DNA of 43,858 nucleotides, taken from positions 1 through 43,858 of the forward strand of contig JANQSZ010000009.1 of assembly GCA_028279045.1 (NCBI GenBank), in the 5' to 3' direction. Every line of letters begins with the position of its first letter. The stretch's first letter is position 1. Made by a program: the position numbers and the translations under genes. Source of the DNA: Candidatus Nanoarchaeia archaeon. Its GTDB lineage: Archaea > Nanobdellota > Nanobdellia > Woesearchaeales > UBA10216. Below the pieces are notes generated by a model that worked only from the letters and a program-made list of their open reading frames with translations, was not told the origin of the DNA and ran no database searches. Positions 1-43,858 of the stretch are shown piece by piece.

Positions 1-109
1 AGCCAAGTTGACTTCCTGTATTATACAAAGATCGCATGAACACCCCTACTATGCCGCCTAGTGCAAGCGTAGATACAACAACGATGCCCCCTAACTTTCT
101 GTTCTCCAT
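1..109 (-). CDS. partial CDS running off the left edge; N-terminal membrane-anchor segment (MENRKLGGIVVVSTLALGGIVGVFMRSLYNTGSQLG...)
   Basis: Open frame from ATG at 109 to the window edge with no stop; hydrophobic segment; TATA-like TTTTATAAAA at 131-140 upstream on the minus strand. Confidence 0.5.
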   Translation of the reverse strand, partial: MENRKLGGIVVVSTLALGGIVGVFMRSLYNTGSQLG

Positions 110-245
110 ACATCCAGCGTATTGGTTCCTTTTTATAAAAATTGTGTATCATAAGTGCATTTTTACACGCCGACAGTTTAAATATGAAAATCACGGTAAT
201 CTTTATATACGATAAACGCATCGGAAACAACAGTGAATATAACGC

Positions 246-1487
246 ATGGCTATCACTGATCAAATTTTCATTTTAGCGATTCTCCTTGGCCTATCTGCAT
301 TCTTTTCAGGCTCCGAAGTTGCGCTCGTTTCTCTAGATAGAATTAAAGTGCGCCATCTTGTTGACAAGAAACGCCCTGGCTCTGATTCTCTCAAAAAACT
401 AAAAGATAATCCGCAGCGTATGCTCATCACAATTTTGATTGGTAACAATCTTGTTAATATTGCTGCTGCTGCAATGGCAACATCTCTAGCCCTTGAACTC
501 TTTGACAATTTCGCAGTTGGTATTGCAACGGGTGTCATGACGCTTCTCATTTTATTCTTTGGAGAGATCATTCCGAAATCGATCGCAACAACTCACAATG
601 TTTCCTACGCACTACTCATTGCAAAACCGATCTGGTGGCTGAGCGTTATCCTGAAACCAATCATATTCATGTTCGAACTGTTCTTCGACCAATTCGCTTC
701 TATTTTCGGTGCAAAGAAACGCAAAGGCATTATTACCGAGGACGAAATCAAGAGTATGTTGCGTTTTAGCAGCGAGCAAGGGGTAATCAAAGAAGTCGAG
801 CGAAAAATGATTCATCGTATTTTCGAATTCGACGATACTGATGTGACGCACGTCATGACGCCAAAGAACGATATGGTAACCTTAAGCGTTAAAAGCACGG
901 TCGCCGACGCAATCGCTGTCATGCATCGCAAAAAATATTCTCGTCTTCCTATTTACGAAAAACGACATGACAACATTATTGGAATTGTTTACTTCAAAGA
1001 TCTCTTGCACTATGTTACCAATAAAAAACTCAAAACGCCAATTTCAAAAGTGATGAACAAGCCGTATGTTGTTCCAAGCACAAAGAAAATTGGAATCACA
1101 CTCCGACAATTGCAAAACCGTAGAGAAAATATGGCGATGGTTGTTGATGAGCACGGCACAATGCTCGGCCTCATCACCATCGAAGATATTGTTGAAGAAC
1201 TTGTTGGCGAAATCGTCGATGAAACTGAAAGTGTTGATCCTGATATCATTAAACTCAACAAAAATACGTGGATGGCAAAAGGCCGTCTTGATATGGATGA
1301 ATGCAAAGACAAACTTCCTATGAAAGTTCCTAAGAACAGAGAATATGATACATTAAGCGGTTTCCTTCTCCATAAACTTGGCCATATTCCAAAGAAAGGA
1401 GACGAGATTACTCACGGCAAGTTAAATTTCATCATTGAAGAGATGCGTGGCAACAGAATTGAACGCGTCAAAATTATCAAGAAGTAA
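246..1487 (+). CDS. CNNM/CorC-HlyC family protein (DUF21 TM domain + CBS pair + CorC_HlyC C-terminal domain)
   Basis: 413 aa; SGSEVALVSLDRIKVRHLV, IGNNLVNIAAAAMATSLA, FGEIIPKS and MTPKNDMV / VVDEHGTMLGLITIEDIVEELVGEI motifs. Confidence 0.93.
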   Translation: MAITDQIFILAILLGLSAFFSGSEVALVSLDRIKVRHLVDKKRPGSDSLKKLKDNPQRMLITILIGNNLVNIAAAAMATSLALELFDNFAVGIATGVMTLLILFFGEIIPKSIATTHNVSYALLIAKPIWWLSVILKPIIFMFELFFDQFASIFGAKKRKGIITEDEIKSMLRFSSEQGVIKEVERKMIHRIFEFDDTDVTHVMTPKNDMVTLSVKSTVADAIAVMHRKKYSRLPIYEKRHDNIIGIVYFKDLLHYVTNKKLKTPISKVMNKPYVVPSTKKIGITLRQLQNRRENMAMVVDEHGTMLGLITIEDIVEELVGEIVDETESVDPDIIKLNKNTWMAKGRLDMDECKDKLPMKVPKNREYDTLSGFLLHKLGHIPKKGDEITHGKLNFIIEEMRGNRIERVKIIKK

Positions 1488-1757
1488 TTATATTTTCTTT
1501 GCAGCAGAAATAACTTCGTCAGCTTGTTTCGACAATGCATTAACTGCAATCTTTACTGCGTCTCGCGGACTTTCCCCAGAAGTTTCGATAACCATGCGAG
1601 GAATTCCAACAAGCGGATGCGCAATATTGTAACTAGCAACCTTCACATTCTTGTCTTCCCAGAGCTCACTCTTCAGCGTATTGCACAAAGTATGCCCTCT
1701 ACCAGGGAGATCAATAACCATGCGAGATTTCGTGTCCTCTACTAATTCGACATCCAT
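1488..1757 (-). CDS. rpoL: DNA-directed RNA polymerase subunit L (Rpo11)
   Basis: From internal Met (MDVELVEDTKS...GRGHTLCNTLKSEL...VASYNIAHPLVGIPRMVIETSGESPRDAVKIAVNAL), matching the Rpo11/RpoL pattern; stop abuts the upstream convergent gene. Confidence 0.9.
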   Translation of the reverse strand: MDVELVEDTKSRMVIDLPGRGHTLCNTLKSELWEDKNVKVASYNIAHPLVGIPRMVIETSGESPRDAVKIAVNALSKQADEVISAAKKI

Positions 1758-1789
1758 ACACAGGCAGAACGCCAACCCCTTTATAAAGG

Positions 1790-2158
1790 TTATGCTGGGA
1801 GATCGTACAAATACCGAGTAGCCGTAGTATAGCTATCACTCTTGGCTCTGCTTGTGCCCAGTGATTTCCAAGTTCCATCAGGTAGAACAGCAAATTTTTC
1901 GACCTCATCAGTTACGCTGATGTGGGCGTTCCCTTGTGAAGTAGTAGATATTTCTCGGGCGTCTCGAAGTACGAAAAGACTTGCACCAACAGAAGGGTAC
2001 TTCTCCCGAAGACGATCTTCCCACACAAAAACAACAGGTCTACCCAACTGTACTTTTCTGCCTCTTTCTGTAAGAGGTCGGTATCCACTATCCTCCAGAT
2101 AGTTCCGAGTAGCTTGTTCCCCTAAGCTATGTTCCACAATGAGTCGTTCTACGGTCAT
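1790..2158 (-). CDS. hypothetical protein (122 aa)
   Basis: Open frame with a TATA-like CTTTATATAC about 25-30 nt upstream on the minus strand; no family recognised. Confidence 0.6.
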   Translation of the reverse strand: MTVERLIVEHSLGEQATRNYLEDSGYRPLTERGRKVQLGRPVVFVWEDRLREKYPSVGASLFVLRDAREISTTSQGNAHISVTDEVEKFAVLPDGTWKSLGTSRAKSDSYTTATRYLYDLPA

Positions 2159-2224
2159 AGGGGGATTTCTGAATAGGTAGTATATAAAGGTATCGATTAT
2201 TCATCACTTAAAGGTAGTAACAAA

Positions 2225-3016
2225 CTATGCAACTAGCCCTCTCAGCAAGTAGCCAATGAAGAACGCGATTCCAGCAGCGATTCCCCCTACCAGCACTGTC
2301 TCCAGCCCACTCACGATGAAGTTCTCAGAAGTCACTTTGCTCTTGTACGCACCAACCACAAAGAACGCAACCCCAGTAAGGACAGCGGTTATAAAGAATG
2401 CATTCCCCAGCAATCCAGAAAAGAAGTAGGCAGCAATGTATGTAACCAGTGGAATAAACCCAATCACCAAGAAAGCAATAAACGTTGCAATCGCTGTTTT
2501 GACCGGAGATTTCTTACTCTCAATCAATCCCAACTCTTCTTTCATCATCATGTTGACCCAATGAGTCTTGTTAGAAGTAATAACCGCAACAGCCCGTTCC
2601 AAGTCTTTCCCTTTGAATCCCTTGTCCCGAAATATTTCTCGTATTTCTTCGCGTTCTCCTTCGGGATAGTTTTCAACTTCCCACTCTTCCCGTGCTCGTT
2701 CTTTCGCAATGTAATCTTTTTCTGCTTTCGTGCTCAAGTAATTACTCACAGCCATAGAAAATCCATCGCCAACCAAATTAGCAAGTCCGAGAATCAGAAT
2801 AATAATCGTATCCAGTCCAGCTCCAACAACACCACTAACTACAGCAAACGTCGTCACAGCGCCGTCAATACCGCCGTACACAAACTCAGGTAGATACCCA
2901 GAACCTTCTTGCGCATGCAACTCTTTTTGCACTTCTTCTTTGCTGTGCGCTTCTTTCATCGCACCAACATCTTTCTTCTCAAATGCTTCCCGTGCACGCG
3001 TAATGCGATCTTTCAT
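2225..3016 (-). CDS. VIT1/CCC1-family (iron/manganese) transporter-like protein
   Basis: 263 aa; FVYGGIDGAVTTFAVVSGVVGAGL, ANLVGDGFSMAVSNYLSTKAEKD, ferritin-like E-rich linker and C-terminal TM helices. Confidence 0.9.
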   Translation of the reverse strand: MKDRITRAREAFEKKDVGAMKEAHSKEEVQKELHAQEGSGYLPEFVYGGIDGAVTTFAVVSGVVGAGLDTIIILILGLANLVGDGFSMAVSNYLSTKAEKDYIAKERAREEWEVENYPEGEREEIREIFRDKGFKGKDLERAVAVITSNKTHWVNMMMKEELGLIESKKSPVKTAIATFIAFLVIGFIPLVTYIAAYFFSGLLGNAFFITAVLTGVAFFVVGAYKSKVTSENFIVSGLETVLVGGIAAGIAFFIGYLLRGLVA

Positions 3017-3068
3017 GTTGCTACTTCAGCACTGCTGCTATTTATAGATATAGAAAAAAAATCAGCGC

Positions 3069-3290
3069 TTATTCAGCGCTGCCTAAAAATTTCGTTAATC
3101 CAATTGTGATAAGTACAACAACAACCGTTACCACAACTGCGCTAATTGTCAAAGCGACTTCGCCACCGCCATCTCCAACGAGTGGAGCTAGCCATGCAGA
3201 AATTGCATCTTTCCATGCCAGACCAGCGACAAATGCTAGTGCAGCAGTCATTAATGCTAATGTTTGTTTCTTTACATCACTTACTACCAA
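3069..3290 (-). CDS. small membrane protein, DUF5654-like (73 aa)
   Basis: TTG start at 3290 preceded by SD-like GGGGGTGATCAC; protein LVVSDVKKQTLALMTAALAFVAGLAWKDAISAWLAPLVG...ALTISAVVVTVVVVLITIGLTKFLG with two TM segments. The longer tracked ORF (to 3449) would overlap the divergent gene. Confidence 0.7.
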   Translation of the reverse strand: MVVSDVKKQTLALMTAALAFVAGLAWKDAISAWLAPLVGDGGGEVALTISAVVVTVVVVLITIGLTKFLGSAE

Positions 3291-3357
3291 GTGATCACCC
3301 CCAATACAAAATCCAAGAGTTTTTCCCTTTATAAAGCTACCGTCCCATATAAAAAGA

Positions 3358-3366
3358 CTTATAAGC
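3358..3366 (+). promoter_or_regulatory. TATA box for the PhoU-like gene (near-leaderless start)
   Basis: CTTATAAGC about 25 nt upstream of ATG at 3389. Confidence 0.55.
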
Positions 3367-3388
3367 AGTACCAAGTACACCTGCTTAC

Positions 3389-4258
3389 ATGAACACAAGA
3401 AACATACAACGCTCAGGAAATACATACTACGTATATTTGCCGAGCGCATGGTGCAAAGCCAACAAGATTACGCCAAAGTCCAAAGTAAATCTTGAAACCA
3501 CAAGCGAAGGATCTCTGCTTGTCGCGACAGAAACCCCTGATGCCAAACAGCAATCACTAACATTAAAGCTTGGCAAGTACAATCATAACATCGCAAACAA
3601 ATTCCTTGCTGCTTCCTATCTCAATCCAGTAAAATCATTTAAAATTAAAGTTGAAGACAACATTTCTCCAAAAGATGTACTCGATCACAAAAAGCAACTT
3701 GGCGGTATTGAAATTGTCGGCTTTCAAGATAATGAAATCTCCTGCGAATCTCTCGTTTCAATTGACGAACCAGATATTTTGCTCAAAACAATGCTCAGCA
3801 AAATGATCAACATGATTGAATTGCTCAAGAGCAAAGAAAATCAGGAGCTCGTCGAGCTTTACGAAAGTGAAATGGATAAAAGTAATTTGCTGATCACAAA
3901 AGCAGCTGTTGCTTCCTTAATGTTCAAACGTCAATCTTCCCTACGCCACATTGATTTATTCTACATTGCATCCTTATCAAAAAACTTAGAAGCAATCGCA
4001 GATCAACTTGTCTTACTTGCAAAACACAATCCAAAACTACTCGAAGAAATGCATGACGTCATGCGTTTGATGCACAAGACAATCGGCAACCTAACTATCG
4101 ACTCGACATCGCATTTCGTGGACGAATCTGCACAACTTGCAGAACAGTTAAAGTCAGCAAAGCCAGAGAACTTGTTCACTCCGCTCCGCGCTCAATTAAT
4201 CAATATTTCTGAAGTGCTCGTCGACTGGGCTGTGACAAATCAAATCGACGCTGCGTAA
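3389..4258 (+). CDS. phosphate-uptake-regulator-like protein: SpoVT/AbrB-like N-terminal domain + PhoU-like helical domain
   Basis: NTRNIQRSGNTYYVYLPSAWCKANKITPKSKVNLETTSEGSLLV (AbrB-like) followed by a helical PhoU-type region. Confidence 0.85.
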   Translation: MNTRNIQRSGNTYYVYLPSAWCKANKITPKSKVNLETTSEGSLLVATETPDAKQQSLTLKLGKYNHNIANKFLAASYLNPVKSFKIKVEDNISPKDVLDHKKQLGGIEIVGFQDNEISCESLVSIDEPDILLKTMLSKMINMIELLKSKENQELVELYESEMDKSNLLITKAAVASLMFKRQSSLRHIDLFYIASLSKNLEAIADQLVLLAKHNPKLLEEMHDVMRLMHKTIGNLTIDSTSHFVDESAQLAEQLKSAKPENLFTPLRAQLINISEVLVDWAVTNQIDAA

Positions 4259-4290
4259 CCATTATAAGGATACAAGAGTTCGCGCAATTC

Positions 4291-5181
4291 ATGTCGCGAG
4301 AAGGATATCTTATTGTTGGAGATTCAGCAGACCTTTCTGACGTTGTAGCTCTCGCTGAAAGCAACGGTTTGTCAGTAACTAAACTCGACAATGGTTTTGA
4401 TGAACTGACTCCAATAGATTCCGATGAATTCAGTTCTCCTAATTATTATTTGGATGAAGTTCTGCGAGCAGACTTTCATGGAAAGAGGTTTGAAATATTA
4501 GGCAAGCCTGTACATTTATCTAATCGCGAAGCCCAATTATTAGAGTTTATTGTATCTCCGCCTGATTTCATCCACCCTCACAAGGTAATAGAGGAAAATG
4601 TGTGGGGGAGCAAAATGATACATCCAAGACAAAGCACCAGGGTATATGCAGGGTACTTAAGAAAAAAATTGAAGACCAATGAAGGCGGCGCTCAAATAGA
4701 ATCTGCTTGGGGCCAAGGACTAAAATTTGTTCCAACAGGTGAGCATGTACGCTATAATGAATCAATGCGATATTTTGAGGGCGTCAACAAGTACACTGAT
4801 GAAAGACTAGATTTCGATTTTTTACAACAAACGTTCTTGGTTGATGGAGAACCTGTGTACCCATCAAGACCAGAGGCTGCAGTTCTTGAAGCCCTCGCAG
4901 ATCGCAGAGGACATACAGTAAGCCACAGCGTACTGCGATCAGTTCAGTACGGCAACGAAACTGAGCCAATAACACCAATCCAGCTTAAAGTTACAATTGC
5001 ACATCTACGAACAACGCTAGGCGACAACGCCGAAAACCCTACAATGATCGGCACCGACCACGGGCTCGGATATTGTTTAATTCCTACAGGCGATGCTGTA
5101 CGCTTGAAGAAAACAAAATTGCGCGAACCAGTCGCTTTGCCAGTACCTCTAACGCGTAACCCAAGATATAATTCTGCGTAA
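4291..5181 (+). CDS. DNA-binding protein with two OmpR/PhoB-type winged-helix (Trans_reg_C-like) domains
   Basis: Copy 1: VHLSNREAQLLEFI..HPHKVIEENVWG..VYAGYLRKKLKT..IESAWGQGLKFVPTG. Copy 2: VYPSRPEAAVLEALADRRGHTVSHSVLRSV..VTIAHLRTTLG..MIGTDHGLGYCLIPTG. Confidence 0.8.
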   Translation: MSREGYLIVGDSADLSDVVALAESNGLSVTKLDNGFDELTPIDSDEFSSPNYYLDEVLRADFHGKRFEILGKPVHLSNREAQLLEFIVSPPDFIHPHKVIEENVWGSKMIHPRQSTRVYAGYLRKKLKTNEGGAQIESAWGQGLKFVPTGEHVRYNESMRYFEGVNKYTDERLDFDFLQQTFLVDGEPVYPSRPEAAVLEALADRRGHTVSHSVLRSVQYGNETEPITPIQLKVTIAHLRTTLGDNAENPTMIGTDHGLGYCLIPTGDAVRLKKTKLREPVALPVPLTRNPRYNSA

Positions 5182-5213
5182 CCCTTAAAACCAAATCTGA
5201 ATTACCGCAAGAT

Positions 5214-5804
5214 ATGCCAAGAGAATACGATCCAGGCTTCCTCGCAAATGCAGAAAGGGCAAGCAAAGCCAACGAGAGAAAAGGTATGCACCAGCGAGCC
5301 TGGGATTCTGAAGTCAAAAGAAGATTGAACGCTCGCGAGAACAGAGGGCCGCAAAAGACAATGTCAGTTGATGAGCTTCTCGGTAAATCATTTCGCGGAG
5401 ATACTATTCACGCTGAGCTCGAAGACGTTGTCGAGCCGGAACTGCCACCTCCAGAAGCCGAGCCTCAACAAAGAGTGAATCCTCCAGTACCAGGAGATGT
5501 TGGCCCAGATGTTCCTGCATCCTATAATTTCATTACACACACAGCGGTTATTGGCGAGACAAGATTGCATCTTCCAGGGCAAATGGGGACATTATTTGGA
5601 GCGCTATATCGCGCTGGTACAGAGGTAGTTACCAGGCAAGAGTTAGCAAAAGAACTCTGGGGTGAGTACCAAACGTCAATGGATGACACACTACGCTTGC
5701 GAGTGCATAGTCTCCGTCAAATTATCGAACCAGATCCTAGAAATCCTGTTTTGCTTCTAACAGAACGTGGTATCGGCTACACACTAAATGTAAGGATGAA
5801 ATAA
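5214..5804 (+). CDS. protein with C-terminal OmpR/PhoB-type winged-helix domain
   Basis: LHLPGQMGTLFGALYRAGTEVVTRQELAKELWGEYQTSMDDTLRLRVHSLRQIIEPDPRNPVLLLTERGIGYTLNV; Pro-rich linker upstream. Confidence 0.78.
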   Translation: MPREYDPGFLANAERASKANERKGMHQRAWDSEVKRRLNARENRGPQKTMSVDELLGKSFRGDTIHAELEDVVEPELPPPEAEPQQRVNPPVPGDVGPDVPASYNFITHTAVIGETRLHLPGQMGTLFGALYRAGTEVVTRQELAKELWGEYQTSMDDTLRLRVHSLRQIIEPDPRNPVLLLTERGIGYTLNVRMK

Positions 5805-5822
5805 GTAGTCTACCTACATCAC

Positions 5823-5830
5823 CTTTATAA
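5823..5830 (+). promoter_or_regulatory. TATA box upstream of the small membrane protein gene
   Basis: CTTTATAA with ATGs 12-25 nt downstream. Confidence 0.5.
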
Positions 5831-5847
5831 ACGTAACCTCATGAAAC

Positions 5848-6084
5848 ATGCTTGTTGCGATGAACTACTATCTACTCGGTGCAATATTTTTGTTAGGCAT
5901 AGTGCTGGGCCGTCTTTCGATGGCAATAGAGTATGCTCTCTTCAAAGGCGCTGCATCCGAAATAAAGAAACCTCAATCTCAACACGATTTCTTGAATGCT
6001 GCTTCATCGTCTTCCTCAACCGGAAAGAAAAAGGAATTTCGTGCGTTACAGCGTAGCCATGATCTTCGCAAAAAGCGAATATAA
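5848..6084 (+). CDS. small membrane-anchored protein (78 aa), overlapping the convergent methylase gene
   Basis: MNYYLLGAIFLLGIVLGRLSMAIEYALF TM segment then Ser-rich/basic tail; TATA box at 5823-5830. The 3' 143 nt are antisense to the methylase 3' end. Confidence 0.5.
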   Translation: MLVAMNYYLLGAIFLLGIVLGRLSMAIEYALFKGAASEIKKPQSQHDFLNAASSSSSTGKKKEFRALQRSHDLRKKRI

Positions 6085-6565
6085 AATCGCGTGTATTTGA
6101 TTTGTGAAAAGAATAAATCACTGGTGCCAATTTCACTGCATGTTCCAGAAACGCTTTATCGGCATGCTTTTGTTTTGTTCCAAACGGCGGATTCATAATG
6201 ATCGTATCAACTTTCTTCGTAAACACGCTTAAGTCATCAAACACAATTTTCGTTTCATCCTCAACATGGGCTTTCGCGCGATTTTCATTCAACGCTTCGA
6301 GACAATTATCTTCTCTTTCAACAAGGTACACAAACTTCGCACCCAACAACGCAGCACCAAATCCAAGAATTCCTGTACCTGCTCCCAAGTCCGCAACAGT
6401 CTTCCCTTCAATATCATCATTCAACAACCCAAACCATAACGCTTTCGCTGCGTCTTCTGATTCAGTCATGTATTGTTCCTGCCAAAACTTCGGATCATCA
6501 AACCCTTTCAACTTGGACAAGTTTACTGCAAGTTGTTTCTGCGACTTCATGCACTGTAGTAGCAC
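5942..6565 (-). CDS. METTL5-like / N6-adenine-specific class I SAM-dependent methylase
   Basis: VADLGAGTGILGFGAALLGAKFVYLVERE (motif I), MNPPFGTKQKHADKAFL (NPPF catalytic motif), FSFRLRKTMKQHSRNRVEIEVSLFRM C-terminus. Confidence 0.88.
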   Translation of the reverse strand: MLLQCMKSQKQLAVNLSKLKGFDDPKFWQEQYMTESEDAAKALWFGLLNDDIEGKTVADLGAGTGILGFGAALLGAKFVYLVEREDNCLEALNENRAKAHVEDETKIVFDDLSVFTKKVDTIIMNPPFGTKQKHADKAFLEHAVKLAPVIYSFHKSNTRDFIFAFCEDHGYAVTHEIPFSFRLRKTMKQHSRNRVEIEVSLFRMQRL

Positions 6566-6660
6566 TCTCCCCTATATAATCCTTGAGAATATGACATCTT
6601 CATATACCAAAACAGAACCACAAAGTATATAAGGGGTTAATTCCATAAGAATAAGTTGGG

Positions 6661-7203
6661 GTGGAAGTTAATTTGGAAAAAACACTAATAGATAAAACTC
6701 AGCTACACAACATTCGCCAAGAATTCCAGCTAGCACTTAGCGGGATCCGCGAAGAGTTTGACGACCATCTTGATTCTATTAACGAAAATACAAATGAAAT
6801 CCAAGCTAATTTTGAATATCTTACTCGCTTAGAGATGAAGATGGACAAGCTTACTGAAAAGCTTGACAACCTACAAATGTTCCTTTCTCGGCAAGGGATG
6901 CCAATCGATGAAGATCCTGAACCAACCAGCATTGAACTTTCTGATAAAGAGAAAGAAGTCTTCTTGGCAATTTACACGTCTTCAGAAGACAAACCAGTTA
7001 CCTATCAACAGCTCGCTCAAAGTTTGAACGATTCAGAGTTTCTGGTCCGTGGCTTCATAACAAACATGATCGAGAAAGGCGTGCCAATCCTGAAGCGGTA
7101 CATTCACAACACTGCATATTTGTTTCTCGACCGCAGATTCAAAGAATTACAAACACGAGAGAACGTTCTCAACTTGAAACAATCAACAATTACTTCTTTT
7201 TAA
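6661..7203 (+). CDS. coiled-coil + winged-helix DNA-binding-like protein
   Basis: Coiled coil (residues about 15-85) then DKEKEVFLAIYTSSEDKPVTYQQLAQSLNDSEFLVRGFITNMIEKGVPILKRY. Start is GTG 6661 or possibly TTG 6673. Confidence 0.75.
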   Translation: MEVNLEKTLIDKTQLHNIRQEFQLALSGIREEFDDHLDSINENTNEIQANFEYLTRLEMKMDKLTEKLDNLQMFLSRQGMPIDEDPEPTSIELSDKEKEVFLAIYTSSEDKPVTYQQLAQSLNDSEFLVRGFITNMIEKGVPILKRYIHNTAYLFLDRRFKELQTRENVLNLKQSTITSF

Positions 7204-7748
7204 TTTAGAATTCCTTGCAACACTTCTATGTTGTTAGTTGCATGTGCATAACCAGGATCTAGTTCCTCAGCGCGTGCAAAGTGCACAATCGCTTCTTCTA
7301 ATTCAGCAACCTCACCATTACCATCGCGTACATTATTCGCAATACTAATCGCCAAATCGTAGTGGATCTGTGGATTGTTAGATTCATACTGCAACGCCAT
7401 CCTAAATGCATCCCCAGCTTCTTCTAGCCGTCCAAGTTCAAACAATAAAATACCCAAAGAGTCCCACGCATGCGCATAGTCTGGCTTGGTCTCTAAAGCT
7501 TCCCGAAAGTGTCGTTCTGCCGTCTCTCCGTCGCCTGCTTCGTACGCAATCAACCCAAGATTGTGCTCTGCTCGATGATCATCTGAATGTTCATACAATG
7601 CAACTGCTCTATCAAGATCGCCTTGCTTGTAAAAATGATTACCAAGCGCAGTATACACGTGATCAGGCACTTCATCTGCTTGCGTTGCAACTGCAATTGC
7701 TAATACCAACACAAGTGCAGTTCCAAGAACAATATGTAATTTCCCCAT
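7200..7748 (-). CDS. secreted or membrane-anchored TPR-repeat protein
   Basis: N-terminal signal/TM (MGKLHIVLGTALVLVLAIAVATQA) then TPR motifs (NHFYKQGDLDRAVALYEHSDD; GETAERHFREALETKPDYAHAWDSLGILLFELGRLEEAGDAFRMAL). Confidence 0.88.
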   Translation of the reverse strand: MGKLHIVLGTALVLVLAIAVATQADEVPDHVYTALGNHFYKQGDLDRAVALYEHSDDHRAEHNLGLIAYEAGDGETAERHFREALETKPDYAHAWDSLGILLFELGRLEEAGDAFRMALQYESNNPQIHYDLAISIANNVRDGNGEVAELEEAIVHFARAEELDPGYAHATNNIEVLQGILN

Positions 7749-7813
7749 ACCCAGTATTTGCACAAAGTGTCATCACTTATAAACATTTATGTTGCGCAGT
7801 TACGGCAATCATG

Positions 7814-8932
7814 CTACTCTAATGCAGCCAGCCGTTGGTTGGGCGCCGGCAATCCATATCCTTCTTTGATGTCTATTGCTCTCGAATCAAAATGTTCTCT
7901 GCTTCTGGCGTCCATGTCCAACATTTTTTGCTTGTACCCAACTATCTGCGCACCGAGTTGAGATGGCAAAAAGTTATCATAGCTGGTCTCTCGACTCATT
8001 TCAGCCATGTGCCCGATAGCGCGTCCCATTTCGTCAGCTCCAGTTAGCACGACTCTGCTTAGCTCTTCAAAGCTGGTAAACACTGCACTCATGTCTGCAT
8101 AGCTCTCTCTAAAGAACTTGTACATCGGCTGTGTTTTCTTCAAGTGCGTAACAACATTGCCTACATAATTATTCAACCGGCTGATCACAAGTGTTCCAAA
8201 CGTAACCAAGTCTTCGTATTGCGTTAAGAGGTCCTTTTCAGTTTGCTTAAACACAATCGTTTGATTCTGCTGCGACAATTCATTATCCAGATATTTCATT
8301 TCTCGTCGCAAATTAGAGTGTGCAATTTCAAGTTGCATGTAGCTGGAATCCGTCACCTTAGTCTCTTGCAACTCTTCTGTTGTCTCCTCAAACAGCGACA
8401 TAGCTGCTTTCAATCTGTTCTCTGTTGTCATATGTTTCCGAAGCGCTCCGGTAAACGTTGGAAGCACATCGTTATCTCGGTAGTCGATAATTTCATTCAA
8501 TACTTGAGATGAATACGACAAGGAATCGTCAAGCGCGCCTTTCATGTGCGCTATTGTCCGTAGTTGATCCTCAAATAAATCATCAATGCTGCGCATCTGG
8601 GACTGCAACGCAAAAACAGAAAGCGCTCTCTCAGTAAATCGTCGTGATCGTGATTGTTCAGCACTAATTTTTCTGTCGATTTGTCGCTGTACATCAACAA
8701 GCTCTCCTAAATAGTACTGAATGCTTTCAGAATTTGTTTGAAAACCATTATCAGGTCGGTGATCGATGTCGTATCCTTGCAGTTTTTCTCGAACTTCTTC
8801 TGATGTTGTCTGCATCCGTTCTTGTTGCGACGCAAATCTATTGCTGTACGCCCCAAACGCTTTCAACCTCTTGTCAAGTGTTTCATCGATTGGTTTTTCG
8901 TCGAGAGTTTCCACTAGCTCTAGTTCTTCCAT
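7814..8932 (-). CDS. helical/coiled-coil protein of unknown function
   Basis: Continuous frame, extended heptad-like helical composition; Met start MEELELVETL with SD-like GGTGGG upstream. Confidence 0.7.
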   Translation of the reverse strand: MEELELVETLDEKPIDETLDKRLKAFGAYSNRFASQQERMQTTSEEVREKLQGYDIDHRPDNGFQTNSESIQYYLGELVDVQRQIDRKISAEQSRSRRFTERALSVFALQSQMRSIDDLFEDQLRTIAHMKGALDDSLSYSSQVLNEIIDYRDNDVLPTFTGALRKHMTTENRLKAAMSLFEETTEELQETKVTDSSYMQLEIAHSNLRREMKYLDNELSQQNQTIVFKQTEKDLLTQYEDLVTFGTLVISRLNNYVGNVVTHLKKTQPMYKFFRESYADMSAVFTSFEELSRVVLTGADEMGRAIGHMAEMSRETSYDNFLPSQLGAQIVGYKQKMLDMDARSREHFDSRAIDIKEGYGLPAPNQRLAALE

Positions 8933-8941
8933 AGTACCCAC

Positions 8942-9154
8942 CTACTGTTCGTATAAACGGTCTATAACACGGTCAACAAGATAGTCAATCGTTGCTTCTG
9001 GTCGCTCCTCAAAATCAGCAGCTACATCACCAGATCTGTCGTACGCATGAATGACAGCGTCAATCGGCGCAGAAACGTTGTACTTATCTCCTCCGTACAT
9101 TAGCCCAAGGACCAACATACTTGTTAAACCCGTTTTTTTGATTGCTCGAAACAT
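8942..9154 (-). CDS. small hypothetical protein with N-terminal hydrophobic segment (70 aa)
   Basis: Immediately upstream of and probably co-transcribed with 7814-8932; MFRAIKKTGLTSMLVLGLMYGG. Confidence 0.55.
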   Translation of the reverse strand: MFRAIKKTGLTSMLVLGLMYGGDKYNVSAPIDAVIHAYDRSGDVAADFEERPEATIDYLVDRVIDRLYEQ

Positions 9155-9171
9155 AGCAATTCAATAGATTT

Positions 9172-9639
9172 TCATTTTAAAGTGGCTTTACCGTCGGAGT
9201 TCGGAAGGTTTTCGAATTCTTCCTGTGTAGCCGAAAAAAACTCCTCAACACAAACAGTTTCCAAAACCATGTACTCCTTTACACGCGCAACCTTGCTGAG
9301 TTGCTCAACAAACGTGTTCAGTTCAAAGAACGTCTCCACAACCAGTTCTGCTACATACGTATTGGTGCTGCGAAAAGCAGTGTTAACAGATTCACTATCC
9401 CGTAGCAGCTCAACAACTTCGAGCCGTTTATCTTTTCTCGGAACAACAACAATATACACGCGCAAGAATTTCATCGCTTCATACTTATACAGCGATACAT
9501 ATCTCTTGATCTGTGTCCGCTCCAGCTCTCTCAGCCAGTCAAACAGCGTGCTCTTTGGCACGCCTGTAATCCGAGACGCATCTGCCAACGTTATCCGTGC
9601 ATTTCCCCTTAACAGTTTCAATAGTTCCATACCAATCAA
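9172..9639 (-). CDS. Lrp/AsnC-like HTH transcriptional regulator
   Basis: MELLKLLRGNARITLADASRITGVPKSTLFDWLRELERTQIKRYVSLYKYEAMKFLRVYIVVVPRKD; HTH followed by effector-domain-like region. Confidence 0.72.
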   Translation of the reverse strand: MIGMELLKLLRGNARITLADASRITGVPKSTLFDWLRELERTQIKRYVSLYKYEAMKFLRVYIVVVPRKDKRLEVVELLRDSESVNTAFRSTNTYVAELVVETFFELNTFVEQLSKVARVKEYMVLETVCVEEFFSATQEEFENLPNSDGKATLK

Positions 9640-9728
9640 GACCCATCATGGTTTATTATGCCTTTACAAGTCAAATCCGTAATTTTTCTGGCGAAACGTT
9701 AATAAACACTGCAAGAGTGGTTTTACCT

Positions 9729-11402
9729 ATGGACAAGTTCAAAGATGCGATCGCAAAAGCACTGGCGAAGCAGACGAGCCTCAAGCAGGATCAAGTACTT
9801 GGTATGCTCACAATCCCTCCAGATCCAAATCTTGGAGATGTTGCATTCCCTTGCTTCGCCTTGTCGAAAGAACTCAAGAAAAGTCCTCCTGACATCGCGA
9901 AAGACCTCGCTTCCAAAATAACAGTAGAAGGCATTCAAGAAGTAAAATCTACTGGTCCGTACCTCAATTTCTTCATCGATCCTGCAGCGATTGCAAACGC
10001 AATCATTCCAAGAATCTTGAAAGAGAAAGATCACTACGGCTCTATTATGTCGAAGAAGAAAGCACTTATCGAACATACCAGCATCAACCCGAACGCATCG
10101 CCTCATCTCGGGCGCGCAAGAAACGCTATTCTGGGAGATGCAGTAGCACGTCTACTCAAGTTCCACGGTTACAACACAGAAGTACATTACTATGTTAACG
10201 ATGTTGGTAAGCAAATCGCACTCCTAACCAATGAAGTCGGCGATTCGACTCCTGAGTTTTCCGACATGCTCGAAATTTATCAACGCGCAAGCAAAAAGAT
10301 GGAAGAAGATGAAAAAGTAGAGCAAGCAGCGCTTGAAACACTCAACAAATTAGAGAACGGCGACGAGGAAATCCGAAAAAAGTTCCACAACGTTGTTCAG
10401 ATTTGTGTCAAGGGCCAAGCTGCAATTCTGTTTGAAATGGGAATCAAGTATGATCATTTCCAGCCAGAATCTGAATTTCTTTTCGATGGTAGCACAGACA
10501 AGATTCTCAAGAAGCTAGAAAAAACAGGAAAGGTGTTTACTGATGAAGACAACCGTAAAGTGCTCGATCAATCTGATTATAATCTCGCAATGAAAGAGCC
10601 GGTCCTCGTCCTCACGCGAGGCGACGGCACAAGTTTGTACATTCTGCGTGATTTAGCGTATGGCATTCTCAAAAACAAGCGAAAGAATGATCTTAACGTG
10701 ATGATTCTTGGTGAGGATCACAAACTGTATGCGAAACAGTTCGCAGCTGCGCTCGACATGCTTAACGAGCAGGCCCCAACTCCAATTCATTATTCTTTCG
10801 TCTTGCTGGATGAAGGAAAAATGTCAACGAGAAAAGGCACAGTCATTTTATTAGAAGACTTCATGCAAGAAGCAAGGGAAAAGGCAGAAGCAGAAATAAA
10901 GAAACGTAACCCAGACCTCGATAACATCCATGAACTTTCTCGTTCGATCGGTTATGGTGCAATTAAATTCTCAATCCTGAAGGTTTCTGCCGAGAAAAAC
11001 GTAACGTTCAACTGGGAAAATGCACTCTCGTTTGAAGGCGAAACCGGTCCATACATTCAATATTCCCACGCGCGCATCCACAGTATTTTCCGCAAGCATG
11101 GGGAGGAAGCAGGAACAGGCAATTTAGATTTACTCAAACACGATGCTGAAATCGCACTCCTCAAATCGCTAGCATCGTTTGCCGACGCAACAACGCACGC
11201 TCTCAAAACATATCACCCACATATCATCGCACATTCTGTATTTGACGTCGCTAGTAAGTTCAACGAATTCTATCATGCGTGCCCTGTCTTACAGGACGAC
11301 GAAAAGCTACAAGCTGCCCGTCTGCAATTACTGGAAGCTACAAGAATTGTGCTGAAAACAGGACTAGAACTCTTAGGCATTCAAGCACCGGAACGAATGT
11401 AG
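9729..11402 (+). CDS. argS: arginyl-tRNA synthetase
   Basis: Met start MDKFKDAIAKAL; INPNASPHLGRARNAILGD (HIGH-type), KMSTRKGTVILLEDF (KMSK-type), ETGPYIQYSHARIHSI, C-terminal DALR-type anticodon-binding domain ending LLGIQAPERM. Confidence 0.95.
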   Translation: MDKFKDAIAKALAKQTSLKQDQVLGMLTIPPDPNLGDVAFPCFALSKELKKSPPDIAKDLASKITVEGIQEVKSTGPYLNFFIDPAAIANAIIPRILKEKDHYGSIMSKKKALIEHTSINPNASPHLGRARNAILGDAVARLLKFHGYNTEVHYYVNDVGKQIALLTNEVGDSTPEFSDMLEIYQRASKKMEEDEKVEQAALETLNKLENGDEEIRKKFHNVVQICVKGQAAILFEMGIKYDHFQPESEFLFDGSTDKILKKLEKTGKVFTDEDNRKVLDQSDYNLAMKEPVLVLTRGDGTSLYILRDLAYGILKNKRKNDLNVMILGEDHKLYAKQFAAALDMLNEQAPTPIHYSFVLLDEGKMSTRKGTVILLEDFMQEAREKAEAEIKKRNPDLDNIHELSRSIGYGAIKFSILKVSAEKNVTFNWENALSFEGETGPYIQYSHARIHSIFRKHGEEAGTGNLDLLKHDAEIALLKSLASFADATTHALKTYHPHIIAHSVFDVASKFNEFYHACPVLQDDEKLQAARLQLLEATRIVLKTGLELLGIQAPERM

Positions 11403-11485
11403 TAGCCGCTGCGGGAAATGAGACTGAACAGATTGAGTTGCAGTTAAAGATAATCTTTATATTTTATGACCATATTCTCATAGTA

Positions 11486-11770
11486 ATGGTAAAAGCAATC
11501 TGGAACGGACAGGTCATTGCAGAAAGCGATGACACGGTTATTGTAGAGAACAACCATTACTTTCCACAGAGTTCTATAAAGAAAGAGTTTTTCAAGCCCA
11601 GTGACCAGCATTCTACGTGTCCTTGGAAAGGTGAAGCCAGCTATTATGATGTTGTAGTGGAAGGCGAGACTAATAAGGATGCAGCTTGGTATTACCCAGA
11701 ACCTAAGAAGGGCGCTGAACAGGTGAAAGACAGAGTAGCGTTCTGGAACGGTGTGGAAGTAACAGAGTAA
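11486..11770 (+). CDS. DUF427 family protein (94 aa)
   Basis: MVKAIWNGQVIAESDDTVIVENNHYFPQSSIKKEFFKPSDQHSTCPWKGEASYYDVVVEGETNKDAAWYYPEPKKGAEQVKDRVAFWNGVEV matches the DUF427 pattern; TATA-like CTTTATATTTT upstream. Confidence 0.9.
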   Translation: MVKAIWNGQVIAESDDTVIVENNHYFPQSSIKKEFFKPSDQHSTCPWKGEASYYDVVVEGETNKDAAWYYPEPKKGAEQVKDRVAFWNGVEVTE

Positions 11771-11772
11771 TC

Positions 11773-11832
11773 TTTATCGTTCTCAAATCAGGACTTAACT
11801 TACTCGGCATCGACGCGCCAGAAAGAATGTAG
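11773..11832 (+). pseudogene. remnant of a second, diverged argS 3' terminus
   Basis: Translates ..FIVLKSGLNLLGIDAPERM*, versus argS C-terminus RIVLKTGLELLGIQAPERM*: 15/18 residues identical over the last 18, about 40/57 nt identical with mostly third-position changes. Confidence 0.85.
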
Positions 11833-13311
11833 TTAAAATCCTCTGCCGCCAGAGCTAAATCCTCCGCCGCCGAATCCGCCGCCACCGCTGAAGAATCCCC
11901 CGCCGCCAAAGCCGCCGCTAGATCTTGAAGAGGATGATGCTGAATCCAATACAGAGCCAAGAACAGAACCCCAGCTATCTGAGCTACTTGATCGTGACCG
12001 TGTTCTCCGCCTTCTCCTTGGTCTTGGCCGAGGTTTTGGTCGGACTTTATGTGCTATCCGCATTCTATTCCAAAGATCATCCGCAGTAATTCTGTCTTCG
12101 ACATACAGTTCTACAGCATCTTGAAGATCAAAGTCTGCATCAAAGTAGGATCTTCGCCCATCAAATCCAAACTGCCTGAACTTTGTCATAACTTCTGTGA
12201 ATCCTCGACGTTGATCTTCATGGTACCGAACTGTCAATTGCTGGTCCCTTGCTTGGTCTCTTTGATCATCTATTTCCCTCTTGAATTGATCAATGTTCTT
12301 CACCGCAAGATCGTCGTCGTAGCTATCTGATGATTGTGCAATTTCGTAAAGTTGTCTCAATGATTTTCCTTCAAGGAAGCCTCGCAGCTCACTAATTGCT
12401 CTTTGATGATATGTCCCTTTTGTATTTTCGAGGTGAGCTTCCCTCGTTTCCAAAGTATCGTGGTATCGTTCTTCTGATTCCAATCGACTCAATACCTCAT
12501 CTCGCGCAACTTCTGCTGCTTGAATCTTCTCATCAAGGGAGGGAATACCGACTGCCTCCGCAGTTCTTGCCTCTATCGCATCAGCAGCAGTCCCAACTCG
12601 CTCAAATTCTGCAATGATGTCTGCCAAGTAAACTTCCATCAACGCAGGCTTGGCAGTCAGTTCGTCATAGATGGGTTTAAAATCTTCAAAATCAATATGT
12701 TCAGCAACTTGCTGATCCCATTTACGAGTAAATGCATTACCTTCGTGTTGGTCAGTTCCAAACTTTCTTCTCACTAAATATTGGAAAAAAGGATCTTGAT
12801 ATGTCTCGAGGTACGCTGCATCTCGAGCAGTTTCCTCGTCAATGATTGCTCGTCCCTGGTCGACTAGTTCTTTCAGTTCTTGCTCCTGTTCTTCAAGAGC
12901 TGCATATTCTGGGTTCTGTTCAAGCCGCGCATCATAAGTTGCCAAAAGTGAATCTCGTTGACCTTCAAGCGCATTCACCCGTACTGTTGCTTGACGCAAT
13001 TCCCTCGCGGTAACTTTTTGCTGTTCTTCACTCTGCTCAATTTCCTCTTCAATTTGTTTTCGCTCAGCTTGTTTTTGGTCATAGAATTCTTGCACAGGCT
13101 TTTGATAAAAATCTAGATCTGAAATGGCTTGCAACGTTAAATTGGTCAAATGCGTTCTTGCAATCGTCTCGTAACTGTTGCGAATTCTTCTTGTTAACGT
13201 GCGTATTTCCCCTTCAATTCCATGCAATTGACTTACTGCACTTCTCCTTCTGCGATCTAACAAACCTTGCTGAGCTTCCAATATATCGTATGCAGCTTGT
13301 CCACTTACCAT
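11833..13311 (-). CDS. long coiled-coil protein with Arg/Ser-rich and Gly/Phe/Ser-rich low-complexity C-terminus (492 aa)
   Basis: Heptad-rich helical body; tail RPRPRRRRRTRSRSSSSDSWGS...SSGGFGGGGFFSGGGGFGGGGFSSGGRGF. Confidence 0.78.
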   Translation of the reverse strand: MVSGQAAYDILEAQQGLLDRRRRSAVSQLHGIEGEIRTLTRRIRNSYETIARTHLTNLTLQAISDLDFYQKPVQEFYDQKQAERKQIEEEIEQSEEQQKVTARELRQATVRVNALEGQRDSLLATYDARLEQNPEYAALEEQEQELKELVDQGRAIIDEETARDAAYLETYQDPFFQYLVRRKFGTDQHEGNAFTRKWDQQVAEHIDFEDFKPIYDELTAKPALMEVYLADIIAEFERVGTAADAIEARTAEAVGIPSLDEKIQAAEVARDEVLSRLESEERYHDTLETREAHLENTKGTYHQRAISELRGFLEGKSLRQLYEIAQSSDSYDDDLAVKNIDQFKREIDDQRDQARDQQLTVRYHEDQRRGFTEVMTKFRQFGFDGRRSYFDADFDLQDAVELYVEDRITADDLWNRMRIAHKVRPKPRPRPRRRRRTRSRSSSSDSWGSVLGSVLDSASSSSRSSGGFGGGGFFSGGGGFGGGGFSSGGRGF

Positions 13312-14768
13312 TGTGTTATTTGCCCCGTGTCTTCAAGTTCTCTTCGTGGATTACCAGGTTCGTGTATAGTTGGCGTTAGGTATCCTGGATCTTTGTACCC
13401 AACAACATTGTCGTCAACAATTCCATCCGCTTGCTTGTCATCAACAACATCTTCAAAGACTCTTTCCGGGAATTCTTGTCCGTATATGCTGGTGAGATAT
13501 GTCTTGCCATCTTCTTCGTTGGTAACAATAACATCAACAACATTTCCTTGCGGATCGTACGCTTCAACAATAAGGTACAGCCCGCTTGTTCGTCGACCAT
13601 TTTCATCAGTGTATATGCGATCGGTTCCCGACAATTCGCCAGGCCGACTTACAATCCTCAATTCATAGCTTGTCTTAAGTAATCGGTCGATGTGACCGAG
13701 AGTTTCGATCGTATCCTGTAGAGTTTCCATATCCTCATTGTCAATTGCAATGTTTCCTTGAGTGTAAAGTGAATCTGCTTGCTCCAAAGCAAGATCTTCA
13801 AGCGCAACATCTTGGATGGAATCATACAATCCATCGCGTTGGCCAATCAGCGTCGAGAAAACACCAATATCTGATGAAAGCATTGAAAGGTCGGCAGCAC
13901 GTTCTTGTGCTTCCACAACCAATCCTGTTGCAATTGCTTGCACTCCTTGAGCATACAAGTTTTCTGCTCGCAAAAGGAACCGTTGATCAGTAGTTTGATC
14001 TTGAACTGTTTGATACACTGAATCAAGCAATGTTTCTACGTTATCTAGATCAACACTTGCCTGAATGACATTCAAACCATTTGTTGATTGTATAATTGCA
14101 TCATCCAAATATACTCGAACGCGATTAACCTCTTCTCCAAGTTCGCCCATGTTTTCCCGGGTAACAAGTTCAGGAACATCCTCGTCACAATACACAACGA
14201 CAAATCCTTCTGACTGTGCTATTCCTTGCTGCACTCCATTTTGTGCAAACGCAATGTCACTCGCTAGCCCCGGTCGGACATCAGCTTCAACAAGCAGGTC
14301 AAGTTCAGAAACAAGCCGTACGTGATCGTCACACGCAGCAACAATGCCGGATTCAACGCGAGATTCTGTTCGTCCATCCTGCCAGTCGTTGTAAACAGCT
14401 GCTCCCAGAAAAACAGCTCCAACAGTGCCTGTGCCAACTATTGCCGGCACTCCTTTTGTTCTGAAGTGATGTCCGCGATTGATGTATGCAGAAAGAACTC
14501 TTCCTCGTGTTGATTGATCTGGAGAATCAAAGGTAAATTGATTTGCAAAGTATGCATCAATAGCAACGCGCATCTGATCATCGGTAAGCCCTCGGTCACG
14601 CGCTGTATTGATTGCTTGCAATCTTCTCAGAAATTCTTCTCGAATTTGTGGCCCTTGAAAGTATCGTTCAACTCTTTCTTCTACAGTTCGTGCCTCCCTT
14701 GCGAGGTCCATCACTCTGAGCTGATCGAGCGTATCAAAATCTACTTCTGGAGTACTTTCAGTAACCAT
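13305..14768 (-). CDS. DUF6384-like single-TM protein with C-terminal beta-rich domain
   Basis: Met start MVTESTPEVDFD; TM GVPAIVGTGTVGAVFLGAAV; C-terminal SGLYLIVEAYDPQGNVVDVIVTNEEDGKTYLTSIYGQEFPERVFEDVVDDKQADGIVDDNVVGYKDPGYLTP. Overlaps the downstream gene by 7 nt. Family name from memory. Confidence 0.72.
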   Translation of the reverse strand: MVTESTPEVDFDTLDQLRVMDLAREARTVEERVERYFQGPQIREEFLRRLQAINTARDRGLTDDQMRVAIDAYFANQFTFDSPDQSTRGRVLSAYINRGHHFRTKGVPAIVGTGTVGAVFLGAAVYNDWQDGRTESRVESGIVAACDDHVRLVSELDLLVEADVRPGLASDIAFAQNGVQQGIAQSEGFVVVYCDEDVPELVTRENMGELGEEVNRVRVYLDDAIIQSTNGLNVIQASVDLDNVETLLDSVYQTVQDQTTDQRFLLRAENLYAQGVQAIATGLVVEAQERAADLSMLSSDIGVFSTLIGQRDGLYDSIQDVALEDLALEQADSLYTQGNIAIDNEDMETLQDTIETLGHIDRLLKTSYELRIVSRPGELSGTDRIYTDENGRRTSGLYLIVEAYDPQGNVVDVIVTNEEDGKTYLTSIYGQEFPERVFEDVVDDKQADGIVDDNVVGYKDPGYLTPTIHEPGNPRRELEDTGQITQW

Positions 14769-14870
14769 GGGAAAGACTAATAGCAGTCCATTTATAGACT
14801 TTTGCTCATTCACTACTTTTTAATAGAGATCGTAGAAATCTTTATAATCTCACCCGGCTTTCTTTCTTCT

Positions 14871-16073
14871 ATGGGAGATTTTTTAGACAGTGCATTGGGC
14901 ATTCTAGAAGAAGTAGGTCTACGGCCATCAATCGACGCAGAGGATGACAGGCTTGCAACAATGCTTGATGGTGTAAAAAACCCAGATCACCCAAGAGCTG
15001 CGGAAATTGAAGCAAGGGTTGGTGTGATTTCTGAAACATTACGTTATTCAAACGCATTTGGTGATCTCGTTCGTGAAAACATCCGAGAATCAGATGTTGG
15101 TACGCGGTATGGGGACATCGCCGATGCATTCTCAGGTATTCGGGAAGAGGCAGAGGAAGATCTTGCTCATATTGCTGACGGCAAACTTGATTTCAGAGAG
15201 CGTCTCGACGGGCTCATGGAAGATCTAAGTCCATGGCACAAAGATGTCGGCGAACAGTTTGATGTCATTCAAAGTAAGTATGATGCAGTTTCTGCTGATG
15301 CTGCTGAACAAATTCAAAGAGAAAACACAATACTTTCAGCGTATGCTGATTTCCGTTCTGATTTGAAGAGAGGAAGCAACGTTGCATACGAGCTTAAGGA
15401 TATTCAAGAGGAAATTTCTGATGCTGCTAAACAAGATTTCGCAGACAAAACAAAGGCAGTTGATGATTACACTGCAGCTCACCCAGCAGACAGCGAAGAT
15501 TTCAATCGATCTGAACTTGGCGAACTAGAACTTGCACGAGATCGTGCTCAAGATGAAGCACGACAACAAGATCGCAATTATCAATTGGTTAAGAATGTTG
15601 CAGAAGCGCTTGAAACTCAATACAATGTGAGTGAAGCACTGATGATTCGTTTGCGTCAAACAACCGACGCTAAGGAAGCAGTTTACCAGCGAGGTGTTGC
15701 GTTCTTCAGTCGAAACTCAACAGTATTTGCCGCATTAGAAGCAACAATTACTTCGATGATGGGCTTGCATGAAAGCACGCAGGCACTTGAAGCAATGGCA
15801 GAAGGAAGCGACGACCTTATTGATCTTGTTGCAGAACAAGGCGACAAACTACAAAGGGAAGCACTTAAAGCTGGTTACGGCGCAATGATATCGCCAGAAT
15901 CCGTTCACAAGTTAATGACTGCATTAGTTGAATACCAGACAGATAGTATCGGACTTATTGAACAGTACCGCGCGGAATCCGCCGAAGCAACAGAAAAGAT
16001 TGGTGACATTGTTACAGAAGGCAAGGCAAAGGTTGCAGAAGCAATTCAACAATATCATCTGCCAGCAGCATAG
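14871..16073 (+). CDS. helical/coiled-coil protein of unknown function (400 aa)
   Basis: Met start MGDFLDSALGILEEVGL; almost entirely predicted helical; divergent from the 13305-14768 gene. Confidence 0.75.
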   Translation: MGDFLDSALGILEEVGLRPSIDAEDDRLATMLDGVKNPDHPRAAEIEARVGVISETLRYSNAFGDLVRENIRESDVGTRYGDIADAFSGIREEAEEDLAHIADGKLDFRERLDGLMEDLSPWHKDVGEQFDVIQSKYDAVSADAAEQIQRENTILSAYADFRSDLKRGSNVAYELKDIQEEISDAAKQDFADKTKAVDDYTAAHPADSEDFNRSELGELELARDRAQDEARQQDRNYQLVKNVAEALETQYNVSEALMIRLRQTTDAKEAVYQRGVAFFSRNSTVFAALEATITSMMGLHESTQALEAMAEGSDDLIDLVAEQGDKLQREALKAGYGAMISPESVHKLMTALVEYQTDSIGLIEQYRAESAEATEKIGDIVTEGKAKVAEAIQQYHLPAA

Positions 16074-16078
16074 TTTTC

Positions 16079-17110
16079 TTAATATTTCTCAACACTAGAA
16101 TCTATTTCATCAGACCACGTGTAGATTCCACCAACTAAATTCATTGCATTGTATCCTTTATCAGCTAGAAAATCTTGTACTCTCCCTGATCGCCCACCAG
16201 TTCTGCAGTACAATACTACCGGTCTGTTTTTATCAATCTTATCCAGGTTCGCTTCAATTTCTCCCATAGGAATCAACACTGCATTCGGCAATTTGCAAAT
16301 TTCCCACTCAAACTCTTCCCGAACATCAATAAGTTGGAAGTCTTTTTCTTCTTCCATCCACGTATGCAATTCTTTCGCAGTAATTTCAGAAACAGTTTCT
16401 TTTCCATCTCCGCATGCAACACAGTGCGGATTCTTTTCCAAGTTAAAAACGTTAAATTGCGCATTTCGCACATTGATGAACAACACTTTTCCTTTCAATG
16501 ATTCTCCGCCTGCCAACAACACGAGCGCTTCGGTCGCTTGCATCACACCAACCAATCCGGGAACAGTACCTAGCACACCTTCTTCGCTGCACGTTGCGCT
16601 TCCACCAAGTTTCTGATGCAAACAACGGTAGCATCCAGTTTCTTTTGTAAAAACACTTACTTGCCCTTGATATTCAATCGCAGATCCGTACACAACAGGA
16701 ATGTTCTTTCGCAGCGCAAACGCATTAATCACATCGCGAGCCCGCATCGTATCGGTACAATCCAAAACAAGCGTTACATCCAATTCTTGTCCTGTGAATT
16801 CAACAGCTTGCGTTTCAATCTTGACAGTTGAATTTAGTTTCTCTAGTCTTTCTTTCGCAACTTCAACTTTTTTTCTGCCAACATCTTTTTCCGTGTACAA
16901 TATTTGCCGATGCAAATTACTCAGTTCAATGTCCTGATCATCAACCAGCACCAACTTGCCGACACCAGCCCCTGCTAAGTACTGTGCTGCTGCGCATCCA
17001 AGCCCGCCGAGTCCAATGATGGCAACGCTTGCTTCCCGTACCGCAACCTGACCTTCCTTGCCAAACTTCTCAAGATCAATATGCCGTGCGTATCGTTCGT
17101 GTTGATTCAT
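16079..17110 (-). CDS. ThiF/MoeB/HesA-family E1-like adenylyltransferase fused to a rhodanese domain
   Basis: VAIIGLGGLGCAAAQYLAGAGVGKLVLVDDQDIELSNLHRQILY; DCTDTMRARDVINAFALRKNIPVVYGSA; rhodanese LIDVREEFEWEICKLPNAVLIPMGEI...PVVLYCRTGGRSGRVQDFL. Confidence 0.93.
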   Translation of the reverse strand: MNQHERYARHIDLEKFGKEGQVAVREASVAIIGLGGLGCAAAQYLAGAGVGKLVLVDDQDIELSNLHRQILYTEKDVGRKKVEVAKERLEKLNSTVKIETQAVEFTGQELDVTLVLDCTDTMRARDVINAFALRKNIPVVYGSAIEYQGQVSVFTKETGCYRCLHQKLGGSATCSEEGVLGTVPGLVGVMQATEALVLLAGGESLKGKVLFINVRNAQFNVFNLEKNPHCVACGDGKETVSEITAKELHTWMEEEKDFQLIDVREEFEWEICKLPNAVLIPMGEIEANLDKIDKNRPVVLYCRTGGRSGRVQDFLADKGYNAMNLVGGIYTWSDEIDSSVEKY

Positions 17111-17170
17111 GGTGTTATGCGAACACCTAGCCCTATAAAAAGATGTTGAACCATAGTTTTTTATACTCCC

Positions 17171-19066
17171 ATGTCGTTGCAAAAACGTATGGCAAAGGCT
17201 TTCAAGTCAACAAAAGAGCTGAGCACTGCTTCTAGTTTAATTGAACAAGTGATTGGTCAAGATGAAGCAGTCAAGATCATCAAAAAAGCTGCTAAGCGAA
17301 GACGGCATGTCTTGCTTATTGGTGAACCAGGTACTGGGAAGTCGATGCTTGGTATGGCTCTTGCAGAACTGCTTCCGAAAGAAAAGCTCGTTGATGTTGT
17401 TTCGTTCGCAAATCCAAACGATGAAAACCAGCCACTCATCAGAACAATTCCTGCTGGACAAGGAAGAGAAATTGTTCAAAAATCAAAAGTAAGTTCACAA
17501 AGCATTTTCAAGCCACAAAACATTTTGATGGTTATTCTCATTATTATTGCAATGGTCGCTCCAGTGTGGGCATTCAACCATTACACAAAAATCGGTGGCC
17601 CTCTTTTGGGCGGTATCATGTCGATGGGATTCCTCATCGGAAGTTTGATTTTCCTTGCTGTTTTCTTACTCGTAAACAGCCTTAATCGAAGAATGGAAAC
17701 AAAGGGACGCGTCCCTAAAGTTGTTGTTGACAACTTCAGCAAGAAACAGGCACCATTTTTTGACGCAACTGGTGCACACGCAGGTGCGTTGCTCGGCGAC
17801 GTATTGCACGATCCATTTCAGTCTGGCGGATTAGGTACACCTGCGCATGAGCGTGTCGTAGCTGGTATGATTCACAAAGCACACATGGGTGTGCTCTTTA
17901 TCGACGAAATAGCAACATTGCAGCCATTAACGCAGCAAGAACTCTTAACATCTTTACAAGAAGGCAAGTACGCAATCACCGGTCAATCTGAACGTTCTGC
18001 CGGCGCCATGGTTAGAACAGAACCGGTTCCATGTAACTACATTCTTGTTGCCGCAGGTAATCTGGAAACAATCAAACACATGCATCCTGCTCTCCGTTCC
18101 AGAATTCGCGGGTACGGATACGAAGTGCACATGAGCACCACCATGGAAGATAACGCAGATAACAGACTAAAGATTGCGCAGTTTGTCGCACAAGAAGTTA
18201 CCAAAGACAAGAAGATTCCTCATTTTAACAAAGCTGCTGTCGACGAGATTATCCACGAAGCAAAACGCAGAGCAAATAGAAAAGGCCATCTCACATTGCG
18301 CTTGCGTGAGTTAGGCGGCATTGTTCGCGCTGCAGGCGACCTTGCTTTAGATGAAAAAGCAGCATTGGTAGATCGCAAGCATGTTTTAGATGCAAAGAAC
18401 GTTGCACGTACATTAGAACAACAAATCGCCGACAAGATTATCGAGTACAAAAAAGAATACGAAGTGATTGTTACCGAAGGAAAGCGCCTCGGCCGTGTTA
18501 ACGGATTAGCAGTCATGGGTGGCGAAGAAGCACAGTCAGGAATTATTCTTCCGATTGAAGCAGAAGTTACCGTCGGCGGCGAAGAACGCGAAATTGTTGC
18601 TACTGGTAAGCTAGGTGAAATTGCTAAGGAAGCAATCAAAAACGTCTCCGCAATTATCAAGCGATATTTCGGTGAAGACATCAACAAGAAGCACGATCTG
18701 TATGTGCAATTCCTTCAAACATACGAAGGAGTTGAAGGTGATTCTGCAAGTATCGCAGTTGCAACCGCGATTATTTCCGCGCTCAAGGAAGTCCCTGTCA
18801 AGCAAGACTTCGCAATGACTGGCTCCCTATCGGTAAGAGGAGAAGTCCTCCCTGTTGGCGGTATTACATCCAAAGTAGAAGCAGCTCGTGAAGCCGGTAT
18901 CAAGAACGTCATCGTTCCCAAGAGCAACATCAAAGATATTGTCATGACTCCAGCGAAATTGAAGGGCATAAACATCATCTCAGTAGAGAAGATTTCTGAA
19001 GTACTCGAGCTCGCTCTTGACTGGACAGGCAAAGAAGCTGCTCTGAAGCGTATAGCAGCAGCGTAG
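17171..19066 (+). CDS. lonB: archaeal membrane-bound Lon protease (LonB type)
   Basis: Walker [12 protein letters not shown], Walker [13 protein letters not shown], two TM helices inserted in the AAA+ domain, protease motif [60 protein letters not shown] (Ser-Lys dyad). Confidence 0.96.
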
Positions 19067-19169
19067 TTACTCAAAAATAGTAAGAAATTAACTTATACTA
19101 AATTGGTTTTTAATTACCTATTCGTTAGGGGTATTAACGTTTACACGTATAAAACTAGGGGTGATCCTA

Positions 19170-19838
19170 TTGGGTGACATTTTTGTAACAACCGGCGGTG
19201 CATTGATTGATCCACTCGTCGTCTTATGGAATAGCATAGTACTTGTTGTTCCAGGTGTGCTAAAAGCACTATTGATTCTTATTGTGGGATATATTGTTGG
19301 TTGGGCTTTCGGCCTATTGACACACAAGTTCATTGACAGCTTGAAAGTCGATAAGCAGCTCAAGAAAGCAGGATACGCCCATTCGATTGGTTTTTTGAGT
19401 GTTGCTTCACTTCTCGGAGGCATCGTGAAATGGTATATTGTTTCACTCTTCCTTGCAGAAGCAGCTGATGAATTAACAATTTCAACGCTTGCTCGACTAC
19501 TACAAGACTTAGCAATGTGGGTTCCAAGCTTACTCGCAGCAATCATCATTATGCTTGGCGGCCTTGTACTTGCTGACTTTGCAGCTGATCGCTTGCTTCA
19601 CGCAAAGCGTCGCGGTGTAAAGCTTGTAAGTTCACTTGTACGTTGGTTCATCATTGTGTTCGTTGGCTTAATCGCTCTCGAAAACATTGGTATCCGCGTC
19701 GACTTGGCAACAAATGCAGTACTGCTCCTTGTCGCTGGAATCGCAGCCGGATTAGCGATTGCAATCGGACTTGGTTTCGGTCACGCACTAAAACCAGAAG
19801 CAGCATCAATTGTCAAGAAAGCAAAGAAGCGCCTTTAG
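19170..19838 (+). CDS. MscS-like / TM_helix-repeat membrane protein
   Basis: VPGVLKALLILIVGYIVGWAFGLLTHKFIDSLKVDKQLKKAG...LVLLLVAGIAAGLAIAIGLGFGHALKPEAA. TTG start preceded by GGGGTGATCC (SD-like); tracked GTG start is 19161. Confidence 0.8.
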   Translation: MGDIFVTTGGALIDPLVVLWNSIVLVVPGVLKALLILIVGYIVGWAFGLLTHKFIDSLKVDKQLKKAGYAHSIGFLSVASLLGGIVKWYIVSLFLAEAADELTISTLARLLQDLAMWVPSLLAAIIIMLGGLVLADFAADRLLHAKRRGVKLVSSLVRWFIIVFVGLIALENIGIRVDLATNAVLLLVAGIAAGLAIAIGLGFGHALKPEAASIVKKAKKRL

Positions 19839-19857
19839 CGCTTTCTTTTTTTTATTT
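19830..19857 (+). terminator. hairpin + T-tract terminator-like element
   Basis: AAGCGCcttta GCGCTTtctttttttt overlapping the stop of the MscS-like gene. Confidence 0.6.
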
Positions 19858-20789
19858 TATGTTCTTTGATTCTCGTATTGTAACGTCAAATTAGGCATCC
19901 AATTTCTTTCAGGAAAATTACTTTCACATTCAAAATACCAATCGTCTACAGTTCGTTGCAATGCACTATGACCGACCATGACTAATTGTCTGTTCTGCAA
20001 GTGTGTAGGAATGCCTAGCAGTTCTCCGTCTTTTGTTGTGACGACGACAGGGCTACTGCGACTTGGTTCTCGTGGCATGAAAAGATCGTAAAACGCCCCT
20101 GTTTGGTGCAAGTTGATTGCATCAACTTTTGCTTTGGCCCGTATGATATCAATAGAACTGCCTTGCTTGAACCCATTTCTAGTCATGTAATGCACATACA
20201 CTTCTTCACCAACATCAGGGTCTCGTTCAACAAATGATGCTCCTGGTGCAGGTCCATCAGAATTTTTCCCAGTGACGAAGTAAAGGTCTGCAAAACGATC
20301 AACTCTTTCTCCACGTTTCTTTCGATTCCCGGGGAAATGTGTTGAGCCAAGTTCTCCATTAGCTGATTGTACAACCTGGCCTGAATATTCTTCAGAAATA
20401 TTTCCTGTGTTTTGACCAATGTACACTCCTTTTCCTAGATGCACAACACCGGTCATATCAAACGCTCCGCGATTTTCAGAATACAGTACGCCAATATTCT
20501 CAACAACAGTGTCAAGATCTGTTGTGTCATAGTCAGGATCAATCGCACACATACCTGCACCTTGCCCTTGTTCTCTGCTGTCTTTGGCAGCTTTTTGCAA
20601 AGTGATGTATCCTGGTATAGTGCCGAAGTGAGTTACATCACGTGGTCCACCTTCAAAATCCCGTGCTGTCGGTGTTGTGGTTTCACGTGGCTCAGTAGTT
20701 GCTGGCTCTTCATCTCCATTACAGCCAACAATAACCGCGAGCCCTCCGGCAAGTCCGAACTCAAGAAACCGTCTTCTACTTATCATCAT
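19857..20789 (-). CDS. Tat-exported lipoprotein of unknown function, possibly trypsin-like fold
   Basis: SRRRFLEFGLAGGLAVIVGC (twin-arginine signal + lipobox Cys); C-terminal SRSSPVVVTTKDGELLGIPTHL resembles the GDSGSPVV..GxLVGI region of trypsin-like proteins. Confidence 0.72.
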   Translation of the reverse strand: MMISRRRFLEFGLAGGLAVIVGCNGDEEPATTEPRETTTPTARDFEGGPRDVTHFGTIPGYITLQKAAKDSREQGQGAGMCAIDPDYDTTDLDTVVENIGVLYSENRGAFDMTGVVHLGKGVYIGQNTGNISEEYSGQVVQSANGELGSTHFPGNRKKRGERVDRFADLYFVTGKNSDGPAPGASFVERDPDVGEEVYVHYMTRNGFKQGSSIDIIRAKAKVDAINLHQTGAFYDLFMPREPSRSSPVVVTTKDGELLGIPTHLQNRQLVMVGHSALQRTVDDWYFECESNFPERNWMPNLTLQYENQRT

Positions 20790-20829
20790 GCAACACCAAA
20801 AGAAAGGAGATCAAACTACTGTTAAAAAC

Positions 20830-20904
20830 TTAACTCCATGCGCTAGCGATCGAAACCGCCAAGAATAACAGCGCAACACCCAATAATGTAATTCTCTGTA
20901 TCAT
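20830..20904 (-). CDS. possible 24-aa hydrophobic microprotein (MIQRITLLGVALLFLAVSIASAWS)
   Basis: Complete ATG-stop frame with TATA-like CTTATAAAGG at about 20938-20947 upstream; not in the ORF track (too short). Confidence 0.3.
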   Translation of the reverse strand: MIQRITLLGVALLFLAVSIASAWS

Positions 20905-21002
20905 TGCAACCCCAACTAGTGTTCAGAACACCTAGACCCTTTATAAGGCTTTCGGTTTTTTGAACCATAAAGTATTTAAAAAGAGCTCCCCGATAAACGT
21001 GT

Positions 21003-21707
21003 ATGAAATTAGTTCTCAAAAAGAGGCCAAAAAATCCTATCTTGATAGAGGGATTTCCAGGGTTTGGTATGGTAGGCGCCATAGCATCAGAATATTTGAT
21101 CCAAAACCTCAATACAGAGCAAATCGGCTCTATCCAGGTTGAGGAAGCACCAGCAATGGTTGCTGTCCACGACGCAAAACTTATCGATCCATTCTCAATT
21201 CATTACGACAAGAAGAACAATCTTGTTATCGTGCATGCTGTTACGATGGCGCAAGGTGTTGAATGGAAACTCGGCGACGTAATCATGGACGTTGTCAAAC
21301 AACTCGGTGTCAAAGAAATTGTTTCCCTCGAAGGCCTAGGCACAAATGCAGAGTCTTCAGAAGTGTTCTATTATTCAACATCTCCAGCAAGCAGGAAGCA
21401 ATTAGACAAGCTAAAATACAAACCTCTCGATGAAGGAATCATCCTCGGCTTAACCGCTTCATTACTAATCAAACATCAATCAACACCAGTTACATGCATT
21501 TTTGCAGAAACACATTCACAGATGCCAGACTCCCGTGCAGCAGCAAAGCTCGTCGAGGCTGTCGATTCGTACCTCGGATTAAAAGTAGATACAAAACCGC
21601 TTCTCGTCATGGCTGACGTCTTCGAAAAGAAGCTCAAAACCATCATGCAACAGACCCAAATCGCTTCAGATCAGCGTGATAGGAAACAGATGGACTACGT
21701 GGGTTAG
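21003..21707 (+). CDS. PAC2-family (proteasome assembly chaperone-like) protein
   Basis: PILIEGFPGFGMVGAIASEYLIQNL...GVKEIVSLEGLGT...GIILGLTASLLI...CIFAETHSQMPDSRAAAKLVEAVDSYLGLKVD. Confidence 0.92.
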   Translation: MKLVLKKRPKNPILIEGFPGFGMVGAIASEYLIQNLNTEQIGSIQVEEAPAMVAVHDAKLIDPFSIHYDKKNNLVIVHAVTMAQGVEWKLGDVIMDVVKQLGVKEIVSLEGLGTNAESSEVFYYSTSPASRKQLDKLKYKPLDEGIILGLTASLLIKHQSTPVTCIFAETHSQMPDSRAAAKLVEAVDSYLGLKVDTKPLLVMADVFEKKLKTIMQQTQIASDQRDRKQMDYVG

Positions 21708-23941
21708 CGGGCAACCTGCGCAACGTTATCTATAATTTCTAGCTGCGTTCTCTCATCAAGATAATTCAGCAAGTTTCCAACTGCTGCGAGAGGATCATCT
21801 AGTGCTTCAGCAGGCACAGTTAAGATAGGGTATCCTTCAGAGTCAAATGTTTTTGAATAATCGCTCCCTATAGAAACGTCGAATCCGGTAAGATCTTCAA
21901 TTTGCCGTCGTTGGGATTCATTATGTTGAGGCATTGGAAAGTCCGCTAAATAAACATCCTCACCAGATACGCCACGTAAAACTCGTCTTCCGCCGAGAAA
22001 TGCTGCCAATCCAGCCGCGCCTAGTCCAGCGGCCAATATGTAATCCATCGGCGTTCCCGGTTTCAGGTAATCTTCTGGATTAGTTGAAATGTAATCTCTT
22101 GGATCCATCGAAAACTGAATACCTCCCTCTCTAGTAACTTGCCTGGCAGAACTTATAGGTTCACCACGCCAATTACCAAGGTCATACTTTGCAGTTACCC
22201 GTTCTCCGTTTAGCTCGTATGGTCCTCTTTGGTCTACATTAGTTTCATCTAATACATTTCTAAACTCATCATCCAATCTTGGGGGTGTAAAATCAGCAAT
22301 TTGCCATTCTCCATCTTTTTGTATTTCGAGCCATGCATGGCCTCCGCCGTTTACCGTTCCAACTGCATAACGTACATTTGTGACACCTAGCTCTTCAAGA
22401 ATAAGAGCAGCATAGGTATTGCCAACAGAACAATAAGCCAATCTTTCTGCATCCATCGCTTCTGCCAAGCCATCATACTCTGTACTCATTTCTGGCGGTA
22501 TTGAACCGTATTCAAAAGTTCCCATGTGAGCTGCAACAGCTTGTATAATATCGTGCTGAGGCTGACCTCGCAAATGTTCAAGTTCTTTAGGAAGTTCAAA
22601 CTCCACAGAACTCTGTAATCGTTCTTCTGGCGCTTTGTCCGTCCACAGCCACAAGTCCTTTCCATGAACAAAGTTAGACGTATCCATGCGAACATAGCCA
22701 GGTATACCAACTGGTTGGCTAGCCACTAGACCTGCAAGTCCTTGGGTTGGCATATATCCGCCTCCACTAGAAATTCCGCCATATGATGGTGCAAAGCCAG
22801 TGTCAATTGTTTCAATCACCGCGCTATCGTCAAGAGGAAATTGCATTGATCCTGCACGGATTTCATTTGTTGATTCATCCACACTTGAGGTTACAGCGTT
22901 GTTAGCACCGGCTACAACGCCTCCCATCAAAACTGCTGCCAAACCAGCACCTACTGCCCATCTTGGAATTCGTGATCTTTTCTTTTCTTCCACATACGCA
23001 GGAGCTTTTTGTCCAGTGAGTCGTTCATAGAGAACTCTATCGTTTTTTGAAAGGTCTGCAGATGAATGTGCAATCTGATCTAAACTGAGCAATCCCTGGT
23101 TGCTTTGAAATTGTATTTGTTCTTTAATTATTTGTGCAATTTCTTCATTGTCTCCAAAGGAATCTTGCACAGATCGTAAAAGTGTCTGGTATGATCGAGG
23201 TGGAAGAGCTTTTGCTTCATCAGAATCTATGTATGCCTTAACAACATCAGGCACAACACTTTGCCATTCTTCAAATTGTTCTTTTCCCTTACCATCAACA
23301 ATTACTCTGGATTTGGTGAGTGTAGTTGGCAGATCATGTTCGTGCAATGCAATATCAACACCGCTAATGAATGGGAGTGTGGCTACAAATCGTCCTTGTT
23401 CGTATACCTTAATAGCTCCGCTAGATTGCGCATTGTATGCAATATCTCCTCGGAAATCTCCTTGTTCAAAAGTAAAATTATCAGTGCTCAAGTCCTCACC
23501 ATTTAACTGCACGTTCAAGTCAGAGCCAGAATACAGTTCTCGCAATCTGTCTGTTTCACCTTCAATTTGTTCTCGGTGGATGACCATTTGAGTTCCGTCA
23601 ACGAATTCTTTAGATGTTCCGACAGAAATGTTTCTATCAGCATCAACATGGATAGTTCGGTTTCCCGAGGCAATATCAATTTCAGCATAGTTGTCTGTAG
23701 GGGGCATGAGTACCATGACTGCATTCAGTCCCTGCTGTGCAGCATCATCAAAAAGAAGATCATCAAGACTCTTAGAGTGCGTAACTGTAAGGCTATCATC
23801 TTCCGTGACAATGTCCACACTAGCTCCAGGTTCATAGGCCTCACTAACAACATTGTGAACGTAATCAGTAGGATCAGTGTATCGACTACTTAACTTTCGA
23901 ACAAGATCTGGAAATGAGATATCAAAAGCGTCTCGTTTCAT
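21704..23941 (-). CDS. degenerate GHKL (Hsp90-like) domain + TM + transglutaminase-like domain + TM protein
   Basis: N-terminus DYVHNVVSEAYEPGASVDIVTEDDSLTVTHSKSLDD aligns with the GHKL N-box region of the neighbour but lacks catalytic residues; TM RWAVGAGLAAVLMGGVVAGANNAV; TGase-like YCSVGNTYAALILEELGV / GGGHAWLEIQKDGEWQIADFTPP (C-H-D); TM YILAAGLGAAGLAAFLGG. Confidence 0.75.
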   Translation of the reverse strand: MKRDAFDISFPDLVRKLSSRYTDPTDYVHNVVSEAYEPGASVDIVTEDDSLTVTHSKSLDDLLFDDAAQQGLNAVMVLMPPTDNYAEIDIASGNRTIHVDADRNISVGTSKEFVDGTQMVIHREQIEGETDRLRELYSGSDLNVQLNGEDLSTDNFTFEQGDFRGDIAYNAQSSGAIKVYEQGRFVATLPFISGVDIALHEHDLPTTLTKSRVIVDGKGKEQFEEWQSVVPDVVKAYIDSDEAKALPPRSYQTLLRSVQDSFGDNEEIAQIIKEQIQFQSNQGLLSLDQIAHSSADLSKNDRVLYERLTGQKAPAYVEEKKRSRIPRWAVGAGLAAVLMGGVVAGANNAVTSSVDESTNEIRAGSMQFPLDDSAVIETIDTGFAPSYGGISSGGGYMPTQGLAGLVASQPVGIPGYVRMDTSNFVHGKDLWLWTDKAPEERLQSSVEFELPKELEHLRGQPQHDIIQAVAAHMGTFEYGSIPPEMSTEYDGLAEAMDAERLAYCSVGNTYAALILEELGVTNVRYAVGTVNGGGHAWLEIQKDGEWQIADFTPPRLDDEFRNVLDETNVDQRGPYELNGERVTAKYDLGNWRGEPISSARQVTREGGIQFSMDPRDYISTNPEDYLKPGTPMDYILAAGLGAAGLAAFLGGRRVLRGVSGEDVYLADFPMPQHNESQRRQIEDLTGFDVSIGSDYSKTFDSEGYPILTVPAEALDDPLAAVGNLLNYLDERTQLEIIDNVAQVAR

Positions 23942-26019
23942 GCTGCAGCCTCCAATATTTCTCGTGCAGTGTCAAGGTCTTCAAGTTCTCTCGCTGCGTA
24001 ACTAGCCACAACTGCCCAAGGAGCAAATTCAACAGTTGGATTGAGTGCAATCTGATCAGGCTTAACGACAAAATGTGGGTCTGTTTCACGTAATTGATCC
24101 GCGTAAAAAACTTCTATGCCATCTATGCCATATTGAGCCAGAATTGAAGAAACTTCTCCAACAGTTTCCCACTGAGCATCTGTGAGATTTCCTGCATATT
24201 CTGAATAATTGGTTGGTATTACATCAGCTACTGCCGAAACTGCAGAACCAATGTGCGAAGGTACGCCATAAACGCCTCCGTCTTCGCTATGATGATCAAC
24301 AATTCCCTCAACAAAGGAATCTTTTGCATTCTGAATTCGTGTTCTTGCATATCCTTCAATTGCACCTTCAGCTGCCGTTACAAGGCCTACTCCTACAACT
24401 CCTCCAAATTCTGCTGCGCCAGCAGCAGCAAGAGGCTCACTACCGGAGGCAGCTCCTGCAATCATGGTCACAGGGCCTGCTGCAAGAGCACCCAATGCGG
24501 TAATAGGTATTGCATATTCTTGTACCTTGTAATCATCCCAGTCATCGTCCTTGAATTTTCCTACAATTGAGGAAACTCCTCGACTGTATAGTTTTGCAAT
24601 CCCAGCCATTGCTCGTGGAAATAGAGATTTTTCAAAATTTGATTCAAATGCATTTCTTTCATCTCTTTGACTTCGTAAAAAATCTGCAAAGTGATCGGCA
24701 ATCCATTGCTCGTTTGGCGTTCCATCTGGATTAAGCAATGTACTGTTAATAAATCGATTATAATCTGACAGCCGTGTCGACAAGTTTAATCGACTCAAAT
24801 CTGTTTCTCCGCCGTGGCCAAGTTTCTTGGCTTCTTCTAGTGTGTATGCAATAACGTATTGCAATACTGGATCGTCAATGATAGTGTCTCGAGACCAAAC
24901 AGGGTCAAGTTCGTCAGAGTTCACAACACCTTCCAATCCAGGAACATCTATTGATGCAAGTCGAATTTCGTGGTTCAGGATATGTAATTTACCTGTTTCT
25001 GAACGACGTATGTGTCCTTGTATGCGATCAGTATCAATGATTCGTGCACCATTCTCTTCGGTAAGAAGAGGTTGATTGATCTTTGAAGTTCCGTTCTCTG
25101 TGTGTAAATAAATCGGTGTAGTAGAGTTGTATGTGCAATCTTCCTTAATTATGTCAACAAATCTATCAAAATTGATATCTGTGTCTTCAGGAAATTGAAT
25201 TTCTACTGACGTTCCATATTCTGTTCTGTTCGTCGGCTCAATATCATCGCGCTGCAAGTTGTTGTCAACAACAACTAAGCCTCCGCCGCCTTCAATTGCT
25301 TTAGTGTCGACGGTGACAGTTTCATGTCCAGCACCAAACGCGCTAACAGCGCCCATTCCGAATTTACCTGCAGCATGTTCTAAGTATTCATTCAGTGATT
25401 TGAAAAGATTAAAGTAAACACCGTCCAATGTTTCGGCAGTCATTCCTGTTCCAGTGTCTTCGACACGGAAGATTCGTGCTTCTTTGTCGACGGTGATATC
25501 AATTTGTGCATTTGGAATTGTTGCTGTTGCTGCAGCTGCATTCTGATACAATTCTCTAGCAAGATGTTCAGGAAATTCGAACTGTCCTGTCAGAACAGAC
25601 GAAATAAATTCGCGAAGTTGTGCAGGATTCTGTTCAGCCTGCTGGTATTGAGTTGAAATGGATTGCATGCGAGTTTGCTGTTCTTCTCGACGGGCCATAG
25701 TTTCTTCAACTAATTGTTCTAGCTCGGTTAAATCAACAGCACTCTCTACAGCACTTCGTTCCTTGTACAATGTTCCCATTGCATGGGCGACTTCTTCCGG
25801 CGCAAAGTACGCTGCTTTCCAATATTTATCGTTAGGATTAAAAACTTCGGGTGCATGCACGATGAGTCGCTCATCTGGTGAAAATCTGTTTCGCGCAGAA
25901 TTAGCTGCCTCTAAGTCGGAAAGAACGCTAAGCTCAGGGTGGTAAACAAGGGTGTGTATTGGTTTACCTCGTAGCTGAACACCTGCCCGTCCTGCTAATC
26001 TACCGAGTGCATTAAGCAT
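23938..26019 (-). CDS. Hsp90-like GHKL-type ATPase with C-terminal hydrophobic/membrane segments
   Basis: FPEHLARELYQNAAAATATIP (N-box), FRVEDTGTGMTAE (DxGxG), GKFGMGAVSAFGAG (G2), S5-like GTSVEIQFPEDTDINFDRFVDIIKEDC; hydrophobic IPITALGALAAGPVTMIAGAASG. Met start MLNALGRLAG with SD AAGGAGG upstream. Confidence 0.82.
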   Translation of the reverse strand: MLNALGRLAGRAGVQLRGKPIHTLVYHPELSVLSDLEAANSARNRFSPDERLIVHAPEVFNPNDKYWKAAYFAPEEVAHAMGTLYKERSAVESAVDLTELEQLVEETMARREEQQTRMQSISTQYQQAEQNPAQLREFISSVLTGQFEFPEHLARELYQNAAAATATIPNAQIDITVDKEARIFRVEDTGTGMTAETLDGVYFNLFKSLNEYLEHAAGKFGMGAVSAFGAGHETVTVDTKAIEGGGGLVVVDNNLQRDDIEPTNRTEYGTSVEIQFPEDTDINFDRFVDIIKEDCTYNSTTPIYLHTENGTSKINQPLLTEENGARIIDTDRIQGHIRRSETGKLHILNHEIRLASIDVPGLEGVVNSDELDPVWSRDTIIDDPVLQYVIAYTLEEAKKLGHGGETDLSRLNLSTRLSDYNRFINSTLLNPDGTPNEQWIADHFADFLRSQRDERNAFESNFEKSLFPRAMAGIAKLYSRGVSSIVGKFKDDDWDDYKVQEYAIPITALGALAAGPVTMIAGAASGSEPLAAAGAAEFGGVVGVGLVTAAEGAIEGYARTRIQNAKDSFVEGIVDHHSEDGGVYGVPSHIGSAVSAVADVIPTNYSEYAGNLTDAQWETVGEVSSILAQYGIDGIEVFYADQLRETDPHFVVKPDQIALNPTVEFAPWAVVASYAARELEDLDTAREILEAAA

Positions 26020-26155
26020 TTGTATCCTCCTTGAGAAGTTCGTTAGATGCATACTCTATAAAATGACTTACATTGCGATACCGTCCTTGCTCTACTCTGC
26101 TAAGTATTGCAGCAGCAGTATCTTCGTCGACGGTAATGGATAGTTTGCGTTTCAT
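26012..26155 (-). CDS. ribbon-helix-helix (MetJ/Arc/CopG-like) DNA-binding protein, 47 aa
   Basis: Read directly: MKRKLSITVDEDTAAAILSRVEQGRYRNVSHFIEYASNELLKEDTNA; typical RHH layout (beta strand KLSITVDE, helix, G-x-Y-x-N-x-SHFIE, helix). Its stop overlaps the start region of the GHKL gene. Confidence 0.82.
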   Translation of the reverse strand: MKRKLSITVDEDTAAAILSRVEQGRYRNVSHFIEYASNELLKEDTNA

Positions 26156-26156
26156 C

Positions 26157-26176
26157 CTACCCAGCACTACCCAGTA
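26157..26176. repeat. tandem 10-bp direct repeat, candidate operator
   Basis: CTACCCAGCA CTACCCAGTA, between the TATA box and the start codon of the RHH gene. Confidence 0.6.
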
Positions 26177-26180
26177 CCAC

Positions 26181-26188
26181 TATTTAAA
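26181..26188 (-). promoter_or_regulatory. TATA box for the RHH-GHKL operon
   Basis: TTTAAATA on the minus strand about 26-30 nt upstream of ATG at 26155. Confidence 0.55.
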
Positions 26189-26575
26189 CTTTTCTATTTG
26201 TTGTCACTGTATAGTGGTATATAGTATGTAGCGTATCTATGTGTACAGTATTCACTCTCACTTTCTCACTCTCTTGGCTGGTGCCTAACGCCTTTACTTA
26301 TAAAGCAGTGAGTGTGCGCAGCATACTTGCCCAAAAACACTGTTTCACTACTGCTACAATATCGATATTCCATCGACACTTTCCTTTCCTCCACAACATG
26401 AAATAACTATCCAAAAGTATAATAAAACTATTAAGCAATAACCGCTATTTTTATTCCATACAGCATCACAATAATTAAGAATAAATTAAAACATTTATTA
26501 TCTACAACAGAATACAAACACTTATATAGTCATAAGATTAGTAACTGGTAAGTAACTACATATTAGGGGTGGAAA

Positions 26576-26791
26576 ATGACTGATTTCAAGCAAAAAACCA
26601 TTCAAAGCTTCCAACAGGCACGTTCAGATCATGAACAGCTGAAGGACAGCACAGACCAGTGGGTAAATTACCTTGAAGAGCAAAACCAGCATCTTCAATA
26701 CCGTATTGCACAGCTAGAAGCCAAAATTTCGGGCTTTGAGCTTGTGATGTCCTCAGTTTTGGATTCCAAGCCAAAGAAAAAAAGAAATTAG
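26576..26791 (+). CDS. small coiled-coil protein with basic tail (71 aa)
   Basis: MTDFKQKTIQSFQQARSDHEQLKDSTDQWVNYLEEQNQHLQYRIAQLEAKISGFELVMSSVLDSKPKKKRN; SD GGGGTGG and TATA-like ACTTATATAG at about 26519-26528. Confidence 0.8.
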   Translation: MTDFKQKTIQSFQQARSDHEQLKDSTDQWVNYLEEQNQHLQYRIAQLEAKISGFELVMSSVLDSKPKKKRN

Positions 26792-26878
26792 GCACCATAT
26801 GGTGAGATACGAAAAAGTGAGCTTTCTTCATTTTTTTATCAATTTCAGAAACATTTATATCACTGCAATTTCAAAGTA

Positions 26879-27139
26879 ATGTTTATGTTGTTACAAACCG
26901 CTTCTGACGTTAGCGCAACCGCAGCTTTTGGAGGCATTGCAATCATGATTATTTTATTTTGGTTAGTAATGATTGGAATTAGTATTGCTGCAACAATCTT
27001 TTGGGTTTGGATGCTTATCGACGCAATTCAAAGAAAGTTTCCAAACGAAAACGACAAAGTATTGTGGATACTTGTCATACTTCTCGCCGGTGGAATCGGC
27101 GCAATAATCTATTACTTCGTTGTAAAGCATCAGAAGTAA
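26879..27139 (+). CDS. PLDc_N-like small membrane protein (86 aa)
   Basis: ATIFWVWMLIDAIQRKFPNENDKVLWILVILLAGGIGAIIYYFVVKHQK. Confidence 0.83.
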   Translation: MFMLLQTASDVSATAAFGGIAIMIILFWLVMIGISIAATIFWVWMLIDAIQRKFPNENDKVLWILVILLAGGIGAIIYYFVVKHQK

Positions 27140-27248
27140 CAAGAATTATATAGCAAAACAGTTGCACTTTTTTTTGATAACGGTGTTAATACGATTGCAA
27201 CAACAGGCATCGCCTACAGTTCTGCGAGACGAACTGCGGGAGGGCGCT

Positions 27249-27842
27249 ATGCAATTATACATCGATGAATCTACTGGTGGTCAAGGAACAGGGCCGCAAG
27301 TAATGGTTAACGCAGGAATTCTCTCGACGCAGTTAGACGCTGCATTAGTTAACCCTACTGCCCTACATAAAGAAATCATCCCTCCAGAATCACGTGAGGA
27401 TCCCCTTGCATACATCGCAAGAATCACTCGGGAAAAGATGTATTTCGCTACTACAGAAATGCCGCGACATCAAGCATACGTCGACAGAGTTGAAGGGCCA
27501 TGGGTGGCAAACACCGCTGCAATCATTGACGGTGTCGTAGAACGTTTTCCTGGTACAGATATTGATGTTGTTGTTGATGGCTGCGACGTACCAGTAAGCA
27601 AAGGGCGTTACACCGGAACACGACAAGAACGTCTGGAAGGAATCCTGCCTGAAACATCACGACTACAATTTCTCTGGGTAGAGTCCGGCGACAAATATGT
27701 TCTTGGTTTGAATGCAGCACACCATATGGTCGGCGCGCTACGCCTTTCTGAACGAAACGGGAAAACTCTTGTAGATGCAATTCGCGATCAACGACTGGAT
27801 CCTGAACCGTTCGCAACAAAACTCAACATACATTACAGCTAG
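27249..27842 (+). CDS. RNase H-fold (DUF3800-like) protein, copy 1
   Basis: Met start MQLYIDESTG after SD GGGAGGG; DIDVVVDGCDVP; NAAHHMVGA (C-terminal acidic residue replaced by His). Confidence 0.6.
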   Translation: MQLYIDESTGGQGTGPQVMVNAGILSTQLDAALVNPTALHKEIIPPESREDPLAYIARITREKMYFATTEMPRHQAYVDRVEGPWVANTAAIIDGVVERFPGTDIDVVVDGCDVPVSKGRYTGTRQERLEGILPETSRLQFLWVESGDKYVLGLNAAHHMVGALRLSERNGKTLVDAIRDQRLDPEPFATKLNIHYS

Positions 27843-27843
27843 C

Positions 27844-28533
27844 ATGGTCAACGGAAACATTCTGAGCATTGGAATTGACGAATCCGGCAATGCGAATTTA
27901 GGCAAGCCTTTTGTCGTCGTTGCTGCGTACGATGAAGGTATTGAAAGTCTCTTCCCATCAGATCAAATTCGAGGAAAAGGCAGACCAATTGATCAAGTTC
28001 GTGCACAGCCATCTAGAAAACTGCGCCGTCGGAAAATATGGCAGCCAGAATACAAGTGGACAACAAATTCTCCTAATCCTGAAGAAAGAAGAGAACTCCG
28101 TTTTGGTGAAACTCTGCTTGCTGATGATTCTCGCATGTTTGATTATGATTTCAAGTTCGTTGGAGTTTCCGACGTAAACGAGAATTATGAACAACTTTGG
28201 CGTGACGCAGCATACGAACTAATTCGGGAAATTGTTGAAACAACAGATCACAATAGCATTTATGTGAAAGTTGACGGGTCTCATCTGCATATCGACAAAA
28301 ATGTCGACAATGGCGCAAGCAGATTCGTAGGTTTACGTAGACGCTTGGAAAGTATTGATGCAGACATCAGCATAGCATTCAAGGAATATGCAGATACCCA
28401 CTATCCGCTTGTTAACGCAGCAGATTTTATTGCATTCCAGCTCTATCAAGCAATGCAGAAACGCCAGGGCTGGCAAGACCTCACAATCCCAGAAAGAGTT
28501 TGGCTTCCATACCAAAGACTTATGAATGAGTAG
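27844..28533 (+). CDS. RNase H-fold (DUF3800-like) protein, copy 2
   Basis: MVNGNILSIGIDESGNANLGKPFVVVAAYD; SIYVKVDGSHL; LVNAADFIAFQLYQA. Confidence 0.7.
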   Translation: MVNGNILSIGIDESGNANLGKPFVVVAAYDEGIESLFPSDQIRGKGRPIDQVRAQPSRKLRRRKIWQPEYKWTTNSPNPEERRELRFGETLLADDSRMFDYDFKFVGVSDVNENYEQLWRDAAYELIREIVETTDHNSIYVKVDGSHLHIDKNVDNGASRFVGLRRRLESIDADISIAFKEYADTHYPLVNAADFIAFQLYQAMQKRQGWQDLTIPERVWLPYQRLMNE

Positions 28534-28563
28534 AATTCTGAAAGAGGAAAGGAGGTTATCACA

Positions 28564-28779
28564 ATGCAAGACTTTCAACAACAAGGAATACCACAGGCAC
28601 CGCCACCACCAACAGCAACTCCACCGCCGCAACCACCAATGGATCCGGAAGGCGAGGACGAAGATGACGATGACGACGAGGATGATTCCGTCGAGGACAT
28701 CTTGGAAGACATGGCAGATAGTTTGGAAGAAATTTCCGACAGCCTAAAACAAATCGTTCAAATTCTTCAACAACGATGA
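28564..28779 (+). CDS. Pro-rich/acidic small protein with C-terminal helix (71 aa)
   Basis: Near-consensus SD GGAGGTTATCACA before ATG; APPPPTATPPPQPPMDPEGEDEDDDDDEDDSVEDILEDMADSLEEISDSLKQIVQILQQR. Confidence 0.75.
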   Translation: MQDFQQQGIPQAPPPPTATPPPQPPMDPEGEDEDDDDDEDDSVEDILEDMADSLEEISDSLKQIVQILQQR

Positions 28780-29216
28780 AACTTTTTCTTTTTTTCCTCT
28801 TTATCATCATGATTACTTCAGCAACAGCACTTTCCGAGGAAGAGTTCCACGCAAAAGTTCTTGAACAAAAAGAAGATTCTGTTGGTAAAACATTACGCGC
28901 TCCAGTTTCGTTCATGTTCGGCAATGAGAGAACAAACATAGTCATCGAAACAATTAGCGACGAATGGAAAGCAAATGTCATTACAGAAAACGGCAAGATT
29001 ATCGACGTCGGCTTTGATCACGTTGACGACGCTACTATTTTAGTTACATCAAATCCTGAAACCGTCGACGCAATTGACGAAGCAGAAGATCCGTTACCAG
29101 TTTTCTTAGACGCCCTAAATAGCAATGAAATTTCTGTAGAAGCATTTACAACATCAAATAAAATAAAATTAGCAGTTGCCAAATCAGCAACTGCAGTTAT
29201 GTCTTGGTTTGTTTAA
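28776..29216 (+). CDS. secreted protein with signal peptide, SCP2-like domain (tentative)
   Basis: MKLFLFFLFIIMITSATALS signal peptide; ATGA overlap with previous gene; convergent 4-nt overlap with the next gene. Confidence 0.7.
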   Translation: MKLFLFFLFIIMITSATALSEEEFHAKVLEQKEDSVGKTLRAPVSFMFGNERTNIVIETISDEWKANVITENGKIIDVGFDHVDDATILVTSNPETVDAIDEAEDPLPVFLDALNSNEISVEAFTTSNKIKLAVAKSATAVMSWFV

Positions 29217-29575
29217 ACGCGTTTCAAACAATCGCAAGCACGGTAACCAGCATTGAATGCTTTGCTCTTTGTTGCAAATACAACCTTGCTCTTTGGCTTG
29301 ATGTTCTTTCCAAATGGGCAGTTTGTTGTATGTACACTCTTGCCAGTCTTGCTCGCAACGTAACTCTTTCGAGTCCGCTTAACAGGATGACTTGTAGTCA
29401 ACTTGTGAGCTTTCATAGCATTGTACAAAGCTGTTTCTTGAGCACGAAGCTCGCCCAACATTTCCATGATGCGTTCTTGGCTCTGTGATAGCTGAGTCAT
29501 AGTATCTTGCATCATGATGATGTCGCTCTTCACCATCTTAAACGAATGTAGTACGTTTGATTCTAGTTGATTCAT
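29213..29575 (-). CDS. coiled coil + Ada-type zinc-binding-like C-terminal domain
   Basis: YVASKTGKSVHTTNCPFGKNIKPKSKVVFATKSKAFNAGYRACDCL (H..CP..I...GYRACxCL pattern). Confidence 0.78.
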   Translation of the reverse strand: MNQLESNVLHSFKMVKSDIIMMQDTMTQLSQSQERIMEMLGELRAQETALYNAMKAHKLTTSHPVKRTRKSYVASKTGKSVHTTNCPFGKNIKPKSKVVFATKSKAFNAGYRACDCLKRV

Positions 29576-29689
29576 AGGTAATCACCAATAAGAGCTATTA
29601 AATACCCATTTATAAAGCTTTCGATGTGTTGCCCCTCAAAAGTAGGGACAAACACTATATTTATATGCAACCGCCCCACCCTCCACACT

Positions 29690-30925
29690 ATGCCTAGGGA
29701 AACACACAGTCAACAAAGGAGACGTCGCAGAGAAGAACGTGAGCAAGCAGCTCAGAGAAGCACGTTGTTCACTCCGCGCAGAGCACTTGGAGGCTTGGCA
29801 GCTCTTATTGGTGCGGCTGCAATAGCAATCGCAGTTACTAGTTCGCCGCGATCCGATGAACCACACATTGTGACCCTGCCAACACAGGCTGCTACTCAAG
29901 CAGCAACATCTGTTCCTTACGTGTCTCCATCTCCAACGGCCACTCCTGAACTAGCAAGAGAACTACCTACAATCGAATATGGTGCTTCTATTGCAGACAA
30001 CCAGATTGACGAAATACGTGTTGATTTGGAATCAAGCCTTGCAGATATCTTGGATGAAGGGATTCAAGAGCTTGGGTTACCTCTTTCTACTCAGGTATCA
30101 ACCGTATATGTTACAGAGGCTCGGACGCTTATTGCACCTCTATCAGGTGCACCTGATTTAGACTTAGCACTTACTGTTGCTGAGGAGATGGGAAGCTTCT
30201 ATACTTTTCTTTCGGACGAGAACTTTCGCAAACCTGATTTGCTGGTGAGTTTTCCCGAATCATCAGAAGAGTTTGATAGCATTAGCAGCATTTATACTCG
30301 TCTGGATGAGGTGGTTGTTGACGATACTTTTGAGGTAGCAATTATAGAAACTGCGGTAGTTCAATATGTGGTGGAAGGAGAGTTTTCTTCTTCTCAAGGC
30401 AATACGCCATTTGAAATGCGGCGAACTGCCCAGTATTCTGCTGGTGCATCAGGTCGGATTTACGAAGGGGCCCTTGATTCAGACGGTTGGGATGTGTCTG
30501 TTGACGTCAATCCAATTCAGTGGTCAACTGGTGTTGGTTCTGAGCCAGCCTACAGTGCACTTTCTTCAGAATTACTGTATCGCTTGGTCGCTCCAGTTAC
30601 AGCACAGAATATCGAAGTTCATCTAAACACAGTGTCCGCCGATCTCAGCGAATTCTCAACAATAACTTTAGATTGGATCCAACGAGAAGTCTATTTCGTT
30701 GAAGCAGTGAACCAGTTGTTCCTAGAGCATCAAACAAACTCAGGATTAATCCCATGGGAACCAGATTATACTGGCGATCGAGCTCGGTTTGACAATGATG
30801 ATTTCAAACACGTAAAAGATCGCATCAAAGAGTTGACAGTTCCGGTAGCAGTGCAGCTCTACCTTGAAGATCCTACCCAAATATTTGATGAATTAAAAAA
30901 TCTAGGAAACGATCAGTTTACGTAA
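29690..30925 (+). CDS. single-TM protein with long extracytoplasmic region, unknown function
   Basis: Met start MPRETHSQQRRRRREEREQ, TM LGGLAALIGAAAIAIAV; TATA-like TATATTTATATG just upstream. Confidence 0.75.
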   Translation: MPRETHSQQRRRRREEREQAAQRSTLFTPRRALGGLAALIGAAAIAIAVTSSPRSDEPHIVTLPTQAATQAATSVPYVSPSPTATPELARELPTIEYGASIADNQIDEIRVDLESSLADILDEGIQELGLPLSTQVSTVYVTEARTLIAPLSGAPDLDLALTVAEEMGSFYTFLSDENFRKPDLLVSFPESSEEFDSISSIYTRLDEVVVDDTFEVAIIETAVVQYVVEGEFSSSQGNTPFEMRRTAQYSAGASGRIYEGALDSDGWDVSVDVNPIQWSTGVGSEPAYSALSSELLYRLVAPVTAQNIEVHLNTVSADLSEFSTITLDWIQREVYFVEAVNQLFLEHQTNSGLIPWEPDYTGDRARFDNDDFKHVKDRIKELTVPVAVQLYLEDPTQIFDELKNLGNDQFT

Positions 30926-30929
30926 ATCA

Positions 30930-31613
30930 ATGACAACTGAACTTTCACGCGAACAAATTTTTGAAATCTCATTTGATGCAGTTCACGCACTCCAGGCAGA
31001 ATCTGGCAGTGACGCGTATGTCTGCCATGAGTTTGCACGGGGCATTGCAGAACAGCTGCAACAAGAAGGACTTACTGCACACGTTGTTGACGGCATTGTA
31101 AAGTATGATTTTCGCGAATTGTCAGATGAAATCACTGCATTCGTTGAGCAGATCTATCCTGAATTGCTGTCTGATTGGCAAAAGAGCACAAAATTTATTG
31201 GCCATCCAGCTCTTTCTAGGGTTTACAATCCATATATGCCCCATTCAGTTGTTACTCTTGAAAACTATGTTGTAAATCACCATGCAATGGACATTGGCGG
31301 TGATGAGGAGATGACTGATTTTGTCGTTGTTTCAACACCAGCAGAATTCAGCAGGTATGCTGATTTCCAAAAAAGCGGTACACGCATTGAAATTGATGGC
31401 GATCACTACCTTCTTGTTGATGAGTCTGTTTACTATCAGCTTCAAAGACAAAGCACAATTGAAGAAGAAGTAATTTCAGGTCCAGAGGCAAAAAAGCTTC
31501 TTGAACAGCAAAAACAAAGGGAAGCACAGCGAGACCAAGAAAGGAGAGAATCTCAGGGACTGCCTCGCGTCAAAAAAGCCATTTCTAACGCACTCGGCCG
31601 TCTCAAGGACTAA
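30930..31613 (+). CDS. hypothetical protein, possible papain/transglutaminase-like fold
   Basis: YVCHEFARGIAEQLQQEGLTAHVVDGI ... HSVVTLENYVVNHHAMDI: Cys-helix, His-strand, Asp layout; starts 5 nt after previous stop. Confidence 0.65.
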   Translation: MTTELSREQIFEISFDAVHALQAESGSDAYVCHEFARGIAEQLQQEGLTAHVVDGIVKYDFRELSDEITAFVEQIYPELLSDWQKSTKFIGHPALSRVYNPYMPHSVVTLENYVVNHHAMDIGGDEEMTDFVVVSTPAEFSRYADFQKSGTRIEIDGDHYLLVDESVYYQLQRQSTIEEEVISGPEAKKLLEQQKQREAQRDQERRESQGLPRVKKAISNALGRLKD

Positions 31614-31657
31614 CTTTATATAGCCAGCTCAGTTCCGAACCCCAAGGAGGAATTATC

Positions 31658-32122
31658 ATGCCAGTAGAAAACGGAAATCTAATCAAGATCGAATATGAAG
31701 GCAAGCTAGAAGACGGTACAGTATTTGACTCTAGCGCAGGCCGCGAACCTTTACAATTCCAAGTTGGCGCTCACCAAGTCATTCCAGGATTCGAAGAATC
31801 TGTATTAGGAATGAATGAAGGAGAGGAAAAAGACGTCACGATCGAGAAGGACAAAGCTTACGGCGATCCAAACCCGCAACTTGTCCAGAAAGTGCCAAAG
31901 GAGCAGCTTCCTGCAGAACAGGAACCTCAGGTTGGCATGATGATCGGCGTTCAGCTACCAACAGGCCAGCAACTGCCAGCCAAGATCGCAGAAGTAACAG
32001 ACTCAGAAGTCACCCTTGACTTAAACCATCCGCTAGCCGGTAAAACGCTACATTTCCACATCAAAGTCGTGGAAATCGCCGAAGGCCAGCCAATGGAAGA
32101 AGAATCAGCTGATTCTGAGTAA
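31658..32122 (+). CDS. FKBP-type peptidyl-prolyl isomerase (SlyD-like)
   Basis: IKIEYEGKLEDGTVFDSSAGREPLQFQVGAHQVIPGFEESVLGMNEGEEKDVTIEKDKAYGDPNPQLVQKVPKEQLP...DLNHPLAGKTLHFHIKVVEI; SD AAGGAGGAATTATC. Confidence 0.95.
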   Translation: MPVENGNLIKIEYEGKLEDGTVFDSSAGREPLQFQVGAHQVIPGFEESVLGMNEGEEKDVTIEKDKAYGDPNPQLVQKVPKEQLPAEQEPQVGMMIGVQLPTGQQLPAKIAEVTDSEVTLDLNHPLAGKTLHFHIKVVEIAEGQPMEEESADSE

Positions 32123-32568
32123 AAATTGGCTTCTTTTTTTCTCAATTCTTTCACTTCCACACAGTTTTCTGTACCTATTAATGACATCAAATCTCCAAAA
32201 AGACGTACCTTTATAATAGAACAACTGTCACCACCCAGACCATACAAATCCAGAAAAAAAATTTCTCTCGACGGTAACTTTGGTTTAATATCCAAAACAC
32301 CGGTTTCGCTTTAAGAGCATTTCTCTTCCAAGCACTCTATTTTCTACTAGCAGAATGTATTTAAAGTTGTCACCATTTCAGCCTCGTAATGAAGAGTCAT
32401 TCCTCTGGAATAACTACACTTCATTGCTACAGAAAAATAGCAAAGGTTGATAGACATTACGCGTAAACGAACACAACCAACACATAACGTACGTGCAAGC
32501 GCACGCTCCTTCTCAATTAGTACTAGAATTAAACAAAACCTACTCAAAACCTTTGGGGGTATAAACAG

Positions 32569-35500
32569 ATGAGAAAAAGCAATAGTGATGAAAAAGGAAT
32601 TGTCACTAAGTTTGCGACACTTTTTGTCATGACCATTTTGACATTGAGTTTGCAAGGCTTAGTGCTCACTGGTGCACTAACAGCTACTTTAGCTACTGTG
32701 CCTAGTGTAGCCGCTGCTAATGGCGTCGGCGAAGTTCGTTCCGTTGCTCTTGGAGATATTCCAGACAACATGCACGAACTAGATAGACAGGCCCTAGATG
32801 ATGGGGAAAAACCAGTTATTACCGAATTGGTAGAAAAAGACTGGCACTTCCGCATTCATAATGACGGGATTCTGGGAGAAGAGTGTATTGATGAAATTAT
32901 CATTACGTTCCCAGATGATTGGACAGGACACATTAACCCTGACGATGTTACCGTTATGAATATGGGCGCTGTGAACATTACCAATCAACGAGATGATGGT
33001 ACAAACTCCGGTTTAGTTGAGGACAACCAATCGATTAGAATTGTTCCTAACTTTAACGAAGACGGTGTAATAATCTGTCCTTCGGCTACAGTTGACATCA
33101 TCTATGACCAGCCTGACGGCGACCAAGATGACTTGGAAGCTCCTGAAGGCCCACAAGATCAAGACATTACCATTATGACTTCTGATCAGGCTTCTAACGA
33201 ACCTTCCAACAACCACGTACGTGAAGTTATGGAATTGGTTCCTGTTAAAGTAAGCGAAGCTGAAACTGTAGTTATTCGATACCTCGACTTCATTAGCGTT
33301 GGCGCAGGAGTTGGCGGTGTTGATGTAGCTGTTGAAGCAGAAGCTAAGGGTGCTTGGGCTCGCTTGACTGAATTGTACTTGTCAGCAAACCAGGCTACAA
33401 CAGTTGACGTCTACTTAGATGACGGAGACGGTACCCTTGATGGCGATGATTTCAAGATCGCAGACACTGCTGCAGTTGGAACAACACCAACAATTGTTAC
33501 TCTATCCTATGATGGATCAGAGGACATTATTGGAAACGTTGTTGATGGTTTTGTGAAAGACTCTGCACAAGGTGGAAGCAATGTAGATTACTGGATTGTT
33601 GACACTGGTGGAGCTGCCGCATGGTCAATTCTTGGTCACGCAGATGAAGACGCTGATCAAACAATCGACCCAACGTACTCCGGTACTGGCGTAAGCAACC
33701 CTCCAAAGGAAGGTACCGTGATTAACGTAGAAAACCCTCCAATGCACAGACACATTGTTGCTCAATTGGTATACAACGAAACGTCAATTAACAGATACCT
33801 TGACATTCAAGAAGACGGTATACCTATTTACTACACAACTGGTCTTTCCGACTTTATTTTCGGAAGCCCACGTGATACTGACTCAGATGGTCAGGTAGAA
33901 ATTGAACTTCTTCCTGGTACTGAAGCTGGTAACACAGATGTTGTTGTATGTTTCCCTGACCCAGAGTGTACAAATGAACACGTACACATCAGCCCTGGTG
34001 TAGCAAACTACTTTGAAGTAGACGCTCCTATGATGGTTGAAGCTGGTGACCTAGCGGAAATCGTAGTAACAATCTATGATCAGTACGGAAACGTTATCTC
34101 AAACGAGTTTGACAGACCTGATGTATCTTGGGAAATCCTAAATGCACCTGGTCCTGATGCAGACTTGGACGATGACGAGTTGCCTGCCTTTAACGGTGAC
34201 GGCGACGGTTTCGAAACTGAACAAGCAGACCTTGGTATTGGCGACGCTGATCTTCAAACTTCCGGTACAATTGGTAACCACGAAGTTGAAGTGTGTGTTG
34301 TTGGTAACAATGCAGATCTAGGATGTCAACTTGTTGAAATCCTTGGTAAGCTTGGTCAAGGAAACCAGATTGACTGTATCATTCCAGACGATCTTCAACG
34401 ACATGATGGTCGACAGCTACCAGTTAACACACTGCAAGCTGACCAATGTATGGACGTAGTTGTGATTGTTCGAGATGCACAAGGTAACCCACTCGAAGAA
34501 TGGGAATCAATCGTACAGATTGACTTGGAAGATCTTGTTCAGAACCCACACGGTGAAACATTCACCATTGTCTCTACAGACCTTCGTGAAGAAATGATTT
34601 CCGAAGACGGAACAAGTGTAAAGGGTAAGCTAAACAACAATGAAATCGCTGAAGCTATTGTAACCATTTGTGGTTGTGGTGGTCTTGGTGACTTCGATCT
34701 TGTTTGTCGAACCGACACACTTGACGACGATGTTGAAGATATCGACGTTATTAACTCAGCACCAACATGTATTGATGTTGGCGTAGAATCCGACATGTGT
34801 GGAGACCACGCTACAATCGATACAAGTATCGTAGATACTTGTTGGAACCGCGTGCAGGATCAAGAATGTACAGAAGGTGGCCACGCTGCTTCCTGTATTG
34901 CACTTGATGCATCCTGTGGTGAGCTATCCTCAGACAAGACTTGTGTTGATTTGAGAAACACAGGTGAAGCTCCTGACATTTGGCTCGACACAAGTGCATG
35001 TGGTTGTGGTGACATTGAAATCACAGCTGTAGACGAACCTGACTGCTGTCCTTCAGTATACTCCGGAACACTTCCAATGTGTGACTTTGATGGAGACACA
35101 GTACCTGATCAGGTATTGTTCAACAAAGTCGGTCCAGTAGACCACATTGATATGGAAGTTGCACCAGATGCTGAAAACCAGGATGACTTCTGGGTATCAG
35201 AGTTAACTCATGTTAGCTTGATTGCTCGGGATGCATGTGGTCAGGAAGCAATCTGTGACGAGTTCCCAGTTGATGTTGAATTGACAGGCGAAGATTGTGT
35301 TGATACAACTATCCAAGTTGACAGCCCAGTTATCAGCGGTCAAGAAGAAATCAACGTTGAACTATTGAAGAACGAAGACGATTCAGATCACGCAAGTGGT
35401 CAAGTAATGCGATCTGTCGAAGACGGTAAGTATGTATACCGCATCTGGCTTGAAGATGTTGCGTACTCACACACTGAGTTCCAACTTGTCTTCAGTGAAG

Positions 35501-38500
35501 ATGACGACGATCCGTCCTGGCTTGTAGGATGGGACCCTGTTGTTTCAACAACACTTCCAACATACAAGGAATACAACGCAGGATGGGGCGCAGGTACTAC
35601 TGTACTACCTCCAGGTCTTGAAGTTGATGGAAACATCGGCGACAAGCACTTTGAAGTTCGTGTACCACTCGATATCCATGAACCATGGTGGGGATTGAAT
35701 GTTGGTGTCGTTAAGGCTAACGTCGGCGGCAGTAGCAAGTTCTCCACATACCCAGGACCAGATTGGAAATGGTCTGGCGGTCAAGGAACATGGGCAGGCG
35801 GAACTTGTGAACTACCAGAATCTGCTGTTCACAAGATCGTTATCGAGAACTGTAACGACCCAGTCAAAGACTGGACAGACAAACCGCAAGAAGCTGACAT
35901 CGTAGTAGACAAGATCGCTTTCGAATATAACGGTCCAACAAACAATGTAACCGTATGTATTTGGGAAGAAAATGAGTTAGAAGCCGGCTTCCAAAGTGGC
36001 GGTGATAACGCAGATCTTGCCTGGGAATGTATCGACTTGAGTGATATACCAAATATTCCAAGTAACGATGGAACTCCAGGACCAAACAACAACGGTGCAT
36101 GGGATGAAATCCACTCAGTCTCACAGACTGAAGATGGTGTATATCTCATCGAACTCCAAACCAGAATTTCCGAATGGAACCAAGGTAACGAGTTTGACAA
36201 CCAACGTTTGGGCGGTGCAGTTATTGAACCACAAGACACTCGAGACTTTTACTTTGTAATTACAGGTCAAGAGCAAGCTTGTGGCGAATTCGACGCTGAC
36301 TACCTATACTTCCAGGATTACAACAGTCCGGACATTGTAAGCTTCTCAAGCGGACACGTTCGTGACACACTTGAAAACTCGGAAGAATGGACTCAAAGAA
36401 ACGACGACTACACAGACCCTGATCCATATCCAGTACACGGCGTTACGCCTGACTACGGATTTGGAGATCGTGTACTTCACGACCTAGTACTAGGCGCAGG
36501 CGCTTGGTTCAAGTTCCGTGACCTTGTTGCAGAAACTGTCAACATCTTTGTGGATACCATCTACTCAATCAACTTGATTGACAATGGTCTCCCTGTAGCT
36601 GCTGGCAACCAAGCACAGGTTACGTTCCTTGCACAGCCAGCAACACAAGTTGTTGCTCGACAGCACGGCGACCTAACTGGCGACGGTTCAATCTGTGATG
36701 ACGAAGGTTTCGACCCTGAGCTCGTTTACGACTTCAAGGAAGGTCCAGGAAGATTCGCAATCGATGAAGACGAAGGTGCTGAACTAACTTGTCGACCAGC
36801 AATGGCATGTAGTGACGAAGGTTACGACATCAACTTGCAGGTTACAGATGGTTTCCAGAACCAAGTTGAACTCGAAGGCGTTGAAGTACAGCTCCACAGC
36901 TGTCTAATGTTCCCTCGATTCCTCTACTTGGGCGACACACTCGTTCCAGAAGAGATCGTTGAGAACCATGTAGAAGATGGTGTACTCACCATTGACTTGT
37001 GGGCTTACTTAGACCTAGACGACTACGAAGAAACGCACTCAGACCCATGGGACGTTTGTTACGACGAAAGCCGTTTCAGACTTGCTGTGGGTGAAGCACT
37101 GACAGACTACGTGACCGAAGATCACATGTTTGTTCCAGCATTCCTTGAGAGCACTGAGTTTACCTCATTCATCCACTCTGTCTTTGAAGACAAGCAGGTT
37201 GAATTTGTGCCTCAGCCAGGCTTCCCTATTACAGTGGACGCAGCTGGTCACAATGTTGTAACAACTGACGCAAACGGTCAGGCAGTTATCCGCGTAGAGA
37301 GCGACGACAGTTCATACGGCGCAATCAAGAGCTTGGATACATCATTCCGTATCTTTACGGTACCACACGCTCTTGATGCTGACTACTTCGACATTGCCTT
37401 CTCCCCAGGAGAACCGGCAAAGTGGGATGCAATTGCTATCCCTGAAGTAGGTGTACCTGCTGACGGAGAACAAGAAGCTAAGATCTTGATCCGAAAGACA
37501 GATGCATGTGGCAACCCAGTTGCACTACAAAATGTGGAAGACGAGAAGGTTATCGTAACCGCTCACTCCGATTCAGGACGAGCAGTTATTAGCCGAGACT
37601 TTAGCCACGAGAACAACTACGACAACACTGTAGAAGGATACCTTTCACAGTGGTCATGTCATGTCTTGTTCCCATGGTTCGAAGACTGCCACCTAGAAGT
37701 GCTAAACGACGTTATTGAAGATGTCCACGTAACTGTTGAAGACCACCCAGATGTTTGTGAAAGCTCTGGCGATGGTTTCTGTTCAGGACCACAAGGACTA
37801 GGATGTGAAACATTCCTAGAAGAAGAACTGTGTCCTGTAGCAGAAGGTTGTGAGTGGATCTCAGAGGCAGTGTGTCAAGAAATGGATTCAGCATACGTTG
37901 AATTTGTTGGTGCACCAACTCACCTAGAGATCGTTGAAATCAAACACTCAGACTTGCTTCCAGCAGACGGTTGGCGAGGAGAAACATCATCACAGCTCCA
38001 ACTCCCTGCGAACGCTTGTTCGCACGACGAGATTAGAGAATGTGAACTCTATGACAACCCAGACATCTGTTACGAAACATGTGTACAATACGGTAACTCC
38101 GGTGCATGGTTTGACGTTGAAATCCAAGATAAGTTTGACAACGTTGTCACAACTTACCTAGGCGACGGCTTCCAAGGAGATCCTGGTGATGAGGAAGGTA
38201 TTCCTGACTACATCGCTGAAAAGATCTGTGTGCACTTGGACGATAGCAACGCATTCATCCAGGATGCAACATTCGGATGGATCCACTTGTTGAACAACCC
38301 ACCATACATCAACGATAAGGGTACCATTTACTGTGGTGACCTTGCGTTCGGTAACGGTGCATTCAAGGTTGTGTACAACATGTTGGATAACGGCAACCAG
38401 CCAACTATTCCAGCAGGATCCAGCGAAAAGGTTATCGTAACTGTATTCGATGCATGTGACGACGAAGAGTGGGTACAAAACGGTTGGGACTCCGGCCGAT

Positions 38501-39600
38501 TTGACGACTACTGTAACGCGCAAGAATACAACGAGAACAACTTGCCTGACTCGGAAACAGCTTCACGGCTAGACCCTTCAGCTGGTGAACTGAACTTTGT
38601 TTCAGTTGCTGACGGTTGGGACATCGGTGCAGACAAGCTTGTTGTAGCAGCAGATGGTGAAGACCACGCAGTCATTACCATCCAAGCGCAGAACAGCTTC
38701 GTTGACAACGACGGTAACATCGGACACCAGAACATCCGAACAAGCCTTGATGCAACTGTGCAGTCTAGCTTGATTGGTTCAAAGCTAACATCTGAAGCAA
38801 TTACGCCAGGATGTTATGTCGAAGGAAACTACGACCCATTGAACCCTACAAGCCTGAACGTACGTACAGAAGCATGTAGCGGCGGTTCAGCTGAACTACA
38901 CTTGACAAGCACTAAACCAGGAACAGCTCAAGTATCTGTTTCCGGTCAGAGCTTTGGATGTAAGTTGGTTATCCCTGAGATCAGTGATCCTTATGTGATC
39001 CCATACTGTTCTCAATGGGGAGTTATTCCACTTGCACCTAAGTCAATCGACGTGCAGTTCAACCAAGCATACCAAGATCAGATCGTACTTGAAGAAGGAT
39101 GGAACTTCTTCAGCGTTCCAAACGAACTTGCTCCTGCAGGTAACGAATGGAATGAGATCGGCTTGAACACTGCTTGTCTTGCATCCGCTATGTGGGATGA
39201 CAACAGTCAGACCTTTGTAGCAGTGCCAGGCACAACAGTTGTTGAACCTCTCGAAGGTTACTGGTGTTTCAGTACATCTGCACAAACCCTTGATGTAGAA
39301 CCACTTGCACAGAACGGCGTATACTTGCCTCCAATGAAGTCCATCGTGGCTGGTTGGAACGATGTAGGTCTAAGTGCTCGAACAGAGACTCTTATGGAGC
39401 ATGCTCTGATCAGCATCGACAGCATCTACACACAAGTGCTTGACTGGGCAGAAAGCTTGCAGCGTTACGCTGGCTACGCTAACACAGGCGAAGCAGGCGG
39501 CGGTTCAGCTCCAGGAACAACTGGAACTGAGAACATGCAGGCTGGTGACGCATACTTCGTCTTCGCAGGCGACAGTGGTCAACTAGCAGGACTGAGCTAA
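32569..39600 (+). CDS. giant secreted surface protein (2343 aa), S-layer/adhesin-like with Ig-like beta domains
   Basis: N-terminal signal KFATLFVMTILTLSLQGLVLTGALTATLATVPSVAAA; repeated MVEAGDLAEIVVTIYDQYGNVI- and ADGEQEAKILIRKTDACGNPV-type modules; C-terminal LEEGWNFFSVPNELAP domain. Confidence 0.88.
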   Translation: MRKSNSDEKGIVTKFATLFVMTILTLSLQGLVLTGALTATLATVPSVAAANGVGEVRSVALGDIPDNMHELDRQALDDGEKPVITELVEKDWHFRIHNDGILGEECIDEIIITFPDDWTGHINPDDVTVMNMGAVNITNQRDDGTNSGLVEDNQSIRIVPNFNEDGVIICPSATVDIIYDQPDGDQDDLEAPEGPQDQDITIMTSDQASNEPSNNHVREVMELVPVKVSEAETVVIRYLDFISVGAGVGGVDVAVEAEAKGAWARLTELYLSANQATTVDVYLDDGDGTLDGDDFKIADTAAVGTTPTIVTLSYDGSEDIIGNVVDGFVKDSAQGGSNVDYWIVDTGGAAAWSILGHADEDADQTIDPTYSGTGVSNPPKEGTVINVENPPMHRHIVAQLVYNETSINRYLDIQEDGIPIYYTTGLSDFIFGSPRDTDSDGQVEIELLPGTEAGNTDVVVCFPDPECTNEHVHISPGVANYFEVDAPMMVEAGDLAEIVVTIYDQYGNVISNEFDRPDVSWEILNAPGPDADLDDDELPAFNGDGDGFETEQADLGIGDADLQTSGTIGNHEVEVCVVGNNADLGCQLVEILGKLGQGNQIDCIIPDDLQRHDGRQLPVNTLQADQCMDVVVIVRDAQGNPLEEWESIVQIDLEDLVQNPHGETFTIVSTDLREEMISEDGTSVKGKLNNNEIAEAIVTICGCGGLGDFDLVCRTDTLDDDVEDIDVINSAPTCIDVGVESDMCGDHATIDTSIVDTCWNRVQDQECTEGGHAASCIALDASCGELSSDKTCVDLRNTGEAPDIWLDTSACGCGDIEITAVDEPDCCPSVYSGTLPMCDFDGDTVPDQVLFNKVGPVDHIDMEVAPDAENQDDFWVSELTHVSLIARDACGQEAICDEFPVDVELTGEDCVDTTIQVDSPVISGQEEINVELLKNEDDSDHASGQVMRSVEDGKYVYRIWLEDVAYSHTEFQLVFSEDDDDPSWLVGWDPVVSTTLPTYKEYNAGWGAGTTVLPPGLEVDGNIGDKHFEVRVPLDIHEPWWGLNVGVVKANVGGSSKFSTYPGPDWKWSGGQGTWAGGTCELPESAVHKIVIENCNDPVKDWTDKPQEADIVVDKIAFEYNGPTNNVTVCIWEENELEAGFQSGGDNADLAWECIDLSDIPNIPSNDGTPGPNNNGAWDEIHSVSQTEDGVYLIELQTRISEWNQGNEFDNQRLGGAVIEPQDTRDFYFVITGQEQACGEFDADYLYFQDYNSPDIVSFSSGHVRDTLENSEEWTQRNDDYTDPDPYPVHGVTPDYGFGDRVLHDLVLGAGAWFKFRDLVAETVNIFVDTIYSINLIDNGLPVAAGNQAQVTFLAQPATQVVARQHGDLTGDGSICDDEGFDPELVYDFKEGPGRFAIDEDEGAELTCRPAMACSDEGYDINLQVTDGFQNQVELEGVEVQLHSCLMFPRFLYLGDTLVPEEIVENHVEDGVLTIDLWAYLDLDDYEETHSDPWDVCYDESRFRLAVGEALTDYVTEDHMFVPAFLESTEFTSFIHSVFEDKQVEFVPQPGFPITVDAAGHNVVTTDANGQAVIRVESDDSSYGAIKSLDTSFRIFTVPHALDADYFDIAFSPGEPAKWDAIAIPEVGVPADGEQEAKILIRKTDACGNPVALQNVEDEKVIVTAHSDSGRAVISRDFSHENNYDNTVEGYLSQWSCHVLFPWFEDCHLEVLNDVIEDVHVTVEDHPDVCESSGDGFCSGPQGLGCETFLEEELCPVAEGCEWISEAVCQEMDSAYVEFVGAPTHLEIVEIKHSDLLPADGWRGETSSQLQLPANACSHDEIRECELYDNPDICYETCVQYGNSGAWFDVEIQDKFDNVVTTYLGDGFQGDPGDEEGIPDYIAEKICVHLDDSNAFIQDATFGWIHLLNNPPYINDKGTIYCGDLAFGNGAFKVVYNMLDNGNQPTIPAGSSEKVIVTVFDACDDEEWVQNGWDSGRFDDYCNAQEYNENNLPDSETASRLDPSAGELNFVSVADGWDIGADKLVVAADGEDHAVITIQAQNSFVDNDGNIGHQNIRTSLDATVQSSLIGSKLTSEAITPGCYVEGNYDPLNPTSLNVRTEACSGGSAELHLTSTKPGTAQVSVSGQSFGCKLVIPEISDPYVIPYCSQWGVIPLAPKSIDVQFNQAYQDQIVLEEGWNFFSVPNELAPAGNEWNEIGLNTACLASAMWDDNSQTFVAVPGTTVVEPLEGYWCFSTSAQTLDVEPLAQNGVYLPPMKSIVAGWNDVGLSARTETLMEHALISIDSIYTQVLDWAESLQRYAGYANTGEAGGGSAPGTTGTENMQAGDAYFVFAGDSGQLAGLS

Positions 39601-39603
39601 ACA

Positions 39604-39640
39604 AAACCATTTGGTTTTTTTTTCTTTTTTTTCTTTTAAT
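39604..39640 (+). terminator. short hairpin + long T-tract terminator
   Basis: AAAACCATTTGGTTTTTTTTTCTTTTTTTTC directly after the giant gene. Confidence 0.7.
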
Positions 39641-39700
39641 TTACATAAACAATAACATTCAAAATCGCAATTCGGGGTGGGTTGCCAATTACGAAAGAAA

Positions 39701-40885
39701 ATGACACGAAAACTAGCAATGGCAGTCGTAGTGATACTATCCATTACGCTACTGTCAGGTCTCGTAGCAGCCCAACCAGTACTACCAGCCTTCTATTACG
39801 GCGACGCAGCAATCAACGGTCGCGATGTTCCTGTTGACTCAGTGATCACCGCCAGAATTAACGGCCAAGACCGTGGATCAATTACCGTAACAACGGCTGG
39901 GCAATATGGCGTACCTCCTCTCGAAGGATATGGTGATGCCAAACTTAACGTTCAAGGTACCATCGATGAAGATGGCGCTGAAATTTCATATTTCCTCAAA
40001 GCACCTGGCCTTGAGGAAATTCAAGCTACCGAAAAAGGTGCTTGGCACACAAACACACTGAACGAAGAACCACTCGAAGACTACGAAACAACATCACCAT
40101 TTGATTTAACATTCAACGGCGATGAAGTTTCCGACGGCTCTGACATTGGCACAACCGGAAGTTCCGGTGGTGGCGGCGGTGGCGGTGGCGGCTCTGGCTC
40201 CTCAGGAGGAGGCGGTGGCGGCGGAGGCGGCTCTCCAAGCACGTCAGCAAGTCAAGCGTTCTTCTACGATATCATTCGTGGAAATGAACAAGTTGACTCT
40301 GTTGTTCGAAATGAAAACATCCCAGTAACTCGTTTACAACTAATCATCAACGATGATACAGAACAAGTTACGATCACAATCGCAAGCGAAGATGACCCTG
40401 ACCGGGACATCGATGATGCAGCCGGATACTTTACCATTGAATCAGATCAAATTAATGACGATCTGATCAAGACGGCAATCATTCGTTTTGAAGTACCAAA
40501 CGAATGGTTTGAAGAAAACGACTTCGACCCTCAAACATTGAAGTTGCACAGGTTAGATGGTCGCCGATGGGTTGAACTACAAACAGTTCATTCCGGCGGA
40601 GATGATGAAACTAATCTGTACAGAGCAGCAACTCCTGCTTTCGGTTTATTCGGAATGCAAGGTGCTGAAGCAGCAGAAACAGAAACTACTGGAACTGAAG
40701 AGGAAGAAGACGACAGCTCACCGCTTGATGGCGGCATGAGTGCAATCGCAGAAGTGGTTGTTACCGAAGAAGGCGAACCAACGCCTGTCGGTGGCGCACT
40801 GGTGATTGTCATTATTGTTGTTGTAGGCCTACTGGCTTACATTGCAGGCGCGAAAATATCGGCGCGAATGTCAAAGAAGAAATGA
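39701..40885 (+). CDS. surface protein: shared N-terminal module, poly-Gly linkers, PGF-pre-PGF-like domain, C-terminal TM anchor
   Basis: MTRKLAMAVVVILSITLLSGLVAAQ signal; FYYGDAAINGRDVPVDSVITARINGQ; GSSGGGGGGGGGSGSSGGGGGGGGGS; FEVPNEWFEENDFDPQTLKLHRLDGRRWVELQTVHSGGDDETNLYRAATPAFGLFGM; C-terminal TM + KISARMSKKK. Confidence 0.87.
   Translation: MTRKLAMAVVVILSITLLSGLVAAQPVLPAFYYGDAAINGRDVPVDSVITARINGQDRGSITVTTAGQYGVPPLEGYGDAKLNVQGTIDEDGAEISYFLKAPGLEEIQATEKGAWHTNTLNEEPLEDYETTSPFDLTFNGDEVSDGSDIGTTGSSGGGGGGGGGSGSSGGGGGGGGGSPSTSASQAFFYDIIRGNEQVDSVVRNENIPVTRLQLIINDDTEQVTITIASEDDPDRDIDDAAGYFTIESDQINDDLIKTAIIRFEVPNEWFEENDFDPQTLKLHRLDGRRWVELQTVHSGGDDETNLYRAATPAFGLFGMQGAEAAETETTGTEEEEDDSSPLDGGMSAIAEVVVTEEGEPTPVGGALVIVIIVVVGLLAYIAGAKISARMSKKK
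40160..40233 (+). repeat. two GGN-rich tracts encoding (Gly)9 linkers
   Basis: ggtggtggcggcggtggcggtggcggc and ggaggaggcggtggcggcggaggcggc. Confidence 0.8.
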
Positions 40886-40895
40886 GTGTGGAAAA

Positions 40896-42548
40896 ATGAA
40901 ACGAACCCTACTATTAACGTTGGTAATGTTGGTTGCTCTACTTGCAAGTGTGCAAAATGTAGCAGCTGTATGTTCAGGAGGATTTCCTGATTTCTATTAT
41001 GGAGATGTAACTATTGACGGATCCGATGCTCCAATCGGCACAGATATTCGTGCAATGATTGATGGCGAACTTGCAGGAACATACGAAACAACTGCAGTTG
41101 GTGTCTACGGTAACCCGGATACTGACGACAAAATGCTAGTTTCCGGCAATCCAGCAGGGTACGACGACTTTCCAACAATTCAATTCCAAGTATTTGCTGG
41201 CGGTAGCTGGGAAGATGCAGGAACTGACACGTACACTTGTGGAGATATTTTCGAACAACCTAAGAACGCTGATCTCGCAGCAACATCTGCTTCATGTGAT
41301 GATGATGACGGAGACGGTGTTTGTAATGATGTAGATATTTGTGAAGGCGGCGATGATAATGTTGACGTAGACGGTGATGGAACACCTGACTTTTGCGACG
41401 CTTGCCCAGCTGACAATCCTGACGACACCGATGGAGACGGTGTTTGTGACTCTGTAGATCTCTGTGTAGGAGATGACGCTTCTGGCGACTCCGATGCTGA
41501 TGGAACATGTGATGATACAGATGTTTGCCCACTTGATGAATTTGATGACGCAGATGCTGATGGTGTCTGTGGCGACGTTGATCAATGTGAAGGCTTCGAC
41601 GATAATCTTGATATTGATTCGGACGGAATCCCTGATGGCTGTGATGACTGTACAGACATTGACGGTGATGGATTCTGTGATGATGTTGACTGTGATGACA
41701 CGGACGCATTAATCAATCCAGACGCACTAGAAATTTGCGATGGTGTTGATAACAACTGTGACGCTGTAATTGATACAGATGCAACCGACATGATGACATA
41801 CTACCCAGACCTTGACGGAGATGACTTCGGTGCTGGTGCTGGTGTAGATGCATGTGTTGCTCCTGAAGATCACGCAGACAACGATCTTGACTGTAACGAT
41901 ACAGATGTACTAATTAACCCTGACGCAGACGAAATCTGTGACGATGGTATCGACAACGACTGTGACGGCGATACAGATGAAGCTGATTCAGAATGTGTTG
42001 CTTGCCCAGACGATGACGGTGACGGCGTTTGTAACGACGTAGACGTTTGTGATGGCGATGACGCATCCGGCGACACTGATGGCGACGGTATCTGTGACGA
42101 TACTGACTTGTGTACTGATGTTGACGGCGACGGCTTCTGTCTAGAAGGCCTTGACTGTAACGACACTGATGTTGCAATCAACCCAGATGCAACTGAAGTG
42201 TGCAATGGTATTGACGATGACTGTGACGCTCTAATCGATGATGATGACGGCGATCTTATTTGCGACGAAGGAACAACTGTAGAAATTACAATCTACGAAG
42301 GATGGACACTATTCGCCCTTCCTCTTGATCCTATCAACGCAGACAACTCAGAAGAACTTGGAGCATTGATCAACGCTGATGGCGGCAACTGTGATGTTAT
42401 TATGACATACGACGGCGTTAATCAGACAATGGTTGATGACATCCTAGGACTTGCTGATCCAACATTCCCTCTATCCTCAACAGCAGGATACTTTGTGGGT
42501 TGTGACTCAGCAACGACATTTGATTACCAAGGACTTCCATGGGAGTAA
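40896..42548 (+). CDS. secreted Asp-rich surface protein: shared N-terminal module + TSP type-3-like and MopE-like metal-binding repeats + C-terminal EGW domain
   Basis: MKRTLLLTLVMLVALLASVQNVAAV signal; FYYGDVTIDGSDAPIGTDIRAMIDGE; repeated DxDGDGVCDDVD; CNDTDVLINPDADEICDDGIDNDCDGDTDE; YEGWTLFALPLDP. Confidence 0.88.
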   Translation: MKRTLLLTLVMLVALLASVQNVAAVCSGGFPDFYYGDVTIDGSDAPIGTDIRAMIDGELAGTYETTAVGVYGNPDTDDKMLVSGNPAGYDDFPTIQFQVFAGGSWEDAGTDTYTCGDIFEQPKNADLAATSASCDDDDGDGVCNDVDICEGGDDNVDVDGDGTPDFCDACPADNPDDTDGDGVCDSVDLCVGDDASGDSDADGTCDDTDVCPLDEFDDADADGVCGDVDQCEGFDDNLDIDSDGIPDGCDDCTDIDGDGFCDDVDCDDTDALINPDALEICDGVDNNCDAVIDTDATDMMTYYPDLDGDDFGAGAGVDACVAPEDHADNDLDCNDTDVLINPDADEICDDGIDNDCDGDTDEADSECVACPDDDGDGVCNDVDVCDGDDASGDTDGDGICDDTDLCTDVDGDGFCLEGLDCNDTDVAINPDATEVCNGIDDDCDALIDDDDGDLICDEGTTVEITIYEGWTLFALPLDPINADNSEELGALINADGGNCDVIMTYDGVNQTMVDDILGLADPTFPLSSTAGYFVGCDSATTFDYQGLPWE

Positions 42549-42551
42549 ACA

Positions 42552-43430
42552 ATGAATTTCAAACTATCTGTAGTAGCATTGACATTGGTGATTCTTGCGG
42601 TAGCTGTAGCTGCTCAAGAACCTAAACCAATCCTCTACGGATCTGCAATGTACGATAACGAGATTCCAGCAGATGATGGAACCGTTACCGTCTACGCCAA
42701 AGAAGATCCATCCAACAATCAAACTGATACTGTTGGAGCTGCAGGTAACTTTGAAACTTCTGGCTTCTGGAAGATTAACCTTTTCGACATGCCAACAGAG
42801 GTAAACAACGGCGATGTTCTTGTTGTACATCTTCAACACGGCGAGAACGAAACTGAAAGAATGTACACTGTTGTTGATTCTGATCGTTCTGTACTTACAC
42901 CACTCGATTTCAATCCTGCTTACCAGGATTACGACAACGATGGTTACTTTGCCGGTGTTGATGATTGTGATGATACTCGCGATACCGTTAATCCGGGAGA
43001 AACAGAACAATGTACAGACGGCGATGACAACGACTGTAACGATTTAATCGACTCCGCAGATCCTGTCTGCAGTACTGGAACTACTGGTGGATCTGGTAGC
43101 TCCGGCGGTGGTGGAGGCGGAGGCGGCGGTGGAGGCGGCTCCAGCACGACAACTACAAGTACAGAAATTGATGACGATCCTGAACCTGAAGAAGAACAAG
43201 AGCCATCTGGCGACGGTTCTGAAACTCAGGAAACAGAAACTGGTGACTCCGGTGAGGAAGATCCAGAAGAGCAACCTCCAGCTGAAGAACCAGCTGTTGA
43301 CCCTAACGAAATAACTGGTGCAGCTGTCGCAACTGACGGCGGTACACCAAACCCATGGGCATGGTTGTTGCTAGCTGCTCTTATCGGGCTAGCAGTCCTA
43401 CTCGCTTACCGTCAAAAGAAGCGCAAGTAG
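42552..43430 (+). CDS. surface protein: shared N-terminal module, MopE-like motif, poly-Gly/Thr/acidic stalk, C-terminal TM anchor
   Basis: PILYGSAMYDNEIPADDGTVTVYAK; DDCDDTRDTVNPGETEQCTDGDDNDCND; (Gly)12; WAWLLLAALIGLAVLLAYRQKKRK. Confidence 0.87.
   Translation: MNFKLSVVALTLVILAVAVAAQEPKPILYGSAMYDNEIPADDGTVTVYAKEDPSNNQTDTVGAAGNFETSGFWKINLFDMPTEVNNGDVLVVHLQHGENETERMYTVVDSDRSVLTPLDFNPAYQDYDNDGYFAGVDDCDDTRDTVNPGETEQCTDGDDNDCNDLIDSADPVCSTGTTGGSGSSGGGGGGGGGGGGSSTTTTSTEIDDDPEPEEEQEPSGDGSETQETETGDSGEEDPEEQPPAEEPAVDPNEITGAAVATDGGTPNPWAWLLLAALIGLAVLLAYRQKKRK
43081..43145 (+). repeat. GGN tract encoding (Gly)12 linker
   Basis: ggcggtggtggaggcggaggcggcggtggaggcggc. Confidence 0.75.
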
Positions 43431-43488
43431 TTTCCGATCGATATTGTAAACGTAAATGTACGCGCCTTGAGCGCTAATGGGAGGGTAA

Positions 43489-43858
43489 ATGATGAATGCA
43501 AAGGTTAGTGTAGTGGTAGCGTTGCTACTGATTTCTCTTATTTCTGTATCTGCTCAAAATGACCCTGCTCCTGTATTATATGGACAGGCTTTTTTTAACG
43601 ACGGAACATCTGCTGATGGCGGAACCATAACAGCATACCCGCAAGGAAATGCTGCTGATTTCGTCCAAGACACTATTGGTGCAGCAGGTAACACCGGCTT
43701 GCCAGATTTCTGGAAAGTAAGCTTAAACAACTTACAAACCAGTTTGAATCACGGCGATCATGTTATTGTTCGTGCTGTAGCTGATGGCGACATCGAACAA
43801 CGTCTCTATGTCGTAGACGACGCAGACGGTGCAAAGTATATCAACATCACAATCGAAA
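43489..43858 (+). CDS. partial CDS off the right edge; fourth surface protein with the shared N-terminal module
   Basis: Read directly: MMNAKVSVVVALLLISLISVSAQNDPAPVLYGQAFFNDGTSADGGTITAYPQGNAADFVQDTIGAAGNTGLPDFWKVSLNNLQTSLNHGDHVIVRAVADGDIEQRLYVVDDADG..., clearly similar to the 42552 protein; SD GGGAGGG upstream; no stop before the edge. Confidence 0.82.
   Translation, partial: MMNAKVSVVVALLLISLISVSAQNDPAPVLYGQAFFNDGTSADGGTITAYPQGNAADFVQDTIGAAGNTGLPDFWKVSLNNLQTSLNHGDHVIVRAVADGDIEQRLYVVDDADGAKYINITIE

Follow-up and report, generated by a model that had tools for sequence, protein, structure and literature searches.

In a small-genome DPANN archaeon, two overlapping genes, P1 and P2, encode an Hsp90-like ATPase with a membrane anchor and a protein in which a degenerate Hsp90-like module is joined to an extracytoplasmic transglutaminase-fold domain. 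This domain composition is well supported. Whether P1-P2 act as a heterodimer of Hsp90-like subunits that is anchored in the membrane and governs the extracytoplasmic enzyme through its ATP cycle is, in our judgement, evenly balanced. The window, i.e. the whole stretch of 43,858 nucleotides that was analysed, is contig C23 of a genome of 1.02 Mb that is 90% complete.

Layout, promoter and distribution of the operon

Three ORFs, all on the minus strand, were read in the sequence where the first-pass annotation had placed them, with the overlaps it had described (Table 1). P1 begins with an ATG at 26019, preceded by a GGAGG Shine-Dalgarno sequence within the 3' end of the RHH gene, and 8 bases are shared between its start and the RHH stop (ATGCTTAA). 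The P2 start in turn overlaps the P1 stop by 4 bases (ATGA), and P2 has a GGAGG of its own. At the far end, P2 is convergent with a PAC2-family gene (21003-21707), the 3' ends overlapping by 4 bases. With a G+C content of 0.433 versus 0.440 for the window, the operon carries no mark of recent foreign DNA.

Table 1. Features of the P1-P2 operon, in window coordinates
Feature	Position	Strand	Basis
Palindromic promoter element CACTATACAGTG, consensus CACTATATAGTG	26205..26216	-	comparable element in the same position before transglutaminase-type operons
Archaeal BRE/TATA (GAAAAG TTTAAATA)	26181..26194	-	sequence; same arrangement in relatives
RHH-like protein, 47 aa	26012..26155	-	sub-threshold ParD/RHH_1; accessory, seen only in the operon of the window's genome
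P1, 693-aa membrane-anchored Hsp90-like GHKL ATPase	23938..26019	-	Pfam, PDB profile search, AlphaFold and Foldseek, homologues
P1 GHKL (Bergerat) ATP-binding domain, motifs intact	25063..25608	-	invariant motifs, 51% mean identity
P1 Hsp90-like middle domain	24688..25062	-	invariant S376-R377; Foldseek alignment spans Hsp90 N+M
P1 hydrophobic hairpin, 2 TM in the window	24376..24513	-	hydropathy
P2, 745-aa pseudo-Hsp90 / TM / transglutaminase-fold / TM protein	21704..23941	-	sequence, homologues, Foldseek, hydropathy/charge
P2 degenerate Hsp90 N+M module	23012..23941	-	Foldseek to TRAP1, hhalign via intermediate family, alignment
P2 TM1	22904..22960	-	basic residues on N-terminal side; positive-inside in 5/5 homologues
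P2 extracytoplasmic transglutaminase-fold domain, triad C504/H535/D550	22262..22621	-	PF01841, PDB 4xz7, invariant triad
P2 TM2	21992..22048	-	basic residues on C-terminal side
P2 cytoplasmic C-terminal small domain	21707..21964	-	pLDDT about 70; weakly conserved

The BRE/TATA element of the window lies 25 nt upstream of the first ATG, and the operon transcript is likely leaderless. In the relatives this element is mostly found 22-26 nt before the P1 ATG, P1 being the first gene after the promoter. Searching for the exact composite of palindrome and BRE/TATA gave eight occurrences in seven genomes, four of them at P1, and none for the reversed control. The composite also precedes a few other genes (L097, L098, L099, L100), which encode a GGDEF-like protein and unknown ORFs; with about one other gene per genome, a small regulon is possible.

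In the case of the 47-aa upstream gene, the ORF stands, and its reading as a ribbon-helix-helix protein is plausible on profile matches that are sub-threshold (ParD, 19.9 bits versus 21; RHH_1, 16.1 versus 20.5). The proposed three-gene system under RHH control did not hold. In the five relatives readable at this point (G002, G174, G194, G306, G310), no RHH gene was present upstream of P1, which directly follows the promoter. We thus describe a two-gene core with a local accessory regulator and reject the RHH protein as part of the conserved system; it looks like an addition at the leader position of one operon.

The two large genes belong together, as the first-pass annotation had supposed. 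P1-type and P2-type genes occur in the same seven of the 353 genomes of the order, neither of them alone, and the carriers are spread across several families. Wherever no contig end intervenes, the two genes lie side by side and share the ATGA overlap; in G192, G194 and G310 contig ends interrupt or split the operon. The homologues are 28-37% identical, and the preservation of gene order and overlap at this divergence, wherever contigs reach, places the observation well above chance. Moreover, P1 and P2 identities co-vary (r = 0.86, from 10 non-independent pairs). Altogether, P1-P2 is an obligate, translationally coupled pair.

Every relative with a name was a MAG of Candidatus Woesearchaeota, recovered from groundwater or another environmental source. 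When 371 genomes were drawn from the whole phylum, strong P1 matches over the full length came only from genomes of the order that had already been identified. Likewise, no carriers other than these Woesearchaeota turned up in a scan of 84,980 species, which relies on short conserved peptides and may overlook remote relatives. The query mattered in the contig scan: a single P1 sequence gave no relatives, and an alignment recovered them.

The genes next to P1-P2 differ from genome to genome (aRF1, HisRS, TatD, PAC2, HD-domain, Elp3-like and PIN genes). The immediate neighbours are mostly of housekeeping type, PIN genes adjoining the operon in two genomes; they are not conserved and point to no substrate. 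Elsewhere in the window, 32569-39600 encodes what is likely a giant surface protein, of 2343 aa, whose match to an Ig-like domain (Big_1) is weak; a MopE-type repeat protein follows (40842-42548). The ORF at 19857-20789 has a weak Tat-signal match and no other Pfam family, and the one at 13305-14813 has a strong DUF6384 match and adjoins an unknown 492-aa ORF.

Hsp90-like modules and the transglutaminase-fold domain

The domains that had been proposed for the two large proteins, i.e. an intact Hsp90-type GHKL ATPase with hydrophobic C-terminal segments and a degenerate GHKL half followed by an outward-facing transglutaminase-like core, were all recovered. The three outcomes named beforehand as refuting the reading were lack of a GHKL fold, lack of a transglutaminase fold and homologues occurring singly, and each check turned out in its favour. 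P1 matched HATPase_c_3 (2.2e-7) and HATPase_c (4.2e-7) in Pfam, both over the curated cut-offs. The GHKL domain is its best-conserved part, and the N-box (E156/N160), D188xG190xG192 and G218..G221xG223 are invariant across all aligned homologues. So is the S376-R377 pair, at the position of the Hsp90 catalytic-loop Arg of the middle domain. In the PDB profile search, the matches listed were Hsp90-family proteins (Grp94, 4.4e-7). The AlphaFold model is of medium quality as a whole (mean pLDDT 60), with the ATPase part mostly at 70-90. Foldseek aligned this model to Hsp90 N+M at E-values of 7e-14 to 7e-12, many of the alignments having an rmsd of about 5 Å across 370 columns. After the middle-like domain comes a hairpin of two to four TM helices, depending on the homologue, and then a small tail. 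A repeated domain common to the P1 N-terminus, the P1 tail and the P2 tail was considered and found no support.

The homologue alignment of P2 no longer shows the E..N and DxGxG motifs or the glycine-rich one, and a TKSR sequence (209-212) is invariant. The window P2 alone gave no significant match in Pfam, and a PDB profile search with full-length P2 gave none. The N-half of the P2 model folds like Hsp90 N+M, all 50 matches listed by Foldseek being of the Hsp90 family and the best being TRAP1 (E 2.3e-10). Their TM-scores are low (about 0.2) and their rmsd large because the domain arrangement is unreliable in a model of medium quality (mean pLDDT 56). A direct profile comparison of P1 and P2 was weak (E 0.12), though in register. 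The two could be bridged by P2-like proteins that have no transglutaminase domain and keep visible GHKL motifs: hhalign linked these to P1/GHKL (98.6%, E 1.2e-15) and to P2 (8.3e-5). As these pairs connect to both, the homology of P1 and P2 is settled, and the ATPase modules of both proteins are specifically Hsp90-like (N+M).

Regarding the second half of P2, Transglut_core (PF01841) was matched by three of five homologues (best 1.1e-5), the window P2 staying under detection. A PDB profile search with this domain found 4xz7 at 3.5e-4, and an NCBIfam scan of this part had no matches. C504, H535 and D550 are invariant among the homologues and readable also in the contig-split G310 copy. The domain is the best-conserved part of P2, with a mean identity of 39% versus 21-24% for linker, TM2 and tail. 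By the positive-inside rule, the charges flanking the TM helices put it outside in 5/5 P2 proteins. Proteins of the transglutaminase fold include peptidases, amidases and inactive members.

Pairs of a GHKL and a pseudo-GHKL gene without transglutaminase, in the same order, were seen at L007 (2780-19998 of G058), L010, L042, L047 and L051, with three pairs in tandem in G058. In several of these sister operons a protein of 390-420 aa precedes the pair, and unknown proteins of about 350-480 aa are also present. In G058 the preceding protein has a J-domain, and the sister P1 encoded in the same operon matches Pfam SACS over cut-off. Taken together, these operons look like an undescribed Hsp90-like operon family.

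A possible mechanism and its alternatives

The composition suggests that cytoplasmic ATP switches chemistry at the cell surface. In the cytoplasm, the N+M modules of P1 (live site) and P2 (dead site) would dimerise. ATP binding and hydrolysis by P1 would then open and close the clamp, and this movement would pass through the membrane helices of both proteins to alter the activity or the access of the transglutaminase-fold enzyme outside. The enzyme in turn might crosslink, amidate or cleave surface proteins, amounting to inside-out control. In the genome of the window only, the operon is probably under autoregulation by the RHH protein, whose gene lies between the promoter and P1. Heterodimerisation, ATP gating and coupling, the direction of the signal, the chemistry (here ATP-gated crosslinking or proteolysis) and the substrate are parts of this scheme that we infer.

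The signal could also run outside-in instead. Sensor kinases typically combine a GHKL domain with an outside domain flanked by TM helices, an arrangement which P1-P2 resemble. The transglutaminase-fold domain might accordingly bind or modify an outside ligand, with the Hsp90-like pair as cytoplasmic output, comparable to histidine kinases; since no output domain was identified in P1, this output could be a conformational change. We nevertheless regard such a sensor as rather improbable, because neither a DHp (His-phosphorylation) domain nor a response regulator was seen, the P1 ATPase is Hsp90-like and not kinase-like, and a mere sensor needs no intact catalytic triad. A chaperone or foldase in the membrane that serves secreted or surface proteins, replacing the missing Hsp90 while the transglutaminase completes or trims clients outside, is unlikely as well. 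It would fit an order without canonical Hsp90, and archaea in general have been reported to be without HtpG/Hsp90 except for a divergent Hsp90-like gene (PMC1525184). It would also fit the related pairs encoded beside a J-domain protein in the same order (L007). However, a system present in seven of 353 genomes is not general housekeeping, and the J-domain neighbour is found only in a sister operon without transglutaminase.

The patchy distribution across several families might rather point to conflict, either defence or action against neighbouring cells, with P1 sensing invasion and freeing a damaging transglutaminase or protease outside; GHKL ATPases and transglutaminase-like peptidases are both known from conflict systems (PMC3710099; PMC7159879). 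This possibility appears quite remote to us, as the PADLOC defence models matched neither P1, P2 nor RHH, and nothing matching P1-P2 came up in viral contigs or in phage and plasmid records. Furthermore, a defence-island context, for which the first-pass annotation had proposed a check, was not seen among the mostly housekeeping neighbours, which differ per genome and include PIN genes in two. Finally, the weak ParD match and the overlap of RHH with P1 would agree with a toxin-antitoxin unit with RHH as antitoxin, but the relatives keep P1-P2 without RHH and no ParE-like toxin is present, so that this idea is barely credible.

The preferred reading is one of inside-out control. In its widest form, P1-P2 would be a membrane-spanning heterodimer of one live and one dead Hsp90-like subunit, coupling cytoplasmic ATP to a transglutaminase-fold enzyme outside; it would have evolved in an archaeal lineage lacking Hsp90 and would be one branch of a broader family of Woesearchaeal operons with GHKL and pseudo-GHKL genes. 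This wider statement is put forward tentatively, as somewhat short of an even chance. To our knowledge, known Hsp90s are soluble or lumenal chaperones, and none acts across a membrane on an enzyme. If true, a live/dead pair with such an enzyme outside would broaden the roles of this ATPase fold, provide a handle on surface remodelling by host-dependent archaea and offer a system for testing directly what a single dead ATP site does in a dimer of the Hsp90 type. The sister family, for its part, suggests that Hsp90-like operons form a diversified class in archaea without Hsp90.

Comparison with known systems

As the first-pass annotation had supposed, searches of family models, defence models and the open-access literature brought up no described system with such a composition. 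In the open-access literature, no work joining Woesearchaeota and transglutaminase was found, GHKL, transglutaminase and archaea together led to HEPN toxins only, and the titles and abstracts for Woesearchaeota and Hsp90 showed nothing related.

With Hsp90, HtpG and TRAP1, P1 shares the E..N and DxGxG motifs, the Gly-rich lid and the conserved middle-domain Arg, and both proteins share the N+M fold match, in the case of the P2 N-domain by fold only. Unlike these chaperones, P1-P2 are anchored in the membrane and come from two unequal genes, one of the two ATP sites being dead. Again unlike Hsp90/HtpG, no match to the C-terminal dimerisation domain was found, and all Hsp90 models stay under their curated cut-offs; the best NCBIfam match of P1, HtpG, reached 32.8 bits, far under the cut-off of 371. 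The lineage itself is without canonical Hsp90: in a search that found its positive controls, none of 145 genomes of the order had a match to PF00183, and neither had the window's own genome. Sacsin and sacsin-like Hsp90 repeats also consist of Hsp90-like modules, and P1 scored below threshold against the sacsin model (23.9 bits versus 50). The window P1-P2 are without UBL, HEPN and J-domain and have membrane anchors and a transglutaminase domain instead.

TgpA (Pseudomonas PA2873) has a DUF3488 with five TM helices, and its operon partners are MoxR AAA+ and DUF58 proteins. The transglutaminase domain of this membrane protein lies in the periplasm and is active (PMC3507681). Like P2, TgpA and related membrane transglutaminases have an outward Cys-His-Asp core flanked by TM helices, and co-transcribed neighbours. 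Here, however, a pseudo-Hsp90 module is fused to the transglutaminase and an Hsp90-like ATPase is encoded alongside, and no Pfam match to DUF3488, MoxR or DUF58 was present in P1, P2 or the scanned immediate neighbours. In the case of LapD/LapG, cytoplasmic c-di-GMP exerts inside-out control over a periplasmic transglutaminase-like protease (PMC3032545, PMC4359373), and P1-P2 may follow a similar logic, in which a cytoplasmic nucleotide state governs a transglutaminase-fold enzyme across the membrane. They differ from it in that the enzyme is fused to the membrane protein and that ATP would take the place of c-di-GMP; P1-P2 gave no match to GGDEF/EAL or HAMP. We draw both parallels as analogies and do not claim membership in either system. 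As P1-P2 fell outside each of the nearest families, we rate their composition as categorically new, and counting them as a divergent Hsp90-like family is also defensible.
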